A stretch of DNA of 64,000 bases from Hyphomicrobiales bacterium. Its GTDB lineage: Bacteria; Pseudomonadota; Alphaproteobacteria; Rhizobiales; Beijerinckiaceae. Numbering within the stretch: position 1 is the first letter of the stretch; the number at the start of each line of letters is the position of its first letter. Positions 1 through 64,000 of this stretch are shown piece by piece. The notes beneath the pieces are model-generated. The model was given only the letters and a program-made list of their open reading frames with translations. It made no database searches and was not told where the DNA came from. A program made the position numbers and the translations under genes. Location of the stretch: positions 310,001 to 374,000 of the forward strand of contig CAKNFP010000002.1 in NCBI GenBank assembly GCA_930633525.1. Direction: 5' to 3'.

Positions 1-215
1 TGTCCTGACAGAACAAGGCCGCCGGGCGCATCCGGGCCAATGCTGATAAAAAGATTGGCCTTATTGCCATCCGCATGGGGGAAACGCCGGAACCGGGCAC
101 CGAGCGGTGCCAATGTCGTCTCGACCCAGTGCAACAGATCGAGATTGCTCTCAGCGCTCAAAGTCGGAAAGCCGATGAGATGGCCGAGCGCGCTTTTGGC
201 GGACAGGGTGGACAT
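1..215 (-). CDS. argE: acetylornithine deacetylase-like peptidase M20 (partial, 5' part)
   Basis: Only the first 71 codons are present; the gene runs off the left edge. The N-terminus carries LIGFPTLSAESNLDLLHWVE and then GGLVLSGH, which matches the start of ArgE-type M20 metallopeptidases, where the motif continues into the first metal ligand (SGHTD). ArgE-type enzymes remove the acetyl group from N-acetylornithine or a related acylated amino acid in the cytoplasm. The ATG at 213-215 has GGGAAG just upstream and sits 23 bases after the aminotransferase stop, so the two genes are probably co-transcribed. Beside an aminotransferase it could act on another N-acyl amino acid rather than in arginine synthesis. 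Confidence 0.72.
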   Translation of the reverse strand, partial: MSTLSAKSALGHLIGFPTLSAESNLDLLHWVETTLAPLGARFRRFPHADGNKANLFISIGPDAPGGLVLSG

Positions 216-238
216 GGGACACTTCCCGACGTGAGTGA

Positions 239-1423
239 CTATCTGAGAGCCTCGGCGATGCGTGAGCAGGCCTGCTCGATCTGGCGCGCGTCGCGCAGGA
301 CGCACATGCGCATGAAGCGTCTGGCGACGCCCCCGAAGAGATGGCCGGGTGCCAGCCCCACCCGCGCCTCGTGCAGGATCTTGCTGCAGGCCACCATCGC
401 GTCGTCCTCGCCCTTCAAGGCGAAGAACACGTAGAGGCCGCCCCGCGGCTTGGCGCCGAATTCCAGCTGGTTGATTCCCGCGAGATGCTCATAGGCGATA
501 TCGCGGCCGGTGCGGCAGCGCTCACGCACTGCATCGACCACAGGCTCACCCTGGATCAAGGCCGCAGCGGCGGCCGCCTGGACGAAGCCGGCGGTGCCGC
601 TGTTGAGATATTGGGTCATCGCGCCGATGGTCGGAGAGAGCGAGGCGGGATGGCTGAGCCAGCCCACGCGCCAGCCCGTCATGGCCCAGGCTTTGGAGAA
701 GCTGTTGACCGCCATGACACGATCCTCGTCATCGGCGATCTGGAGCATCGACGGCGCCACGCGGCCGTCGAAATAGATGCGGCCATAGACCTCGTCGCTG
801 AGGATCCATACGCCGGTGCGCCGGCTGAAGGCGAGAATGGCTTCCAGTTCCGCGGCCGTCGCTACCCATCCACCCGGGTTCGACGGAGTGGGAAGGAAGA
901 TCGCCCGCGTCTTCGCGGTGCAGGCTGCGAACAGCCGCTCCAGATCGAGCCGCCAGTCGCCATCCCGGAAGTCGAGCGGGAAGGGCACCGGAATGGCGTC
1001 ATGCATGTGGATGGCCGCGCGGATATTCGGCCATTGCGGCTCGATATAGACGATTTCGTCGCCCGCATTGGCGATCAGCGACAGCGCGAGGTAGACGGCC
1101 TGCATGCCGCCCGGCGTGACCGTGGAGCGGGCTCGCGAGATCGGTCTCCCATGCAACGCGGTCTGGTAGCTCGACAAGGCCTCAGAGAGCTCAGGCAACC
1201 CGCGCATGTCCGGGACATAGAAGGTCATGCCCTGATCGAGCGCCGCTTTCGCGGCATCGCGGATGAAGGAAGGCGTGACCATGTCGCCCTCGCCATACCA
1301 GAGTGGGATGACGCCCTCTATGCCCTGCGCCTCCACGGCGAGCCGCGCAATATTCTCCATGGGAATACTGGCCATGCTTGGGCGAATGCCCAGTGCGGGG
1401 GCTAGATCTGCCGGTAATGCCAA
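239..1423 (-). CDS. PLP-dependent aminotransferase, class I/II (aspartate aminotransferase family)
   Basis: This is a fold-type I PLP aminotransferase of about 394 residues, normal for the family. Visible motifs are FYVPDMRGLPELSEA (the usual Y-x-x-x-G-x-x-x-L-R region), PSNPGG near residue 182, SDEVYGRIYF near 210 and the PLP lysine in SFSKAWAMTGWRVGW near 244. It would move an amino group between an amino acid and a 2-oxoacid; the substrate cannot be told from sequence. The frame is open to 1477, but I chose the TTG at 1423 because GGAG lies 8 bases upstream; GTG at 1432 and ATG at 1375 are alternatives. It faces iorA across a shared promoter region, and iorA acts on 2-oxoacids made by aromatic aminotransferases. 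Confidence 0.85.
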   Translation of the reverse strand: MALPADLAPALGIRPSMASIPMENIARLAVEAQGIEGVIPLWYGEGDMVTPSFIRDAAKAALDQGMTFYVPDMRGLPELSEALSSYQTALHGRPISRARSTVTPGGMQAVYLALSLIANAGDEIVYIEPQWPNIRAAIHMHDAIPVPFPLDFRDGDWRLDLERLFAACTAKTRAIFLPTPSNPGGWVATAAELEAILAFSRRTGVWILSDEVYGRIYFDGRVAPSMLQIADDEDRVMAVNSFSKAWAMTGWRVGWLSHPASLSPTIGAMTQYLNSGTAGFVQAAAAAALIQGEPVVDAVRERCRTGRDIAYEHLAGINQLEFGAKPRGGLYVFFALKGEDDAMVACSKILHEARVGLAPGHLFGGVARRFMRMCVLRDARQIEQACSRIAEALR

Positions 1424-2015
1424 AATAGTCACTCCACAGGATTGTGAGCCATCCGCTCGAATTTGATCCGGCGCCAACGGCGCCGCGCGATCCTGCCCGC
1501 ATGCAGCCGGAATCGGTGCAATTGCATCTTCCTCAGGATGCTGCAGGGATAGGGTGCTCGACCAGCCATCATTCTCGTCGGCCGAACCCAGGTGTGACCG
1601 ACTTCATTCCCCCGCCCAGGCCACGCGTCGTCCGGTTCTCCTCAATTCAAGCCTTGCGCGGCGATTATTTCAAGTTCAAACTATTCTAGGCCGACGGATG
1701 CGAAATGCAACTGCGGCGTTGTTCCGGGGGGCCGGAGGAGCGTCGTCCTGCGCTGGCAACGAGGCCGACCGCGCGATCGCAGCGACTGGTAAATATGCAA
1801 ATGCATCCTTTTGAATCGGCTTTTGGGCCATTTTCGATCTTGCCATGGCGCAGCCTTTCCCTATTCTTATTCAAAGAGACGGAAACAGGCCGGTCATGCC
1901 CCAGGAATATGAATTCGCAGATATCCGGGCTAAGGCCCGCGGGCGGTGATTGATGCCGATGATGGACATCCTGGCTGCTGTTTCGCCGTGGTCATCATGA
2001 TGGGAGGCCAGTTGC
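1424..2015. promoter_or_regulatory. divergent promoter region between aminotransferase and iorA
   Basis: These roughly 590 bases hold no convincing gene. They contain a 12-base near-palindrome twice, GTGCAATTGCAT at 1516-1527 and ATGCAAATGCAT at 1795-1806 (10 of 12 identical), and a weaker copy ATGCAACTGCGG at 1705-1716. Three related sites in a divergent region suggest binding by a regulator of the flanking 2-oxoacid/amino acid genes, but none is encoded here. The GGGAGG at 2001-2006 is the ribosome binding site of iorA. Confidence 0.45.
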
Positions 2016-4169
2016 ATGGCTGAGCGTTCGTTTGCTCGCGAGGTGCAGGACCTCAAGCTGGGCGAAGGCGAGATCTTCCGTGGCGAAGGTATTCTCGCCA
2101 TAACCAAAGCATTGTTGCAGTCTGGCGTCTCTTATGTCGGCGGCTATCAGGGGTCACCTATTTCCCATCTGATGGATGTGCTTGCCGACGCCAAGGATGT
2201 GCTCGACGATCTCGGTGTCCATTTCGAATCCTCCGCCTCGGAAGCGGCTGCCGCCGCCATGCTGTCGGCATCCGTCATGTATCCGGTGCGCGGGGCTGTG
2301 ACCTGGAAATCGACTGCCGGCACAAATGTGGCTTCGGATGCGCTCTCCAATCTGTCGTCCGGCGGCGTGACGGGAGGTGCCTTGGTCATCATCGGTGAAG
2401 ATTACGGTGAGGGCTCCTCCATCATGCAGGAGCGCTCCCATGCCTTCGCCATGAAATCGCAGATGTGGCTGCTCGATCCGCGCCCCAATCTGGAATCCAT
2501 CGTGAAGGCGGTGGAAGATGGTTTTGCATTGTCGGAAGCCTCGAATACGCCGGTGATGCTTGGTGTTCGTATCCGCACGTGCCATGTGCATGGCCAATTC
2601 GTGGCAAAGGCCAACAGGAAGCCTGAGTTCACCTTGCGCCAAGCCGTCGAGTCACCGAAGCGCGACGTCAATCGCATCGTCCTTCCGCCGGCCGCCTATA
2701 TCCATGAAAAAGAAAAGCTTGAGAAGCGCTGGCCTGCCGCCGTCGCCTTCATCAAGGAGCGGAAACTGAACGAATTCTTCGGGCCTGAGGAAGGTGACGT
2801 CGGCATCATCCTTCAGGGCGGCATGTATAACAGCGTCATGCGCGCGCTGCAGTTCATGGGGCTGGCGGATGTCTACGGCAATTCCGCCGTTCCGCTGTAT
2901 GTTCTCAATGTCGCCTATCCGATGATCGACGACGAGATGGTGGAATTCTGCCTCGACAAGAAGGCCGTCATCATGGTGGAGGAGGGGCAGCCCGAGTATA
3001 TCGAGCAGAGCCTGCATACGCTGTTGCGTCGCCGCGACATCAATACCAAGGTCAGCGGCAAGGATCTTCTGCCGCTTGGCGGCGAGATGACGGCACCTGT
3101 CCTGATCAAGGGCTTCACGGCCTTCTTCGAGACCCACGCCCGCGTGCTGCTCGGCAATCGGCCGCCCCTGCCGGATGCAACTCCGATCCTCTCCGATCCG
3201 AAAATCAAGGCCCTTGCCGATGTCGTGCCGCAGCGGCCGGCCGGTTTCTGCACGGGTTGTCCCGAGCGGCCCATCTTCGCGGCGATGAAGCTGGTCGAGA
3301 AGGAACTCGGACAGCATCACGTCTCAGCCGACATCGGCTGCCATCTGTTCTCCATCCTGCCGCCCTTCAATATCGGCGCGACAACCATGGGCTATGGGCT
3401 GGGGCCGGCCTCGGCTTCCGCCTTCAACGTGGAGGCCGACAAGCGCCCGATCTCCGTGATGGGCGACGGTGGCTTCTGGCACAACGGCCTGTCCACCAGC
3501 GTCGGCAATGCGGTCTATAACAAGCAGGACGGCGTGATCCTGATCGTCGACAACCACTATGCCGCCGCCACCGGCGGGCAGGATATATTGTCCTCGCGCG
3601 CCGATAATCCTGAACGATCGACGAAGCACCCGATCGTCGATGCGGTGAAGGGCATCGGCGTCCAATGGGTGCGCCAGATCGACCGGACCTATGACGTCGC
3701 AAAGATGCGCGATACCCTGAGGGAAGCGCTGACGACACCGGAGCGCGGACCGAAGGTCATCGTCGCCTCGTCCGAATGCATGTTGAACAAGCAGCGGCGC
3801 GTGAAGCCGCAGTTCAACAAGGCTGTCAAGGCAGGGCAGCGCATGGTGCGCGAGCGTTTCGGGGTCGACGAGGATGTCTGCACCGGCGATCATGCCTGTA
3901 TCCGGCTCTCGGGCTGCCCGTCGCTGTCGGTGAAGCATACTGATGATCCCTTGAAGGATGATCCGGTCGCGGCCATCGACAATTCCTGCGTGGGTTGCGG
4001 CAATTGCGGTGAGGTTTCCGAGGCGGCCGTGCTCTGCCCTTCCTTCTATCGCGCGGATATCATCCACAATCCGACCGGCGTGGATCGCTTCCTCGCGAAG
4101 CTCCGCGGCGCGGTGATCGGCTTTCTGCAGCGTCGGCGTGACAGCCGGCGCGTGGTCTTTCCGGCGTGA
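2016..4169 (+). CDS. iorA: indolepyruvate ferredoxin oxidoreductase, alpha subunit
   Basis: The 717-residue protein is the catalytic subunit that oxidatively decarboxylates aryl-pyruvates such as indolepyruvate to aryl-acetyl-CoA, with thiamine diphosphate as cofactor. The N-terminal pyrimidine-binding domain shows VSYVGGYQGSPISHL. The ThDP motif GDGGFWHNGL begins near residue 482 and ends in the VDNHYAAATGGQ region. The C-terminal part has ferredoxin-type cysteines: CTGDHACIRLSGC near 620 and CVGCGNCGEVSEAAVLCP near 658-675. The length equals that of proteobacterial IorA. GGGAGG lies 9 bases before the ATG. The stop overlaps the longest reading of iorB, so both are one transcript making the two-subunit enzyme. 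Confidence 0.93.
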   Translation: MAERSFAREVQDLKLGEGEIFRGEGILAITKALLQSGVSYVGGYQGSPISHLMDVLADAKDVLDDLGVHFESSASEAAAAAMLSASVMYPVRGAVTWKSTAGTNVASDALSNLSSGGVTGGALVIIGEDYGEGSSIMQERSHAFAMKSQMWLLDPRPNLESIVKAVEDGFALSEASNTPVMLGVRIRTCHVHGQFVAKANRKPEFTLRQAVESPKRDVNRIVLPPAAYIHEKEKLEKRWPAAVAFIKERKLNEFFGPEEGDVGIILQGGMYNSVMRALQFMGLADVYGNSAVPLYVLNVAYPMIDDEMVEFCLDKKAVIMVEEGQPEYIEQSLHTLLRRRDINTKVSGKDLLPLGGEMTAPVLIKGFTAFFETHARVLLGNRPPLPDATPILSDPKIKALADVVPQRPAGFCTGCPERPIFAAMKLVEKELGQHHVSADIGCHLFSILPPFNIGATTMGYGLGPASASAFNVEADKRPISVMGDGGFWHNGLSTSVGNAVYNKQDGVILIVDNHYAAATGGQDILSSRADNPERSTKHPIVDAVKGIGVQWVRQIDRTYDVAKMRDTLREALTTPERGPKVIVASSECMLNKQRRVKPQFNKAVKAGQRMVRERFGVDEDVCTGDHACIRLSGCPSLSVKHTDDPLKDDPVAAIDNSCVGCGNCGEVSEAAVLCPSFYRADIIHNPTGVDRFLAKLRGAVIGFLQRRRDSRRVVFPA

Positions 4170-4180
4170 GTGGAACAGTG

Positions 4181-5737
4181 ATGACACGCCATGAGACCTT
4201 CCCCGTGACGCGTCTTGCGACCGCACGCCCCATTTCCGTGGCGATCCTGGCCATGGGCGGGCAGGGCGGCGGTGTCCTGTCGGATTGGGTCGTCGCGCTC
4301 GCCGAAGCCCAGGGCTGGGTCGCGCAGTCGACCTCCGTGCCGGGCGTCGCGCAGCGCACGGGCGCAACCATCTATTACGTGGAAATGCTGCAGGCCCAGG
4401 CGGGGCAGGACCCAGTCCTGTCCCTCATGCCAACCCCCGGCGATGTCGATGTCGTCATGGCGGCGGAGTTCATGGAAGCCGGCCGTTCCATGTTGCGCGG
4501 CCTCGTCACGCCAGAGCGTACAACACTCATCACCTCCAGCCACCGCTCCTTCGCGGTCGGCGAGAAGGAAAAGCCGGGCAACGGCATCGGGGATCCGCTC
4601 GTCGTGGTGGAAGCCGCCGGCATCGCGGCCAAGCGTATCATCGCCTTCGACATGCAGACGCTCGCCGAGAAGAACGGCAGCGTTATTTCAGCCGCCATGT
4701 TCGGCGCGCTGGCGGCCGCCGAGGTGCTGCCCTTCCCGCGCTCCGCTTTCGAGGATGCCGTCAAGGCGGGCGGCAAGGGTGTCGAGGCGAGCCTGCGCGC
4801 CTTCTCGGCTGCCTACGACCGCACCCGTGAGAAACCGCGCGATGCGGTGAGCGCCGAGCCTGAGAAGGCCCTGCCGCCTTTGCCGGACACTGTCGGCCAC
4901 GCGGCGCTCGACGGGCTCCTCGCGCGCATCCGCAGGGAGTTGCCCGCCGAGGCGCATCCCATCGCCTTCGCAGGCGTCAAGCGCCTCGTCGACTATCAGG
5001 ACATCGCCTATGCCGGCGCCTATCTCGACCGGCTCAAGGCTTTGACCGCCCTCGACGCGGCCCATGACGGCGCGGGCAAAGGCTTCGCCTTCACCACTAC
5101 CGCCGCCAAATATCTCGCGGTCGCCTTCGCCTATGACGACGTCATCCGCGTTGCCGATCTCAAGACGCGCGCCAGCCGTTTCGACCGGGTGCGGCGCGAG
5201 GTCGGCGCCAAGGGCGACCAGATCGTCTATACGACCGAATACATGCATCCGCGCATGGAAGAGGTGGCTGGGACCTTGCCGGCCGGCATGGGCCATTTCC
5301 TCGAAGCCCGGCCGAAACTGTTCCAAGCCCTCGACCGTCTCGTCAACCGCGGCCGCCGGGTGCGGACAGGCACCATCGGCTGGTTCCTCAGCCTTTATGT
5401 CGTCGCGAGCCTGAAGCCGATTCGCACGCGCACCCTGCGGCACGAGCGGGAAATGGCCCATGTCGCGCATTGGCTCGATGTCGCGACCACGGCCTTGCCG
5501 CGAGATTACGACCTTGCCGTCGAGGCGATCGCCTGCCGGCGCCTGGTCAAGGGCTATTCCGACACCCATGCACGCGGCCAATCCAAGTTCGACCGGGTTC
5601 TAGCGGCGGTTCCGATGCTCACGGCCAAGCCGGATGGCGCCGCCTGGCTGCGGCGCCTCAAACAGGCAGCCCTCATGGACGAGGAGGGGACAGCGCTGGA
5701 CGGTGCGCTGCTGACGGCGGAAAGCGCGTATCGGTAG
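4181..5737 (+). CDS. iorB: indolepyruvate ferredoxin oxidoreductase, beta subunit (long form)
   Basis: The first ~200 residues are the pyruvate-ferredoxin oxidoreductase gamma-type domain, with ILAMGGQGGGVLSDW and TSVPGVAQRTGATIYY. The remaining ~300 residues match the C-terminal extension common in proteobacterial IorB proteins (DUF6537-like), so the 518-residue length is normal for this branch but far longer than the ~200-residue archaeal subunit. Two starts are possible: GTG at 4166, overlapping the iorA stop by four bases, or ATG at 4181 with GAGTGGAA upstream; I chose the latter. The pair channels aromatic 2-oxoacids to acyl-CoA and reduces ferredoxin or a similar carrier. Confidence 0.9.
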   Translation: MTRHETFPVTRLATARPISVAILAMGGQGGGVLSDWVVALAEAQGWVAQSTSVPGVAQRTGATIYYVEMLQAQAGQDPVLSLMPTPGDVDVVMAAEFMEAGRSMLRGLVTPERTTLITSSHRSFAVGEKEKPGNGIGDPLVVVEAAGIAAKRIIAFDMQTLAEKNGSVISAAMFGALAAAEVLPFPRSAFEDAVKAGGKGVEASLRAFSAAYDRTREKPRDAVSAEPEKALPPLPDTVGHAALDGLLARIRRELPAEAHPIAFAGVKRLVDYQDIAYAGAYLDRLKALTALDAAHDGAGKGFAFTTTAAKYLAVAFAYDDVIRVADLKTRASRFDRVRREVGAKGDQIVYTTEYMHPRMEEVAGTLPAGMGHFLEARPKLFQALDRLVNRGRRVRTGTIGWFLSLYVVASLKPIRTRTLRHEREMAHVAHWLDVATTALPRDYDLAVEAIACRRLVKGYSDTHARGQSKFDRVLAAVPMLTAKPDGAAWLRRLKQAALMDEEGTALDGALLTAESAYR

Positions 5738-5787
5738 AGGCAATCGACTTTCGGTGCGTCCGGTGGGATTGGGGCGGGAACCTCTGT

Positions 5788-5935
5788 GTCATCCCGGAAG
5801 CCGCAAAGCGGCTGCTCGGGATCTAGAAACATATCGCACCAGCAAAAAGGCGCCTCTTGTACGAAGGCTGATGGCCCTCACGCACCGTATCGGTTCTGGG
5901 TCCCGGGCCCGAGCTGACACTCGTCCCGGGATGAC
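5788..5935. repeat. intergenic repeat bounded by 10-bp inverted ends
   Basis: The segment starts with GTCATCCCGG (5788-5797) and ends with its exact reverse complement CCGGGATGAC (5926-5935). Inside are CCGCAAAGCGG and a GGATCTAGAAA stretch. This resembles the palindromic intergenic units common in rhizobial and related genomes. It fills the gap between the convergent iorB and helicase genes and could also work as a bidirectional terminator. No transposase is present. Confidence 0.55.
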
Positions 5936-5970
5936 CGGCGCGGGCGATATCCCCCAATGGGCGCTTCGGC

Positions 5971-8046
5971 CTAGCGCCACATGCCGCGCATCTGCGCGCC
6001 GATGTCGATGCGGATGTTGCGGGTGTCATGGCGCGTGGACGCTTGTTCACCGACGCTCGGCCAGGTACGGACCTCGAAATGCGCGAGCAGGCTCGAGGGG
6101 ATGAAGCGTGTGCGCGACGCATAGACGTGCCGGTCGCCCTGCGGGTTCTGCCCGTATGTGAAGAACCGTTGTGGAACAACGAGATGCAGGCCGTCTTTCG
6201 CGCGTGTCATCGCCACATAGAGCAGTCGCCGCTCCTCCTCGACCTCCTCCTTGGTGCCGACCCCGAGATCGATGGGGATGCAGCCGTCGACGGTATTGAG
6301 CACGAAGACCGAGGACCATTCCTGGCCCTTGGCGGAATGGATCGTCGACAGGATGAGATAGTCCTCGTCGAGATGCGGCACGCCGGGCTCGTCGCTGGTC
6401 GCGTCTGGAGGATCCAGTGTCAGCTCGGTGAGGAAGCGCTCACGGGAGGGATAGCCGGCCGCGATCTGCTCCAGTTGCAGGAGATCGGCGCTGCGCACCG
6501 TGGCCTCCTCGTGGAGACGCTCCAGATGCGGCTCATACCAGCGGCGCGCATATTCGATATCCGCCGGCCAGGTGGCGTCGCCGCGGGCGATGGCGGTGAT
6601 CATCGCGACAAAGGACGTCCAGTCGTCGCCCGCGCGCGGCGGCGCGGGCAGGGTGGGGAGCCGTGCCAGCGGTTCATCCGCATTGGCCAGCGCATCAAGC
6701 ACGCGCTGGGCGGTGCCCGGTCCGACGCCCGGCAACAACTGCATGGCACGGAAACCCGCGACACGGTCGCGGGGGTTCTGCACGAAACGCAGGATCGCCA
6801 GGATGTCCTTGACATGGGCCGCATCCAGGAACTTGAGCCCGCCGAATTTCACGAAGGGAATATTGCGGCGTGCGAGCTCGATTTCGAGCGGCCGGCTGTG
6901 ATGGGTCGCGCGAAACAGGACCGCCTGCTGCTTCAGCCTGACGCCGGCTTCCCGGTTCGCGAGAACGTTCTCCGCGATATAGCGGGCCTGCTCCGTCTCG
7001 TCGCGCACCGTGACGAGACGCGGCTTTTCCGCCGAGCGGCGCTCGGTCCAGAGGTTCTTGGTAAAGCGCTCACTTGCGAGATCGATGACGCCGTTGGCAG
7101 CCGCCAGGATAGGTTCCGTGGAGCGATAGTTGCGGTCAAGCGTGATGATCCTGGCAGCCGGCGTGAAACGCTTGGGGAATTCGAGGATATTGCGGACCGT
7201 GGCCGCCCGGAAGGAATAGATCGCCTGCGCATCGTCCCCGACCACCGTGAGCCCCTCACCCCTGGGCTTCAACGCCATCAGGATGGAGGCCTGAAGGCGG
7301 TTGGTATCCTGATATTCATCGACCATCACGTGGTCGAAGCGCCCGCCAATATCCTCGGCCAGAACGGGGTGGGCTGCAGCACGCGCCCAGTAGAGGAGGA
7401 GGTCATCGTAGTCGAGCACGTTCTGCGCCTGCTTGGCCGCGACATAGCCGGCAAAGAGCTCCCGAAGCTGGTCAGCCCAGCTGGCGCACCAGGGAAAATG
7501 GCGACCGAGCACATCCTCAAGCGGCGTCTCGGCGTTGACGGCGCGCGAATAGATCGCAAGGCAGGTGCCCTTGGTCGGAAAACGCGTCTCGGTCCGCGAA
7601 AAGCCGAGCTCGTGGCGGACAAGGTTCATGAGATCGGCCGAATCCTCGCGGTCGTGGATCGTGAAGGCCGGATCGAGGCCGATTTCATCGGCATAGTCGC
7701 GCAGGATGCGCGCGCCTATGCCGTGGAACGTCCCCGCCCATGTCAGCGCATCCGTCAGCGGCTGGGCGTTGGCCGGCAGCACGCGATTGCAGATGCGCTC
7801 GACGCGGCGCGCCATTTCGGCGGCGGCGCGACGCGAGAAGGTCATCAGCAGGATACGCCTCGGATCGGCCCCACCGACAATGAGATGGGCGACGCGATGG
7901 GCAAGGGTGTTCGTCTTGCCTGACCCCGCGCCCGCAATGATGAGGAGCGGCGGTGCGATGGTCGCCTTCGCGTCCACAACGCCATGCTCAACAGCCTGCC
8001 TTTGTTCCGCATTCAAGGTTTCGAGATAGGCTGCAGCTACCGACAC
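5971..8046 (-). CDS. ATP-dependent DNA helicase, UvrD/Rep/PcrA family (SF1A)
   Basis: The 691-residue protein has the SF1 motifs in order: LNAEQRQAV (Q motif) near residue 11, Walker A GAGSGKTNTLAHR at 39-45, DEYQDTN (motif II) near 240, GDDAQAIYSFRAA (motif III), LDRNYRSTEPIL (motif IV), STIHSAKGQEWSSVFV (motif V) and VAMTRAKDGLHL (motif VI) near the end. It is expected to unwind DNA 3'-5' in repair or replication restart. The length is typical of short UvrD-like helicases; the C-terminal tail after motif VI is short (~60 residues) and has no Tudor-like domain of true UvrD that I can recognise, so it may be a second paralogue rather than the housekeeping UvrD. It is convergent with iorB and divergent from the rraA operon. 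Confidence 0.9.
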   Translation of the reverse strand: MSVAAAYLETLNAEQRQAVEHGVVDAKATIAPPLLIIAGAGSGKTNTLAHRVAHLIVGGADPRRILLMTFSRRAAAEMARRVERICNRVLPANAQPLTDALTWAGTFHGIGARILRDYADEIGLDPAFTIHDREDSADLMNLVRHELGFSRTETRFPTKGTCLAIYSRAVNAETPLEDVLGRHFPWCASWADQLRELFAGYVAAKQAQNVLDYDDLLLYWARAAAHPVLAEDIGGRFDHVMVDEYQDTNRLQASILMALKPRGEGLTVVGDDAQAIYSFRAATVRNILEFPKRFTPAARIITLDRNYRSTEPILAAANGVIDLASERFTKNLWTERRSAEKPRLVTVRDETEQARYIAENVLANREAGVRLKQQAVLFRATHHSRPLEIELARRNIPFVKFGGLKFLDAAHVKDILAILRFVQNPRDRVAGFRAMQLLPGVGPGTAQRVLDALANADEPLARLPTLPAPPRAGDDWTSFVAMITAIARGDATWPADIEYARRWYEPHLERLHEEATVRSADLLQLEQIAAGYPSRERFLTELTLDPPDATSDEPGVPHLDEDYLILSTIHSAKGQEWSSVFVLNTVDGCIPIDLGVGTKEEVEEERRLLYVAMTRAKDGLHLVVPQRFFTYGQNPQGDRHVYASRTRFIPSSLLAHFEVRTWPSVGEQASTRHDTRNIRIDIGAQMRGMWR

Positions 8047-8241
8047 GAGCGAATTATCCTGCGAATCATCCGGAAGTCATCAGCGTCCACGTTCCCAAAT
8101 TCTCGTTTTGTTCGCAATGTAAAGGATCCGGGTTAGCTATCGATCGGGCCGACAAAGCTCTTCGCCCTCATCGACGCCAGCCGCAACTCGCACGGTGGGA
8201 AAGGCGCGAAATGCCAGTTGACTCGCGATCATCCGGAATTA

Positions 8242-8259
8242 TAGTTTAACGATAAATCA
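8242..8259. promoter_or_regulatory. putative LacI-family operator upstream of the rraA-transporter operon
   Basis: TAGTTTAACGATAAATCA is an imperfect palindrome around a central CG at 8250-8251, typical of LacI-family operators. Its reverse complement agrees with the operator at 15949-15966 at 16 of 18 positions. It lies about 50 bases upstream of the RraA-like start, so it may control that operon through the LacI regulator at 16026. Confidence 0.65.
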
Positions 8260-8307
8260 AAACCGAGGCAGCCAAGTCTGGGCCGCCAAGCATTGACCGA
8301 GTGTGTG

Positions 8308-8988
8308 ATGGCAGAGACCCTAATTGATGCTTACCCGTCATTGCGCGACATGCGAGAGCGCTTCTTCAGTGCCCTCTTGTCCGATGTGCTGGACGACCTG
8401 GGTTATGTGAACCAGGCGATGCCCCACACCATCCGGCCGCTCGACGAGGCGAGTGTCATGGTGGGGCGCGCTCGCACCGCGCTCTATCTCGAAGTCTACG
8501 AGCGGCCGCAGCCGGGTGAGAACCCTTACGAACTCGAGATCACGCTCGTTGACAGCCTCAAGCGCGACGAGATACCCGTTTTTGCCTGTGGCGTGTCCGG
8601 GCGGATCGCACCCTGGGGCGGGCTTCTCAGCACAGCCGCCAATTTTCGTGGCTCCGCCGGCGCCCTGATGGACGGCTGCGTTCGCGACACCCGCGAGATC
8701 CGGTCTATCGGCTACCCCGTCTTCCATGGCGGGATCGCCCCGATCGACTCCAAGGGGCGGGGCAAGATCGTTGCCCTCGACGTCGGGATTGAGTGCGCCG
8801 GCGTCAAGATTGCGAGTGGCGATCTGATTTTTGGCGACATGGATGGCGTCGTCGTCGTGCCGAGGGCTGTCGAAGCCGATGTTCTGCGGCGGGCTTCCGA
8901 GCGTCTCAAGGGCGAACGCAACACCCTGGCAGAGCTCGCGGCGGGCGAGACCCTCGCCAATGTCTTCGCCAAGTTCGGGATTCTCTGA
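8308..8988 (+). CDS. RraA-like protein, class II pyruvate aldolase type
   Basis: The 226-residue protein belongs to the RraA / 4-hydroxy-4-methyl-2-oxoglutarate aldolase family. The metal-binding signature GSAGALMDGCVRD is near residues 115-127, where the paired R-D binds pyruvate and the metal. SDVLDDLGY near the N-terminus is the usual start of the family. Catalytic members split 2-oxo-3-deoxy or 4-hydroxy-2-oxo acids into pyruvate plus a second product. With a sugar-acid dehydratase under what looks like the same operator, the likely job here is cleaving a 2-keto-3-deoxy sugar acid. The frame can start at TTG 8293, but ATG 8308 fits family N-termini better. It is first in an operon with an importer. 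Confidence 0.82.
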   Translation: MAETLIDAYPSLRDMRERFFSALLSDVLDDLGYVNQAMPHTIRPLDEASVMVGRARTALYLEVYERPQPGENPYELEITLVDSLKRDEIPVFACGVSGRIAPWGGLLSTAANFRGSAGALMDGCVRDTREIRSIGYPVFHGGIAPIDSKGRGKIVALDVGIECAGVKIASGDLIFGDMDGVVVVPRAVEADVLRRASERLKGERNTLAELAAGETLANVFAKFGIL

Positions 8989-9069
8989 TCATTGTCCATC
9001 CGGCGCTCACAACGCCGCACCAAAGATGCCGAACGGCACATCGCTTCAAACACAACAAAGGGGATGAAG

Positions 9070-10647
9070 ATGGCACGTATCAAGGCGCGACTTCTGGCCT
9101 GCACTGCGGTTGCGGCTGGCCTTCTGAGTTGGGGGGCGGCCGCGGCACAGGCTGAGATCTGCGGTCGAAAAGGAGGCGATCTCGTTTTCGGCATGGAGGC
9201 CAAGCTCAGCACGCTCGATCAGCATGTGAACGCGGCGAATGCAACACGCAATGTCGCCATGAACATCTTCGAGACGCTCATGACGCGCGACGAGAACATG
9301 GCTCCCGTTCTCGACCTCGCGCAGTCACTGAATGTGAGCGATGACGGGAAGACCTATACATTCAAGCTGCGCCCCGGCGTCAAGTTCCACAACGGGAAGC
9401 CGCTGACATCAGCCGACGTCGCCGGATCCTTCGCACGCTACAAGCGCATCGGTATCGACCGCTCCGCGCTGGACGCGGTTGATCGCTGGGAAACGCCCGA
9501 CGATGCGACCTTCCGCATTATTCTGAAAGAGCCGCGCGCGACGTTCCTCGAAAGCATCTCGGCCTCGACAGTGCCGATCGTGATCGTACCGGCCGATCAA
9601 TCCAATGCCGAACCAACGCAGTTGAAGCCTATCGGGACGGGGCCGTTCGAGCTCGTTGAGTTCGTCGCTGACAGCCACGTCAAGGTCAAGCGTTTCGACG
9701 GCTATGTGCCGAACACCACGCTCAAGGGCATTTCGGGTTTTGCCGGGCAGAAGGAAGCCTGCCTCGACACCGTCACCTTCCGCACGCTCGCCGAACCCGG
9801 CGCACGCACGGCGGCGCTGGAAACCGGCGAGGTCCAGATTGTCGAAGACGTGCCGACCCTGTCGCGCGAAAGACTGTCAAAGAACAAGGACATCAAGCTC
9901 GTTCAGCTCGACTATGCCGGCCTGAACCTGACTTATCCCAGTCTCTCGCAGGCGCCAACCGATAATCTCAAGGTTCGCCAGGCCATTCTTGCCTCGCTGA
10001 ACATGGAAGATATTATGGACGCGGCGAGCGATGGCGCCTTCAGCCTCAATCCATCCTTCCAGTTCCCTGGGCAGACTTATTACAGCGAGGCTGGCAGCGA
10101 GCTTTACAACCAGAACAACCCGGAAAAAGCCAAGGCACTGTTGAAGGAAGCCGGCTACAAGGGCGAGAAGGTCGTGCTCCTGACGACGCGCGATATTCCG
10201 CGCGCCTACACGACGGCGCTCGTCATGTCCGAGCAGATGAAGGCCGCCGGCATCAATGCCGAGCTTCTGGTGCTCGACTGGCCGACGGCGCTCGGCATGA
10301 GCGTCAACGAGAGCAAGGGCTGGAATTTCTTCTTCACGACCTGGATCACTGTCACCGCCCAGGGCGGCGCGCAGTCCCTGCGCAACCTGGCTGATCCGTC
10401 CAACGTGCATAAGCCCGTGGGCAACAAGTCCGACGAAGAGTTCATGAAGCAGTTCAACATTCTGTCGTCGAGCCCGGACCTCGAGAAGCGCAAGGAGGCC
10501 TTTGCCAAGGCACAAGCCCGCGTGTTCGATCAAGTCATGGCCATACCCTTCGGCGCTATTCCGAAGATCCAGGCAACGCGCGCCAATGTCGAGGGATATG
10601 TGCCCTTCTTCAACACGCGTGTCTCCAATATCTGGTTGAAACAATAA
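9070..10647 (+). CDS. ABC transporter substrate-binding protein, family 5 (peptide/nickel/opine type)
   Basis: This periplasmic binding protein of about 525 residues has a signal peptide of roughly 27 residues (MARIKARLLACTAVAAGLLS, cleavage after AAAQA). The body shows the family 5 core: DLAQSLNVSDDGKTYTFKLR, then PGVKFHNGKPLTSADV and later GTGPFELVEF. ATG at 9070 is preferred over 9064 because AAGGGG ends seven bases before it. Given the linked RraA and dehydratase genes it may capture a sugar acid or its conjugate, as some family 5 proteins bind sugars rather than peptides. It is followed by two permease genes. Confidence 0.88.
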   Translation: MARIKARLLACTAVAAGLLSWGAAAAQAEICGRKGGDLVFGMEAKLSTLDQHVNAANATRNVAMNIFETLMTRDENMAPVLDLAQSLNVSDDGKTYTFKLRPGVKFHNGKPLTSADVAGSFARYKRIGIDRSALDAVDRWETPDDATFRIILKEPRATFLESISASTVPIVIVPADQSNAEPTQLKPIGTGPFELVEFVADSHVKVKRFDGYVPNTTLKGISGFAGQKEACLDTVTFRTLAEPGARTAALETGEVQIVEDVPTLSRERLSKNKDIKLVQLDYAGLNLTYPSLSQAPTDNLKVRQAILASLNMEDIMDAASDGAFSLNPSFQFPGQTYYSEAGSELYNQNNPEKAKALLKEAGYKGEKVVLLTTRDIPRAYTTALVMSEQMKAAGINAELLVLDWPTALGMSVNESKGWNFFFTTWITVTAQGGAQSLRNLADPSNVHKPVGNKSDEEFMKQFNILSSSPDLEKRKEAFAKAQARVFDQVMAIPFGAIPKIQATRANVEGYVPFFNTRVSNIWLKQ

Positions 10648-10697
10648 AAGCGTAACGCTCTCGTGCAGATAAGGATCGGCAATCCAGCGGAGTTTCC

Positions 10698-11642
10698 ATG
10701 CTAGCTTATGCTCTGAGGCGCATTGCTCAGGCTGTGCCGATCCTGTTTCTCGTCAGCCTCATCTCCTTCGGCATCATGCAACTCGTACCGGGAGATCCGG
10801 CGGCGATGCTCGCCGGCCCCAATGCGACGCCAGCCGAATTGGCGCAACTGCGGCAGAACCTCGGGCTGGACAAATCATTCCTCGTCCAGCTCGGCATTTT
10901 CTATTCGAACCTCCTTCATGGCGATCTCGGTCATTCCCTGATCCTCGGGCAGCCTGTCCTGGAAACGGTCATCGAGCGCTCACCCATCAGCATATCGCTG
11001 GCGATCTATTCGCTCGTGCTGACTGTATTGTTCGGCATCTCGATCGGGATGGTGGCCGCCATGCGCCACAATCGCGCCCTTGACCAGATCGCCATGGTGA
11101 TCGCGCTTCTTGGTGTGTCGGTGCCGAATTTCTGGCTCGGCCTCGTCATGATCGTGCTGTTCTCCGTCCAGCTCGGCTGGTTGCCGACCGGCGGCTACAT
11201 CCCCTTCACCGAAGATCCACTCGGCTGGCTGCGCAGCGCGACCATGCCGGCAATTTCCATGGCCCTCATGCAGATCGGCCTGCTCGCACGTCTGACACGC
11301 TCCACAATGCTGGAAATCCTGGGGCAAGACTACATCCGTACCGCGCGCGCCAAAGGCCTGCGCGAAACCACGATCATCGTCCGCCACGCGATGACTAACG
11401 TTCTGATGCCGATCGTCACGGTCATCGGCATGATCCTGTCCGTCCTTTTGTCTGGGTCGGTCATCGTGGAAACCATCTTTGCTGTCCCCGGCATCGGGGC
11501 GCTCTTGGGGAACGCAATTCTGGCCCGTGACTATCCGATGATTCAGGGGGGGCTTCTGTTTGTCGCCTCCGCACTTCTCCTTCTGAATATTGCGGTTGAT
11601 CTTGTTTATGCATGGCTCGATCCGAGAGTGCGCCTCCAATGA
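10698..11642 (+). CDS. ABC transporter permease, DppB/OppB type
   Basis: The 314-residue inner-membrane protein starts with the usual MLAYALRRIAQAVPILFLVS helix, then LVPGDPAAML, and has six predicted hydrophobic segments. The cytoplasmic coupling loop is seen as YIRTARAKGLRE, the EAA-like loop that contacts the ATPase. It ends DLVYAWLDPRVRLQ, as in the DppB family. It overlaps the next permease by four bases (ATGA), which indicates translational coupling. It would form half of the translocation channel. Confidence 0.9.
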   Translation: MLAYALRRIAQAVPILFLVSLISFGIMQLVPGDPAAMLAGPNATPAELAQLRQNLGLDKSFLVQLGIFYSNLLHGDLGHSLILGQPVLETVIERSPISISLAIYSLVLTVLFGISIGMVAAMRHNRALDQIAMVIALLGVSVPNFWLGLVMIVLFSVQLGWLPTGGYIPFTEDPLGWLRSATMPAISMALMQIGLLARLTRSTMLEILGQDYIRTARAKGLRETTIIVRHAMTNVLMPIVTVIGMILSVLLSGSVIVETIFAVPGIGALLGNAILARDYPMIQGGLLFVASALLLLNIAVDLVYAWLDPRVRLQ

Positions 11643-12532
11643 CACTGGTGACTGATATGGCAGGCGTCGCAGCTATCGATGAACACCGATCGTTTTGGAG
11701 AAGCCGCACGGCGCGGAGGCTTCTTCGCCACCGCTCCTTCATGATCGGGATGGTGCTGTGTCTCCTGGTGACCGTTCTTGCGGTGCTCGCGCCCGTGATC
11801 TCACCCTTCGATCCAGCGCGGATGTCGATCCGCAACCGTTTCCAGCTGCCGTCCGCGACCTACTGGCTCGGCACGGATAATCTCGGGAGAGACATTTTCA
11901 GCCGCATCGCCTGGGGCGCGCGGTTCAGTCTCGGGATCGGTCTCGGCGTCGTGGTGCTGAATGCCGTGTTCGGGGTCCTGCTCGGCGCGGTGGCCGGCTA
12001 TTATCGCCGGCTTGATGGCATCCTGATGCGCCTCGCTGATGCCTTGATGGCCTTCCCCTCCGTCCTCCTCGCCATCGGCATCGCCGCGGCGATGGGGCCA
12101 TCGGCGATGACCGCGGTGATTTCGCTTGCCGTCGTCTATATCCCCCGGACCGCCCGCATTCTGCGCTCGTCGGTGCTGGTGGTGAAGGAAATGGAATATG
12201 TGCAGGCTTCGATCGGCGCTGGTGCCCGTGATCTCCAGATCCTTTGCCGGCATATCCTGCCGAACTGCATGGCGCCGCTGATCGTCCAGCTCAGCTTTGT
12301 CTTCGCCTATGCCGTGCTCTCAGAGGCTGTCCTCAGCTTTCTCGGGCTCGGCTCCGCCCCCTCGGTGCCGAGTTGGGGCATGATGATCGCCGAAGGGCGC
12401 AGCTATATCCGCGAGGCGGCATGGCTGACGATCTTCCCGGGTGTCGCGATCGCCGTCACGGTCCTTGGCCTCAACCTGCTCGGTGATGGCCTGCGAGACG
12501 TGCTCGACCCGCGCGTGAAGCTCCACGATTGA
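11639..12532 (+). CDS. ABC transporter permease, DppC/OppC type
   Basis: This permease of about 297 residues carries WLGTDNLGRDIFSRIAWGAR, the hallmark of DppC-type permeases, and the coupling loop YVQASIGAGARDLQILCRHI. The ending GDGLRDVLDPRVKLHD is typical. I chose ATG 11639, overlapping the previous stop as ATGA, rather than the upstream in-frame ATG at 11612. No ATPase gene follows: the operon ends here at a strong hairpin. The importer must borrow its ATPases from elsewhere. Confidence 0.9.
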   Translation: MTLVTDMAGVAAIDEHRSFWRSRTARRLLRHRSFMIGMVLCLLVTVLAVLAPVISPFDPARMSIRNRFQLPSATYWLGTDNLGRDIFSRIAWGARFSLGIGLGVVVLNAVFGVLLGAVAGYYRRLDGILMRLADALMAFPSVLLAIGIAAAMGPSAMTAVISLAVVYIPRTARILRSSVLVVKEMEYVQASIGAGARDLQILCRHILPNCMAPLIVQLSFVFAYAVLSEAVLSFLGLGSAPSVPSWGMMIAEGRSYIREAAWLTIFPGVAIAVTVLGLNLLGDGLRDVLDPRVKLHD

Positions 12533-12565
12533 GTAGCCGCACTCGGCATCCAGAAGGCCATAGGA

Positions 12566-12597
12566 AAGGGCCGCGTGATCATCGTCACGCGGCCCTT
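12566..12597. terminator. bidirectional stem-loop terminator between convergent genes
   Basis: A 13-bp perfect stem (AAGGGCCGCGTGA paired with TCACGCGGCCCTT) encloses a six-base loop. It sits between the end of the DppC-type gene and the end of the ceramidase-like gene, and the flanking A and T bases let it act as a weak intrinsic terminator for both strands. Confidence 0.75.
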
Positions 12598-12640
12598 CAT
12601 TCGTTTGCTTGATGCGGCGTGCACGCACGCCGCCTCCGGA

Positions 12641-14044
12641 TCACGCGTGCAAATCGCGGACGAGCTTGATGGCCGCCTGGCGGAACATGCCTTCGGCCTC
12701 GGGCCCCACGAAGCAGGCCAGTTCCGTCTCGTAACCACCCTCGCCATAGGAGTGGGAGAGGGGGAGATAGCCTTCGGTGCCGTTGGTGTAGCCGCCCGTG
12801 AAGGTCGTGGTGAAAGGGGAAGCCTCGCGGATCGCCATTCCGGTCGCGGCGAAAAGCTCGAGAGGCGCGGAAACCAGGACCGTATCGCCGATGCGGATCG
12901 CACGGATCTCGATCGGAACCGTCGTCATCCCGAAGGCCCGCCGCGCCATGGTGAGCATGATATCGGCGCGCCGCGCGCGGAAATGCACGTCGGCGATAGC
13001 AGCGTGGTCGGCTGTCTCGCGATCGAGCCCCAGGAATTCCGCGCGGGTATCCGCCGCCCGCTGCTCAAGGGTTTCGATCGGCTCGAACGGACGCACGGGC
13101 AGGTCGACCGTCACCTGCGCCATAGCCAGCGGGGCCGGTGTGTCAGGCAGGACCTCGCGCCGCTTCATGCCGAGCGGCGCGCCGGATTCGACCACATGGC
13201 TGAAAACGTCGCGGTGATTCAAGGGTGACAGCGCGGTGAGCGCGCTCGCGGCATCGGCTGCGATGCGATTGCCCATGCGCTCGGCGACGCGCACATCACC
13301 GGTCAGCGCTTCATAGGGAATCTGGTCGCCCGCGCAGCCCTGCAGGAAGAGGCAGGTGCCGCCGAGCAGAGCCTCGACGGACCGTTTCATGGCGCCCGGC
13401 CATTCGGCGCTGATGGCCGAATTCTGATGCGCCAGGATAATGGGATGGGTGCCATAGCCCACGACGCTCGCGATGGTGTTGCCATCGAGATCGTCGAAGC
13501 GCAGCACCGTGACGGTGGTATCGCGTTCGCCGCCGGGGTTGGGACTGACCACGACGCGGCCTTCCGGCGTGCGGAAGCGCCGGTGCACGGTGACCTCGCT
13601 CTGGCCATAGCCGGAGGCAAACCGGGCCGGCTGCAGCGTATCGCAGGCTGCCTTGGCAGCGGCGAGAATGGCCTCGACGGTTTTCTCGCGCCAGGCCGGC
13701 ATCAGCTCCATGCCCGGCAAGTCAGCGGAAGCACCGTTGGTTGTCTCGGCATTCCAGACAGGGGCGCTATGGGTATGCGTGAAGCCGAGGCTGATATAGG
13801 AGGCCGGAATGCCGGACGCCTTGCTCAGCTGGCCACGGATGTCGTCCGATACGGACGTCGGCAGGCCGGTCACGTCGATCTCGACGATCAGCACGCGCGC
13901 GCCGTCGTTGTCGAGGCAGAGCGCGGTCGCATTGAGAGGAATGTGAATGCGATCGGCCGTCTCCCGCGTGCGGGCGCCCCACAAGGTATGGGGAATGCCC
14001 ACGGGGGGCGTCATATCCTGACGCCCAACTCCCACTTTCAGCAT
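12641..14044 (-). CDS. neutral/alkaline ceramidase-like hydrolase (N-terminal domain family)
   Basis: The protein of about 467 residues matches the N-terminal catalytic domain of neutral/alkaline non-lysosomal ceramidases. It starts VGVGRQDMTPPVGIPHTLWG and carries GFTHTHSAP with the two zinc-type histidines near 90 and 92, and GYGTHPIIL with another near 199. It has no signal peptide and lacks the C-terminal Ig-like domain of true ceramidases, which are about 650-700 residues. In this location it more likely hydrolyses an amide, ester or lactone of a sugar acid than a lipid. The ATG at 14044 has GGAG seven bases before it, so the longer open frame upstream is rejected. It is probably in one operon with the dehydratase upstream of it. 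Confidence 0.78.
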   Translation of the reverse strand: MLKVGVGRQDMTPPVGIPHTLWGARTRETADRIHIPLNATALCLDNDGARVLIVEIDVTGLPTSVSDDIRGQLSKASGIPASYISLGFTHTHSAPVWNAETTNGASADLPGMELMPAWREKTVEAILAAAKAACDTLQPARFASGYGQSEVTVHRRFRTPEGRVVVSPNPGGERDTTVTVLRFDDLDGNTIASVVGYGTHPIILAHQNSAISAEWPGAMKRSVEALLGGTCLFLQGCAGDQIPYEALTGDVRVAERMGNRIAADAASALTALSPLNHRDVFSHVVESGAPLGMKRREVLPDTPAPLAMAQVTVDLPVRPFEPIETLEQRAADTRAEFLGLDRETADHAAIADVHFRARRADIMLTMARRAFGMTTVPIEIRAIRIGDTVLVSAPLELFAATGMAIREASPFTTTFTGGYTNGTEGYLPLSHSYGEGGYETELACFVGPEAEGMFRQAAIKLVRDLHA

Positions 14045-14124
14045 GTCGTTCTCCACTAGAGCATTTCCAGCCATAGCGCGAAGCGGTTTTGCGCCCGGCA
14101 ATGCGTGAAATCAAAGACATAGGG

Positions 14125-14156
14125 TATTTCCGGTGAACCGGATTTCACCGGAAATA
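14125..14156. repeat. 13-bp inverted repeat hairpin
   Basis: TATTTCCGGTGAA (14125-14137) and TTCACCGGAAATA (14144-14156) form a perfect 13-bp stem with a six-base loop. It lies between the dehydratase stop and the ceramidase-like start on the minus strand. Just beyond it, 14050-14110 contains the AGAGCATTTCC and GCGAAGCGG words seen in rhizobial intergenic repeats, so it is probably a REP-like unit that could also partly terminate or stabilise the dehydratase message. Confidence 0.65.
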
Positions 14157-14161
14157 CGCTC

Positions 14162-15889
14162 TCACACGTAGTCGCGCGCGACAGCCGCGCCGCGACAGCC
14201 CGCCAGGAAATTGAAGTCACAGCCCTGGTCGGCCTGCAGGATCTGGTCGATGAAAAGGCGCTCGTAGCCGCTGGCCGGCGGTTCCGGCGCGACCCATTCC
14301 GCACGACGCACGGCGAGTTCCTCTTCCGAGACATCGAGATGCAGCCGGTTGTTGGGCGCATCGAGTTCAATCATGTCGCCGTTGCGCACGAGGGCGAGCG
14401 GCCCGCCGACCGCCGCTTCCGGCGCGACATGCAGCACGACGGTACCGTAAGCCGTGCCGCTCATGCGGGCGTCGGAAATGCGCACCATGTCGGTGACGCC
14501 ACGCTGCAGCACCTTGCGCGGCAGGCCCATGTTGCCGACCTCGGGCATGCCGGGATAACCGCGCGGCCCGCAGTTCTTCAGGACGAGGATGCAGGTCTCA
14601 TCCACGTCGAGATCGGGATCGTCGATCCGCGCGTGGTAGTCGTCGATATCCTCGAAGACGACCGCCCGACCACGGTGGGTCAGCAGGGCGGGCGTCGCCG
14701 CGGAGGGCTTCAGGATCGCCCCATTCGGCGCGAGATTGCCGCGCAGAACCATGATGCCGCCATTGTCGGTCAGGCCCTTGTCCAGCGGGCGGATGACCTC
14801 GCTGCTTTCAATACGGGCATTGCCGTTGTTCTCGGCAATGGTGCGGCCATTCACGGTCAGCGCGTCGCCGTGCAGCAGGCCGGCGTCGAGAAGCCGCCGC
14901 AGCACCGCCGGCATACCGCCGGCATTGAAGAAATCCTCCATCAGGAAGCGGCCGGATGGCATGAGATCGACGATCGTCGGCACATCGCGCCCAAGCTGGT
15001 CCCAATCGTCAAGGCCGAACGCGACGCCGACACGCCCGGCCAGTGCCTGGAGATGGATGACCGCATTGGTCGAACCGCCGATGGCGGCATTCGCTCGGAT
15101 CGCGTTCTCGAAGGCCTTGCGAGTCAGGATCTTCGACATGCGAAGATCATCGTTGACCATCTCCACGATCCGACGGCCGCTCATGAAGGCGAGCACGCGG
15201 CGGCGCGCGTCGACCGAGGGAATCGCCGCGTTGCCGGGAAGCGTCATGCCCATGGTCTCGGAGAGGCTCGCCATCGTCGAGGCGGTTCCCATGGTGTTGC
15301 AGGTGCCGGGAGAACGGCTCATGGCGCTTTCAGCGGCCGTAAATTCCTCCTCGGAGATGGCACCGGCGCGCATCTCCTCGCTGAGCCGCCAGACATCCGT
15401 GCCGGAGCCGAGCATGCGGCCCATAAAGCTGCCGCTCAGCATAGGGCCGGCGGAGACGAGGATGGCCGGCAGATCGCAGCTTGCCGCCCCCATCAGGAGC
15501 GCGGGGGTGGTCTTGTCGCAGCCGACCAGCAGCACCACGCCGTCGACAGGATTGGCGCGGATGCCTTCCTCGACCTCGATCGCCGCGAGGTTGCGGAACA
15601 TCATGGCCGTTGGGCGCATGTTGGATTCGCCAAGGGACATCACCGGGAATTCAACCGGGAACCCACCGGCTTCATAGACACCACGCTTGACTTGCTCGGC
15701 AAGGTCGCGGAGCTGGCCGTTGCAGGGCGTCAGCTCGGACCAGGAATTGCAGATGCCGATGACCGGGCGGCCATCGAAAAGATGGGGCGCGAAGCCCTGG
15801 TTCTTCATCCAGCTTCGATGGATGAAGGCACCCTTCTCATGCCCGCCGAACCATTCGGCGGAGCGCAGGCGTTTTCGTGATCCCGACAT
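14162..15889 (-). CDS. IlvD/Edd-family sugar-acid dehydratase (L-arabinonate/D-xylonate dehydratase-like)
   Basis: The 575-residue enzyme would remove water from an aldonic acid to give a 2-keto-3-deoxy acid. Cysteines at 56 (SELTPCNGQ), 124 (LVGCDKTTPA) and 197 (GTCNTMGTAST) are spaced 68 and 73 residues apart, the same spacing as the Fe-S ligands I recall for rhizobial L-arabinonate dehydratase. The start MSGSRKRLRSAEWFGGHEK and IHRSWMKNQGF also point to the sugar-acid branch rather than branched-chain amino acid IlvD. It is divergent from a LacI gene, with an operator between them, and that operator recurs before the RraA-like aldolase, which could use the product. Confidence 0.9.
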   Translation of the reverse strand: MSGSRKRLRSAEWFGGHEKGAFIHRSWMKNQGFAPHLFDGRPVIGICNSWSELTPCNGQLRDLAEQVKRGVYEAGGFPVEFPVMSLGESNMRPTAMMFRNLAAIEVEEGIRANPVDGVVLLVGCDKTTPALLMGAASCDLPAILVSAGPMLSGSFMGRMLGSGTDVWRLSEEMRAGAISEEEFTAAESAMSRSPGTCNTMGTASTMASLSETMGMTLPGNAAIPSVDARRRVLAFMSGRRIVEMVNDDLRMSKILTRKAFENAIRANAAIGGSTNAVIHLQALAGRVGVAFGLDDWDQLGRDVPTIVDLMPSGRFLMEDFFNAGGMPAVLRRLLDAGLLHGDALTVNGRTIAENNGNARIESSEVIRPLDKGLTDNGGIMVLRGNLAPNGAILKPSAATPALLTHRGRAVVFEDIDDYHARIDDPDLDVDETCILVLKNCGPRGYPGMPEVGNMGLPRKVLQRGVTDMVRISDARMSGTAYGTVVLHVAPEAAVGGPLALVRNGDMIELDAPNNRLHLDVSEEELAVRRAEWVAPEPPASGYERLFIDQILQADQGCDFNFLAGCRGAAVARDYV

Positions 15890-15948
15890 GGAAGCCTCGT
15901 TGCGAAAGGGCTCGTTCTTGAAACGGCAGCTTCCAAGATTTCTAAATA

Positions 15949-15966
15949 TGATTTATCGTTAAATCA
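15949..15966. promoter_or_regulatory. LacI-family operator between dehydratase and its regulator
   Basis: TGATTTATCGTTAAATCA has perfect 7-bp arms (TGATTTA/TAAATCA) and a central CG at 15957-15958, as LacI-family operators do. It lies about 60 bases from both divergent start codons. A near copy in the opposite orientation is at 8242-8259. Confidence 0.75.
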
Positions 15967-16025
15967 AGATGGCTTGAACAGGCTGTGCCAAATAGGGATG
16001 GCGAGGTCGTAGCGAAGCATTGTAG

Positions 16026-17135
16026 ATGAATTTGATGAGCAAGAAGCCCGTCGCTGCGCGCCAGACACAGCCGAGCCTACGCCATGTGGCGGAGCGTGCG
16101 AACGTGTCCGTGATGACCGTGTCCAATGTTATCAACGGACGAATGGCACGCGTGGGCAAGGAGGTTGCCGAGCGGGTCCGCGCTGCGATCGAAGAGCTTG
16201 GCTACCGCCCGCAACGCAGCGGCCGAAGCCTGCGACTGCAGCGCGAGTTCGCACTGGGCCTGACGGTGATGCATCCGGACCGGCGCTTCCTCGACGATCC
16301 CTATATCACGCAGGTCGCCGCTGGCATGAGCAACTACCTCGCGACAATAGGCTATGGTCTTATGGTCAATGGCCTGCAGAACCAGGAAGCCTTGGCCGCC
16401 TTCGTCGGTCGCAGCACGGGCTATGACGGTTTCGCGGTCATGGTGTCCGGGGGGCGTGAGGAACGCATCTCGACCTATCGGACGCTCGCACAGCTCAATT
16501 TGCCGATGCTCATCGTGCAGGACCTGCCGCCGGAGGATATGGCGGCGGCAAGCTCGATACGCCAGGACGACAGGGGCGGAGCGGCCGCGCTGACAGAGGA
16601 ACTGTTGCGCCGTAATGTCCGCCGCCTTTTATGCGTCATGCCCCGCCAGATCTGGCCGGGAACGGAGCAGCGGGCTGCGGGCATCGCGGAGGCGACGCGC
16701 GCCCGGATCGCCACAGGGCAACTCGTTGTCGACTATCTCACCTCGCACGAGGAAGATTTCGAAACATCGGTTGAGGAAATTGTCGCGCGGCTTCAGCTGG
16801 GATCGCCTCCGGACGCGATCATGGGCGGCAACGACCAACTCGGCCTCGCTGCGATCCAGGCTGCCACACGCTGCGGTTTCGAGGTGCCGCGCGATATCAT
16901 GGTGACCGGGTTCAACGCCTTCTGGTTCCGCAAATTTTCCACGCCCGTGCTCAGCAGCGTGACGTCCCCGGCTTATGAGATCGGCCTGGAGGCCGCGCAG
17001 ATGCTGGTCGGGGCCATTAATGGCGACGTGCCCGGCGGCCAGCACAAGCTCCTGCCGGTACATCCCGCCACGGGTGGGTCGATCCGCCCGACTGCCGAGA
17101 ATCGCGCCGACTTGGAAGACGATGGGCCTCGGTGA
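16026..17135 (+). CDS. LacI-family transcriptional regulator (sugar-acid regulon)
   Basis: The 369-residue regulator has an N-terminal helix-turn-helix, LRHVAERANVSVMTVSNVIN, near residues 18-37, then the hinge ELGYRPQRSGRSLR, then a periplasmic-binding-protein-like effector domain with FALGLTVMHPD and the later PDAIMGGNDQLGLAAIQ. It is divergent from the dehydratase, with a palindromic operator in the gap. A second matching operator before the RraA-transporter operon 7.8 kb away suggests it controls both units. ATG 16026 is used; ATG 16035 is possible. The effector is unknown, most likely a sugar acid or its keto-deoxy product. Confidence 0.88.
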   Translation: MNLMSKKPVAARQTQPSLRHVAERANVSVMTVSNVINGRMARVGKEVAERVRAAIEELGYRPQRSGRSLRLQREFALGLTVMHPDRRFLDDPYITQVAAGMSNYLATIGYGLMVNGLQNQEALAAFVGRSTGYDGFAVMVSGGREERISTYRTLAQLNLPMLIVQDLPPEDMAAASSIRQDDRGGAAALTEELLRRNVRRLLCVMPRQIWPGTEQRAAGIAEATRARIATGQLVVDYLTSHEEDFETSVEEIVARLQLGSPPDAIMGGNDQLGLAAIQAATRCGFEVPRDIMVTGFNAFWFRKFSTPVLSSVTSPAYEIGLEAAQMLVGAINGDVPGGQHKLLPVHPATGGSIRPTAENRADLEDDGPR

Positions 17136-17223
17136 GAAGGGGGCAGGTCGAATAGAGCTTCATTTCCAGAATGGATGGAATAGGCGTTAGAATGCGCCGT
17201 TCATTGCTACTCTGGAAGGGATC

Positions 17224-18135
17224 ATGGAGCGTCTCGACTGTGACCGCATGTTCGTGGCGGTGCTTGATGCCGGCAGCTTTGCCGCGGCTGCACGGCGGCT
17301 CGGCACCAGCAGCGGGCACGCCTCGAAGCTCATCTCGAAGCTCGAGGCCGATCTCGGTGTGCAACTTCTCAAGCGGACGACGCGGGCGCTCTCGCCGACG
17401 GAGGTCGGCCAAGCCTATTACGAGCGCGTCAAGACATTGCTCGATGAGTTCGACGCGCTGGACGCCTCCGTGCGCAACGCCTCCGGTGCGCCGGCGGGAC
17501 GGTTGCGGCTGACTGCACCGATGTCCTTCGGTGCCACGCAGCTGGTACCGGCTCTCCTCGATTTCGCGCGGGCTTTCCCCGAGATCCAGCTCGATGTGAG
17601 CTTCTCGGATCGCGTCGTCAATCTTGTCGATGAGGGGTTTGACGCCGCGATCCGGATTGGCAAACCCGGGGACAGCAGTCTCATTGCGCGGCGGCTATGC
17701 GACGTCCGGGTGGTTCTGGTGGCTTCGCAGTCCTATCTCGCGGCCCGCGGCACACCGCGTCATCCCGATGATCTTATCACACAGGAATGCATCATCGACG
17801 CCAATTTCCGCGATCCCTTCAACTGGCCTTTTCGCCGGGGAGACGGCACCGAATTGCTCGTGCCGGTTACGGGACGACTGCGCTTCTCAAACGGCGAGGC
17901 GTGCCTTGCGGCGGCGGAGGCAGGCTTCGGTATTGCCTATGTGCCAAGCTTCATCGCCGGTCCCAGTCTTCGCGCGGGTCGGGTGCAGGCGCTTATGCCC
18001 GATATGGAAATGCAGCCGCATGGCCTGTTCGCGCTCTATCCTCCCGGCCGACATCTTGCCCTGAAGGTGCGCGCGCTCGTCGATTATCTCGTTACATGTT
18101 TTCGCGGCAAGCCGGTCTGGGACGAGGGGTGGTAG
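17224..18135 (+). CDS. LysR-family transcriptional regulator
   Basis: The 303-residue protein begins MERLDCDRMFVAVLDAGSFA with the LysR winged HTH (AAARRLGTSSGHASKLISKL, residues ~20-39). A substrate-binding domain follows, with GRLRLTAPMSFGATQLVPAL and a second half showing RLRFSNGEACLAAAEAGFGI. GGAAGG lies just upstream of the ATG. It precedes and runs in the same direction as a DoxX/VOC/esterase operon and probably controls it; TTCCAAATTGGAA at 18157-18169 is a candidate site. Members of this branch often respond to aromatic or electrophilic compounds. Confidence 0.87.
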   Translation: MERLDCDRMFVAVLDAGSFAAAARRLGTSSGHASKLISKLEADLGVQLLKRTTRALSPTEVGQAYYERVKTLLDEFDALDASVRNASGAPAGRLRLTAPMSFGATQLVPALLDFARAFPEIQLDVSFSDRVVNLVDEGFDAAIRIGKPGDSSLIARRLCDVRVVLVASQSYLAARGTPRHPDDLITQECIIDANFRDPFNWPFRRGDGTELLVPVTGRLRFSNGEACLAAAEAGFGIAYVPSFIAGPSLRAGRVQALMPDMEMQPHGLFALYPPGRHLALKVRALVDYLVTCFRGKPVWDEGW

Positions 18136-18156
18136 GTCCGACAGCTGGGGGATTGA

Positions 18157-18169
18157 TTCCAAATTGGAA
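18157..18169. promoter_or_regulatory. palindromic site upstream of the DoxX operon
   Basis: TTCCAAATTGGAA is a perfect 6-1-6 palindrome 94 bases before the DoxX start and just after the LysR gene. It may be where the LysR protein acts on the downstream operon; a related TTCCAGAATGGATGGAA lies just ahead of the LysR gene, around 17163-17179. Confidence 0.45.
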
Positions 18170-18262
18170 GGAAAGCGCACCATCCTGGACCGCTAATCAT
18201 TTCAAATGGCAGGGCGCATTCTTCAGCCACCAACACAAGCGCCTTGCCAAAGGAAATGGACC

Positions 18263-18676
18263 ATGTCCGACTCTCGTACCGCTCCCTATGCCGCCCTCGT
18301 ACTACGGCTTGTGCTCGGCGTGCTGTTTCTCGCCCATGCCGGTCTCAAACTGTTCGTGTTTACGCCAGCCGGAACCGCCGCCTTCTTCGGCTCGCTCGGC
18401 CTGCCGGGATGGCTCGCCTATGTCACCATCGCCTGGGAGATCGTCGGCGCCTTGGCACTGATCCTCGGCGTCTGGCCGCGCCTTATCGCCATCTTGATGA
18501 TTCCCGTTCTACTCGGCGCCATCTTCACCGTGCACGGTCCCGCCGGCTTCTTCTTCACCAATCCTAAAGGCGGTTGGGAATTCCTTGGTCTCTGGATCGC
18601 CGGCCTCGCGGCCCTGGCCCTGATTGGCGACGGCGCTTTTGCCCTGAAGCCAACCACCTCACGTTCGACCATCTGA
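18263..18676 (+). CDS. DoxX-family membrane protein (MhqP/CatD-like)
   Basis: The 137-residue protein has four hydrophobic segments: LVLRLVLGVLFLAHAGLKLF, the region after FFGSLGLPGWLAYV, LIAILMIPVLLGAIF, and the last helix after GGWEFLGLWIAGLAAL. This is the DoxX arrangement. DoxX proteins sit in the inner membrane and are linked to thiol/quinone redox stress; the MhqP and CatD relatives are encoded with ring-cleavage-type dioxygenases and esterases, as here. ATG 18263 is chosen (GGAAATGGACC upstream). The downstream neighbour is a VOC dioxygenase 92 bases away. Confidence 0.85.
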   Translation: MSDSRTAPYAALVLRLVLGVLFLAHAGLKLFVFTPAGTAAFFGSLGLPGWLAYVTIAWEIVGALALILGVWPRLIAILMIPVLLGAIFTVHGPAGFFFTNPKGGWEFLGLWIAGLAALALIGDGAFALKPTTSRSTI

Positions 18677-18768
18677 TCCATCATCACGAGCGCAGACCAC
18701 ATTGCCCCTCGCGCGGACATCGCCGAAGCGTGGGGCATCCCGCAGCCCGCCAAGCAGGAGCATGCATC

Positions 18769-19599
18769 ATGACAACGCCATCAACGCTCGCCATGGGCCG
18801 TGTCGCGTTGACCGTCAATGATCTCGACAGCGTCAGTGCGTTTTATCAACGCGTCGTCGGCCTTCATCTCCTGCGCGGTGACAGCGAATATGCGGAGTTG
18901 GGTATCGGTGATGCGGTCCTGCTCGAACTGCGCAGGGACAAGGCCGCGCGCCGCCGCTCGCCGCGCGAGGCCGGGCTGTTCCATACGGCCTTTCTGCTTC
19001 CCACACGCGCCGACCTCGGACGCTGGACCCGCAACGCCGGCAGTACCCGGACGCCCATCGTCGGTGCGTCCGATCATGATGTCAGCGAGGCGATCTATCT
19101 TTCCGACCCGGAAGGCAATGGCGTCGAGATCTATGCCGACCGCCCGGCCGACAGCTGGCGCTGGACGGATGGTGCCGTGGCCATGTCGACGAAGCCGCTC
19201 GACATTGAAGACTTGCTGGCCTCCGCCGGTGACGATCCATGGAAGGGCTTTCCCGAAGGGGCGAAGGTCGGCCATGTCCATCTGCAGGTGGGCGCACTCC
19301 CGCCGGCCGAGACTTTCTACGGCGAGACGCTGGGGCTCGACATCACATGTCGCTATCAGGGCGGCACGTTCTATGCTGCCGATGGTTATCACCACCATAT
19401 CGCGACAAATATCTGGAACAGCCGGGGCGCGACCGAACGCACCTACCCCTCGACCGGCCTCGCGGACTTTGAAATTCACGTGGTGCCGTCGCGCCTTGCG
19501 GCCGTCGGCGCCCTCGCCGAGAGCGCCAATGTGGCATCTCCCAAGCGCCTTGATCTCCGGGACCCCTGGGGTACATCGATCACGCTGCTCGCACGTTGA
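18769..19599 (+). CDS. VOC-family extradiol dioxygenase-like protein (MhqO/CatE-like)
   Basis: The 276-residue protein has two VOC modules. The first begins MGRVALTVNDLDSVSAFYQ with GLFHTAFLLPTRADLGRW and EGNGVEIYADRP; the second begins VGHVHLQVGALPPAETFY with GYHHHIATNIWNS. The histidines and glutamate in these stretches are the usual metal ligands of two-domain glyoxalase/catechol-2,3-dioxygenase relatives. It probably opens or detoxifies quinol or catechol compounds, judging from neighbours that match the mhq/cat operons. A Tat-exported paralogue lies at 42717. Confidence 0.85.
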   Translation: MTTPSTLAMGRVALTVNDLDSVSAFYQRVVGLHLLRGDSEYAELGIGDAVLLELRRDKAARRRSPREAGLFHTAFLLPTRADLGRWTRNAGSTRTPIVGASDHDVSEAIYLSDPEGNGVEIYADRPADSWRWTDGAVAMSTKPLDIEDLLASAGDDPWKGFPEGAKVGHVHLQVGALPPAETFYGETLGLDITCRYQGGTFYAADGYHHHIATNIWNSRGATERTYPSTGLADFEIHVVPSRLAAVGALAESANVASPKRLDLRDPWGTSITLLAR

Positions 19600-19669
19600 A
19601 CCAAAGCGGGGGACACGCGATGCAGGTCTTACGGCCCGCGTCGCACATGCGAGGGAGGGAGGAAGCGTC

Positions 19670-19975
19670 ATGAGTGAAATTCACACCGAGGTGTCTACGA
19701 CCGCGGCGAGCCGCTATTTGCAGCAACTCTGCAAGCACTGGAGCCACAAGTTTCCGGTGACCTTCACGAAGAGCCATGGCGATATCGCGTTACCGTTCGG
19801 CCGTTGCATCCTCGACGCCGATGATGTCTGCCTGACAATCAGGCTCTTGCCAGAAGCAGGTGCAGATGGGCAGCGCTTCCGACAAGTCGTGCAGGATCAT
19901 ATTGCTCGTTTCGCCTTTCGCGAGACCTTGCTGTTCGATTGGCATGACGATGGAATGCGGAGGGCCACGGCATGA
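19670..19975 (+). CDS. DUF2218 family protein
   Basis: This 101-residue protein has the DUF2218 pattern: RYLQQLCKHWSHKF, then FGRCILDADDVCLTIRL and a C-terminal RFAFRETLLFDWH. Its molecular function is unknown; members are often found near metal, siderophore or redox genes. GGGAGGGAGGAAG gives a very strong ribosome binding site before the ATG. Its stop overlaps the next gene by four bases (ATGA), placing it in the DoxX-VOC-esterase operon. Confidence 0.82.
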   Translation: MSEIHTEVSTTAASRYLQQLCKHWSHKFPVTFTKSHGDIALPFGRCILDADDVCLTIRLLPEAGADGQRFRQVVQDHIARFAFRETLLFDWHDDGMRRATA

Positions 19976-20601
19976 CGAAGTCCCTTGTCATTCTCTTGCA
20001 CGGTGTCGGCGCACGCGGTGCCGATCTCGAGCCTCTGGGCGATGCTTTGCGCGCCTACCTTCCCAGCACGCTATTCATTGCGCCGGACGCGCCGGAGCCC
20101 TTTGATCAGGGCGGTCCGATCCGCCAGTGGTTCAGTGTCACCGGCGTGACGGCGGCGAACCGGCCCCAGCGGGTGGAAGTCGCCCGTGCCGGCTTCGACG
20201 CGATCATCCGTGACGCCGTTGAGACGCAGGGCTTTCGCGACCGGCTCGACCAAGTCGCTTTTGTTGGCTTCTCGCAGGGGGCGATCATGGCGTTGGATGC
20301 GGTCGCCTCGGGACGCTGGTCCGTTGCCGCAACCGTCGCCTTCGCGGGACGGCTCGCTTCTCCCCCGCCACTCTCACCTGCCGGCATTACACGGGCACTG
20401 CTCGTTCATGGCGCAGCCGACACGGTCATTCCGGCATGGGAGAGCGAGGAGGCCTATGCTCGCTTGCATCAGGCCGGGGCAGACGTCAGCTTGCATGTCC
20501 TGCCCGGGGTTGGACATTTCATCACCCCGGACGGCATCGCCCTGGCCGGCGCATTCCTGCGGCGCATCTTCGGGCGGGAAGATCTCGCAAGACAGGTTTA
20601 G
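19972..20601 (+). CDS. alpha/beta hydrolase, phospholipase/carboxylesterase family (MhqD-like)
   Basis: The 209-residue hydrolase has the nucleophile elbow GFSQGAIMAL with Ser101, a likely acid Asp150 in HGAADTVIP and His182 in GVGHFITPDG, which complete the triad. LILHGVGARGADL near the start supplies the oxyanion region. Size and motifs match the YpfH/MhqD carboxylesterase family, whose MhqD member is encoded with hydroquinone-induced dioxygenases in Bacillus. It is translationally coupled to DUF2218 and ends the operon. A GC stem-loop follows. Confidence 0.86.
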   Translation: MTKSLVILLHGVGARGADLEPLGDALRAYLPSTLFIAPDAPEPFDQGGPIRQWFSVTGVTAANRPQRVEVARAGFDAIIRDAVETQGFRDRLDQVAFVGFSQGAIMALDAVASGRWSVAATVAFAGRLASPPPLSPAGITRALLVHGAADTVIPAWESEEAYARLHQAGADVSLHVLPGVGHFITPDGIALAGAFLRRIFGREDLARQV

Positions 20602-20673
20602 CACCCGTTCTGCCAGATCTCAGTGAATGCAGTTGGATGGGGCCAGATCTTCAATCAGAACCTGAACTTGTCG

Positions 20674-20701
20674 GCCCGCCATGATGGAAATGATGGCGGG
20701 C
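20674..20701. terminator. bidirectional stem-loop between convergent genes
   Basis: GCCCGCCAT (20674-20682) pairs with ATGGCGGGC (20693-20701) around a ten-base loop. It lies between the esterase stop and the FMN reductase stop on the opposite strand. There is no clear T tract, so termination may be only partial. Confidence 0.6.
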
Positions 20702-20734
20702 TGTCGCTCATCCGGCCCTTAGGCGTGGGCGGCC

Positions 20735-21280
20735 TTACTTGGTCTTGCCGATCCAGGCCGCGAAGCGGTCGATGAACGTATTCAAAAATGCCTTCGTGCT
20801 TTCGTCGGCCACCTCATTGGCGCTGTCGAAGAGCTCCGGCTTGTAGCAGAAATAAACCTCTGGCTGACCCAGCAGAGCCATGCCGCAGACCGTGACGAGG
20901 CCCTTGAGCTCGTTCTGGGCCACTGCCGCTCCGATCGCTCCCGGCGAGGCGCCGATGATCGCCGCGGGCTTGCCCGTCCAGGAATTCTTGCCCCAGGGCC
21001 GCGTACCCCAGTCGATCACGTTCTTGATGGCCGGCGAGAAGGTCCTGTTGTACTCCGGCGTCACGAAGAGAACGGCGTCGGCGGCCTCGACCTCTGCCTT
21101 CACGCGAAGGACGGCGTCCGGCGGCGACTGCCAGAGGTCGTCGTTATAGAGTGGCAGATCGCCAATTTGAACAAAGTTGAAATTGAGACGACCACTCGCC
21201 AGCTTGCCGATGCTCTCGGCGAATTTGCGATTGATGGAGTCCCGACGCAGGGAGCCAACGATGACGGCGACATTATGCAT
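20735..21280 (-). CDS. NADPH-dependent FMN reductase (ChrR/azoreductase-like)
   Basis: The 181-residue flavodoxin-like protein begins VAVIVGSLRRDSINRKFAES, the FMN phosphate-binding loop of this family, and continues with FVTPEYNRTFSPAIKNVIDW and KPAAIIGASPGAIG. It reduces FMN or quinones, chromate or azo compounds with NAD(P)H in the cytoplasm. It is divergent from an HxlR-type regulator, a common pairing for quinone-sensing HxlR proteins, and adjoins the quinone-detoxification-like operon. Confidence 0.88.
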   Translation of the reverse strand: MHNVAVIVGSLRRDSINRKFAESIGKLASGRLNFNFVQIGDLPLYNDDLWQSPPDAVLRVKAEVEAADAVLFVTPEYNRTFSPAIKNVIDWGTRPWGKNSWTGKPAAIIGASPGAIGAAVAQNELKGLVTVCGMALLGQPEVYFCYKPELFDSANEVADESTKAFLNTFIDRFAAWIGKTK

Positions 21281-21291
21281 GGCAGACTCTG

Positions 21292-21315
21292 TATAAATTG
21301 GAAACTCAGTTTATA
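21292..21315. promoter_or_regulatory. putative HxlR operator between FMN reductase and regulator
   Basis: Outer arms TATAAA (21292-21297) and TTTATA (21310-21315) extend inward with one mismatch to TG/CA, and an AAACTCAGTTT palindrome lies inside at 21302-21312. The site sits in the 90-base divergent gap, only 11 bases from the reductase start codon, where binding would block transcription. Confidence 0.55.
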
Positions 21316-21371
21316 TTAGAGACTAAGAACGCTCCCGCAAGACGGCACGTTGCCGTTACCAAGGCACCTCC

Positions 21372-21743
21372 ATGAAACCGACTGCCGCTCACGCACCTGG
21401 CAAATGCCACAAGGCCAATGAGGTCATAGCGTTGATCGGCGACAAATGGACGGTGCATATCGTTATGCTGCTCGCAACCGGAAAGCAGCGCTTCAGCGAG
21501 ATCGAACGTTCTGTGGGTGGTATTTCGCGCAAGATGCTGACGACGACATTGCGCGGCCTGGAGCGTGACGGCTATGTGACGCGCCGCGTGTTTCCCACGA
21601 TACCCCCGCGCGTCGAATACGAACTTACCAGCTTCGGACATGAGCTATCCGGCCCGCTGCGTGTGCTGGGGGATTGGGCGGCGGCCAACCACGAGCGGGT
21701 GCTGGGCGCACGGCAGGCTTATGATCGTCGGGAGGCTGTCTGA
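21372..21743 (+). CDS. HxlR-family winged-helix regulator
   Basis: The 123-residue protein is a typical HxlR: CHKANEVIALIGDKWTVHIV with the sensory cysteine at about residue 11, then RFSEIERSVGGISRKMLTTT as HTH and VEYELTSFGHEL as the wing. HxlR proteins bind DNA as dimers and many sense electrophiles through that N-terminal cysteine. It is divergent from the FMN reductase and probably represses it and itself. Confidence 0.88.
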   Translation: MKPTAAHAPGKCHKANEVIALIGDKWTVHIVMLLATGKQRFSEIERSVGGISRKMLTTTLRGLERDGYVTRRVFPTIPPRVEYELTSFGHELSGPLRVLGDWAAANHERVLGARQAYDRREAV

Positions 21744-21851
21744 GGGTCGCGAGGAGCTAACATAAGATGCATCAACCAGCCCGCTGATCCGCTCAAACTT
21801 CCAGCCCCGCTCGCTTGTGATCTTTCGCTGGCCGTTTTTTGGAGTATGGAC

Positions 21852-22292
21852 ATGACGAGCAAAGATCCCTTCGATCTCGGGCGCTTCGTGACGGCGCAAG
21901 ACGGCATTTTCGACATCGCGCTGGACGAACTCCACGCTGGCTGCAAGATGAGCCACTGGATGTGGTTCGTGTTTCCGCAGCTGGGCGGTCTCGGCCGCTC
22001 CATGCGCGCCCAGTTCTATGGTCTTACATCGCTGGACGAAGCCCGTGCCTATCTCGCGCATCCTCTCCTCGCGCAGCGTCTCGTATCGGCGACGCAGGCG
22101 GTGCTCGCGCATCCCCATCTCGCGGCCCATGCCATTTTTGGCACACCCGACGATATGAAGTTTCACGCCTCGATGACCGTGTTCGAACGCGCGGATGGCG
22201 ATGCATCCTCCCCGTTCCGGCAGGCGATCGATGTGTTCTTCGGTGGCGTTGAACATGCACCGACCGTGGAACTGCTCTCTCTTTCAGTGTGA
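21852..22292 (+). CDS. DUF1810 family protein
   Basis: The 146-residue protein matches DUF1810: DPFDLGRFVTAQ, KMSHWMWFVFPQLGGLG and a C-terminal DDMKFHASMTVF followed by FRQAIDVFFGG. Function is unknown; the family is sometimes described as calpastatin-like without good experimental support. GGAG is seven bases before ATG 21852, so that start is preferred to the in-frame ATG at 21846. It stands alone between the HxlR and LacI genes. Confidence 0.85.
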   Translation: MTSKDPFDLGRFVTAQDGIFDIALDELHAGCKMSHWMWFVFPQLGGLGRSMRAQFYGLTSLDEARAYLAHPLLAQRLVSATQAVLAHPHLAAHAIFGTPDDMKFHASMTVFERADGDASSPFRQAIDVFFGGVEHAPTVELLSLSV

Positions 22293-22397
22293 ACGCATCC
22301 GTCTGTCGCGGATTTTCGTTCCGGGCCCGGGGATCGCGCCGAAAAATACGCGGGGCGAGCCCTTGGGCCTTTCGGGAAAGATTGCGACGCGCACATA

Positions 22398-22428
22398 TTT
22401 GCGTAAAGTTGCACGAAGATTTGCGAAG
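22398..22428. promoter_or_regulatory. two LacI-type half-palindromes before the regulator gene
   Basis: TTTGCGTAA (22398-22406) and TTTGCGAAG (22420-22428) lie just ahead of the LacI gene. The same word recurs several times in the divergent region 26870-27045 that it probably controls, so these are likely autoregulatory sites. Confidence 0.6.
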
Positions 22429-22439
22429 TGCAGGCTGAT

Positions 22440-23477
22440 GTGACCCAGCGAAAAAACCAGAATGATCTCGCCAAGGCGCTTGGTGTTTCTGTCAGCACGA
22501 TATCCCGAGCCCTCGCGGACGCTCCGGGGATCAGCGAGGATCTGCGCGAGCGCGTTCGTCGGCTCGCGCGCGATATGGGCTATGAGGCGAGGGGAGCCAA
22601 AGGCGGCATGTCCCGCCATGTCCACGCCTATGTGACCCTCGACCGGACGACCGATGGCCTGACCGGGTTTTACGACGGTATCGTCAAGTGGATGATCGCG
22701 GAAGCCCGCGCCTCGTCGATGACCATCGAGGTGCGCCTTGCCGCTGATCGCACAGAAGACATCAAGCGCATCATCGACGATGTGATGACACAGCGTGCCG
22801 AGGCGATCTTCCTCGTGGGCATCGATCCACCTGCGGAGCTGGCACAGCTCCTGCTGGAACGACGGATCCCAACCGTCCTGGTGAACGGCGCGGACCCCGA
22901 GATGCGCTTCGATTGCGTCACGCCCGCCAATTTCTACGGCGCCCAGATGGCGGCGCAAATGCTGATGCAGCAGGGGCATCGTTCTCTGCTCTATGTATCC
23001 GGGCATCTGCGCTGGACTACGCTGCAGAGACTGCGAGGGTTCAGGACGGCAGTGGCCGACAGGCCCGGGGTGCAGCTATCCGTCGTGACCTTGCCATCGC
23101 CGGCCCGCGAGCAGGTGGAGCGTGTGGTTGATGCGATAGGCGAGGGCGCCGCGCGGCCCACGGCCATATTCTGCATCAATGATCTCTATGCGGTCAGCCT
23201 GATGCAGGCGCTGCATGCCCGGGGCTACGACGTGCCGGGAGACGTCTCTGTCCTCGGATTCGATGATCTGCCCTTCGCTGAGCACGTCACGCCGAGATTG
23301 TCCACGCTTCGGGTTGGGCTGCGGGACATCGGCCGGCAGGCGGTACAGTTGATGGCGCGGCGCTTTACAGACCCGGAGGCAATCAGGCTGCAGATCGAGG
23401 TCGCCGTCGTGCCTGTGAAAGGCCAGACGGTCAGCACCGTCGGTGAGGGGCCGCAGGATCGTGTCCAGGATCCCTAG
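22440..23477 (+). CDS. LacI-family transcriptional regulator (sugar importer regulon)
   Basis: The regulator of about 345 residues starts TQRKNQNDLAKALGVSVSTI with the classical LacI HTH, followed by SRALADAPGISEDLRERV and RDMGYEARG. The effector domain shows VNGADPEMRFDCVT and VLGFDDLPFAEHVTPRLSTL, typical of sugar-responsive members. I chose GTG 22440; GTG 22428 in the same frame would add four residues. The three downstream transporter genes are on the opposite strand, and sites resembling those before this gene occur at their promoter. Confidence 0.87.
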   Translation: MTQRKNQNDLAKALGVSVSTISRALADAPGISEDLRERVRRLARDMGYEARGAKGGMSRHVHAYVTLDRTTDGLTGFYDGIVKWMIAEARASSMTIEVRLAADRTEDIKRIIDDVMTQRAEAIFLVGIDPPAELAQLLLERRIPTVLVNGADPEMRFDCVTPANFYGAQMAAQMLMQQGHRSLLYVSGHLRWTTLQRLRGFRTAVADRPGVQLSVVTLPSPAREQVERVVDAIGEGAARPTAIFCINDLYAVSLMQALHARGYDVPGDVSVLGFDDLPFAEHVTPRLSTLRVGLRDIGRQAVQLMARRFTDPEAIRLQIEVAVVPVKGQTVSTVGEGPQDRVQDP

Positions 23478-23484
23478 ATCCTGG
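23465..23484. terminator. stem-loop at the end of the LacI gene
   Basis: CCAGGATC (23465-23472) and GATCCTGG (23477-23484) form a perfect 8-bp stem around the stop codon of the LacI gene, with a four-base loop. No T tract follows, so its strength is uncertain. Confidence 0.45.
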
Positions 23485-23580
23485 GGCCAGCAGCTACCTT
23501 GGATCGCCACCGGCCCCAGAAACCGAACCGGTCGGCTCCGTTGGGTCCAGGCCGTCGGTGTGGACCCTGTAGGCAATCGC

Positions 23581-23600
23581 GCGCCGTTCCGGAACGGCGC
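23581..23600. terminator. perfect 20-base palindrome after the permease gene
   Basis: GCGCCGTTCCGGAACGGCGC is a perfect palindrome seven bases beyond the MalG-type stop codon on the minus strand. Lying between two convergent units, it probably ends or protects the transporter message. Confidence 0.55.
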
Positions 23601-23607
23601 TTCAAGC

Positions 23608-24465
23608 CTAGCCCTTCACCGCGCCTGCCATGAAGCTACCCATGACGCGACGCTGGGTGATGAGGAACAGTACGACCACCGGGATGACGGTGATCGTGGC
23701 CAGCGCCATCGTTGCCTGAAAGTCGACGCCGTATTCACTGTTCAAGGCGGCGAGCGCGACCGGCAAGGTGTAGGTATCCGGGCTCGTCGACAGCACCATG
23801 ATGGGAAACCACTGTTTCCAGTTCATCAGAAACGCGATGAGGACGGCGGTCAGAATGACCGGACGCGCAATCGGCAGGATGATGAGGGTCAGGATCTGCC
23901 ACTCGCTCGCTCCATCGATACGCGCAGCTTCGATCATCTCATGTGGAATGGTCCTGAAGAACTGGACGAAAATGAAGAAGACAAGCGGCACGAGGCTCAT
24001 GACGAGCACGATGCCCAAGGTACTGCCAAGCAGCCCTAGCTTGTAGGACACGAAGTATAGCGGGATGACCAGCAGCATATTCGGGTACATGATGGTCAGC
24101 AGAAAGCCGTAGCGCACGCTCGAGAACAGGGGAAGCCGCGGATTCCGATAAAGCGCATAAGCACCGAGCCCCATCACGCAGACACCGACAGCCGTTGCGA
24201 GCACCGTTATCAGCACGGAATTCCAAGCGAAGGACGATAACGCTGTTCCGCCAATCGTCGCGAGGCTGCGAAAGGCCGCCGTATCAAAGCTTTCAGGCAA
24301 CAACCGCATAGGGGTCGAAAGGATCGCTTCCTGCGTGCGGAATGAACTGACGACCATCCAGAAGAAGGGGTAGATGAAGATCGCGGCTACTGTTGTCGCG
24401 ATACAATAAAGGACAATGGCGACAGGACGTGATGTCGGCGCCGCAGTGAACTCCGCGTCATTCAT
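23608..24465 (-). CDS. sugar ABC transporter permease, MalG type
   Basis: The 285-residue inner-membrane protein has six hydrophobic segments and the CUT1 MalG coupling loop EMIEAARIDGASEWQILTLI near residue 178. FPFFWMVVSSFRTQEAILS in the N-terminal part is the usual MalG feature. It overlaps the upstream MalF-type gene by four bases. It ends the operon; no ATPase gene follows, so the energising subunit must be shared. Confidence 0.9.
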   Translation of the reverse strand: MNDAEFTAAPTSRPVAIVLYCIATTVAAIFIYPFFWMVVSSFRTQEAILSTPMRLLPESFDTAAFRSLATIGGTALSSFAWNSVLITVLATAVGVCVMGLGAYALYRNPRLPLFSSVRYGFLLTIMYPNMLLVIPLYFVSYKLGLLGSTLGIVLVMSLVPLVFFIFVQFFRTIPHEMIEAARIDGASEWQILTLIILPIARPVILTAVLIAFLMNWKQWFPIMVLSTSPDTYTLPVALAALNSEYGVDFQATMALATITVIPVVVLFLITQRRVMGSFMAGAVKG

Positions 24466-25391
24466 CTGTTCGCACTCCGATCGAGATAGGCATAGGCGCT
24501 GGCCGCCAATCCGAAGACGATGACGAACAATATGGTCGCGATGGCTGTCGCCTCGCCGTACTGCGCACCGGTAAACTTAGTGTAGGCATAGTACGAGATG
24601 AAATTCGTGGAGAAATTCGGCCCGCCCTTGGTGATGACGAAGATAACCGTAAATGTTTTCAGAAATTCGATGAGTGCGTAGACGGTGTTGATGGTTATCG
24701 CCGGCCGCAATTGCGGTATCGTGACGAAGATCAGCCGCTGCCAGCCATTGGCCCCGTCGATCTGCGCCGATTCATCCAGTGTCCTGTCGAGCAGTTGAAG
24801 ATTGGTCAGGAATATCAGGGTATAGAGGCCCACATGCTGCCAAGCCTCGACGATCAACAAGGTCGCGAACGCGCTGACCGGCTGGGTAACGCCAGGAAAG
24901 GGCGGCAGACCAAGGCTCAGCAAAGCGTGGTTCACGATGCCGAAGTTCTGGTTGAACATCCACTTCCAGACGATGAAGCTCGCGACATCGGGCGTGATGA
25001 CAGGGAGAAATATGGCGAGCTTGAAGAGAGTTCGCCCGCGCCGCAAGGCCGGATGCGCGAGCAGGACAGCAAGGCCGACAGCGGCCGAGACGTTTATGGT
25101 GACGGCGAGCACGGTATAGAGCAGGGTGCGCCACAGCGAGGACTGGAATGTGCTATCCGCCAGCACGGATTGGAAATTCTCAAGCCCGACATAGACGGGA
25201 GCATCACTCAGAGCCGTGCTCGACTCTGTAAAGGCGATACGGATGCTGTCGGCAATTGGCCAGAGACCGAACAGAATGGTCATGACCGCAAATGGCGCGA
25301 GGAAGAGATACAGCGTGGCGTATTGCCAGGCGGTATTGTTCTTCAAGATACGCCGCTCTGCAGGAACGCGATGAAGCGCGACAGATGACAT
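24462..25391 (-). CDS. sugar ABC transporter permease, MalF type
   Basis: The 309-residue protein contains the CUT1 signature LLDRTLDESAQIDGANGWQR followed by IFVTIPQLRPAITINTVYAL, the ATPase-contacting loop and next helix. The N-terminal segment AWQYATLYLFLAPFAVMTIL is the first membrane helix. It is coupled to the MalG-type gene by a four-base overlap and follows the binding-protein gene after about 130 bases containing a stem-loop. Confidence 0.9.
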   Translation of the reverse strand: MSSVALHRVPAERRILKNNTAWQYATLYLFLAPFAVMTILFGLWPIADSIRIAFTESSTALSDAPVYVGLENFQSVLADSTFQSSLWRTLLYTVLAVTINVSAAVGLAVLLAHPALRRGRTLFKLAIFLPVITPDVASFIVWKWMFNQNFGIVNHALLSLGLPPFPGVTQPVSAFATLLIVEAWQHVGLYTLIFLTNLQLLDRTLDESAQIDGANGWQRLIFVTIPQLRPAITINTVYALIEFLKTFTVIFVITKGGPNFSTNFISYYAYTKFTGAQYGEATAIATILFVIVFGLAASAYAYLDRSANR

Positions 25392-25434
25392 AGGGTTCCC
25401 TTATGCCGGACGCAGTGTTGCCAGGAATGCTGGA

Positions 25435-25454
25435 TGCCGGGTTGCCCCCCGGCA
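25435..25454 (-). terminator. stem-loop between binding protein and permease genes
   Basis: TGCCGGG (25435-25441) pairs with CCCGGCA (25448-25454). It lies in the 133-base gap after the binding-protein gene. Such hairpins often keep the binding-protein message more abundant than that of the permeases. There is no T tract. Confidence 0.5.
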
Positions 25455-25524
25455 ATCCGATTGTAATGTTCCCACGATCTGTCGCAGAACGACCGGAGAA
25501 GGACGGCAGATCGGCGCCGATGCG

Positions 25525-26811
25525 CTAACCCTTCTTCTGAAGACTTGCCTGTTCCTTGCGCAACGCGTCAGCCGTTGTCTTGATCCAGGCGTTCCAATCG
25601 GCGGGAGGGTTGTTCACCGCATTGATGAGATGCTTGTAATAGGCCTCCTGGAGCTTGAGATACCAGGGGAACTTGGCCGCTGCGAAATCGTCCATCTGCA
25701 GCTTGCTGCTTTCGACGAAGGGCTTGAGGCCCGGCGTCAGGCTGCCTGTATCCAGATCGCCCCGCACGCTTCCGCCCATGTTGTTGAGCGATATCTGCTG
25801 TGCGCCCTTTGAGGCGATGAACTTGACGAATTCCTTCGCGGCTTCCTTGTTCTTCGCATTCTCGGGCACCGCCATGCCGCGCACCGACCCCACGACCATC
25901 GCGCCCGGGCCGGCGCCGAATGTGGGATAGCCGCCAACGATATAGTCTCCGGCCGGCGGCGACTTGTCCCACTTGCCAACATTCCAGTTGCCGACACGGA
26001 ACATGCCGACACGGCCGCCCTCGATGAGCTGGTACATATCCGTGAAGGTGTGGTTCACCGTTTCCGGCGAGACGAGCTTATAATCCGTAAAGAGCTTCAG
26101 ATATTCGATCGTGGCCTTGGCGACTGCCGGCTCATCGATAATCACCTCGCCGTTGTCATTGACAAAGGGATGCTGAAGGCTGTTGCCGTAAACGAGAAGG
26201 CTGATGCCGCCGTTGATCATCGACGCGGGGTCGCCCGCCTGCATCGCAATTCCGAAGGTGTCCTTGCGGCCATTCCCATCGGGATCATCTTCCTGGAATT
26301 TCTTCGCGACGCGCAGCACGTCATCCCATGTCTGCGGGTAGGGCTCTCCCACCTTCGCCAGCCAGCTTTTGCGGACACCGAGGCCGGTCATCGTCCGCTG
26401 GAACGGGATCTGCAGAACGCGATCCTGATAGGTGGAAGCCGCGATGTCGGCTGGTGAAATCGCATTGCGATCGTCCGCTGACAATTGATCGAGCTGCGGC
26501 TTCAGGTCCGAGAGCTTCCGCGTTGTCTGTTGTATCTGCACGATCCGCGAATTGTCATTGAAGATGATATCGGGCGCCGTATTCGTGTTCAACGCGGCGA
26601 TGGTGCGGCTGAACCACTGGTCGGTCGGCATGGACAGTGATTTGATCGTGACGTTTGGATGCTCCTTCTTATAGAGCTCGCTCATCTGCTCAATCATGCG
26701 CAGGCCGTCTTCGCCCTTGTCATGCCAGATCATGATCTCCTGGGCGCTGGCGGCCGAGAGAACCATGCCCCCGGCCGCTCCAGCAATTATCAGACGCACG
26801 ATACCCCTCAT
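25525..26811 (-). CDS. sugar ABC transporter substrate-binding protein, family 1 (CUT1)
   Basis: The 428-residue protein has a signal peptide of about 23 residues (MRGIVRLIIAGAAGGMVLSA, cleavage near ASA-QE) and a MalE-like body: EIMIWHDKGEDGL, MSELYKKEHPNVTIK, LNTNTAPDIIFND and AAKEFVKFIASKGAQQIS. It would deliver a sugar or oligosaccharide to the adjoining MalF/MalG-type permeases. The promoter region carries repeated TTTGCGYAA-like sites and a hairpin just ahead of the GGGAGA ribosome binding site. Confidence 0.9.
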   Translation of the reverse strand: MRGIVRLIIAGAAGGMVLSAASAQEIMIWHDKGEDGLRMIEQMSELYKKEHPNVTIKSLSMPTDQWFSRTIAALNTNTAPDIIFNDNSRIVQIQQTTRKLSDLKPQLDQLSADDRNAISPADIAASTYQDRVLQIPFQRTMTGLGVRKSWLAKVGEPYPQTWDDVLRVAKKFQEDDPDGNGRKDTFGIAMQAGDPASMINGGISLLVYGNSLQHPFVNDNGEVIIDEPAVAKATIEYLKLFTDYKLVSPETVNHTFTDMYQLIEGGRVGMFRVGNWNVGKWDKSPPAGDYIVGGYPTFGAGPGAMVVGSVRGMAVPENAKNKEAAKEFVKFIASKGAQQISLNNMGGSVRGDLDTGSLTPGLKPFVESSKLQMDDFAAAKFPWYLKLQEAYYKHLINAVNNPPADWNAWIKTTADALRKEQASLQKKG

Positions 26812-27139
26812 GGCGATCTCCCTTGTTGGCGGTAGCCCGCTTGCTGCGGGCTTTCATGTCGCACTGATCATTGTTACGCAAATTTTCCTGTCAACGAAAA
26901 GTTGCGCAAATTTCTATTTTGTGCTGATCTCGGATTGGGCATTTGCGCATCCGATCAGCCGTCGACCATAGACTGCGCTTCAAAAACGTGACGATGGACA
27001 AGGGCGGCTGATGGGATTGCGAAATTACGCAAATTTGCGTTGGCTGTCCAACCCAGCGTTGGTGGCTGCCTGAGCATCTTCAAAGCCAGTGGAGTGCCGC
27101 ACTTCGGTGAGCTCTCCCGAGAGGACCAGGGACGGAAAC
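26812..27139. promoter_or_regulatory. divergent control region with repeated LacI-type sites
   Basis: No gene is seen in these ~330 bases. Sites related to TTTGCGYAA are TTACGCAAA (26874-26882), TTGCGCAAA (26902-26910), TTTGCGCAT (26942-26950), TTACGCAAA (27025-27033) and TTTGCGTTG (27034-27042). The last two abut, giving the perfect palindrome ACGCAAATTTGCGT at 27027-27040. Similar words precede the LacI gene at 22440, the obvious candidate regulator. A hairpin (AGCCCGC at 26834-26840, GCGGGCT at 26846-26852) lies in the leader of the binding-protein gene. Confidence 0.68.
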
Positions 27140-28147
27140 ATGACGATCGATCTGCGCCGGTTCATTACGCATGCCGAGGCCATTGTTGCCAATCACGCTC
27201 TTGAGCCGGGTGTCTACCGTCGCTGGAACACACAGGCGGATGATGGTTCGCGAGACCTTGGAATCAATCCGTACGGATGCGCCGATGCGGCCAATATTCT
27301 CTATACCATCGGCCGCTTCCCGCGCGAGCCGGGGGAGCGCGCCTCTTGGATCGGCGCGCTGCAGGGATTGCAGTCGCCCGAAAGCGGGTTGTTCGAAGAG
27401 CCGACACACCATCCCATCCACACCACGGCGCATTGCATCGCTGCGCTCGAGCTGTTCGACGCGGGGCCCTTGCATCCGCTCACCGCGTTGCGCCCCTACG
27501 CCACAGCGGCGGGCATGCGGGATTTCATCGCGTCCCTGGACTGGCGTGGCAATCCGTGGCGTGAATCCCATCGTGGCGCAGGCCTCTACGCTGCGCTGGT
27601 GCTTGCCGATGAGGTCGACCTCGCCTGGCAAGACGCCTATTTCGCTTGGCTCTGGGACAATACCGATCCGGCCACGGGCCTTCTTGCGGGCCGTGACCTG
27701 CCCCGCATCACCCATAGCGGCACGACAACGATGGTGCCCCATATGGCCGGCACGTTTCACTATCTCTTCAACATGCAATACGCGCGCCGGCCTCTTCGCT
27801 ATCCGGAGCGGCTGATCGACAGTTGCCTGGAGATGGAAGCCGAACGGCAGTTTCCACTCGGAGAACGCATTGGCTTCGCCGAAATCGACTGGTTCTACTG
27901 CATGAACCGTGCGCTGCGGGCCTGTGACCATCGCATTGGCGAAGCCAGGGGCGCGATAGAGAAGCTGGCATGTCGCCTCGGCGATTTCGTGTCGTCGTTG
28001 GATCCAGCGGCCGATGAGGGCCTCAATGACCTGCATGCCCTGTTCGGCAATCTCTGTGCCTTCGCGGAAATACAGCAGGCCTTGCCGGGACTGGTCATAA
28101 CCGATCGTCCGCTGAAGCTCGTTCTCGACCGTCGTCCCTTCATCTAG
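27140..28147 (+). CDS. unknown protein, possible alpha-helical toroid enzyme
   Basis: I do not recognise this 335-residue cytoplasmic protein with confidence. It has no signal peptide or membrane helix. It is rich in helices with paired aromatic, His and Trp residues, for example NPYGCADAANILYTIGRFPR, PTHHPIHTTAHCIAALELFD and HSGTTTMVPHMAGTFHYLFN, a composition like alpha/alpha-toroid sugar enzymes or prenyltransferase-like repeats. It opens an operon with a TIM-barrel isomerase and a 2-hydroxyacid dehydrogenase, divergent from a sugar importer, so it may act on the imported sugar. ATG 27140 is chosen for GGGACGGA upstream. Confidence 0.6.
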   Translation: MTIDLRRFITHAEAIVANHALEPGVYRRWNTQADDGSRDLGINPYGCADAANILYTIGRFPREPGERASWIGALQGLQSPESGLFEEPTHHPIHTTAHCIAALELFDAGPLHPLTALRPYATAAGMRDFIASLDWRGNPWRESHRGAGLYAALVLADEVDLAWQDAYFAWLWDNTDPATGLLAGRDLPRITHSGTTTMVPHMAGTFHYLFNMQYARRPLRYPERLIDSCLEMEAERQFPLGERIGFAEIDWFYCMNRALRACDHRIGEARGAIEKLACRLGDFVSSLDPAADEGLNDLHALFGNLCAFAEIQQALPGLVITDRPLKLVLDRRPFI

Positions 28148-28156
28148 CGAAACGAC

Positions 28157-28996
28157 ATGCCAGTCCCTCCCTATACCAAGCCTCCCTATCCCATGCCCAC
28201 CTATGTCACGGCCTTTTCCTCTCTTGGCTGCCCGGAGCTGGAGATCGATGCCGCTGCCGCGCTGGCAAGGCGATGCGGGATCGGGATGATCGAGTTGCGT
28301 GCGCTCGGCGGCGGGATCGATCTGCCGGCCTATTTCTCGGCGCGCTTCGCGACGTTCGGAAGGTTGCGCGCCGCGGCGGCGGAATTTGGCGTTCCCGTTG
28401 CCGCGCTGGGCACCTCCCTGCGGTTGATCGGCAATAGCGAGAGCGATCGCGTCGACTTCCTAAGGTATATCCCCTGGGCGCAAGCCCTAGGGGCGCCATA
28501 CCTGCGTGTATTCGATGGCGGACTGGCTGGAGATCAAGACGAGCTTGAGCTGGCCGGCGATACTCTTGCCTGGTGGCATGCGGAAAGTGCCGCGCTCGAT
28601 CCGCCGGTCGACATCATCGTCGAAACGCATGACAGCCTTGCTCGACCAGCCGCGCTCGAGGCGTTCGTCGCGCGGTATCCCCGCTGCAAGCTCCTGTGGG
28701 ATACCCATCACACTTGGAGAAAGAGCGGAGAGTCCCCCTCCCGCACCTGGGAACGCATGGGTGAGGCCGTGGTCCACATGCACGTGAAGGACAGCGTCGC
28801 CGCACCGGGTACGCGCCATGGCTACCGCTATGTGCCGCTCGGCGAAGGTGAATTTCCCTTGTCGGATCTCCGCGGCGTCCTCCAGCATTCGCGGTTCTCG
28901 GGCGTTGTCAGCCTGGAGTGGGAGCGCCTGTGGCACCCCGCGCTCTCCCCCCTGGAAACTGTGCTGCCAGCCTTCCGTTCGTTCCTCGCAGCCTGA
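28157..28996 (+). CDS. sugar phosphate isomerase/epimerase-like TIM barrel
   Basis: The protein of about 279 residues has the xylose-isomerase-like TIM barrel ligands in order: Glu in DIIVETHDSL, Asp in KLLWDTHHTW, His in VVHMHVKDS and Glu in GVVSLEWERLW. It therefore has an intact divalent-metal site and should isomerise or epimerise a sugar or keto sugar. It starts nine bases after the unknown gene. The start could be ATG 28157 or ATG 28193 (MPTYVTAFSS), the latter closer to family N-termini. Confidence 0.85.
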   Translation: MPVPPYTKPPYPMPTYVTAFSSLGCPELEIDAAAALARRCGIGMIELRALGGGIDLPAYFSARFATFGRLRAAAAEFGVPVAALGTSLRLIGNSESDRVDFLRYIPWAQALGAPYLRVFDGGLAGDQDELELAGDTLAWWHAESAALDPPVDIIVETHDSLARPAALEAFVARYPRCKLLWDTHHTWRKSGESPSRTWERMGEAVVHMHVKDSVAAPGTRHGYRYVPLGEGEFPLSDLRGVLQHSRFSGVVSLEWERLWHPALSPLETVLPAFRSFLAA

Positions 28997-29128
28997 TCGG
29001 GAGGCCGCTGGCATTCCATTCGGGCACTATGACGTAACCGCTTCATCCTGTGGAAGACAGACATGCCGCGCCAATGGGCGGACGTCCAATCCCATCCCCT
29101 TACTCCTTGCATCAAAAGCGACAGGTCC

Positions 29129-30154
29129 ATGCATCGCCCCATCGCCGTCCGACCGACTCTCGCCTTTGCCTTCGACCCGGAGCGATATGCGGGTGCGCTC
29201 GACAGCCGGGATCTAGCGCGGCTCGCGGCCATTGCCGATATCCTTGATGACGAGCCGATGCAGACCTATCACGACGCGCGCGCCGCGAGGCTGCTCGCCG
29301 ACGCCGATATTCTGGTGACCGGCTGGAGGGCGCCTCTGCTGGACAGGGCTGCGCTGGAGATGGCCCCGCGCCTCAAGCTTGTCGGCCATCTTGCCGCGAC
29401 GGTGAAGCAATTTCTCTCGGAGGACGTCTGGCATCGGGGGATAAGCGTCACGGCAGCCGTCAATGCGGTCGCTCTGCCTGTCGTCGAGTTCACGCTGGCA
29501 TCGATCATCTTCGCCGCGAAACGCGCCTTTGCTCAGTCACAACAGTATCGGCAGCATCGCGAGATCAGCTATGGCGGCCGTGTGACGCATGATTGCGGGC
29601 TGCTGGGCAAGACCATTGGCATCCTCGGCGCATCACGCGTCGGCCTGCGCGTCATCGAGCGCTTGCAGGACTACGACATGGACGTTCTCGTCTATGATCC
29701 ATTCCTGGCGCGCGAGCACGCCATCGCCCTCGGCGCGGAGAAGGTGGACAACCTGGATGATATGATCGGACGTTGCGATATTCTGTCCGTTCATGCGCCA
29801 ATCACCGATGAGACTATCAATATACTCGATGCGCGGCGCCTCGCTTTGCTCCAGAACGGTGCTACGCTGATCAATACCGCAAGGGGCGTGTTGATTGATC
29901 ATACCGCACTCGTGCAGGAACTCATCTCCGGCCGCATTTCGGCGAGCCTCGATGTCACGTACCCCGAGCCGCTACCGTCGGATTCGCCGTTGTTCGATCT
30001 CCCCAATGTCTTCCTGACGCCCCATATCGCGGGGCCGCAAGGGAGCGAGCGCAGGCGCATGCTGACCGCCATCATCAACGATATCGAGCGCTACGTCGCC
30101 GGCAAGCCACTGCTCGGCGACGTAGCGAGGACGTCGCTGGCTCGTATCGGATGA
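29129..30154 (+). CDS. D-2-hydroxyacid dehydrogenase family protein
   Basis: The protein of about 341 residues has the NAD-binding motif LGKTIGILGASRVGLRVIER near residue 170 (G-x-S-x-x-G variant). Catalytic Arg lies in TLINTARGVLID, Glu in DVTYPEPLPSDSPL and His in FLTPHIAGPQG. It would oxidise or reduce a 2-hydroxy acid or related sugar acid with NAD(P). ATG 29129 is preferred to the upstream ATG 29063. It closes the plus-strand operon and has a counterpart at 30198-31238 on the other strand, convergent with it. Confidence 0.87.
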   Translation: MHRPIAVRPTLAFAFDPERYAGALDSRDLARLAAIADILDDEPMQTYHDARAARLLADADILVTGWRAPLLDRAALEMAPRLKLVGHLAATVKQFLSEDVWHRGISVTAAVNAVALPVVEFTLASIIFAAKRAFAQSQQYRQHREISYGGRVTHDCGLLGKTIGILGASRVGLRVIERLQDYDMDVLVYDPFLAREHAIALGAEKVDNLDDMIGRCDILSVHAPITDETINILDARRLALLQNGATLINTARGVLIDHTALVQELISGRISASLDVTYPEPLPSDSPLFDLPNVFLTPHIAGPQGSERRRMLTAIINDIERYVAGKPLLGDVARTSLARIG

Positions 30155-30197
30155 GGACGAGACGGGGCCGCGGTTGCGAGCCCCCCGCAATCGCCAA

Positions 30198-31238
30198 TCA
30201 GGCCATGCGGTCGTAGTTCGCGGCGGTGATTTCATGCCGCAGCGGCTCGCCACGCATGAACCGCTCGACCTCCGCAACGATGAGATCGCCTTGCCGCCAG
30301 TGTCCGTCCTGCGTGTGCCCCGCCGCATGGGGCGACAGGTGCACATGGCCTCCGAGATCGCGGAACGGGCTCGCCATGGGCAGCGGCTCGACATTGAACA
30401 CGTCAAGCACCGCGCGGATACGGCCGCCGCGCAATTCCGCCAGCAGCGCCCCCTCGTCAACCAGCGGCGATCGCGCCATGTTAACGAGGAGCGCGCCATC
30501 CTTCAGCCGCGCCAGTTCGGCCGCCCCAAACATGCCGGTGGTTTCGGGCAGGAGAGGCGCGTGCAATGAGACCACGTCGCTTTGCGCGATCAACGCATCG
30601 AGCGATACCAGTTCGACGCCGAGTTCGCGCGCGGCTTCGTCGCTCATGACCGGATCGGTGACGAGGATCCGCGCGCCAAACGGGCGGATGAGCCGCATGA
30701 CGGATCGACCGACGTAGCCACCGCCCACGATACCGACGGTGAGCGCGCCAAGGAGCCGGCCGGGATACCGGCTCCGCATCTCCCAGCCCGCGCCCGCTTT
30801 CAATCCGCTGTCGAAGGCGTCTCCATGGCGAAGCGCCATCAGGATCTGGGCCAATGTGAACTCGGCGACGGAATCCCCGATGGCCGCCGCCGCATGCGTG
30901 ACGCGCAACCCGTCCGCCACGGCTGCCGCCGGCACGAGGCGGCGGATGCTGCCCGCGCAATGCGCAACCAGTCCCAACTGATCGCAGGCGGAGAGATAGG
31001 GCTCAAGCGGCGGCGTTCCCCAACCGGTGATGCAGACCGCCGCCCCCTCCAGCAGTTGCGCCATGAGCGGCTCGGTCAGTGACGTCTCATCGGTCATCCG
31101 CACCCGCGCGAAACCCCGCAGTTTCTCCTCCGCTGCCTGGCTGAGAACCAGGCTGCGGGCCTCTGGCGGAAGGAGGATCGTGACGAGGGGGTGGTTGCTG
31201 GCTGCATTGCTCGCGGATGTGTGGATGGCAAAGCTCAT
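30198..31238 (-). CDS. D-2-hydroxyacid dehydrogenase family protein (second copy)
   Basis: The 346-residue protein has GIVGGGYVGRSVMRLIRPFG as the dinucleotide-binding loop, Arg in LLVNMARSPLVDE, Glu in DVFNVEPLPMASPF and His in HLSPHAAGHTQDG. It is the last gene of the long minus-strand operon that includes the iduronidase-like GH39 and probably performs the oxidation step of that pathway. It is clearly related to the protein at 29129-30154 but not a recent duplicate, since only motif regions are alike. Confidence 0.87.
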   Translation of the reverse strand: MSFAIHTSASNAASNHPLVTILLPPEARSLVLSQAAEEKLRGFARVRMTDETSLTEPLMAQLLEGAAVCITGWGTPPLEPYLSACDQLGLVAHCAGSIRRLVPAAAVADGLRVTHAAAAIGDSVAEFTLAQILMALRHGDAFDSGLKAGAGWEMRSRYPGRLLGALTVGIVGGGYVGRSVMRLIRPFGARILVTDPVMSDEAARELGVELVSLDALIAQSDVVSLHAPLLPETTGMFGAAELARLKDGALLVNMARSPLVDEGALLAELRGGRIRAVLDVFNVEPLPMASPFRDLGGHVHLSPHAAGHTQDGHWRQGDLIVAEVERFMRGEPLRHEITAANYDRMA

Positions 31239-31273
31239 GATAAGGTCCCGCCTGTCATAAGAAGGATCGGATA

Positions 31274-32101
31274 CTACTTGGCCAAACGGCGTGCGACGAA
31301 ACCATGGTCGGCACGGCTGATGTCTATGAGCTGCGGGTAGGGCAGGCGATAGTGGCTCTGCTGGGAGAGCACGCCCTCGAAGCCGGTTGCCTTGAGGTGG
31401 TCGATGATATCATGCCAAGGCACCATGCCGTCGGAGAGCGGCATCCAGTCCGCATGCCAACGGCGCTGCCCCTCCGCATCGATCTCACCGGCAAACCAGC
31501 CACCGTTCTTCGCCCCGACAACCGAGAGCCACGGCGCGAGAGCGTCGAAGGTGAGTTGCCAGTGTTCGCGCCCTTCCTGAACGGCCTGATTGCCGGGATC
31601 GACAAAGGCCGTCATGAACCGGGGATCGCAGCCATCGAGCAGGGCCAGCATCTGGGCGCTCGAACTGTGAATGGTGCCACCATGCATCTGCAAGGCCAGA
31701 CGGACGCCCGCGCGCTCGGCGACGCGAGCGAGCGCCGCCAACTGACGCCGCCCGCGGTCGCGGATGGCCGCATAGCCCTGGGCGGGATCGTAGCGCCAAT
31801 AGCCGATCCGCAGGAGCTCGATGCCGGAGGCCGCGCAATGGTGGAGGATGGCGGGCGTCGCCGGATCTTCCGCCTCCGTGATATCGGTCGTCGCCATGGC
31901 AACGGACAGGCCTTGATCGCGCAATGTCCGAACCAGCCCCCCCAGGGTGCCAATAGTGGCTGGCGCCACATGCCATCCATCCCGCATGAGCAGGTCTATC
32001 GCGCCGAAGCCAAGATCCCGGATGGTCGCGGCCATCGCAGCGACGGGCACATCACGAAATGGCTTGGTGAAGAATGCGTGTTGCATAGGTTCAAGCCTCA
32101 T
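31274..32101 (-). CDS. TIM-barrel sugar isomerase/epimerase-like protein, altered metal site
   Basis: The 275-residue protein has the IolE/IolI-like barrel layout (IRDLGFGAIDLLMRDGWHV, GIELLRIGYWRYD, FMTAFVDPGNQA). Where the family normally has a metal-binding Glu it reads RLALQMHGGTI, and the last strand reads GVLSQQSHYRLP instead of a Glu-containing strand, so two usual ligands are replaced. It may use a different mechanism or not be an isomerase. Its ATG overlaps the GH39 stop as ATGA, which supports start 32101 and tight coupling. Confidence 0.75.
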   Translation of the reverse strand: MRLEPMQHAFFTKPFRDVPVAAMAATIRDLGFGAIDLLMRDGWHVAPATIGTLGGLVRTLRDQGLSVAMATTDITEAEDPATPAILHHCAASGIELLRIGYWRYDPAQGYAAIRDRGRRQLAALARVAERAGVRLALQMHGGTIHSSSAQMLALLDGCDPRFMTAFVDPGNQAVQEGREHWQLTFDALAPWLSVVGAKNGGWFAGEIDAEGQRRWHADWMPLSDGMVPWHDIIDHLKATGFEGVLSQQSHYRLPYPQLIDISRADHGFVARRLAK

Positions 32102-33954
32102 CAGGCGGCGGAGGGTGCAGCGGCGATGCCAGGGACAGCCGGCGACGGGGGGCTCACCCGCCCGAAGGCATCGCGCGCCTGGACCTTGTAGAAGCCGGCT
32201 TGCTGACCGACGGTGTGCAGATAGACAGTCGACAACAGGGCGGCCGTATTGACGACGCGATAAGGTCCATCCTCGCTCGCACTCCAGAGAACGTCGAACA
32301 GCTCGAGACGATCCGACCCGGCGGACTGCCAGAACAGCACGTTGTTCACCGCGCCGTTGAGGCCCACGTAGGGCGTGAGCTTGAGGTCCTGCGGCGCGCC
32401 GGGGCTCTCGTCCTCGCGACGGACGAGCACCGCGAGCGCGACGCCCGGAAGGGCTATATCCAGCTTGATCGTTGCTTGCTGGCTCGCGGCGGACACGTGG
32501 ATCTGCTCGATGGTAAGCGCCGGCTCCTGAGCCGCGCGCATGGCGGTGAGCGCTTCCACGCCCGGCTTGTCGAGATCGTCAAGCGTCTCCCAGACCGAAT
32601 AGGGATCGCCCCGGCCTTCCTCGATACGGAACAGCGCCAGGGCGTGAGCGCCCGGTGCCACGTTGTCGAAGGTGAGGCGAACGGAACGCTCGCCGGAACG
32701 TCGGAAGGAATCGACGCTGTTATAGAGCAGGATCGCAGGATCGCCTGAGGAAAGCCTTGTGGATATTGCGCCGAGACCATCTCGGTCCGGATCGAGCGGA
32801 TCTCCTCCGACAGGCAGGCTCTCCTCGCCAAGCCAGGCCAGCAACTCCATCACCGAAAGCGCCGGCTTCTTGATGAGTTCGAAGGGCTCCGGTTCTACGA
32901 TGCGCTTTTCAAGGGCACCGATGTCCGTGAGGTGTTCGCTCTGCGCTGCCTTGATGTCCTTGTCGCCGAAATAGGCGAGGTGCGTGCGGTTGCCCCAGCG
33001 GCCCAGGAAGCCGTTGTCGTTGCTAAGCACGGGATAGTCCACCCCCTCGGCGTCGATGAGGAGGCGCTGATGCTGATCGATGATCTTCGCCGCGAGCCCG
33101 GCGAAATAGGGTAGCCCGTGCCACGTATGGTGAATGTGCCACCCGATCTGGGGATCGCACTCGTTATTGATGAAAGGGAGTTGGGCGAAGCGGGGATGAT
33201 GCTGCCTGATATAATCGACGGCCACCATCTCGTGCTGGCAGATGGCAAGCGAGTTCGGCGTGAGATCCTCGGCGTGTTTGCGCGCGCCCTTCTCATGCAC
33301 CGAGATGAAATCGAGGCGCACACCGCTCTCTCCGGTGAAGAAATTCTCGCCAGTGTCACAATGGGCCAGAAAAGACTTGAAGATCGGCGGGATGCGCCGG
33401 GCGACACCGGGGCCGCCGAGCGTGATGTCCGGGTCCACGGCGCGCAGACCCTCATGACAGGCGTCGTAGTAGTTGTTGAATCCAGTCTCGCCGCCGAGTT
33501 TCCACCAGATATCGGGCTCGTTCCAGGTCTCGAAATACCAACTGCGCAGTTCCTCCGCGCCAAAACGCGTGCTGTAGCGCTGCGCGAGCTCAGCCATGAA
33601 GTCGCGCCAGTGGTGGACCTGATCATGCTCATTGAGATCCGTGAAAAGATAGGACGGATTCCCCATGAGCTCGAAAAACGGCTTGAGGCGATATGCGAGG
33701 ATGACATCAAGCGCCCGGTCGAGCCGTGACCAGTCATACCGGCCGAAGCGTTCAGCCGTGACGAGGTCGAGCATGTAATGCACGCGCAGATACTCGATAC
33801 CACGGCGCGGAACACCACCGACATAGGCCAGCGTCTGCTGCATTTCCGGCTCAAGCAGGAGTTCGGCCGGGGAGAAGCCCGTGGACCGCCAGAACCGGCG
33901 GAAAGCTGTGCCCTCACCCCTGAGATCAACACGGATATCTGTGGTACCGGACAT
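32101..33954 (-). CDS. alpha-L-iduronidase-like glycoside hydrolase, family 39
   Basis: The protein of about 617 residues has a GH39 TIM barrel followed by a C-terminal beta/fibronectin-like domain. The acid/base is Glu146 in WYFETWNEPD and the nucleophile Glu265 in LPFINNECDPQIGW. NNYYDACHEGLRA, ENFFTGESGVRLDFISVHEK and KIIDQHQRLL closely resemble human lysosomal IDUA (NYYDACSEGLRA, NFFTGEAGVRLDYISLHRK, KVIAQHQNLL) and less so bacterial beta-xylosidases. It lacks a signal peptide, so it acts in the cytoplasm on imported sugars, presumably removing a terminal L-iduronate or similar uronate. ATG 33954 has GAGAGA upstream; TTG 33969 is possible. Confidence 0.85.
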   Translation of the reverse strand: MSGTTDIRVDLRGEGTAFRRFWRSTGFSPAELLLEPEMQQTLAYVGGVPRRGIEYLRVHYMLDLVTAERFGRYDWSRLDRALDVILAYRLKPFFELMGNPSYLFTDLNEHDQVHHWRDFMAELAQRYSTRFGAEELRSWYFETWNEPDIWWKLGGETGFNNYYDACHEGLRAVDPDITLGGPGVARRIPPIFKSFLAHCDTGENFFTGESGVRLDFISVHEKGARKHAEDLTPNSLAICQHEMVAVDYIRQHHPRFAQLPFINNECDPQIGWHIHHTWHGLPYFAGLAAKIIDQHQRLLIDAEGVDYPVLSNDNGFLGRWGNRTHLAYFGDKDIKAAQSEHLTDIGALEKRIVEPEPFELIKKPALSVMELLAWLGEESLPVGGDPLDPDRDGLGAISTRLSSGDPAILLYNSVDSFRRSGERSVRLTFDNVAPGAHALALFRIEEGRGDPYSVWETLDDLDKPGVEALTAMRAAQEPALTIEQIHVSAASQQATIKLDIALPGVALAVLVRREDESPGAPQDLKLTPYVGLNGAVNNVLFWQSAGSDRLELFDVLWSASEDGPYRVVNTAALLSTVYLHTVGQQAGFYKVQARDAFGRVSPPSPAVPGIAAAPSAA

Positions 33955-34061
33955 GTCGAAGTCTCTCAATCATCTGTGGTCATTCGGGATCGTCGCGTTC
34001 GCAATCTCGTGCGGGACGACGCCTGAAGCTTCAGAGCGCAGGACCAAAGCGCTTGTGCCTG

Positions 34062-34895
34062 CTACTTGAATTTATCCCGCATGGCCTGGATGCCCGGGAT
34101 CGTCTCCGTGAGGTGGAGATGCACGGGGTCGAAATATTGCACCAGTCCTCGATGCGATTTTCCGACCAGTATCGTGAAGATGTAGGATCGATGACCAGGT
34201 GATGTGACGGTGGGATGATAGCCGCTATCAACGAGGACTGTGTCGCGATCGCGCGTCATAAAGCAGGTTTCCTTCTGGCCGTCATAGGTTACCTGCACGC
34301 CGAAGCCTGAAGGCGGAAGAAAGCGATAGTGATAGAGCTCCTGATGATCGGTCTCGCCCTCGCTGCGATCGGTATCGTGCTTGTGGGGTGGGTAGCCCGA
34401 CCAGCAGCCGTCATCCGCATAGAGCTCACTGACGAGGAGATGGCCGGTGCGGCCGTGGCCGTTCTGACCCAGGATATGCAGAATACGCCGCCGGCTATGG
34501 GTTCCCGGCGATCCCACCTCCACGGTCTCCACCTCATCGGGCCGAATGCGGAAGGCGCTATGGCGTTCGGCGGTCAATCCACCGGCGATCGCGACCTCGA
34601 TGGGCTCGGCCAGCGCGTCGATCGTCACGTTGGCGCCGAGAGGCGCGTAGACGGAATCGGCAACGCCTGACCAGACGTCAGCGCGGCCGCCGACCGCGGC
34701 GAAACGCTCGCCCTCGACAAGGATGTCGGCCCTGCCCGACATCAGGACGATGACGCATTCATGGCGCGGCAGCCGCAACTCGAACGTCTCGCCTGGGAGA
34801 AGCCGGATACAGTTGAAGTAGACACGATCAAGCACGGCATCCTCGACGAGGATTGCGCGATCGGCAGTGTCGTGTTGGCGAATGAGCTTAGGCAT
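34062..34895 (-). CDS. 5-deoxy-glucuronate isomerase family protein (IolB-like)
   Basis: This 277-residue bicupin protein fits IolB in length and motifs: HECVIVLMSGRADILVEG, then SGYPPHKHDTDR with metal-type histidines, then ELYHYRFLPPSGFGVQVTY and SGYHPTVTSPGHRSYIFTIL. IolB isomerises 5-deoxyglucuronate in inositol breakdown, and the related KduI acts on 4-deoxy-5-ketouronate. No other inositol genes are present, so here it more likely isomerises a uronate released by the GH39 enzyme. The ATG at 34895 overlaps the end of the ATPase gene by eight bases; the extra N-terminal open frame is rejected. Confidence 0.8.
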   Translation of the reverse strand: MPKLIRQHDTADRAILVEDAVLDRVYFNCIRLLPGETFELRLPRHECVIVLMSGRADILVEGERFAAVGGRADVWSGVADSVYAPLGANVTIDALAEPIEVAIAGGLTAERHSAFRIRPDEVETVEVGSPGTHSRRRILHILGQNGHGRTGHLLVSELYADDGCWSGYPPHKHDTDRSEGETDHQELYHYRFLPPSGFGVQVTYDGQKETCFMTRDRDTVLVDSGYHPTVTSPGHRSYIFTILVGKSHRGLVQYFDPVHLHLTETIPGIQAMRDKFK

Positions 34896-35988
34896 GTTGA
34901 ACCTCTGGGCTTGAGCCCATATCCACGCCTTGCAACACAAGATCCTCGGCGTGATGACAAGCAACGGTGCGGCCTTCGACCCTGCGCAGGGGCGGGGTCT
35001 CCGCCTTGCAGCGCTCTGTCGCGAAGCGGCATCTCGGATGGAAGCTGCAACCGGCCGGGCGATTGGCGGGATCGGCTACCTCTCCCGGCAAGTGAATGCG
35101 ACGCCCGCGGCGCTTGAAGGCCGGGTCCGGAACCGGCAGGGCAGAAAGAAGCGCCTCGGTATAGGGGTGCATCGGACGCGCGAAGAGTTCAGCTGAACTC
35201 GCGATCTCCACGATCTGGCCGACATACATCACCACGACGCGGTCGCAGATATACTCGATGACACTGAGATCATGGCTGACGAACAGGTAGGTCAGCCCGA
35301 ATTCCTGCTGCAGATCCTTCAGGAGATTAAGTGTCTGCGCACGGACACTGACATCGAGCGCCGAAACCGCCTCGTCGAGTATGACGAGGCGTGGATTGGT
35401 CGCCAAGGCGCGGGCGATGCCGACGCGTTGCCGCTCTCCGCCGGAAAAGGCATGCGGATAGCGCCGCGCATATTCCGGCCTGAGCCCCACACGCTGCAAC
35501 AGTTCGCGGACCCTCCCCTCGATTTCGGAGCGCGGCAGAAGACGATTGACCTTGAGCACCTCGCCGACAATGTCGATGACAGGCAGGCGCGGATTGAGGG
35601 AGGCCTGCGGATCCTGAAAAACGATCCTGAGGTCAGTGCAATAGGCAAGCCGCTCGTTCTCGCTCAAGGCCGTCAGGTCGATCATTCGACCGTCGCGATC
35701 GCGATAGCGGATCGTGCCGGACGAAACCTCGTGAATGCCGAGGATGCAGCGGGTGACCGTGGACTTTCCGCACCCGGATTCCCCGACGACCCCGAGCGTC
35801 TCGCCGGCCATGATATCAAAGGACACGCCGTCGACAGCCCGCACAGGCCGGCCCTTGCCCCGTCCGAAAAGGGTCGCGCGGGGCGCGAACACCTTGGCGA
35901 CATCGCGCAATTCCAGCAGGGTCTGCGTGCCCGCCGCACCGGCAACTGCTTCACCGGCTAGTCCTTCAGCGGCTGGTGCTTCAACCAT
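34888..35988 (-). CDS. ABC transporter ATP-binding protein, OppF/DppF type
   Basis: The 366-residue ATPase has Walker A GESGCGKSTVTRC, the ABC signature FSGGERQRVGIARALA and Walker B RLVILDEAVSALD. The C-terminal oligopeptide-type extension includes CSFHPRCRFATERC. It overlaps the upstream OppD-type gene by eight bases. It energises the importer formed by the binding protein and permeases of this operon and might also serve the ATPase-less importer at 9-12.5 kb. Confidence 0.92.
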   Translation of the reverse strand: MVEAPAAEGLAGEAVAGAAGTQTLLELRDVAKVFAPRATLFGRGKGRPVRAVDGVSFDIMAGETLGVVGESGCGKSTVTRCILGIHEVSSGTIRYRDRDGRMIDLTALSENERLAYCTDLRIVFQDPQASLNPRLPVIDIVGEVLKVNRLLPRSEIEGRVRELLQRVGLRPEYARRYPHAFSGGERQRVGIARALATNPRLVILDEAVSALDVSVRAQTLNLLKDLQQEFGLTYLFVSHDLSVIEYICDRVVVMYVGQIVEIASSAELFARPMHPYTEALLSALPVPDPAFKRRGRRIHLPGEVADPANRPAGCSFHPRCRFATERCKAETPPLRRVEGRTVACHHAEDLVLQGVDMGSSPEVQHA

Positions 35989-37108
35989 GGCGAAGGGTCC
36001 TCTGTGCGTGTCCCGCGGGGATCTGCGTCACGCGCGATGCGGGGCGAATGGCCTCCGGCAACACGCAACGGACAGATCGGCTGCCGCCAAGCGCCACGTC
36101 CTGCGGAACCGAAACGTCACAGGTGCCGGCGATTGCAAAATCACACCGGGGGTGGAAATCGCAGCCCTTCGGCCTGTCGAACGGAGAGGGTACCATCCCA
36201 CGTATCGCCGCCAGCCGCGTATCACGCCCGGAGCCCAGTCGCGGCACGGATTTGAGCAGAGCGCGTGTATAGGGATGACGTGGATCGTAGAAAATCTCTT
36301 CCACGCTGCCACGCTCGACCACCTTGCCGAGATACATGACGATGACTTCACTCGCGACCTCCGCCACGACACCCAGGTCATGCGTGATGAACAGGATCGA
36401 CAGGCCGGACTCTTCCTGCAACTCGACAAGCAGATCGATGATATTGGCCTGTGTGGTGACATCCAGCGCCGTGGTCGGCTCGTCGGCGATTACCAGTTTC
36501 GGCCGGCAGGAGAGGGCGAGCGCGATGCACACTCTCTGGCGCATGCCACCCGAGAATTCGAAGGGATAGCTGCCAAGCCGCTCGGCCGGTTTCGGGATTC
36601 CAACGCGCGCCAGCATGGCGGCGGCCCGCTCGGTGGCTTCCCGGCGCCCAAGATTGAGATGGCGGCGAATGACGGGCACCATCTGTTGACCGATGGTATG
36701 GACGGGAGAGAGCGCCGCCATCGGCTCCTGCGAGATGAAGGACACGTCCTTCCCGCGCAAGGCGCGGATGGGCTTGCCGCGCGGGTCGAGCTTGCCGATG
36801 TCGATCGTCCGCCCCGGCTCGGGATGATAAAGCACGCGGCCATCGACGATGCGCGCCGTATGCGGAAGCAGGTTCATCAGCGAACGGCCCGTGATGCTCT
36901 TGCCGGAACCGGATTCACCCACGATGCAAACGGTTTTCCCGCGGGGAATGCCGAACGTGACACCGTCGACCGCACGAACGAGCCCGTCGTCCGTCGCGAA
37001 ATGCACCTTGAGGTTCTCGACCTCGAAGAGCAGATCTTGCGGTTCGGTCGCCGGTCGCGTGGCGCGTGGCTGGCTCGCGCCCGCATCAGGAATAGGGGTC
37101 AGCCGCAT
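35981..37108 (-). CDS. ABC transporter ATP-binding protein, OppD/DppD type
   Basis: The ATPase of about 375 residues shows Walker [15 protein letters not shown]-loop [19 protein letters not shown], signature [16 protein letters not shown], Walker [13 protein letters not shown] and the C-terminal [15 protein letters not shown]. The open frame continues upstream to 37216 inside the permease gene, but ATG 37108 ([10 protein letters not shown]) gives the expected N-terminus and a 23-base overlap with the permease. ATG 37120 is an alternative. Confidence 0.92.
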
Positions 37109-38216
37109 CACGGATCCCATCTCCAAGGAAATTGAGGGCAAGGACGGCGACGACAACCGGGATGCCGGGCAGGAACAGCCAGGGCGCCTGGGTGAGCGCG
37201 AGCAGGCTCTGCGCATCCTTCAAGAGGACACCCCAACTCACCACGGGCGGCTTCAGGCCGATGCCGAGGAAGGACAGCGCGGTCTCAGCAAGGATCATCG
37301 CCGGAATTGCGAGCGTCACCGAGGCGACGATATGACTGGTGAAGGACGGCACCATGTGATGCCAGATCACGCGCTGTCGGCTGCAGCCGTCCAAGCGCGC
37401 CGCCATCACGAAATCCTCCGTCTTCAGGGAGAGGAAACGGCCGCGCACAACACGCGCCAGATCCGTCCAACCGATCAAGGACAGGATCACCGTGATCCAG
37501 AAATAAACGAGAAGCGGGTCCATCCGATCCGGAATGGCGGCCGCAAGTCCCATCCACAACGGAATGGTGGGGATCGACTTGAGGAAGTCGATGGTCCTCT
37601 GCACCGCCTGATCCGCCCAGCCGCCGTAATAGCCCGAGATGCCACCGAGCAGAATGCCGAGGACGAGGCTGATCGTGACGCCGACAAGGCCGATCGACAT
37701 CGATATGCGCGTGCCGTGGATGGTTCGGCTCAGAAGGTCCCGCCCCAGGCGATCCGTGCCCCACAGATACATCGGCGCGTTGGGATCCACCGGGCCGATC
37801 AGATGGCGCTCGGCCGGGATCAGGCCGAACAGGTGATAGGGCTCACCCTTCACAAAAAAGCCGACGGGATAAACGCGGCTCTCATCGATGACGAAGCGAC
37901 GCTGGAGCGCCACGGGATCGAGCTCGACCTTGTATCCGTTCACGTAAAGCAGCGCGAGATCGCCATTTTGATCGCGACCGAACATCTTGAGCACTTGCGG
38001 CGGTGAATAGATGTAACGCGGGTTGTAACGATCCGAGGAATAGGGCGCCACGAATTCCGCAAACAGCGCCACCGCATAGATCGCGAGGACGATGAACCCG
38101 CTCCAGTAAGCGAGCTTATGCTTGCGAAAACGCCGATAGATAAGGCCCCATTGGCCGAGCTCGACGAGCTTTCGGCGTGGCGGTGACAGGCCACCGGCGG
38201 CAGTCGCGTCGGTCAT
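37086..38216 (-). CDS. ABC transporter permease, DppC type with large periplasmic insert
   Basis: The 376-residue permease is longer than usual (~300) because about 90 residues between the first helix and YLWGTDRLGRDLLSRTIHGT form a periplasmic segment (YIYSPPQVLKMFGRDQNGDL to HLIGPVDPNAPM). This longer form is typical of DppC-like permeases in sugar-type peptide-family importers. Its coupling loop is DFVMAARLDGCSRQRVIWHH. It overlaps the following ATPase gene. Confidence 0.9.
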   Translation of the reverse strand: MTDATAAGGLSPPRRKLVELGQWGLIYRRFRKHKLAYWSGFIVLAIYAVALFAEFVAPYSSDRYNPRYIYSPPQVLKMFGRDQNGDLALLYVNGYKVELDPVALQRRFVIDESRVYPVGFFVKGEPYHLFGLIPAERHLIGPVDPNAPMYLWGTDRLGRDLLSRTIHGTRISMSIGLVGVTISLVLGILLGGISGYYGGWADQAVQRTIDFLKSIPTIPLWMGLAAAIPDRMDPLLVYFWITVILSLIGWTDLARVVRGRFLSLKTEDFVMAARLDGCSRQRVIWHHMVPSFTSHIVASVTLAIPAMILAETALSFLGIGLKPPVVSWGVLLKDAQSLLALTQAPWLFLPGIPVVVAVLALNFLGDGIRDAADPYS

Positions 38217-38226
38217 TGCGAAGACC

Positions 38227-39219
38227 TCACTGATAGCGCACGCGCGGGTCGAGCCAGGCGAGCAGCAGATCCGACAACAGTGTGCCGATGACTGTCAGGG
38301 CCGACAGGATGAGAATGAAGCTGCCCGCCAGGTACATATCCTGCGCGAGCAGCGCGCTGAGAAGGAGCGGGCCGGCGGTGGGCAGGCTCAGCACGACGGA
38401 TACGATCACCGCCCCGGAGAACAGATGCGGCAGCACCCATCCGATCGTCGAAACGAAAGGATTGAGCGCGACACGCACGGGATACTTGAACAACAGCTCC
38501 ATTTCACCGAGGCCGTTGGCACGGGCCGTCTGCACATAGGGCTTGTGCAATTCGTCGATCAGATTGGCGCGCATGACGCGGATCAGCGCCGCCGTGCCGG
38601 ACGTCGACAGGATCAGCACCGGCAACCACAGATGCGCCGCGAGGTCGACAAGCTTGGCCCAACTCCACGGCGCATTGACATAGGCTGGCGAGAACAGTCC
38701 GCCGACACTCATGCCGGCGTAGCGCGACAGGACATACATGAGCGCCAGGGACAGGAGAAAACTAGGGATCGCAAGGCCGATGAATCCCAGGAAAGTCACG
38801 ACATAGTCGAGCACCGAATAGCGCCGGACCGCGCTGTAGATACCAATCGGCAAGGCCAACATCCAGGTCACGACAAGCGTGACGAGCGACAGGAGAAGGG
38901 TCATCCCCATGCGGTCCCAAAGCAACTCGGAAACCGGCTTGTTCCATTCAAAGGATTGACCGAAGTCACCATGCAGCAGGATGCCGGTTATCCAGCGCCA
39001 ATACTGGATGTACCAGGGCTGATCCAGCCCATAGCGGGCTTTGAGCCCGGCAAGCGATGCGCTGTCGAGGTCTCCGCCCTGTTCCGCCATCTTGCCCGCA
39101 AGCGACGTCAGAAAGTCGCCCGGCGGCAGCTGGATGATGAGGAACGACACCACCGAGACGGCAGCCAGTGTCAGTGCCGTATAGACGACGCGTTGTGCAA
39201 TGAAGCGCCACATGATCAC
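38227..39219 (-). CDS. ABC transporter permease, DppB type
   Basis: The 330-residue permease begins WRFIAQRVVYTALTLAAVSV and then LIIQLPPGDFLTSL. It contains YVQTARANGLGEMELLFKY as the coupling loop and ends LLLAWLDPRVRYQ. It lies ten bases upstream of the next permease start. Together they form the channel of the family 5 importer in the iduronidase operon. Confidence 0.91.
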   Translation of the reverse strand: MIMWRFIAQRVVYTALTLAAVSVVSFLIIQLPPGDFLTSLAGKMAEQGGDLDSASLAGLKARYGLDQPWYIQYWRWITGILLHGDFGQSFEWNKPVSELLWDRMGMTLLLSLVTLVVTWMLALPIGIYSAVRRYSVLDYVVTFLGFIGLAIPSFLLSLALMYVLSRYAGMSVGGLFSPAYVNAPWSWAKLVDLAAHLWLPVLILSTSGTAALIRVMRANLIDELHKPYVQTARANGLGEMELLFKYPVRVALNPFVSTIGWVLPHLFSGAVIVSVVLSLPTAGPLLLSALLAQDMYLAGSFILILSALTVIGTLLSDLLLAWLDPRVRYQ

Positions 39220-39307
39220 TCCTTCGCCGCAACGTCCACGGCGCAGCCTCGCGATCGCTTCCCAAATCCGCTGACCCGATGTCAGGGACAGCTATTTGGT
39301 GTTGGGT

Positions 39308-39336
39308 GGGAGGCGCGCTTGTTGAGCGCGCCTCCC
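39308..39336 (-). terminator. 12-bp stem-loop after the large binding-protein gene
   Basis: GGGAGGCGCGCT (39308-39319) pairs perfectly with AGCGCGCCTCCC (39325-39336) around a five-base loop, just after the stop of the binding-protein gene and about 90 bases before the permease. With no T tract it likely attenuates read-through or protects the binding-protein message. Confidence 0.65.
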
Positions 39337-39342
39337 CGTGCC

Positions 39343-41286
39343 TTATTTCATGAAGTATTGCTCAGGGTTTGTCGGCCCTGGCGTCACATAGAAGGCCGTG
39401 TCGGGCATGATCTCCGGAACGTTGTGAAAATTAGTCTTCACGACGCCGTAGTTGTCGGGATCCATATCCGTGCCAATGACCGGAAATTCCTCGCCGGTGA
39501 TCGCCAGGATCTGCCGCATCAGCGCGAGTTTGCCTTCATCGCTGACGGTTCTCAAGAGTTCGGTATAGAGATCCTGCTGCTTCTTGGCCCAGGCCGGCGG
39601 TTCCTCGGCGTTCGGATCCTTCGGATTCTGGTAGTAGATGCCCCAGGCCGAGCCAAAGGCTGACTGGTTCTCGTAGGGAAAATACCATTTCGGATCAAGA
39701 AGCCCGAGGAAATCATAGCCACCACCGCCGATCCACACGAGGCCTTCCTGATCGTTGGCCAACATGCGCGCCACGGCGAATGACGATTCAATCGGCTTGG
39801 GCTGCATATCGACACCCACGGCTTTCCAATACTTGCGGATAAGCTCGAGAGCGTCGATATGATCTTTACGCGCGGTCTGAACGTCGATGGAGAACGCAAT
39901 GCGTTTGCCGTCAGGGCCAATGCGATAACCCTGGTCGTCACGCTTGGTGAAGCCTGAGCGATCGATCGTCTCGTTCGCGGCTTTTACATCGAACTTCGTA
40001 TATTGGGTGGCGAGTTTTTCGTCATAGAGAGCCGTTCCGGGCCGCGGCACAGCCTGGTAGGGTCGCGACTGTCCCGCGTAGAGAATATCGTTGATCTCAT
40101 CGCGGTTGATCGCCAGCGACAATCCGATGCGGAAGTCCTTGTTCTGGAAAACTTGCCGCAGAACCGGATTCTTGACGGTCTGGTTGAGGCAGATGAGCAT
40201 GCCATTCGACCAGGCCGGCTGCACCTTGAACAGCTTGTAGCCGCCCTGCTCGCGATGCGCCGCCAGAACCATGCCCGTTTCCAGGGAGTTAAGCCGCTGC
40301 GCCTGCATGTCGAGGCCGCCATTGGTGGCCTTCAGAATGACGGATTGCACATCGCCCATGACGTCGTAGGTTACGCGATCAATATAGGGCAACTGCTTCC
40401 CGTCGGGATCGACCTTGAAATAGTAGGGATTGCGCTCCGCAACGACCTGCGTGGTGCCGGTATAGGGCACCGTCAGCTTCCATGGATCAAGCACGGGACG
40501 CGCCGCATCCCGCCAACGGTCCGGCGACTGCCAATTGCCAACCTTGGTCTGGATCAGCGCAACCCAGCTCGGAGCCCCAGCCGCCTTCGCCAATTGATCG
40601 ACGTCCGGGTTATAGGCCTTGTGAAACTTCTTGAGATACTGGGCCGGAGACCCTGCCAAGATATCCGAGCCGATATTGCTTGCAAGGTAGTAGAGAAGCA
40701 TACCGTTCGGGGCTTTGAAGCTAAACTGAACAGTGGAATCGTCCACTTTCGAGACGACCACCGGGTCATTACCCGATCTCAACCAGCGGGGTACAGCCGG
40801 CGTAATCTCCTTGTTCATCAAGATGTCGTTGTACCAGAACAGGATGTCGTCAGCGGTAAACGGTGTCCCATCGGACCACTTGACACCTTTGCGAAGCTTG
40901 AACGTATAGACGGTCCCGTCGCCGTTGACCGAATAGCTCTCGGCGACATCCGGCACGACCCCGGTCCACTGCGGGTCCCAGCGCACAAGACGCGTATAGC
41001 CTATCGTGCGCTCCAGCAGGCCGTCGGAGGCACCCACAAGGGCCTGCCGCCACGTGCCGCCATAGCTGCCGATGGAATTCACGGGCTTGACGACGAGCGG
41101 ATTCTCCGGAAGACGCTGTGCGACAGGCGGAAGCTTGCCTGCCGCGACCTCCTTGGCGAGGCTTGGTGCTTCTTTGTAGTCCGCGCCCAGTGCTGCGCGC
41201 GTCGTCAGGTCCGAGATTCCAAGAACACCGCAGCCGATGGACAGGTACAATATCGCGCGTCCGAGCGCGCGTTGGCTCGTCAACAT
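39343..41286 (-). CDS. ABC transporter substrate-binding protein, family 5, long (oligosaccharide-type)
   Basis: The 647-residue protein starts with a signal sequence (AILYLSIGCGVLGISDLTTR, cleavage near ALGA-DY) and has the family 5 core: VAESYSVNGDGTVYTFKLRK, GVKWSDGTPFTADDILFWYN and later NPYYFKVDPDGKQLPYID. It is about 100 residues longer than DppA; long family 5 proteins with LacI regulators and glycosidases usually carry oligosaccharides (compare the alpha-galactoside system of Sinorhizobium). It is first in the operon and faces a LacI gene, with operators between them. Confidence 0.9.
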   Translation of the reverse strand: MLTSQRALGRAILYLSIGCGVLGISDLTTRAALGADYKEAPSLAKEVAAGKLPPVAQRLPENPLVVKPVNSIGSYGGTWRQALVGASDGLLERTIGYTRLVRWDPQWTGVVPDVAESYSVNGDGTVYTFKLRKGVKWSDGTPFTADDILFWYNDILMNKEITPAVPRWLRSGNDPVVVSKVDDSTVQFSFKAPNGMLLYYLASNIGSDILAGSPAQYLKKFHKAYNPDVDQLAKAAGAPSWVALIQTKVGNWQSPDRWRDAARPVLDPWKLTVPYTGTTQVVAERNPYYFKVDPDGKQLPYIDRVTYDVMGDVQSVILKATNGGLDMQAQRLNSLETGMVLAAHREQGGYKLFKVQPAWSNGMLICLNQTVKNPVLRQVFQNKDFRIGLSLAINRDEINDILYAGQSRPYQAVPRPGTALYDEKLATQYTKFDVKAANETIDRSGFTKRDDQGYRIGPDGKRIAFSIDVQTARKDHIDALELIRKYWKAVGVDMQPKPIESSFAVARMLANDQEGLVWIGGGGYDFLGLLDPKWYFPYENQSAFGSAWGIYYQNPKDPNAEEPPAWAKKQQDLYTELLRTVSDEGKLALMRQILAITGEEFPVIGTDMDPDNYGVVKTNFHNVPEIMPDTAFYVTPGPTNPEQYFMK

Positions 41287-41335
41287 GAGCGACCCTCCCT
41301 ATGCGCCTTCTCGATCGATGTCGGGGCGTTGAATC

Positions 41336-41353
41336 TACGTTATCGTTATCGTT
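41336..41353. promoter_or_regulatory. LacI-family operator at the binding-protein promoter
   Basis: TACGTTATCGTTATCGTT centres on CG at 41344-41345. The right half GTTATCGTT is the exact complement of the left half AACGATAAC of the operator at 41476-41493; the left half matches at 6 of 9. It lies 50 bases upstream of the binding-protein start, where it could repress the 11-kb operon. Confidence 0.65.
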
Positions 41354-41475
41354 CCAATATCGTCAAGAACCGGATTTGAATTTTTCGTACGTGCAACGGA
41401 ATCGATGGATAGGGCGATATCTCTGTGCTAACAAACGGCTAGAGACTTTGAGTGATCTTGTTGCGATCGACCGGG

Positions 41476-41493
41476 AACGATAACGCTATCGTT
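41476..41493. promoter_or_regulatory. LacI-family operator at the regulator's own promoter
   Basis: AACGATAACGCTATCGTT has perfect 7-bp arms (AACGATA/TATCGTT) and a central CG at 41484-41485. It ends eight bases before the LacI start codon, suggesting autorepression. Confidence 0.72.
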
Positions 41494-41501
41494 AAATTGT
41501 G

Positions 41502-42569
41502 ATGGATACCAAGAGCCCAACGCGGTCGCCCGCGAAATCCGCTGAAGCTGCCACGGAGCAACTGACCGGACGGCCAGTGACGATCACCGACGTCGCATCT
41601 GCCGCCGGCGTCTCGCCGATGACGGTTTCACGGGTTCTCAACAGCAGGGGCGGCGCGAGCGCCGAGACCCGCGCCCGTGTTCTGGAGATCGCGGGGGCGC
41701 TGAACTATCGGCCGAACAGCTTCGCCAAGAATTTGCGTATCGATCGCTCAAAGGTCGTGGGCATCGTCGTTCCGGATATCGCCAATCCGTTCTTCCCGGA
41801 AATCATCCGCGGCGCGGAACTTGCAGCGCGGCCTGCGGGTTACACCCTGCTGACGTCCAATGTCGTCGAGGACCCGGCACGGGAAGAAGAGGTCATCGGC
41901 ACGCTTCTCGAGCGCCGTGTCGATGGCATCATTCTCTGCAGTGCGCGCCTCGAGGAGAAGCGTCTCCTCCGCGCGATCGAGGGGCACCGCGCCGTGGTCC
42001 TCATCAACAGGGTCTTGCCACGACGAATTGCCGGCACGATCGAGATTGATTATGCCTCCGGCGTCGAAACCTTGGTCGAAAAGCTGATCGCCCAGGGGCG
42101 CCGCCGGTTCGCATTCGCCTCCGGGCTCTCGACATCCTACGGCGGCCAGAAGCGCCGTGGCGGCCTCAATCGCGCGCTCGCCAGGCACGACCTCGCGCTC
42201 GTGACAGAGGTTTCGAGCTCCCCGGACCTCGCCGGCGGCACAGAGATCGGCCAGGCCCTGTTGCCCTATCGCGGCGCGATCGACGCGCTGATCTGCTACA
42301 ATGATCTTATCGCGATCGGCGCGATGTCCGTGATGAAGGAAAAAGGCATCACCGTGCCTGAAGAGATTGCGGTGACGGGCTGTGACGACATCCCGGTGGC
42401 AGCGCTTGTGTCTCCGGCGCTCACGACCTTGCGTGTCGCCAAGCAGGATCTGGGCGAGCTGGCGATGCGTATGCTCCTCGACAGGATCGAAGGGCGCAAC
42501 ACCCAGCATGGCATCCTGATCGAGCCGGATCTGATCGCTCGTCAGACGACCGATTTTCCCTTTCCGTAG
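41502..42569 (+). CDS. LacI-family transcriptional regulator (iduronidase operon)
   Basis: The regulator of about 355 residues has the HTH VTITDVASAAGVSPMTVSRV near residues 28-47, the hinge ALNYRPNSFAKNLR and an effector domain with VVGIVVPDIANPFFPEIIRG and AVTGCDDIPVAALVSPALTT. It is divergent from the binding-protein gene of the iduronidase operon, with palindromic CG-centred sites at both promoters. GTG 41499 directly precedes the ATG used here. The inducer is probably a sugar from that pathway. Confidence 0.9.
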   Translation: MDTKSPTRSPAKSAEAATEQLTGRPVTITDVASAAGVSPMTVSRVLNSRGGASAETRARVLEIAGALNYRPNSFAKNLRIDRSKVVGIVVPDIANPFFPEIIRGAELAARPAGYTLLTSNVVEDPAREEEVIGTLLERRVDGIILCSARLEEKRLLRAIEGHRAVVLINRVLPRRIAGTIEIDYASGVETLVEKLIAQGRRRFAFASGLSTSYGGQKRRGGLNRALARHDLALVTEVSSSPDLAGGTEIGQALLPYRGAIDALICYNDLIAIGAMSVMKEKGITVPEEIAVTGCDDIPVAALVSPALTTLRVAKQDLGELAMRMLLDRIEGRNTQHGILIEPDLIARQTTDFPFP

Positions 42570-42716
42570 GGGCATGCTGTTAGAGGTCAACTTCGACGGG
42601 TGACAGAGCACGGGATACACAGGCTGGCCATGTCCCGCCGAACCCACAGAGTTGTGACGAGCAGGAATCGCTGAGCACAGCTAGAACGTTGCTCCGATAA
42701 CCGTGGTGGCGTTGCT

Positions 42717-43688
42717 ATGATCCTCGACCGTCGTTCAGCTCTGAAGTTTCTAGGACTGTCGTCCGCGTCGGCAGCCCTCGCTGGCGCCCTGAAGGCGGAG
42801 GGGCTCCAGGCCGCACCCAGACCGTCGGCGAGCTTACCGTTTGCGCTCACCACGCCGGTGCATGTCGAGGAAGCGGCGTTGCGCGTCCGCAACCTTGATA
42901 TCATGGTTCAGTATTATCGCGATGTGCTGGGCTTGCGCGAAATCCGGAGGACAGAAGACGGGGTCGTTCTGGGTGCAGGCAACCAGGCGTTGCTCCGTCT
43001 CGTCCACCGTCCTGACGCTACCCAGGAAAGCCAGAGGTCCGCGGGGCTCTTCCACATCGCATACCTGATGCCATCGCGGGAGGATCTTGCCCGCTGGCTG
43101 GTCCATGCGGCTATGCAGCGCGTCTATATCGATGGTTTTGCCGACCACAATGTCAGTGAGGCGATCTATCTCACCGATCCGGAAGGAAACGGCATTGAGG
43201 TGTATTCCGATCGGCCCCGCGACCGTTGGACATGGCAAGAGAACCTGGTGACGATGGGTACCGAGCCCCTTGATATCGATGATATCCTGCGGTTGGCGGA
43301 TACCACGCGCGACACTTACCTCGGCGCGCCTCACTCACTTCGGATCGGGCATGTCCACCTGCGTGTTGGCGAGATCGCCAAAGCGCGGGCCTTCTACCAA
43401 GATCGGCTGGGGCTTGCGTCGACCCGGGGAGACCGGCCGAATGCTGCATTCCTCGCGTCGGGCGGCTACCACCACCACATTGCCGTCAATACCTGGAACA
43501 GCGAGGGCGCGCCTGTGCGCGATTCGCGGGATACAGGCCTGGACTGGTTTTCTCTACGTGTCACGGAGACGAGCCTTCACGCGGAACAGAGACGGCGCCT
43601 TGCCGAGAGTGGCGTTGTGCAAGCCGTCGATGGGGGCTTCGAGGCCACTGATCCCTGGGGCACAAGAGTGAGGCTGCTCGCGAGCTAG
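42717..43688 (+). CDS. VOC-family dioxygenase-like protein with Tat signal
   Basis: The 323-residue protein begins MILDRRSALKFLGLSSASAA, a twin-arginine motif followed by a hydrophobic stretch, so export in folded form is likely. The rest is a two-module VOC protein like the one at 18769: GLFHIAYLMPSREDLARW, EGNGIEVYSDRP, IGHVHLRVGEIAKARAFY and GYHHHIAVNTWNSEG, with the same metal-ligand histidines and glutamate. It may act on quinol- or catechol-like compounds in the periplasm. It stands alone 147 bases after the LacI gene. Confidence 0.82.
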   Translation: MILDRRSALKFLGLSSASAALAGALKAEGLQAAPRPSASLPFALTTPVHVEEAALRVRNLDIMVQYYRDVLGLREIRRTEDGVVLGAGNQALLRLVHRPDATQESQRSAGLFHIAYLMPSREDLARWLVHAAMQRVYIDGFADHNVSEAIYLTDPEGNGIEVYSDRPRDRWTWQENLVTMGTEPLDIDDILRLADTTRDTYLGAPHSLRIGHVHLRVGEIAKARAFYQDRLGLASTRGDRPNAAFLASGGYHHHIAVNTWNSEGAPVRDSRDTGLDWFSLRVTETSLHAEQRRRLAESGVVQAVDGGFEATDPWGTRVRLLAS

Positions 43689-43745
43689 GTGTCCATCCGG
43701 CCGCACATCAGGAGGCGGAGGCAGATATGATCCGCAAAGGCAGCA

Positions 43746-44465
43746 TCAAACGTCGAGCGTGCTGACCTCCCAGCTCACACGGCGCACGCCTGCAAGCCGT
43801 CGTATGGAACTGACTGCCGTATTGAGTTCCTGGGCATCGACCGTGGTGCTCACCAGCGTCGCCACGATCTGTGTCCGATCATCGGTGCTCGGCTCCATTT
43901 CGATATCGGCCACCGGATACTTCGCCTTCTTCAACACTTCAGTAATTCGTTCCCGAATATCCGGCGCCAGATGCGTCTCCGCGAGCACACGCACCTCGTA
44001 GTTGGCTTCGGAGCTGCCCTCATCGATCGGCAGTCGGTTGATTGCATTGACAAGTGGATGCAGCAAAGTGTTGCCGGCCAGGATGAACAGCGTAACGAGG
44101 CCGGCCTCCGCGAGCCTGTCCGCACCGGCGCAGGCCCCGACAGCCGCTGACGCCCACAAGGTCGCGGCCGTGTTCAATCCACGGACATTGCCGCCATCCT
44201 TCATGATGACGCCCGCGCCGAGAAAGCCCACACCGGACACCACATAGGAGATGACGCGAGCGGCCCCATCCGTCCCCGCGATCAGAAGCGCAAGATCCAC
44301 GAAGGCTGCCGCGCCCACGGCGACGAGAACGTTGGTGCGGAGGCCGGCGCTGCGTTGCCGATATTGCCGTTCGACGCCGATCAACGTGCCGAGGAGGAAG
44401 GCACCGAGCAGGCTCACAAAGGTGTCGAGCAACGCGATTAAGTTGAATGTCTCTATGAACTGCAT
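43746..44465 (-). CDS. MgtC/SapB-family membrane protein
   Basis: The 239-residue protein has four N-terminal membrane segments with LLGTLIGVERQYRQRSAGLR, SGVGFLGAGVIMKDGGNVRG and LNTAATLWASAAVGACAGAD, the MgtC signature region including the conserved Asp/Arg residues. A soluble ACT-like domain occupies residues ~155-239 (YEVRVLAETHLAPDIRERIT). MgtC proteins help survival at low magnesium and influence the membrane F-type ATPase. It is convergent with the VOC gene. The 185 bases upstream hold no leader structure I can identify. Confidence 0.88.
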   Translation of the reverse strand: MQFIETFNLIALLDTFVSLLGAFLLGTLIGVERQYRQRSAGLRTNVLVAVGAAAFVDLALLIAGTDGAARVISYVVSGVGFLGAGVIMKDGGNVRGLNTAATLWASAAVGACAGADRLAEAGLVTLFILAGNTLLHPLVNAINRLPIDEGSSEANYEVRVLAETHLAPDIRERITEVLKKAKYPVADIEMEPSTDDRTQIVATLVSTTVDAQELNTAVSSIRRLAGVRRVSWEVSTLDV

Positions 44466-44650
44466 CGATTCCGCCGGCCGACTCTCTTATCCGGCTCACA
44501 ACATACATGAGCTTGGCGCGATCCATGTGACGGCACGGTGCCGCCGGGGCGGCCACCGCCCACCGCACGATAAATTTTCGTGGTTATGGAATAAGCCCGC
44601 ACGCCAAGCGTCTTCAATGGGCGGTCAGATGGACCGTGGGAGATGAGACA

Positions 44651-45043
44651 ATGCTGACACCGATCATTCGCGCAGCCATGATGGTTGGAACCCTTGCCAT
44701 AGCCGGCGGCGCGCTGGCTCAGACGGCCGCGCCGGCCAAGGTGGCTGAGACGTCAAAGGGCAAGACCCTTGTCGATGCCAAGGGCATGACCCTCTACATA
44801 TTCGACAAGGATTCGGCCGGAAAATCCGCCTGCAACGGCACCTGCGCCACGAACTGGCCGCCACTGATGGTGGCAGCCGGCGCCGGTGCCAGCGGCGACT
44901 GGACGATCGTGACGCGTGACGACGGCTCCAAGCAATGGGCCTACAAGACGAAGCCCCTTTATACGTGGGTGAAGGACACGAAGCCCGGTGACGTGACGGG
45001 TGAAGGCGTTGCCAACAACACCTGGCATATCGCGGCACCCTGA
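44651..45043 (+). CDS. secreted COG4315-type repeat protein
   Basis: The 130-residue protein has a signal peptide (IIRAAMMVGTLAIAGGALAQ) and two repeats of the COG4315 type: GKTLVDAKGMTLYIFDKDSA with CNGTCATNWPPL, then QWAYKTKPLYTWVKD and PGDVTGEGV. It is periplasmic; members are of unknown function and often linked to ECF sigma factors, as here, with the sigma gene next. The two cysteines in the CNGTC motif could form a disulfide. GGGAGATGAGAC precedes the chosen ATG. Confidence 0.85.
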   Translation: MLTPIIRAAMMVGTLAIAGGALAQTAAPAKVAETSKGKTLVDAKGMTLYIFDKDSAGKSACNGTCATNWPPLMVAAGAGASGDWTIVTRDDGSKQWAYKTKPLYTWVKDTKPGDVTGEGVANNTWHIAAP

Positions 45044-45178
45044 GGGGGCATGATCTGAGATAACAGTCGGAGTGCCTCGACAAGATGCCGCTGGTGCTCC
45101 GCCTCGCTTGCTGTCACACAGGACTGCATTCGCCCGATCGGCTGCCGCCGGCGGGCGCGAGCCCCACGGTGCGCCGCC

Positions 45179-45682
45179 TTGGATGACGTTGCCGAACTTC
45201 TGGAACCGCAGATACCGGCCCTGCGCCGTTATGCCTATGCGCTCGTGCGCAACCACGACCTTGCGGACGACCTCGTTCAGGACTGCCTGGAACGGGCGAT
45301 CGCGCGCTGGTACCTGCGCCGTGGCGATGGCGATCTCAGAGCCTGGCTGTTCACGATCCTGCGCAATCTCTACATCAGCGATTTCCGTCAGAGACGCAGA
45401 CGCGGCACGGAAGTCGATATCGATGCTATCGCGCTGAGCGTGCATCCCGCGCAGGACGCGGGCCTTGACACCCAGGATGTCCTGACAGCGCTCGACCGCC
45501 TGCCTGAGGAACACAAGGCGGTTCTGCTGCTGGTTGGTGTTGAAGACCTTTCCTATGAGGAGACCGCGAGAGTTCTGGGTATCCCGCGCGGCACTGTTAT
45601 GTCGCGCCTGGCGCGCGCGCGCCAAAGCCTGCGCGGATTGATGGACAGGGGTGGTGGGACGTGGCTTCGGAGGGTGAAATGA
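45179..45682 (+). CDS. ECF-type RNA polymerase sigma factor
   Basis: The 167-residue protein has region 2 (IPALRRYAYALVRNHDLADD then LVQDCLERAI and LRAWLFTILRNLYISDFRQR) and region 4 (ALDRLPEEHKAVLLLVGVED then LSYEETARVLGIPRGTVMSR and LARARQSLRG). It directs polymerase to a stress or envelope regulon. The only in-frame start is TTG 45179, with no strong ribosome binding site. It overlaps the anti-sigma gene by four bases (ATGA). Confidence 0.9.
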   Translation: MDDVAELLEPQIPALRRYAYALVRNHDLADDLVQDCLERAIARWYLRRGDGDLRAWLFTILRNLYISDFRQRRRRGTEVDIDAIALSVHPAQDAGLDTQDVLTALDRLPEEHKAVLLLVGVEDLSYEETARVLGIPRGTVMSRLARARQSLRGLMDRGGGTWLRRVK

Positions 45683-46467
45683 ACGGCTCGCAAGCGCCCA
45701 TCGGCGAGGACGACCTGCAGTCGTTTGTCGACGGCCGCCTCGGCGGCGAGAGGCTGGCCGTTGTTGAGGGCTATCTGGAAGCCAATTCGGATATCAGGAC
45801 GCGCGTCTCCCTGGAGCGGCAGCAGCGGAGTGCCCTGCGGGGCGCCTTGCAGGCTAAATTCTCTGAACCCATTCCGGCGCGGCTGCGCGTTGCAGCCATC
45901 CGCATCGCCCGACGGCAGCTCTGGCGGCGGCGGGCCGCGGGCGCGGCGGCCGCTCTTGTCCTGCTGGCCGCCGGGGGCCTCGGGGGCTGGTTCGCGCGCG
46001 GGCAGAGCACAGCCCTCGCGCTTGGCACCACCAGCGTCACGCGCGATGCCGTCGCGGCCTATCGCACCTTTGTGGTTGAAGTCGCGCACCCCGTGGAGGT
46101 GGGCGCCGCCCAAGAGGCCCATCTCATCCGTTGGCTCTCGAAACGCCTTGGCCGTCCTTTGAAGGCCCCGGATCTGACCCAGTTCGGCTTTCAGCTGATG
46201 GGCGGGCGGCTCCTGTCAGCCGACGCCGGCGCCGCCGCGCAACTGATGTATGAGACGAACGGCGGACGAAGGCTGACCGTCTATGTGCAGGCCACTCAAG
46301 GTGTCGAGACCGCGTTTCGCTTCCGGCAGGATGGGGATGCCGCGACTTTCGCGTGGCTCGACCGGGGCTACGGCTTCGCGGTCACGGCGAACTCCAACAG
46401 AAGCGAGTTGCTGCCCATCGCGGAAGTCGTCTATCAAAGCCTCGACGGCGAGATACTGCAGCATTAG
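45679..46467 (+). CDS. anti-sigma factor, membrane-anchored
   Basis: The protein of about 262 residues begins with a helical cytoplasmic domain (GEDDLQSFVDGRLGGERLAV) typical of anti-sigma factors, then one membrane helix near residues 91-111 (AAAALVLLAAGGLGGWFARG) and a periplasmic domain. The zinc-binding HxxxCxxC motif of ZAS-type anti-sigmas is absent. ATG 45679 has GGAGGGTG before it and overlaps the sigma stop, so I prefer it over GTG 45661. It would hold the ECF sigma factor inactive until an envelope signal. Confidence 0.86.
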   Translation: MNGSQAPIGEDDLQSFVDGRLGGERLAVVEGYLEANSDIRTRVSLERQQRSALRGALQAKFSEPIPARLRVAAIRIARRQLWRRRAAGAAAALVLLAAGGLGGWFARGQSTALALGTTSVTRDAVAAYRTFVVEVAHPVEVGAAQEAHLIRWLSKRLGRPLKAPDLTQFGFQLMGGRLLSADAGAAAQLMYETNGGRRLTVYVQATQGVETAFRFRQDGDAATFAWLDRGYGFAVTANSNRSELLPIAEVVYQSLDGEILQH

Positions 46468-46539
46468 GGCGTGGCAAGGACGCGTGCCCAATTTCCACGC
46501 TGCGGTGATGTGTATAATTCGGTCACAGGAAGGCTCAAA

Positions 46540-47124
46540 ATGCCGCGCTTGAATGACGATGCGCTCGATCAACTGTTTCTTGAGGCGCGCACGGCGAACA
46601 AATGGCAGGATAAACCGGTTGGGGAGGATGTCATCCATGCCCTCTACGATCTTCTGAAGTTCGGACCGACTTCGGCCAATTGCAGCCCGGCGCGCTTTCT
46701 CTTCGTTCATACACCGGAGGGCAAGAAGCGTTTGGGTCCGGCCATGTCATCCGGCAATCGTGACAAGACCATGGCCGCCCCTGTGACCGCTATCGTCGCC
46801 TACGATCCTCATTTTGCCGACGAGTTGCCCTTCCTTTTCCCTCACCAGGATGCGCGGCCCTGGTTTGCCGCCCCTGAGGTCGCCTATGAAACCGCTTTTC
46901 GCAACGGCAGCCTGCAGGGTGCTTACCTCATCATGGCGGCGCGGTCGCTAGGTCTCGATTGTGGGCCGATGAGCGGCTTCGACGCCGCGAAGGTCGAAGC
47001 CGAGTTCTTCGCGGACAACGGTTGGAAGGCCAATTTCATGGTCAATCTAGGCTATGCCGACCCATCGGGCACCATGGAACGCCTGCCGCGTCTGCCTTTC
47101 GAAAAGGCCTGCGCGATCGCCTAA
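46540..47124 (+). CDS. nitroreductase-family malonic semialdehyde reductase (RutE-like)
   Basis: The 194-residue flavoenzyme matches RutE/HadB-type nitroreductases: [57 protein letters not shown] and [16 protein letters not shown]. RutE reduces malonic semialdehyde to 3-hydroxypropionate during uracil breakdown; no other rut genes are here, so the aldehyde or quinone substrate is open. ATG 46540 has CAGGAAGG upstream, which decides against the longer open frame. Confidence 0.85.
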
Positions 47125-47251
47125 CCTCCTGATAGGCTTACGCTGCGGTCTGTTGAAGGCCGCTCACCCGCCGCGCCAATAGCACTCTCGGAGAAGGTGC
47201 GCCACGATGTGCCTGCCCAGCCAATTGCGATTGTTTGATTGACACTATGTT

Positions 47252-47261
47252 CTATCGATAG
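47252..47261. promoter_or_regulatory. palindrome and possible -35 element before the nitrilase
   Basis: CTATCGATAG is a perfect 10-base palindrome 40 bases before the nitrilase ATG. TTGACA at 47239-47244 could be its -35 element; no convincing -10 box follows. Regulation by a palindrome-binding factor is possible. Confidence 0.35.
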
Positions 47262-47301
47262 GACTTTTGGCGGGTTGGTACTGTAAACAGAGGGCAGGAT
47301 C

Positions 47302-48255
47302 ATGAGGCGGCATGTCGTCGCGGCGGCACATACATCGTCTATTCTGATCGATCGCGCAGCGTGTATCGCGAAGGCCTGCACTCTTGTCGAAGAGGCTGGA
47401 CGCAGCGGCGTCGAACTGCTGTGTTTTCCCGAAACCTTTGTTCCGGGTTTCCCGTATTGGATCAACCTCTATCCGCCCGGCCAGCAACACGGCATCCACG
47501 TCAGTTATCTCAACCAGTCCGTGGATCTCGCAGCTGGCGATCTCGATCCGGTGTGTGAGGCGGCGGCGCGCGCAAAGGTGACCGTCGTGCTCGGCATCAG
47601 CGAGCGCGATGGCGGTACGATGTACAACAGCCAGGTCTTCATAGGCGCCGACGGCCGGCTGCTCGGCAAGCACCGGAAACTGCAGCCGACATTCGCGGAG
47701 CGGATGTTATGGGGGCAGGGCGATGGTTCCACCCTGTCCGTATTCGACACGCCTGTCGGCCGGGTTGGCGGCTTGATCTGCTACGAGCACATGATGAACC
47801 TTGCACGGCAAGCCCTGATCGTGCAGGGGGTCGAGTTGCACTGCGCGAGCTGGCCAACCTTCGCGAGCAGTGCCGGGCGTGGCTCCGCCTATGACGTGAC
47901 CGTCGAAACTGTCATGCGCGCCCACGCGATTACGGGACAATGCTTCGTTATCGTCGCGGAAAACCCGGTCACCGCGCAATATCTCGAAGCCATGGAGACG
48001 GCGCTCGGCCCGCAGCAGGTGCTTGGTGTCGGCGGGGGATATTCCGCGATCTATGCGCCAAACGGTGAAATCATTGCAGGTCCTCACAAGGGGAGCGAGG
48101 AGACGCTCGTCATCGCGGAAATCGACCTCGACGCGATCGCCCGCGCCAAGGTGCTGCTCGATACCGCGGGTCACTATGCCCGGCCCGGGGTGCTCGATCT
48201 CGTCATCAATCGCCGCCCCCTCACGGGCGTCATTGAAACCGGGCAGACGGAGGCG
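47302..48255 (+). CDS. nitrilase-family carbon-nitrogen hydrolase (3' end obscured)
   Basis: The readable 318 residues carry the nitrilase triad: Glu in LLCFPETFVPGFPYW, Lys in GKHRKLQPTFAERMLWGQGD and Cys in GGLICYEHMMNLARQ. Length and motifs fit bacterial nitrilases that convert nitriles to acids and ammonia. The reading reaches TGVIETGQTEA, then enters a G/C homopolymer tract starting at 48255 that is almost certainly artefactual, so the true last residues and stop are unknown. The frame stays open to 48777 only by running antisense through the hydantoinase gene. Few residues are likely missing. Confidence 0.85.
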
Positions 48256-48360
48256 GGGGGGGGGGGGGGGGGGCCGCCCCCCCCCCCCCCCCGCGGGGCC
48301 CCCCCCCCCCCCCCGGGGGGGGGGGGGGGGGCCCCCCGGCGGGGGGGCGCCGCGCGCCCC
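48255..48360. other. G/C homopolymer tract, probable sequencing or assembly artefact
   Basis: This stretch consists of a run of 19 G (48255-48273), 16 C (48277-48292), 16 C (48299-48314), 17 G (48315-48331) and further G/C blocks to 48360. Nothing else in the window resembles it. It lies between the convergent nitrilase and hydantoinase B genes, where a GC-rich terminator hairpin may have caused misreading or a forced contig join. Confidence 0.85.
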
Positions 48361-48375
48361 ACGCGGCATCAGCAT

Positions 48376-50334
48376 CTAGTCCGACGGGCCAGCGGCACGT
48401 TTGACGGCTTCCACGACCATGGCGGGCGTTATCGGTTTTGCCGCATTCTCAAGCGCTGCCCGGCTCTTGATCATGATGAAACGGCGCAGGCCCGGAGGCG
48501 TGACCAGCGCTGCGTCTGCGAGGGCCACGCTGGCCTCGATCGGCCAATCGGCCTCGAAGGCGCGTCGGCTCGGACCGTGCTGCACGCTGAAGCGCGGCGA
48601 ACCGATTTCGATTCCGGCACGGAGTGCAGCCGTTCGCTCCCGGTCGATTTCACGCCCGGTGATGACCACGCCATAGATCGCCTCGGCCTCCTCTGCCGTC
48701 AGCATCTCGTCAAGAACATCGCGCAACACCGCTTCCGGCTTCCGTTCCACCGGCGACCCGAAACCGCCGCCAGATGACGAAATCATCCGCAGCAGGTCCC
48801 TCTCCCCCAGACGCAGCACCTTGATGCGGCCGATCCGCTCGGGGGCCGTCTCCGGATTGAGCGTGGCGACGCTGTTGCCGCCGGCAGTGCCCCCGAAAAC
48901 GCCCCAGGGCTGGAAGCGAAACCGGTCGAGCCCGCGCACCGTGATGGTGACTTCCGGGGCCCGGCTTTCAAGCTCGATTGCGACGGCCGCGCCACCGCGA
49001 TGGCGTCCGTGGCCGAAGCTCGAGGGCACGAGCTCATGACGGCGCACGACGAGCGGCGTCTCCACCTCGACATGCTCGATGGGTGTGCTCTTGAGAAAGC
49101 CAATCATCGTGTCGTTCGCGTCGACGCCATCCGCCCGAACGCGTCCGCCTGAGCCGCCCGAGAAAGGCTCCACGACGGCGACCCGGTTGCGCCCGGTCGC
49201 CGGATCGATCCAGGCCGACGAGATGATGCCGGCCTGCCCGGCACCGCTGGCGGCAATGCCATCCGGCAAGGCCTGATTGAGGCAACCAATCAGCGCGTCG
49301 TAGGTGCGCATGACGGCGACGAAGCGGTTACCCATGGCCGCCGGATATTCGGCGTTCATTACGGTCCCTGGGGGAGCATAAGCCTTGATCGGCCGCATGA
49401 TGCCGCCGTTGATGGGAATATCCGGCTCCATGGTCTGAATGTAGTTGGTGAGGCCAAGGCAAAGAAAGGGATGCGTGCGGCTGCCTGTGGCGAAATTGAA
49501 AGCGGCGTGCACCTGCGGTGAGGAGCCGGAATAGTCCACCTCCGCCTCATCGCCCCGGATGGTGAGGCGGCAGTGGATGTGAACAGCCGCCCCGGAGTCG
49601 TCCCCTTCGATATAGTCCGTGAAGGTGTATGTGCCATCCTTCAGAGCACTGATGACACGACGGGCCTTTATTTCCGCGTGGGTCATCACATCATCGACGC
49701 CGCGATGGAAGGCCTCAACCCCGACTTTGGCGCAAAGCTCGTTGATGCGCAGATCAAGAAGGCGCATCGCCGCCATCAGCGCTTCGAGATCGCCCCAGAC
49801 CGCATCGCCGATGCGCGAATTATCCTTCAGGACATTGACGATGTCCTGGTTGATGACACCGGCCTTGACGAGCTTCGTCGGCCGCAGACGCAAGCCTTCC
49901 TGAAAACATTCAAAGAGATCGGGAGAAATGCTTCCCGGCACAGCGCCGCCGATATCGGACGCGTGCACGAAAGACCAGGCGAAACAGGCAAGCTTGCCAT
50001 CGACGAAGATAGGACGCGCCAGATGGATATCCATCATATGCGTCACGAGCCCCCAGGTACTGAAGGGGTCGTTCGAGATGAGCACGTCACCGGGTGCAAG
50101 TTCGTCTTCCGGGAAATGCCGTGTCAGCCCGGCAATCGTCTGGCCGCTGCCAGAAACCACGCCCGTCAGCATGGGATAGGCAAAGAATTCGCCCGAGAGA
50201 CGGGCGACAGCCACCTGGAAGTCCTGCGTCTGCTTCACGAATGTCGTGTGCGCTGTACGATAGGCGACCGTGGCGGCTTCTTCCGCGATCGCCGTGAAAC
50301 GGTTCTTCATGATTTCCGTCTGGACGGGATCCAT
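48376..50334 (-). CDS. hyuB: hydantoinase B / oxoprolinase family protein
   Basis: The 652-residue subunit starts MDPVQTEIMKNRFTAIAEEA, followed by MLTGVVSGSGQTIAG and GDVLISNDPFSTWGLVTHMM, the HyuB signature with the metal-type Asp/His. PAAMGNRFVAVMRTYDALIG and SSGGGFGSPVERKPE also match. With HyuA it forms an ATP-dependent amidohydrolase or carboxylase-like complex acting on cyclic amides such as hydantoins, oxoproline or lactams. It lies four bases after HyuA in the same operon. Confidence 0.92.
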   Translation of the reverse strand: MDPVQTEIMKNRFTAIAEEAATVAYRTAHTTFVKQTQDFQVAVARLSGEFFAYPMLTGVVSGSGQTIAGLTRHFPEDELAPGDVLISNDPFSTWGLVTHMMDIHLARPIFVDGKLACFAWSFVHASDIGGAVPGSISPDLFECFQEGLRLRPTKLVKAGVINQDIVNVLKDNSRIGDAVWGDLEALMAAMRLLDLRINELCAKVGVEAFHRGVDDVMTHAEIKARRVISALKDGTYTFTDYIEGDDSGAAVHIHCRLTIRGDEAEVDYSGSSPQVHAAFNFATGSRTHPFLCLGLTNYIQTMEPDIPINGGIMRPIKAYAPPGTVMNAEYPAAMGNRFVAVMRTYDALIGCLNQALPDGIAASGAGQAGIISSAWIDPATGRNRVAVVEPFSGGSGGRVRADGVDANDTMIGFLKSTPIEHVEVETPLVVRRHELVPSSFGHGRHRGGAAVAIELESRAPEVTITVRGLDRFRFQPWGVFGGTAGGNSVATLNPETAPERIGRIKVLRLGERDLLRMISSSGGGFGSPVERKPEAVLRDVLDEMLTAEEAEAIYGVVITGREIDRERTAALRAGIEIGSPRFSVQHGPSRRAFEADWPIEASVALADAALVTPPGLRRFIMIKSRAALENAAKPITPAMVVEAVKRAAGPSD

Positions 50335-50338
50335 GGCG

Positions 50339-52384
50339 TCAATCCTTCACGAGTTCGAGGTCGCCAAGGGCGCCGACACGGGCACCGTAGCCGGGCGGGA
50401 CGAGGATGGTGGCAAGATCCTGCTGGATGATCGCTGGCCCGCTCCCCGCCCAGTGCGGAGAGAGGTCCCCCCAGGCATAGACCGGCACATCGTCGAGCCA
50501 GCGCCCCCCCGATCTGATGCGCCGACGCTCGATGGGGTCCGGCTCTGTGCCGGTGCCCGCCAGCGCCACCGCGCCGGGTTTCGCCTGACGTCCTACCGTG
50601 CGCACCCGCAACGTGTCGATGCTCACCGGAGCCTCGGGATTCGCATGGCCGAAGAGACGCTCGTGCTCGGCGTGGAAGGCCGCCAGAATCGCGTCGAGCC
50701 CACCACCGGCGGCCACAGCGGCCGATAGATCGATCGACAGCGTGAAAGACTGCGCCGCGTAACGCATATCCGCGAGATGGATGAAGTCCGTCTCCTTCAC
50801 CTGGCCCTCGTGGCTTTGACGTTTCAGCCAGTCACGCCCTTCTTCCGCCAGCGTGGCGAAAATACTGAAAATATCGGCTCGTACGAGGGACTGGCCCTGA
50901 ACGGTGCGAACGGCATCATGCATGAGATCCGACACGAGGCCGCCAAAAGCGCAGAAGACCGACGGCAGGCGCGGGACCACCATCCGGCCGATATTGATCT
51001 CGCTGGCGAGGATGGGGCCATGAACCCCGCCAGCGCCGCCGAAGATCATCAGCGTCAGGTCCGAAGCGCCGACGCCGAGCCGGGCGAGGAACGGGGAAAT
51101 CTTGGCGAGCATGTTCGAGGTCGCGACATCGATAGCACTTTCAGCTGCCGCCACGACGTCGGTGCCAAGCGCGTCAGCGATCGGCGCGAAAGCCTTCTCC
51201 GCCAAGGAGCGGTCGAGCGCCACGCGCCCGCCGAGCAGCCCCTTCGGAGAGAGATAATTGGTGATGAGATAGGCATCGGACAATGTGGGCGCGGTGCCGC
51301 CGAGCCCGTAGCACGCGGGCCCCGGCAAGGAGCCGGCGCTTCGTGGCCCGACCTTCAGCACGCCACCGTCCAGCCACACGATTGAGCCGCCGCCCGCGCC
51401 AATCGCCTCGACGGCCGTGACCGGCATCATGAGTGGGAAATCGCCGACTTCCGCCTGGGCCGTGATCATCGGCCGGCCGCCATCGATCAGGGAGACGTCA
51501 GCCGAGGTCCCGCCCATGTCGAAGGTCAGGATGCGATCGAGCCCGAGATAGCGGCCAAGCGTTTGCGCGGCGGTCACGCCCGCCGCGGGCCCGGAGAGCA
51601 GCGTATGGATCGGCAGCTCGCGCGCCTCGACCGCGGACATGATGCCGCCGTTTGATTTTGTTATGTAAAGTTTCGCATTTGGATAGTTTTCCCCCAGAAA
51701 ATCGTCAATATCCCTGAGGTATCCCTGCATAAGCCGTTTCACATAAACGTTGAGCAGCGTGAGCATCGCCCGCTCATATTCGGATTGCTGCGGCCAGACC
51801 TCATGCGAGGCCATGACCTCGACGTGCGGAAAGCGTCCGCGAATCAGCTCAACAGCTTGCCGTTCATGAGCGGGATTGCGATGGGCATGCAGGAAGCAGA
51901 CGCCTATGGTGCTGAGCCCGCGGGCAACGGCCGTCTCGACGGCTGCGATGAGCTCGGCCTCATCCAGCGGAATGTCCTCGGAGCCATCTGATAGTATTCG
52001 CTCCGTAATGGCGAATACATTTTCGCGGGGGACAAGAGGCGTAGTTCGTCTGTTGAACAAATCGACCGGCTTGTCGAGCCGAAGGCGCGCGATGCCGAGC
52101 AGATCACGATAGCCCTTCGTCGTGATCAGTGCGATCGGCGGCTCGGACCGCTCGATGACCGCGTTGGTACTGACCGTCGTGCCATGGACAACGAGGATGG
52201 GGCTGTCGTGGGCCACGCCATATCGCGCAACGAGATCCCGCACACCCTGTTTCACCGTGTCGGCGAAATTCGGCCGGGAGGTCGGGGCTTTGTGACTGCC
52301 AATATCGACGTACCCGTCGGCTTCATCTTTCCAGATGGCAAAGTCGGTAAACGTGCCACCAATATCGACGCCAATTCTCAGCAT
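50339..52384 (-). CDS. hyuA: hydantoinase A / oxoprolinase family protein
   Basis: The 681-residue ATP-binding subunit begins MLRIGVDIGGTFTDFAIWKD (actin-like phosphate loop). It has HGTTVSTNAVIERSEPPIAL, LSGPAAGVTAAQTLGRYLGL and TFDMGGTSADVSLIDGGRP, all HyuA hallmarks, and FGGAGGVHGPILASEINIGR near the end. It supplies the ATP-dependent step for HyuB. It is divergent from an IclR gene that probably controls it. A nitrilase converging on the other side suggests use of nitrogen-containing compounds. Confidence 0.93.
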   Translation of the reverse strand: MLRIGVDIGGTFTDFAIWKDEADGYVDIGSHKAPTSRPNFADTVKQGVRDLVARYGVAHDSPILVVHGTTVSTNAVIERSEPPIALITTKGYRDLLGIARLRLDKPVDLFNRRTTPLVPRENVFAITERILSDGSEDIPLDEAELIAAVETAVARGLSTIGVCFLHAHRNPAHERQAVELIRGRFPHVEVMASHEVWPQQSEYERAMLTLLNVYVKRLMQGYLRDIDDFLGENYPNAKLYITKSNGGIMSAVEARELPIHTLLSGPAAGVTAAQTLGRYLGLDRILTFDMGGTSADVSLIDGGRPMITAQAEVGDFPLMMPVTAVEAIGAGGGSIVWLDGGVLKVGPRSAGSLPGPACYGLGGTAPTLSDAYLITNYLSPKGLLGGRVALDRSLAEKAFAPIADALGTDVVAAAESAIDVATSNMLAKISPFLARLGVGASDLTLMIFGGAGGVHGPILASEINIGRMVVPRLPSVFCAFGGLVSDLMHDAVRTVQGQSLVRADIFSIFATLAEEGRDWLKRQSHEGQVKETDFIHLADMRYAAQSFTLSIDLSAAVAAGGGLDAILAAFHAEHERLFGHANPEAPVSIDTLRVRTVGRQAKPGAVALAGTGTEPDPIERRRIRSGGRWLDDVPVYAWGDLSPHWAGSGPAIIQQDLATILVPPGYGARVGALGDLELVKD

Positions 52385-52526
52385 TCGTTCGCTCTCGCCA
52401 TTGGCTGGTCATGCCGTGTCTCAAAGTTGAGCACGCCAAATCAAGCCTTGACGACTAACCAACATTGCGGGCAGCATATTTGTCAATACCGTTGCTGTAT
52501 ATGGAACACTTCGAAGGGAGGCGTCG

Positions 52527-53354
52527 ATGAGTTCACTGGACAACGCATTACGCATTCTTTCGCTTCTGAATGCCCAGAACCCTGTTCTCAGGGTGGGGGA
52601 GGCATCGCGCCTCATGGGTCTGCCCAAGACCTCGGTGTCGCGGCTTCTCAAGGCGATGGGCGAGAGCGGCCTGCTGGAGCGGGAAGGCGGGGGCTTCGGT
52701 TACGTTGCCGGGCCGCGGGCACTCGTTCTTGGTGAGCTCTACATGGCACAGCATGGCCTCCTGGCCATGATGGAGCGCGTATCCGACAAGTTGACAGAGG
52801 AATTCGGCTTTGTCGGCTACATCAGCAAGCTTGAAAAAGACGGATTATTCATCGCCCGTCGCAAGCATGGAAGCTATCCCTTGCGGCTTATCCGTGATGT
52901 CGGACAGCATGCGCCTGCGTTCCAGACCGCCAGTGGCCGCGCACTCCTTGCTCAATTGCCGGAGGCAAGGGCATTGGATATCGTGGCAACAGACCCGGTG
53001 TGGATGGACCGCCCCGACGACGTCAGCCGCATTCTGGCGGAAATCCGCGAACGCGGCGTAAGCCTTGCGATCAGCACGGGGACACCGGGTGTCGCAGCAA
53101 CGGCTGCCGCCGTCGGCCATGCCAATGAGGGGGAAATTTTTGCCTTCTCCATTTCCTATCCGATCGCGGCGACGGACGAGGCCATGCGGCTCAAGATGGC
53201 GCGCCGTGTCTGGGAGGAGGCCCAGGCGCTCGGGCGCAGCTATGGGGATCCGTTATGGGTAAGGCGAAGCGGCGGCCCGCCGGATTTCAGCCGGGCAGTG
53301 CGTTTGGCGGAGGACGCATCCGAAGAAGTCCGGCCCCTCGTCGGGGCCGAATAA
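52527..53354 (+). CDS. IclR-family transcriptional regulator (hydantoinase genes)
   Basis: The 275-residue protein has an IclR HTH (LRVGEASRLMGLPKTSVSRL near residues 22-41) and an effector domain with KLTEEFGFVGYISKLEKDGL, QHAPAFQTASGRALLAQLPE and HANEGEIFAFSISYPI. AAGGGAGG precedes the ATG. It is divergent from hyuA across 142 bases and likely controls hyuAB. No clear IclR operator is visible in the gap. Confidence 0.9.
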   Translation: MSSLDNALRILSLLNAQNPVLRVGEASRLMGLPKTSVSRLLKAMGESGLLEREGGGFGYVAGPRALVLGELYMAQHGLLAMMERVSDKLTEEFGFVGYISKLEKDGLFIARRKHGSYPLRLIRDVGQHAPAFQTASGRALLAQLPEARALDIVATDPVWMDRPDDVSRILAEIRERGVSLAISTGTPGVAATAAAVGHANEGEIFAFSISYPIAATDEAMRLKMARRVWEEAQALGRSYGDPLWVRRSGGPPDFSRAVRLAEDASEEVRPLVGAE

Positions 53355-53516
53355 GACGGAGAGCGCGGTTGCACCCAACCCCCGGGCCGTAGTGCGGCAA
53401 CCGGAGAGACGCTGGTGCGTATCGTGCTGGATCCGCCTCGGGTTTGAACGGCAAGGATGCTGCGTGTTCAAAGGGATACGCAAAGCCGCCCAATCAGTCT
53501 CATTGGCAAGTCTTGA

Positions 53517-54050
53517 TCATTTACAGAAATCGGGGCAGCCAGCCTGCCAGAACGGCTCGCCTGCCGCAGGTTGCGGCACGCTCGGACGTTCCTTACGGCC
53601 CGGCAGCTCTGTGGGTGTTGGCCGCACCCAGTCCCACCAGCCGTGGGCACATTGTGACCGCCAGGCCATCTGGTCGGAAATCGTGGTGCCTTCCCTGGCG
53701 AGCGCCGCATCGAGCGTTTCCACGGTCTGTCTGAGACGCACATCATGGGTGTCCGTCGGCGCGTTGGCATAGTCGTAGAACGCTTCCGTGAAGGCCTCCA
53801 TCTCCCGCGCGATATGGGGCCATTCGGCGCGGGCGAGATGCCACGCATCCATCCATTCGGTCACCACCGTTTCGACAGCCTCAGCCTTTGGCTTGTCCTT
53901 GACCTTGCGCGCGGTGGTCAGCATATGGCGCATCAGTTCAGCGCGGGCATGGGCGTGGCGGGCCGCGAGTGCCGCCCCCTGCATCGCCTCGATCGCCGCC
54001 GCGGCCTCGTGCTGAAGGTCCTCGACAAGATGCGCCATGGTGTTGTTCAT
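53517..54050 (-). CDS. conserved helical protein of unknown function
   Basis: I do not recognise this protein of about 177 residues. It is largely helical (LVEDLQHEAAAAIEAMQGAA, MLTTARKVKDKPKAEAVETV) and has a Trp-rich region (MDAWHLARAEWPHIAREMEA). A Pro-rich tail containing one or two Cys (PFWQAGCPDFCK) ends it. It has no signal peptide. It is the last gene of the GntR-led operon, 32 bases after the nucleoside hydrolase. ATG 54050 with GAGG upstream is used. Confidence 0.6.
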   Translation of the reverse strand: MNNTMAHLVEDLQHEAAAAIEAMQGAALAARHAHARAELMRHMLTTARKVKDKPKAEAVETVVTEWMDAWHLARAEWPHIAREMEAFTEAFYDYANAPTDTHDVRLRQTVETLDAALAREGTTISDQMAWRSQCAHGWWDWVRPTPTELPGRKERPSVPQPAAGEPFWQAGCPDFCK

Positions 54051-54082
54051 CCTCAATGATGTGCGGAATGGGCCGGATCGCC

Positions 54083-55009
54083 TCAGGGCAAGGTCGCGAT
54101 GAGCCGCGTCATCCGCTCGAACAGTTCGTGCGCCTCGACCTCGGCGATGACATGCGCATTGGCGGGACGCTTCAGGCGCCCGTTCCAGTCTATGGTGGTC
54201 CGCCCACGCATGGGGCCGTCTTCAGTGGCGATTGCGGCGTAGCAGTCGCGGCCGGAAAACAGCTCCGGCCACAGCAGATAAGCAATGACGCAGGGGTCGT
54301 GCATGGGATGCCCGACAGTCCCGAGGCTGCCGGGGCGAGGCCGTGTCAGCATGCCGTGGATGGAACGGCCCGCTGCCGTCCCGAGCGTCGCGAAGCCTGC
54401 GATCTGCTCATGGGTCGCGATCGCCTTCAGGGTGACGCCAAGCCCCATCATCACGATCGGCCGCCCGCAATCGAAAACGATCGCGGCCGCATGGGGGTCC
54501 ACATGCATGTTGAATTCGGCCGCGGGCGTAATGTTGCCAAGCCCGATGGCCCCGCCCATCATGACGATCCGGCGGATCTTCGGCAGGATGTCGGGTGCCA
54601 GTCGAAAGGCAAGGGCGAGATTGGTGAGCGGCCCGAGAGGACACAGCGTCAGCCCGTCGGGCGCGGCGCGCAGCCGGCTGATGATGGCATCCACCGCATG
54701 CCCGGCGTCGGGTTCGCGCGACGGGGGCGGTAGCGCGGCCCCATCGAGCCCATCCGGGCCACAGACGAATTCGGCGGTCTCGAGCGCAACGATCAGCGGC
54801 CGTTCGGCGCCGCGATAGACCGGGATGTCGGCGCGGGCCGCGAGATCGAGTACCCGCAGGGCGTTCGCCGTCGTCTGCGCCACCGGCACATTACCGGCGA
54901 CCGTCGTGACACAATCGAGCGCCAGTTGCTCGCCGGCCGCCACGGCAAGCAGGATGGCAACGGCGTCATCCTGGCCGGGGTCGGTATCGATGATGATGAT
55001 TTCGCTCAC
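54083..55009 (-). CDS. inosine-uridine preferring nucleoside hydrolase family
   Basis: The 308-residue protein begins IIIIDTDPGQDDAVAILLAV, the calcium-binding DTDPGxDD motif, with TTVAGNVPVAQTTANALRVL, LTLCPLGPLTNLALAFRLAP and IVMMGGAIGLGNITPAAEFN as the other family blocks. It cleaves the N-glycosidic bond of ribonucleosides or a related pyrimidine/purine riboside. In an operon with a ribose-type importer and a sugar kinase it would release the sugar from an imported glycoside. Confidence 0.92.
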   Translation of the reverse strand: MSEIIIIDTDPGQDDAVAILLAVAAGEQLALDCVTTVAGNVPVAQTTANALRVLDLAARADIPVYRGAERPLIVALETAEFVCGPDGLDGAALPPPSREPDAGHAVDAIISRLRAAPDGLTLCPLGPLTNLALAFRLAPDILPKIRRIVMMGGAIGLGNITPAAEFNMHVDPHAAAIVFDCGRPIVMMGLGVTLKAIATHEQIAGFATLGTAAGRSIHGMLTRPRPGSLGTVGHPMHDPCVIAYLLWPELFSGRDCYAAIATEDGPMRGRTTIDWNGRLKRPANAHVIAEVEAHELFERMTRLIATLP

Positions 55010-55058
55010 GGCTCACGTCTCGTTGCGACGGCGGCAAGGGTCTAAAGCGGCAAGGGCC

Positions 55059-55835
55059 TCAGGCGGCGCGCGCGTTGCCGCTCATGATGAGATGGGTGAG
55101 ATCGTCCGCTGTAAGGTCCCCGATCGGCCGATCGACGAATTTGCGGCCCGCCCCCATGATGACCACGCGGTCGGCGAGGGCAACCACATCGCGCATATTG
55201 TGGCTGATGAGGATCACGGTGTGGCCGCCCGCCTTGAGCGTGCGGATGAGGTCGAGCACGAGTGCCGTCTCCTTCACGCCAAGTGCGGCCGTCGGTTCGT
55301 CCATGATGATGATGTCGGCATTCCACCGCAGTGCGCGCGAGATAGCGACCGCCTGACGCTGGCCGCCGGAGAGACGCTCCACCGGCCGTGTCATATCCTG
55401 GATGGCCATGGAGAGGCGTGAGAGATAGCGACGCGATTCCTCGATCATCTTCGCCTTGTCGAGGACCCGCAGGAACGGCAGAACGAACGGGCGCGTCAGT
55501 TCCGAGCCCATGAACACGTTCTGGGCGATGGACAGGCGGGGCGCCAGCGCGAGATCCTGATAGATCGTCGCCAACCCGTGCTCCAGAGCATCATGGGGTG
55601 AGGCGAAACGCACCGTCTTGCCGCGCATCGCTATCATGCCGGACGTCGGTTCCTCGGCGCCGGAGATCACCTTGATGAGGCTCGACTTGCCGGCACCATT
55701 GTCGCCGCAGATGGCGACCACCTCGCCCGCATAAATGTCGAGATCGACATCGCGTACAGCCACCACCGGGCCATAGCTTTTGCCAATGCCGCGCAGGGAA
55801 AGGAGAGGAGAGGCGTTTGCCGCAGCATCGGTCAT
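55059..55835 (-). CDS. sugar ABC transporter ATP-binding protein, single-domain (FrcA-like)
   Basis: The 258-residue ATPase has Walker A GDNGAGKSSLIKV, signature LSGGQRQAVAISRAL and Walker B IIIMDEPTAALG. It has only one ABC domain, unlike the fused ~500-residue RbsA, and in this resembles the rhizobial fructose ATPase FrcA. It partners with the adjoining CUT2 permease and binding protein. Confidence 0.9.
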   Translation of the reverse strand: MTDAAANASPLLSLRGIGKSYGPVVAVRDVDLDIYAGEVVAICGDNGAGKSSLIKVISGAEEPTSGMIAMRGKTVRFASPHDALEHGLATIYQDLALAPRLSIAQNVFMGSELTRPFVLPFLRVLDKAKMIEESRRYLSRLSMAIQDMTRPVERLSGGQRQAVAISRALRWNADIIIMDEPTAALGVKETALVLDLIRTLKAGGHTVILISHNMRDVVALADRVVIMGAGRKFVDRPIGDLTADDLTHLIMSGNARAA

Positions 55836-55898
55836 CGTCTTGCTCTCAGACCAGAGGAAATTCGAGGAGATTTTTGGGTGAAGACAATCGGCGGTCCG

Positions 55899-55928
55899 GC
55901 CACCCGCGTCTCGTGTGACACGGGTGGC
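55899..55928 (-). terminator. stem-loop after the ribose-type binding-protein gene
   Basis: GCCACCCGCGTC (55899-55910) pairs with GACACGGGTGGC (55917-55928) with one G-T mismatch and a six-base loop. It sits between the binding-protein stop and the ATPase start in the operon, and probably attenuates or stabilises the message. Confidence 0.55.
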
Positions 55929-55935
55929 GTTGGGC

Positions 55936-56877
55936 TTACTTCAGAAACTGCTTCACGTTGTTCTTGTCGACGAGGACCGCATCGACGAACAGATAGGGGC
56001 CGCTCGTCACCGTTTCCTTCGGCTTCTTGTCCACGACGATCGCCTGCACGGCGTCGACGGCCTGCTTGCCCATCTCCTCGAAGGGGATCGACACACTGGC
56101 GACGAGCGTCGACTGCGGATCGGCGATGCGCTCGTAGGTCTCCTTGCCGCCATCGACGGAAATCAGCGGAATGTCGCCCTTTTTCACACCCTGCGCCTGC
56201 AGGAGATCGTCGATGATATAGGCCTGTCCGTCGAAGGACGCCCAGATGCCGTTGATCTTGCCCTGGTTCTGCAGAAGGAGGGCCTGCATGCCGGCGCGCA
56301 CGTCATCCCGCCAGCTCTGGGTGCGGGCCATGGAAAATTTGCCGAGTTCCTTCACGCCCTGATTTTCGGACAGGACGACATCGAGGATCTTGCCACGGAT
56401 GCGCGACGCGATGTTCAGGTCGAAACGGGCCGTGACGATATTGCCCTGGAAGCCGAGCTGGCCGAGCAGGAAGAGCGCCGCCTCAGCGCCGATCTTGTAC
56501 TCATTGCTCTGAATATCGAACAGCGCATGGGGGCTCACGCCGGACTGCACGGTGATGACCGGAATGCCGGCATCCTTGGCTGCCTTGAACTGCGCGTCCG
56601 CCTCGACCGGCTTGCCCATCGCAACGATGATGGCATCGACTTTCTTCGCGATGAGCGCGTCGAACTGCTCGGCGTGTTTCGGAAGCGCGCCCTCGGAATT
56701 GAGCAGCGTGACGTTCCAGCCCTTTTCCTTGGCAGCCGCGGCCGCCGCGTTGGCCACGCGGGCATGTGTCTCGGAGGTGAACTGGAAGCCGATCACACCG
56801 AGCTCGAAGGCCTGGGCGGCCTGACCGAGCGCCAGGAGCGCAGCGGCCGATATGACAAGTCTCTTCAATCCAAACAT
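55936..56877 (-). CDS. sugar ABC transporter substrate-binding protein, ribose/CUT2 type
   Basis: The protein of about 313 residues has a signal peptide (MFGLKRLVISAAALLALGQA, cleavage near AQA-FE) and a type 1 periplasmic fold: FELGVIGFQFTSETHARVAN, FDALIAKKVDAIIVAMGKPV and DIPLISVDGGKETYERIADP. It would bind a pentose, pentitol or related small sugar. ATG 56877 is preferred to GTG 56892 for GAGGGGA upstream. A CAAGTTCAAAACTTG palindrome lies just ahead. Confidence 0.9.
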   Translation of the reverse strand: MFGLKRLVISAAALLALGQAAQAFELGVIGFQFTSETHARVANAAAAAAKEKGWNVTLLNSEGALPKHAEQFDALIAKKVDAIIVAMGKPVEADAQFKAAKDAGIPVITVQSGVSPHALFDIQSNEYKIGAEAALFLLGQLGFQGNIVTARFDLNIASRIRGKILDVVLSENQGVKELGKFSMARTQSWRDDVRAGMQALLLQNQGKINGIWASFDGQAYIIDDLLQAQGVKKGDIPLISVDGGKETYERIADPQSTLVASVSIPFEEMGKQAVDAVQAIVVDKKPKETVTSGPYLFVDAVLVDKNNVKQFLK

Positions 56878-56915
56878 CTGTTGTCCCCTCACTGCTACCT
56901 TGTTGTCACTTTTCC

Positions 56916-56930
56916 CAAGTTCAAAACTTG
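56916..56930. promoter_or_regulatory. putative GntR site before the binding-protein gene
   Basis: CAAGTTCAAAACTTG is a perfect 6-3-6 palindrome in the 58-base gap between the permease and binding-protein genes. It matches 11 of 15 positions with CAAATTCAATACAAG at 61844-61858 ahead of the GntR gene, suggesting an internal regulated promoter. Confidence 0.5.
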
Positions 56931-56935
56931 CGCAT

Positions 56936-57922
56936 TCAGACCTTGAAGGCGGCCTTCTTCATGGCACTCGCCGAAAAGGCGACGGAGCCGATGATGATGA
57001 TGCCGAGCACGATGTCCTGCACGTAATAGGGAGCGCCCAGAAGGACGAGCCCGTTGCCAAGCACCTTGAGCACAATGGCGGCAAAGACCGTGCCGCCGAT
57101 ATTGGGCTTGCCGGGCTCGAACATCGTCATGCCGAGGAGGACGGCCGCAATCGCATAGAGAAGGTAGTCGCCGGCCATGTTGGGCGCCGCCGACGACAGG
57201 TTGGATGCGAGGAGCACCGCCGTGATGCCGGCGAAGAGGCCCGACAGCAGGAGGCCGATCCGCTTCATGCGTGCCGTCGCGATGCCGGCCAGGCGCGCGG
57301 CCTCGTCAGCTTCGCCCGTCGCCACCATGTGGGCGCCCGTCCTGGTCCATTTCACGAGGCCGTAGGCGAACAGAGAGACGCCGGCAAGCCACAGCACCAG
57401 ATTGGGCAGACCGAACGTCGTGCCCCGCGCGAGACCCGTGAAGCCGACCGGCCAGCGGCCGACGAAGGCGACGCCCTGGGTGATCATGAAGGCGAGCCCC
57501 TTGGCAACGGCGGCCGTGCCGAGCGTCATGATCAAGGAGGGCACGCGCAGCCGTGTCACGCCGAAGCCGTTTATGGCGCCGAGCACCGCGCCGACCGCGA
57601 GGGCGGCCGCGACCGCGGCGAGCGGCGGATATTGCGCCTGCACGAACCAGCCAGCCACAACAGCGGAAAGGCTCGCCATCTCGGCGATCGACAGATCGAG
57701 CTCCGCGACCGTGAAGGCGAGCGTGAAGCCGAGCGCCAGGATCGCGAGAAAGCTCGTGTCCTTGATGACATTGACGATGTTGACCGGTGTCGCGAAATTC
57801 GGCGCGAAGATCACGAAAAAGGCGATCAGGATTACCCCGGCAATCGCCGTGCCATAGCGGCCGACGACTTCACTCAACACGGCCCGGCGGCTTTGGGGCG
57901 ACTGCGCGGTCGTCACACTCAT
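56936..57922 (-). CDS. sugar ABC transporter permease, ribose/CUT2 type
   Basis: The permease of about 328 residues has 8-10 hydrophobic segments with the RbsC-type pattern: PNFATPVNIVNVIKDTSFLA, ELDLSIAEMASLSAVVAGWF and ATGEADEAARLAGIATARMK (the cytoplasmic coupling loop). It belongs with the adjoining single-domain ATPase and the binding protein. The reading frame is open further upstream to 58399, antisense to nothing and overlapping the SDR gene, but ATG 57922 (MSVTTAQSPQ) is the natural start. Confidence 0.9.
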   Translation of the reverse strand: MSVTTAQSPQSRRAVLSEVVGRYGTAIAGVILIAFFVIFAPNFATPVNIVNVIKDTSFLAILALGFTLAFTVAELDLSIAEMASLSAVVAGWFVQAQYPPLAAVAAALAVGAVLGAINGFGVTRLRVPSLIMTLGTAAVAKGLAFMITQGVAFVGRWPVGFTGLARGTTFGLPNLVLWLAGVSLFAYGLVKWTRTGAHMVATGEADEAARLAGIATARMKRIGLLLSGLFAGITAVLLASNLSSAAPNMAGDYLLYAIAAVLLGMTMFEPGKPNIGGTVFAAIVLKVLGNGLVLLGAPYYVQDIVLGIIIIGSVAFSASAMKKAAFKV

Positions 57923-57927
57923 TGTCG

Positions 57928-58707
57928 TCAGTCTCCACGGGCGATCGTCGAAATCGGCGAAAGAATTTCTATCCCGCCTGTAATAGGGATCAGCGCGCCT
58001 GTCACGAAGGCCGCTGCCGGCGATAACAGGAAAGCGATGACCTCCGCCACATCTTCGGGCCGGCCGAGCCGGCCGAGAGGCGTGCGGACCGCCGCGCCCG
58101 CGACCAGGCCATTGAACTGGGCGGCAAAGCCATTGCGCACCATCGGCGTGTCGATGATGCCGGGCGCCACCGCGTTGACACGGATCCCCTGCGGACCAAG
58201 CTGCTGGGCCATGCCACGCGTCAATGTCGCGACGCCGCCCTTGGCCGAGCCATAAGCCAGATTGGCCCCGCCGTTGGCATGGGCGATGGACGAGATATGG
58301 ACGACCGCGCCCCCCTCGCCTTGGGCAACGATCTGCCGCGTGACCGCTTTGGAAATGCGAAACACCGCCGAGAGATTGATGTCGACGAGCCTGTCCCACT
58401 CGTCGTCGTCCATCTCGACCAGCGGCACGGCGCGAGAAGCGCCTGCGCCCGTCACGAGATTGTCAATCCGGCCCATGCGCTCCACGGCGAAGGTGACGAG
58501 TGTACCGGGCAACTCCCGATCCTGTACGTCGCCCGCCAGAAAGGCGGCTTCGCCGCCAGCCTGCTCGATGCTCCGCGAGAGCGCCTCGAGGCCGTCCGCA
58601 TCCCGGTCGGACAGGATGAGCCTGTGACCCGCGCGGGCGAGCAAATGGGCGAGGGTACTGCCGATGCCGCCGGCGGCGCCAGTGATGAGCGTGACGGGAG
58701 CCGCCAT
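57928..58707 (-). CDS. short-chain dehydrogenase/reductase
   Basis: The 259-residue SDR has TGAAGGIGSTLAHLLAR (cofactor loop, residues 10-16), Ser139 in VVHISSIAHANG and Tyr152/Lys156 in AYGSAKGGVATLTRG. The NNAG motif is changed to VTGAG. It would oxidise or reduce a sugar alcohol or keto sugar with NAD(P). It lies five bases upstream of the permease and two after the BtpA-like gene. Confidence 0.9.
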   Translation of the reverse strand: MAAPVTLITGAAGGIGSTLAHLLARAGHRLILSDRDADGLEALSRSIEQAGGEAAFLAGDVQDRELPGTLVTFAVERMGRIDNLVTGAGASRAVPLVEMDDDEWDRLVDINLSAVFRISKAVTRQIVAQGEGGAVVHISSIAHANGGANLAYGSAKGGVATLTRGMAQQLGPQGIRVNAVAPGIIDTPMVRNGFAAQFNGLVAGAAVRTPLGRLGRPEDVAEVIAFLLSPAAAFVTGALIPITGGIEILSPISTIARGD

Positions 58708-58709
58708 GA

Positions 58710-59528
58710 TCAGCCCGCCTTCCTGTTTTCATAGGCGCGCACGAAAGCCTGCGCCCGCGCCGGCTCGACGGCGTTGAGCGTCTGCCGGTCCTTCTTGATC
58801 GACGTGCCGACGATGAAGATGTCTGCCACCTCGGCAAGGCGCGCGATGTTCTCTTCCGCGACGCCGGTGCCGACGGCGACCGGCGTGTCCGGAACCTGCC
58901 GCGCGACGCGTTCGATGAGCGAGACATCCGCCTCCTTGCCTGCTGCCGGGCCGCTGACACAGACCACATCGGCGAGGCCGATGAAGACGGCGCCGGATGC
59001 CTGCTGCTCGACAGGCCGGGTGTCGATGTTGATCGAGAAGCCCGGCGTGACGTTGCAGATGATGCGGATGTTCTCAGCGTCCAGATTGGCCCGGAGCCTC
59101 AGTGCGCGGGCGCCATCGGGGGTCATCGTTCCGATATCGCCGACGAGCGAGCCCGTGAGGAAGGCGCGCACGAAACGCCCGCCCGTGGCGTGGGCCACCG
59201 CGATCGAGGCCGGCGGATCGATCAGCATGTTGACGCCATGAGGCAACTTGGTATGCGCCTGGCACTCGGCGATCACATCGGTCATGGCCGTGATCACTTC
59301 GATCGGCATGTTCGCCTCGTAGGGCATGTCGGATTCGTTCGTGTACAGGAGCGCGCTGAAGCCGGCGTCCTCCAGGATCTTCGCTTCCTCACGGGCCTGG
59401 GCGACGATCTTGCGCATGCCGCCGGCGCGATCGTAGAGCGGTGTGCCGGGCAGGGCGAGCGTGTGGACGCAGCCGATCAGCAGGTGATCGAGGCCATATT
59501 CGTCACGAACGAGGGTCTTCATGGTCAT
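58710..59528 (-). CDS. BtpA/SgcQ-family TIM-barrel protein
   Basis: The 272-residue protein matches the BtpA family: LIGCVHTLALPGTPLYDRAG, EAKILEDAGFSALLYTNESD, IDIDTRP-like region SINIDTRPVEQQASGAVFIG and PVAVGTGVAEENIARLAEVA, ADIFIVGTSIKKDRQTLN. BtpA was linked to photosystem I stability in cyanobacteria, while SgcQ sits in sugar operons; a role as a sugar-phosphate-handling barrel enzyme is likely here. Its ATG overlaps the kinase stop as ATGA. Confidence 0.85.
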   Translation of the reverse strand: MTMKTLVRDEYGLDHLLIGCVHTLALPGTPLYDRAGGMRKIVAQAREEAKILEDAGFSALLYTNESDMPYEANMPIEVITAMTDVIAECQAHTKLPHGVNMLIDPPASIAVAHATGGRFVRAFLTGSLVGDIGTMTPDGARALRLRANLDAENIRIICNVTPGFSINIDTRPVEQQASGAVFIGLADVVCVSGPAAGKEADVSLIERVARQVPDTPVAVGTGVAEENIARLAEVADIFIVGTSIKKDRQTLNAVEPARAQAFVRAYENRKAG

Positions 59529-61069
59529 GGGTCCTTGGTAGCGGTCAGAGGTGATGCATGAACACCCGGCAGCATCTCGGACTGGCGCGAGAGGGCCGCG
59601 AGGTCACGCGAAATGGGGGCAAGGGCCTGCTCGCTTTGCCTGAACAGGGCGAACAGCTGGCCGTAGATCGCGGCACGGGTCGGGTCCGGCTCGTGGCGAC
59701 TGGCGACGGAGACGAGAGCGTCTTGTGCTTCGGCGAGCGACACGAAGCGGCCAAGGCCTGTCCAGGCCACGATCGCAGCACCGAGCAAGCCGGGTTCCTT
59801 CGACGTTCCGACGACGATCGGCCGGCCGCACACATCGGCTTTAACCTGCCGCCATGCCGGGTTCGCGGCGGCCCCGCCGCCGAAGCGGATTTCCGTGACC
59901 TTCAGGCCAGCGGCCCGCTCTGCTCTTTCGAGCACGATACGATTGAGGAAGGCGATGCCTTCCAGCACGGCCCAGGCGACGTCAGTGGCACCATGCTGGC
60001 GATTGAGGCCAACCAGCGCGCCGCGCAAGGTTGGGTCCCAATAGGGCACGCGCTCGCCTTGCAGATAAGGCAGAAAGACGAGCGGCTGCGGGTGCCGGCG
60101 CCCGGCAAGCAGAGCCTCCATCGCCTTGCCGACACCGGAATAGTCGCCGTCGATCCGTCCAAGCAGCGAGAGCAGCCAGGCAACCGTATCGGCCCCATTC
60201 TGGCTCGGACCGCCAAGCTGGTGCAGGCCGCGCCAATCGACGGTCAGGAGGCCTTCGGCCTCGGCAGGTGTTTCACTGATAAGCCCCAGCACCTCTGTGG
60301 TGCCAGAGATATTGTAGGCATAGCCGGCGCGCAGCGCACCAAGTCCGGCCGCTGCCGCCCAGGTATCGCTGGAGCAGCAGAACACCGGCACGCCTGCGAT
60401 CCGGTCAAGCGGTGTGGGCAGGCCGTCGAGGACGCGGCCGACTGCATCACAGGGCTCGATCGCGCGCGGCAGAAGCGTCGAGGACGCGCCGATGGCGGAC
60501 AACAGATCGGTGCCATCCACGGCCTGCGCCGAGGCCATAAGCCGCGCCATGGACACCGGATCGCCCGCCTGTACGCCCGTGAGACGGAAGTTGAGATAGT
60601 CCTTGGGCTCAAGGACGCTCGCAAGGCTGCGGAAGGTTCCCGCCTCCTGCTCGCGCAGCCACGCCAGCCGAGCAAGCGGATGGAAGGCGTTGATCTTGCC
60701 GGTCTCCGGATGTGCCTGCGGCAGGGTGTCCTGAAGGCGCTTGGCTGTCACGTCGGCCCGCGTGTCCTTCCAGGTCATGGCTTGGCGCAGCTGGCGACCA
60801 TCCCGTCCCAGGAAGACCTGCGTGCGCGTGACGCCGCAGATGGCAATGCCAGCGACGCTCGCGAACAGGTCGGGCTCCTCTTCCGCCAGCCGGCGACATG
60901 CCTCGATCAGGGTTTGCCACCAGTCGTTGGCGTCGATCTCCGACCAGCCGAGGCGATCAATGATCGTCGGCCCGAAAATCGCGCATTCGGCGTGGATCGT
61001 GCCCGCGGCGTCGATGAGAGCAGCCCGGAAGCTCGTGCCGCCAAGATCAAAGGCGAGGACGACGCTCAT
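59525..61069 (-). CDS. FGGY-family carbohydrate kinase (xylulokinase-like)
   Basis: The 514-residue kinase begins VVLAFDLGGTSFRAALIDAA. It contains CSSDTWAAAAGLGALRAGYA, YNISGTTEVLGLISETPAEA, and the FGGY signature region EIRFGGGAAANPAWRQVKAD followed by GRPIVVGTSKEPGLLGAAIV. It would phosphorylate a pentulose or pentitol. It is second in the GntR-led operon, overlapping gntR by four bases. Confidence 0.9.
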   Translation of the reverse strand: MSVVLAFDLGGTSFRAALIDAAGTIHAECAIFGPTIIDRLGWSEIDANDWWQTLIEACRRLAEEEPDLFASVAGIAICGVTRTQVFLGRDGRQLRQAMTWKDTRADVTAKRLQDTLPQAHPETGKINAFHPLARLAWLREQEAGTFRSLASVLEPKDYLNFRLTGVQAGDPVSMARLMASAQAVDGTDLLSAIGASSTLLPRAIEPCDAVGRVLDGLPTPLDRIAGVPVFCCSSDTWAAAAGLGALRAGYAYNISGTTEVLGLISETPAEAEGLLTVDWRGLHQLGGPSQNGADTVAWLLSLLGRIDGDYSGVGKAMEALLAGRRHPQPLVFLPYLQGERVPYWDPTLRGALVGLNRQHGATDVAWAVLEGIAFLNRIVLERAERAAGLKVTEIRFGGGAAANPAWRQVKADVCGRPIVVGTSKEPGLLGAAIVAWTGLGRFVSLAEAQDALVSVASRHEPDPTRAAIYGQLFALFRQSEQALAPISRDLAALSRQSEMLPGVHASPLTATKDP

Positions 61070-61806
61070 ATCGTCCCTCGCATGGTGTTCTGCATGTCGG
61101 TGTCTACCTGTCGACGAATGGTGAAGCGGTAGATATCACCTCGAATGAGGTTGTCGCTGACTTCGATGACCGCTCCATCGCGATCACGGGCCACGCGATG
61201 CGAGCGGAACACCGCACTGCCGACGGGGATATCGAGATGATGCGCGTCCTGCGCATCGACCTGGCAAGGCTCCAGGGTTTCCTCGATCGTGGCGACACGT
61301 ATGCCGTTGCGCTCGGCAAGAAGCCCGTAGAGTGAAGCATTCTCCAGCATCCCGGCCGTGATGCCCTTGACGACCGGCCGGCCGAGCAGCGAGCGCTGCA
61401 AGACGGCGGGCTGTGCATCGAGCTTGCGCAGGCGGGTGAGTTCCACCACGCCGGCTTTGGCCATGGAAAGCCCGAATAGCGCTGTGTCGGCAGGTGTTGC
61501 CAGGCGCGTTTCCATTGCGACGACATGGGTGGTGGGAACGCGGCCCGCGAGGCGTGCTTCGGTATGGAAATCAACGATGCTGCCGAGATTCTTGGCGATG
61601 TGAGGGGGCTTGTAGAAAGTCCCCTTGCCTTGCCGGCGCTCGATAAGCCCCTCGTTCTCCAGTTGCTTGAGGGCCGCGCGGATTGTCGTGCGGCTCACGC
61701 TGTAGCGCAGACACAGCTCGTTCTCCGAAGCGATGGCGCGCGTCAGATCACCGGCCGCCTCGAGGCTTCCTCGCAGATCATTGGCGATCTCCTGATAGCG
61801 TATCAA
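61066..61806 (-). CDS. GntR-family regulator with UTRA domain (HutC type)
   Basis: The 246-residue protein has a GntR winged HTH (ASENELCLRYSVSRTTIRAA near residues 26-45, KQLENEGLIERRQGKGTFY after it) and a C-terminal UTRA effector domain with VVELTRLRKLDAQPAVLQRS and SHRVARDRDGAVIEVSDNLI. It leads and overlaps the kinase gene, so it is likely an autoregulator of the whole 8-kb operon. A candidate site lies 38 bases upstream. Confidence 0.9.
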   Translation of the reverse strand: MIRYQEIANDLRGSLEAAGDLTRAIASENELCLRYSVSRTTIRAALKQLENEGLIERRQGKGTFYKPPHIAKNLGSIVDFHTEARLAGRVPTTHVVAMETRLATPADTALFGLSMAKAGVVELTRLRKLDAQPAVLQRSLLGRPVVKGITAGMLENASLYGLLAERNGIRVATIEETLEPCQVDAQDAHHLDIPVGSAVFRSHRVARDRDGAVIEVSDNLIRGDIYRFTIRRQVDTDMQNTMRGTI

Positions 61807-61843
61807 CCAAAGGCCCTCGGAGTTATTTCAAGCATAAAAGATA

Positions 61844-61858
61844 CAAATTCAATACAAG
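61844..61858. promoter_or_regulatory. putative GntR autoregulatory site
   Basis: CAAATTCAATACAAG lies 38 bases upstream of the GntR start on the minus-strand promoter and matches the palindrome at 56916-56930 at 11 of 15 positions. The arms themselves are less symmetric here, so it may be only half of a larger site. Confidence 0.4.
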
Positions 61859-61952
61859 TCAAGAGGCCATTTGCCAGCGTTTTTTCTGCTGCTCGGGCGT
61901 GGAAACCACACATAGGCCTTGACGGCCCCGGCTGCTTGGGCCACAAAATTAT

Positions 61953-61967
61953 CGGAATGCAATTCCG
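61953..61967. promoter_or_regulatory. IclR-type palindrome at the IclR gene start
   Basis: CGGAATGCAATTCCG is a perfect 6-3-6 palindrome ending nine bases before the ATG of the IclR gene. It resembles the GGAAA-TTTCC core seen in several IclR-family operators and would overlap the ribosome binding site region, consistent with autorepression. Confidence 0.5.
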
Positions 61968-61975
61968 GTTTTTTC

Positions 61976-62791
61976 ATGCGCACCGCCGTCGATCGAATCT
62001 TTGACCTCTTGGGCGCTCTGACGGAGCAGGCCTCCGGCTTGTCACTGCAGGAGGCGGCACAAGCGTCGCGATTGTCCAAGCCAACGGCGCATCGGCTGCT
62101 GACCGACATGATCGGGCGTGGCATCGTCCGTCAGGACAAGGCAAGCGGCAACTACGCCTTGACGTTGGACCTGGCGCTCATCGCCTTCAAGCACCTCGGT
62201 GAACTCGGTTTTCTTGATATCTGCCAGCCGACGCTCGATGAACTGGCCGCGCTCTCGGGCGAATTGGTGCGGCTTGCCTGGCGCGACCATGATCGCCTCG
62301 TCATTCTGAGCGAAGCACAAGGCGCCAAGCCGGGCCTGCGTTTCGATGCCAATCTCGGCCGCCCCGTGGTGCTGCACACCATGGCGGCAGGCAAGGTTTT
62401 CCTGGCATCGCTGCCGCGGGCCGAGGCGCTGCGACTCGTGCGCAACCAGGGGCTGATGGGAAGCCCGGACACGGGCCCCAGCGCCATTCAGTCAGAGGAC
62501 GAACTCGCGCTCGAGCTGTCTCGCGTGGAACGCCAGGGCTATGCACTGGCCTATGACGAGGGCGATCTCGGCGCGGCCGCTATCGCAGTGCCGATCCTCG
62601 ACCCGAAAACCCGCGTCTTTCTCGGAAGTGTTGCCATCGTCGGCCCGACCGTTCGGTGGACCAAGGCCAAACTCAGCGAACTGGCCCCATCCCTGAACGA
62701 AGCGGCGGCGGCCATCGCCGGCAAGGCGGCCGTTGCTCCCTTCTGCCGCCGCATCGCCGAGGCTCAAATGCGGACATCAAGGACGGGATAA
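61976..62791 (+). CDS. IclR-family transcriptional regulator
   Basis: The protein of about 271 residues begins MRTAVDRIFDLLGALTEQAS with the IclR HTH LSLQEAAQASRLSKPTAHRL near residues 22-41. An effector domain follows with LGFLDICQPTLDELAALSGE, GRPVVLHTMAAGKVFLASLP and YALAYDEGDLGAAAIAVPIL. It runs directly into the permease gene (stop and start share one base, TAATG), so it is in one operon with the importer and probably regulates it. The frame extends upstream to 61919, but the ATG at 61976 gives the expected N-terminus. Confidence 0.88.
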   Translation: MRTAVDRIFDLLGALTEQASGLSLQEAAQASRLSKPTAHRLLTDMIGRGIVRQDKASGNYALTLDLALIAFKHLGELGFLDICQPTLDELAALSGELVRLAWRDHDRLVILSEAQGAKPGLRFDANLGRPVVLHTMAAGKVFLASLPRAEALRLVRNQGLMGSPDTGPSAIQSEDELALELSRVERQGYALAYDEGDLGAAAIAVPILDPKTRVFLGSVAIVGPTVRWTKAKLSELAPSLNEAAAAIAGKAAVAPFCRRIAEAQMRTSRTG

Positions 62792-63558
62792 TGACAGACC
62801 GGCGCTTTCCCACCCTCGCCATCCTGACGGCCGTCGGTCTTATCTTGGCTTGGGAGGTTGCCGTCCGGGCTCTCGACGTTCCCGCCTATCTCTTCCCATC
62901 CCCCAGCACGATCGTCAGAAGCCTGGCCGTCAACTGGGCGCATGTCGCCGATAACGCCATACCAACGACGATCAATATGGTCGGTGGCTTCCTGTTGAGC
63001 GCGGCGGTCGGCATTCCGCTTGCCATGGCGCTCGCCTATTCCGCGCTGTTCGAGCGCGCCTTCTATCCGATCGTCGTCTTTCTGCAGATCGTGCCGAAGA
63101 TTGCCATCGCGCCGCTGTTTATTATCTGGTTCGGCTTCGGGACGATGCCAAAACTGCTCCTGGTGTTCCTCCTGACGTTCTTCCCGATCATCGTGAACGC
63201 AGTTGTGGGCTTCAAAACGGTCGATCCCGGCATCATGGAATTCGCGCGCGCCACCGGCGCCAGGGGCCTGCGAACCTTCATGCGGATCCAGTTTCCGAGC
63301 GCGCTGCCTTCCATCTTCACAGGCCTCAAGGTCGCTGCCGCTCTTGCATCCACAGCGGCCGTCGTCGCGGAATTCGTCTCCTCCGACAACGGCCTCGGCT
63401 ATCTCATCATTACCTACAACGGTCAGTTGATGACCGCGATGGTCTTCGCGACAATTCTTGTGCTTGGTGTGATCGGACTCGGATTCTACTATCTCATCGA
63501 GCTACTTGAAAAGATTGTTCTTCCTTGGCACGTCGCAAGACTGAGCCATGGCGCATAA
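62791..63558 (+). CDS. ABC transporter permease, NitT/TauT (SsuC-like) type
   Basis: The permease of about 255 residues has six membrane helices, YLFPSPSTIVRSLAVNW near the N-terminus (the usual lead-in of SsuC/TauC permeases) and EFARATGARGLRTFMRIQFP as the coupling loop. FVSSDNGLGYLIITYNGQLM is another family block. Relatives import sulfonates, nitrate, pyrimidine precursors or aromatic acids. It starts one base inside the IclR stop and is followed by a binding-protein gene. Confidence 0.9.
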   Translation: MTDRRFPTLAILTAVGLILAWEVAVRALDVPAYLFPSPSTIVRSLAVNWAHVADNAIPTTINMVGGFLLSAAVGIPLAMALAYSALFERAFYPIVVFLQIVPKIAIAPLFIIWFGFGTMPKLLLVFLLTFFPIIVNAVVGFKTVDPGIMEFARATGARGLRTFMRIQFPSALPSIFTGLKVAAALASTAAVVAEFVSSDNGLGYLIITYNGQLMTAMVFATILVLGVIGLGFYYLIELLEKIVLPWHVARLSHGA

Positions 63559-63619
63559 AAAAATACCATAAGAAGACGTCAACAGCTCAATAACGAGCTT
63601 CAAATGGGGAGGAATTGAC

Positions 63620-64000
63620 ATGACGATGAAGCGTTTCGTTGGCATCGCCGCAGGTTTGGCGGCATCAATTGTCATCGGCCTTGGAAGCGCATCGGCTGCT
63701 GATAAGGCGAGCCTCAGGCTCAACTGGCAATTGCTCGGTTTCCACGCTCCATTTTACTATGGCGTGGAGAAGGGTTTCTACCGCGACGAGGGTATCGATC
63801 TCACCATCAACGAAGGGCGAGGCGGCGCGGCGACGGCGCAAGCTCTCGGCGCCAACAGCGACACCTTCGGCATTGTCGATGCTGGCACCGTCATTGTTAG
63901 CGTATCGAAAGGTATTCCGATCAAGACCGTCATGTCGCTGATGAACAGCGGCATCTTTGCCGTGGTCGCGCGCGAGGACGCCAAAATCCAGACGGCGAAG
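63620..64000 (+). CDS. ABC transporter substrate-binding protein, NMT1/TauA type (partial)
   Basis: Only the first 127 codons are in the window; the gene runs off the right edge. It has a signal peptide (KRFVGIAAGLAASIVIGLGS, cleavage near ASA-AD). Then follow SLRLNWQLLGFHAPFYYGVE and KGFYRDEGIDLTINEGRGGA, typical of NMT1/THI5-like proteins that bind sulfonates, pyrimidines or thiamine precursors. GGGGAGGAATT is a strong ribosome binding site. It belongs with the permease 61 bases upstream. Confidence 0.88.
   Translation, partial: MTMKRFVGIAAGLAASIVIGLGSASAADKASLRLNWQLLGFHAPFYYGVEKGFYRDEGIDLTINEGRGGAATAQALGANSDTFGIVDAGTVIVSVSKGIPIKTVMSLMNSGIFAVVAREDAKIQTAK

Follow-up and report, generated by a model that had tools for sequence, protein, structure and literature searches.

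Profile searches against Pfam and NCBIfam, together with the positions of the open reading frames, revealed a LacI-family regulator gene and a divergent nine-gene operon at positions 30198-42569 of the window (the whole 64,000-nucleotide stretch of DNA that was analysed). An earlier sequence-only reading had described here a GH39 gene within an operon encoding an importer, an isomerase, a TIM-barrel protein and a 2-hydroxyacid dehydrogenase, with a divergent LacI gene, and every gene was recovered where it had been placed (Table 1).

Table 1. Genes and candidate regulatory sites of the locus, with positions in the window
Feature	Position	Strand	Basis
LacI-family regulator, divergent	41499..42569	+	Pfam LacI and Peripla_BP_3
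Candidate LacI-type operator-like site ACGATAGCGTTATCGT, near-palindrome	41477..41492		motif search
Second candidate operator-like site ACGATAACGATAACGT, 140 bp from the first	41337..41352		motif search
SBP_bac_5 family 5 solute-binding protein, hydrophobic signal-like N-terminus	39343..41286	-	PF00496
ABC permease 1	38227..39219	-	kept order, product names in Rhizobium records
ABC permease 2	37086..38216	-	kept order, Rhizobium annotation
ABC ATPase 1	35981..37216	-	kept order, Rhizobium annotation
ABC ATPase 2	34888..35988	-	kept order, Rhizobium annotation
IolB/KduI-family isomerase, predicted to convert L-iduronate to 5-keto-D-gluconate	34062..34964	-	PF04962, 2.3e-66
GH39 alpha-L-iduronidase orthologue, predicted cytoplasmic	32101..33954	-	PF01229, 6.5e-65
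Xylose-isomerase-like AP_endonuc_2 TIM-barrel protein, accessory	31274..32101	-	PF01261, 7.6e-15
D-isomer-specific 2-hydroxyacid dehydrogenase (2HADH), accessory	30198..31238	-	PF02826, 1.5e-45

The order of an eight-gene core (regulator, importer, isomerase and GH39 genes) was constant in all 17 distinct loci with enough flanking sequence, and in 17 of 17 such loci the LacI gene adjoined the operon. Permease 1 kept its place and was 66-99% identical across the compared loci. The isomerase and GH39 genes were neighbours or separated by one gene in each of the 19 loci, besides the window, in which both are intact. The TIM-barrel protein and the 2HADH are accessory to this core; their genes were present in 8 of the 16 loci in which the stretch after the GH39 gene is covered. 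In Rhizobium-type operons, their orthologues showed 42-47% and 49-53% identity, respectively, and a PDB match for the TIM-barrel protein at an E-value of 0.01 was sought and not found. The operon seems to import acidic sugar chains in some soil- and plant-associated bacteria.

The GH39 protein matched PF01229 with 220 bits against a cutoff of 26. In phmmer comparisons, it matched its closest solved relative, 5NDX, a GH39 enzyme of Rhizobium leguminosarum bv. trifolii presented as a bacterial orthologue of alpha-L-iduronidase (IDUA) in complex with 4MU-iduronide (PMC10794756), at 6.8e-182 with 47% identity, and human IDUA over its full length at about 1e-86 with 37% identity, whereas solved beta-xylosidases matched at 1.6e-23 or weaker. 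In the tree, for which long-branch warnings were printed, it fell into a 20-row clade that includes human IDUA and 5NDX (support 100/100), separate from an outgroup of 11 GH39-like rows, one of them annotated as a beta-xylosidase and none characterised. Grouping with the beta-xylosidases, named beforehand as the outcome that would speak against an iduronidase, did not occur.

Among the active-site residues of IDUA, we take E182 to be the acid/base and H262 to be an active-site residue. The iduronate contacts N181, K264, G305, W306, D349 and R363 were taken from section 10 of PMC6343074, and H91 from PMC10794756. The window protein kept 10 of 10 catalytic or iduronate-contact residues, and H91, N181, E182, H262, K264, E299, G305, W306, D349 and R363 were identical in all 18 full-length operon proteins compared; all 11 outgroup rows lacked R363 and G305. 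By these scores, residues and tree, the window protein is an alpha-L-iduronidase orthologue. Three peptides had been quoted in the sequence-only reading as lying around both catalytic glutamates. All three are present, but only LPFINNECDPQIGW surrounds one of these residues (the nucleophile, human E299); the peptide beginning ENFFTGESG leads to H262 and K264, not to a catalytic glutamate, and the acid/base E182 sits in YFETWNEPD, which was not among the quotations. The proposed lack of a signal peptide agrees with a simple hydropathy count, used in place of a signal-peptide predictor: the first 45 residues contained no strongly hydrophobic stretch, and the best 11-residue hydropathy was 0.75, compared with 2.20 in the binding protein.

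The isomerase gave 224 bits with PF04962 (cutoff 23.9), and the sole NCBIfam model that it matched was that of the 5-deoxyglucuronate isomerase IolB (TIGR04378), at 165.5 bits, under the equivalog cutoff of 205. It was 31% identical to IolB versus 22% to KduI, and the H-x-H ... E ... H pattern aligned with the IolB rows was kept (HKHD, E, YHP); these residues are presumably metal ligands. The open reading frame opens at 34964, and the true start is probably at 34895 (MPKLIR), where the orthologues begin. Because the isomerase tree was weakly resolved (2 of 12 branches starred and a very long KduI branch), only the identities were used. The same genome harbors a canonical IolB in a separate iolC-D-E-B locus, and by homology the window isomerase, encoded in the GH39 operon and not among the iol genes, is a second IolB paralogue. 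A role in inositol catabolism is disfavoured given that separate locus. A Limimaricola relative (45%) lies within an inositol operon with no adjoining GH39 gene and speaks for such a role; therefore, this clade may be no more than IolB. Phyllobacterium has a close but partial relative (59%, residues 115-300), with no GH39 gene in the 18.6 kb covered. The description of the enzyme as an IolB/KduI-like uronate isomerase holds for the family and not for a KduI-type deoxyuronate step; its likeness to IolB points instead to L-iduronate being isomerised from aldose to ketose. Conversion of glucuronate and galacturonate is reportedly facilitated by KduI (PMC3578941); therefore, the superfamily can act on aldohexuronates.

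The product of such an isomerisation was traced by configuration bookkeeping for five hexuronates, of which L-iduronate and L-guluronate alone give 5-keto-D-gluconate. In two lineages (the Inquilinus-type loci and one further genome, G134), an SDR is encoded within or just after the core, at differing positions. Identities to E. coli IdnO and KduD were 53 and 37% for the Inquilinus SDR of locus L008 (positions 9016-9777 of that locus) and 49 and 38% for that of L012. The closest PDB relatives of the first SDR were seven entries at 247-271 bits (three named gluconate (5-)dehydrogenase, one putative hexonate dehydrogenase and three with other names), followed by the next at 175 bits; another gluconate 5-dehydrogenase reached only 170 bits. 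Both SDRs stayed below the NCBIfam equivalog cutoffs for gluconate 5-dehydrogenase: the L008 protein scored 321.4 against 369 and 320.8 against 408, and the L012 protein, whose top match was an unnamed SDR subfamily, scored 282.2 against 408 with the IdnO model and 234.8 against 369. The window operon does not encode such an SDR. Elsewhere in the window genome, there are three homologues at 52-55%, among 72 SDR matches; they are not specific evidence.

Within the whole 7.16-Mb genome, the operator motif with up to one mismatch occurred at two places, both in the divergent gap between the LacI and binding protein genes, and it recurred in the corresponding gap of Bosea, Inquilinus and Rhizobium loci. 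LacI is predicted to repress the operon through the two putative operators. The motif was absent from the convergent cluster at 27089-30154, and its co-regulation by the window LacI was rejected; the 337-residue protein at 27089-28147 gave no Pfam match and no credible PDB match.

The best PDB match of the binding protein was SPH1118 of Sphingomonas sp. A1, a pectin-binding protein that binds oligogalacturonate (465 bits, 42% identity). Among 16 binding proteins compared, the SPH1118 ligand residue Arg57 was found in 16, Arg438 in 11 and Trp594 in none. The window protein keeps the carboxylate-binding Arg57, but most other ligand residues are changed; therefore, a different acidic ligand is likely.

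The GH39 protein is of IDUA type and lacks an evident signal peptide, and its gene belongs to a conserved operon that combines an importer with an isomerase and has a regulator and operator-like sites of its own. The natural reading, as had been suggested, is that an oligosaccharide containing a uronate is processed in the cytoplasm. In the route that we propose, an acidic oligosaccharide with alpha-L-iduronate at its non-reducing end would cross the inner membrane by means of the family 5 binding protein and the ABC importer, and the cytoplasmic GH39 enzyme would free L-iduronate by a retaining two-glutamate mechanism. The IolB-like enzyme would convert this aldose to the 2-ketose, which is 5-keto-D-gluconate when numbered from the acid end, and the latter would be reduced to D-gluconate by the IdnO-type SDR that is operon-encoded in Inquilinus-type loci and G134; in the window genome, SDR homologues outside the operon might serve. 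LacI would keep the operon repressed via the two operators until the ligand appears. A locally regulated operon leading from iduronoside import through L-iduronate and 5-keto-D-gluconate to D-gluconate is the account that we favour, with moderate confidence. That it constitutes the first dedicated bacterial L-iduronate pathway, with an IolB/KduI-superfamily enzyme as a novel L-iduronate isomerase and a junction to the gluconate route via an IdnO-type reductase, is put forward more tentatively.

Dermatan, heparan and ulvan all contain L-iduronate as a main sugar. The sequence-only reading had known of no such pathway described in bacteria. Our search of the open PMC literature, mostly at listing level, yielded no bacterial iduronate route; an abundant soil source of iduronate was likewise not established in the literature searched. 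According to a 2019 review, it is not clear by which reactions microbes break down L-iduronate (PMC6353982). The newly proposed part is the fate of iduronate. If correct, the proposal assigns this step to a particular enzyme, an L-iduronate isomerase of the IolB family, with 5-keto-D-gluconate as a defined intermediate, and places the operon in bacteria that are named and can be obtained. The presence in rhizobia and their relatives of orthologues of a human lysosomal disease enzyme would then have an explanation, and cytoplasmic IDUA relatives would be available for biochemical work.

The main rival substrates are beta-D-glucuronides, such as glucuronate-capped fragments of plant arabinogalactan; GH39 would then be a beta-glucuronidase of the cytoplasm, and the IolB-like enzyme would isomerise D-glucuronate to D-fructuronate. 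D-glucuronate is far commoner than iduronate in plant matter, and alpha-L-iduronate and beta-D-glucuronate differ only at C5. An alpha-L-fucosidase gene adjoins the regulator in Rhizobium-type loci (a distant one, 33%, occurs in L035), and an alpha-L-rhamnosidase gene is nearby in two Rhizobium records, which would fit plant glucuronide-bearing glycans; KduI, moreover, acts on glucuronate (PMC3578941). However, all ten IDUA residues are retained, including the G305-W306 carboxylate loop, the crystal of the Rhizobium orthologue contains 4MU-iduronide (PMC10794756), and the SDR of two lineages resembles a 5-keto-D-gluconate reductase, whereas D-glucuronate would yield fructuronate. We consider this reading unlikely.

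Less likely still is the scavenging of dermatan or heparan fragments from animals, the polymers on which human IDUA acts. The genome encodes one heparinase II/III-family protein, on another contig. No sulfatase, lyase, hexosaminidase or GH88 enzyme was found among the annotated products of four Rhizobium regions, nor were these families recognised in a sample of 23 flanking ORFs from eight other loci searched with Pfam, four of which had no match. The genome gave a single, weak GH88-type match, located on another contig, and the Rhizobium hosts are root-nodule isolates. A glycosaminoglycan utilisation locus was rejected, as no supporting gene was recognised in these flanks.

A lyase-based pathway, in which the isomerase would act on 4-deoxy-5-ketouronates as KduI does and GH39 would be incidental, is quite improbable: the isomerase and KduI share the Pfam family KduI/IolB, but the identities and the sole NCBIfam match favour IolB, the isomerase and GH39 genes stay together in all intact loci, and no polysaccharide lyase was recognised in the four Rhizobium regions and 23 flanking ORFs. 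Characterised bacterial GH39 enzymes are mostly beta-xylosidases, but a beta-xylosidase or alpha-L-arabinopyranosidase-like enzyme with a chance resemblance to IDUA is scarcely credible in view of the phmmer scores, the active-site residues and the tree, among whose rows there is no characterised xylosidase.

In the accessible parts of papers on the Rhizobium 3841 tags pRL10024x-28x, only neighbours of the operon are named, namely, pRL100274 as fucA (PMC11406972) and pRL100286-287 (PMC4136779 and PMC7769827). By gene counting, the GH39 gene would correspond to pRL100282 and the isomerase gene to pRL100281.

The PDB already contains a bacterial IDUA orthologue, 5NDX, and so enzymes of this type are not new; the earlier identification of an iduronidase-like enzyme stands as an IDUA-type GH39. 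5NDX shares a GH39 clade with the window protein, and its near-identical relatives L043 and L015 (96% each) are encoded in an operon of the same type as that of the window; a published operon or pathway for 5NDX was not found in the literature searched. The acid/base motif is TNEAD in the 5NDX relatives versus WNEPD in the window protein and human IDUA, and the Q in this motif of the 5NDX crystal form is presumably an engineered acid/base variant. Human IDUA, the enzyme missing in Hurler disease, is lysosomal and acts in sequential glycosaminoglycan breakdown. The window protein resembles it over its full length and in its active site but shows no signal sequence and belongs to an importer operon. 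With IolB of the myo-inositol pathway, the window isomerase shares the fold family, the presumed metal-binding residues and a uronate aldose-to-ketose isomerisation, and the IolB product, 2-deoxy-5-keto-D-gluconate, is the 2-deoxy analogue of the proposed 5-keto-D-gluconate; the difference lies in the low identity and the score below the IolB equivalog cutoff. The E. coli idn operon is similar in the proposed 5-keto-D-gluconate intermediate and in the IdnO-type reductase of the Inquilinus-type and G134 loci, but there entry is from L-idonate by IdnD, whereas here it would be from L-iduronate by the isomerase.

All of the genes named in the sequence-only reading, which had described an IDUA-like GH39 protein within a self-contained import and breakdown operon, were present at the stated positions, and this observation was confirmed (see the table).

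Features of the operon and of its regulatory gap (window coordinates)
Feature	Position	Strand	Remark
Family 5 solute-binding protein (SBP)	39343-41286	minus	first gene in transcription order
Two permeases, then two ATPases		minus	between SBP and KduI/IolB-family gene
KduI/IolB-family (IolB-like) protein	34062-34964	minus	
GH39 protein	32101-33954	minus	
Xylose-isomerase-like TIM barrel	31274-32101	minus	
2-Hydroxyacid dehydrogenase (2HADH)	30198-31238	minus	last in transcription order
LacI-family gene	41499-42569		divergent from operon
Putative operator ACGATAACGATAACGT	41337-41352		near-palindromic; LacI-SBP gap
Putative operator ACGATAGCGTTATCGT	41477-41492		near-palindromic; LacI-SBP gap

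In a PDB search, the best match of the GH39 protein was 5NDX from Rhizobium leguminosarum bv. trifolii (6.8e-182, 47% identity) and the second was human alpha-L-iduronidase (IDUA; about 1e-86, 37% identity); solved beta-xylosidases reached 1.6e-23 at best. In a 32-row tree, which carried a long-branch attraction warning with human IDUA among the branches concerned, the protein grouped with human IDUA, 5NDX and the other operon-encoded proteins in a 20-row clade supported at 100/100. A Haladaptatus protein was sister to this clade, and 11 GH39-like outgroup rows (one annotated beta-xylosidase, L042, and otherwise unannotated matches, none characterised) lay outside it. Ten positions of human IDUA with a catalytic or ligand-contact role (H91, N181, E182, H262, K264, E299, G305, W306, D349 and R363) were identical in all 18 full-length operon GH39 proteins compared, a count that excludes L007, L009, L031/L040 (which share their genome with L002) and the decayed copy in genome G798. 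E182 acts as the acid/base in human IDUA, and H262 likewise has a catalytic or contact role. R363 and G305 were absent from all 11 outgroup rows, K264 was kept in five and D349 in three; the Haladaptatus row kept 8 of its 9 covered positions, with alanine for G305.

The contact positions were taken from PMC6343074 (section 10), where they are contacts to iduronate inhibitors, and H91 from PMC10794756. The latter paper presents 5NDX as a Rhizobium orthologue of human IDUA complexed with 4MU-alpha-L-iduronide; thus, a bacterial IDUA-type enzyme was already known structurally. Judged by its sequence, the window GH39 is an IDUA orthologue, of an enzyme kind known from this one bacterial structure. 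The acid/base position is glutamine in 5NDX and glutamate in its Rhizobium relatives, which suggests that 5NDX may be a trapped-substrate variant. No paper on the operon or biology of 5NDX was found in the open-access literature.

Sequence identity of the IolB-like protein was 31% with S. meliloti IolB against 22% with E. coli KduI. The protein kept the HKH..E..H pattern of IolB and scored under the IolB equivalog cutoff; a canonical IolB was encoded in a separate iolC-D-E-B locus of the same genome. IolB converts 5-deoxyglucuronate to 2-deoxy-5-keto-D-gluconate. When the same aldose-ketose step was applied to five hexuronates by configuration bookkeeping, worked out by hand before the SDR profile result, 5-keto-D-gluconate arose from L-iduronate and L-guluronate only, while D-glucuronate and D-mannuronate gave fructuronate and D-galacturonate gave tagaturonate. 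It is proposed that the IolB-like enzyme would convert L-iduronate to 5-keto-D-gluconate. Two relatives argue against this reading: one from Limimaricola (45%), which lies within an inositol operon without GH39, and a partial one from Phyllobacterium (locus L047; 59% over residues 115-300 only), with no GH39 in the 18.6 kb of that locus covered.

An SDR gene was found between the isomerase and GH39 genes in the Inquilinus-type loci (L008, L009 and L010) and directly after GH39 in genome G134 (L012). These SDRs were 53% and 49% identical, respectively, to E. coli IdnO, compared with 37-38% to KduD. E. coli IdnO is a 5-keto-D-gluconate reductase. Seven PDB entries stood out as closest to the Inquilinus-type SDR, at 247-271 bits (the next, 175). 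Three of them carry the name gluconate (5-)dehydrogenase, one is a putative hexonate dehydrogenase and the remaining three have other names; a further gluconate 5-dehydrogenase matched at 170 bits. Neither SDR reached the curated cutoffs for gluconate 5-dehydrogenase, and for the G134 protein the top profile match was an unnamed SDR subfamily. IdnO-like SDRs in two lineages would point to 5-keto-D-gluconate independently of the hexuronate bookkeeping. The window operon itself contained no SDR; three homologues (52-55%) were encoded elsewhere in the genome. One of four Rhizobium records added an L-arabinonate dehydratase and an RraA-type aldolase.

Plant glycans bearing beta-glucuronate would also fit as the operon substrate, with a fucosidase nearby in all four Rhizobium regions and a rhamnosidase in two of them. 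Pfam detected no lyase, sulfatase, hexosaminidase or GH88 among the 23 ORFs tested in the flanks of eight other loci, and another contig of the window genome carried a single heparinase II/III-family gene and a single weak GH88-type gene; glycosaminoglycan use is therefore no more than a possibility.

Every one of the 17 distinct loci with sufficient flank, the window excluded, kept the order LacI-SBP-two permeases-two ATPases-IolB-like-GH39 (three of the window's genus, six Bosea-like, two Inquilinus-like, five Rhizobium-type and one from another genus of the family), and the short-contig loci L009 and L012/L036 kept the visible part of the block. Of the 16 loci covering the stretch after GH39, eight had the TIM-barrel and 2HADH genes there, namely those of the Rhizobium type and of the window's own genus; L008 covered just 0.6 kb after GH39. 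The locus is patchy in its presence. It was found in 4/4 listed genomes of the window's genus and in one other genus in the family search (99 genomes), in the window's own genome and one relative in the order search (199), and in the window's own only, with three weak other GH39-like matches, in the class search (385). The phylum search (398 genomes) gave, besides the window's own copy, one that is intact and one that is decayed, with seven weak other matches. Rhizobium accounted for 88 of the 89 plasmid records matched, and its gene neighbourhoods were read from four regions among these 88. In the decayed copy (L037, G798:C55:190000-201042, about 6900-9000), SBP and GH39 remnants adjoin a different Opp-type importer; in L047, too, an importer resembling it is encoded close to the partial isomerase relative. 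The operon proteins of L010 (NZ_VCCH02000002.1), titled Mycobacterium sp. KBS0706, were 91-98% identical to those of Inquilinus limosus (L008), and from this identity the Mycobacterium label looks wrong.

The operator motif, allowing at most one mismatch, occurred at two places only in the 7.16-Mb genome, both in the LacI-SBP gap; a backwards-read control gave one match. Within the window, there were four strand-matches at the two gap sites versus 0.09 expected, and no other site. The motif was derived from the palindromes of these gaps, so its occurrence in them is partly circular; more informative are its rarity in the genome and its sharing across genera. It was present in the gap of 17 of the 18 scanned loci having one (window counted), from several genera. 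At the scan setting used it was not found in the L035 gap, the sole exception, and two additional matches lay outside a gap, in L039 and L043. Its genome-wide restriction to the gap and its sharing by several genera suggest that the predicted LacI control most likely concerns this operon alone.

Several neighbouring genes were also recorded. Three genes form a convergent cluster: the first (27089-28147, plus) encodes a 337-aa protein, and it is followed by 28157-28996 and 29063-30154, for another TIM-barrel protein and another 2HADH (37% to the operon 2HADH). Pfam gave the 337-aa protein no match and the PDB no credible one; conservation was seen in the genus loci compared, with weak partial matches (26-37% identity) in eight genomes, all from one other genus, among 299 searched in the phylum. 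Adjoining the cluster is a second sugar-type ABC importer (23608-26811, minus; SBP_bac_1 and two permeases), in which no LacI operator motif was found. Directly after LacI, a two-domain glyoxalase/dioxygenase-fold (VOC) protein (42717-43688, plus) is encoded; it was also seen beside LacI in one same-genus locus (L038) but in none of the other loci compared. A 473-aa protein closes the Rhizobium operon (L013, 17731-19152, with equivalents in L014, L015, L034 and L043); it is annotated as mandelate racemase in three of four Rhizobium records, had no Pfam match and gave a weak DgcA racemase match only. In R. johnstonii 3841 (L043, 311-1648), the alpha-L-fucosidase gene adjoining this operon would correspond to pRL100274, by gene count from pRL100286; according to PMC11406972, attachment to roots at low pH requires pRL100274. 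After the GH39 operon, one Bosea locus (L003, 12231-14851) encodes a RuBisCO-like protein and also a kinase of the DUF1537 type (SBD_N/NBD_C).

Searches of the open-access literature found no described bacterial route for iduronate, and a 2019 review calls microbial L-iduronate catabolism unclear. As far as these searches reach, neither the operon nor the predicted conversion of L-iduronate to 5-keto-D-gluconate has been described.

The operon SBP was 42% identical to SPH1118 of Sphingomonas sp. A1, which binds oligogalacturonates according to PMC9314435. The carboxylate-holding Arg57 of SPH1118, replaced by serine in 5ipw (the PDB relative next in rank), was kept in all 16 operon SBPs compared. 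N53, E216, N324, D483 and W594 were changed and Arg496 was lysine in all 16; Arg438 was kept in 11 but not in the five Rhizobium-type proteins, which alone kept Arg466 and Glu505. That the SBP differs from SPH1118 at most ligand positions counts against the proposed pathway. The pattern of kept and changed residues would fit an acidic sugar ligand other than pectin.
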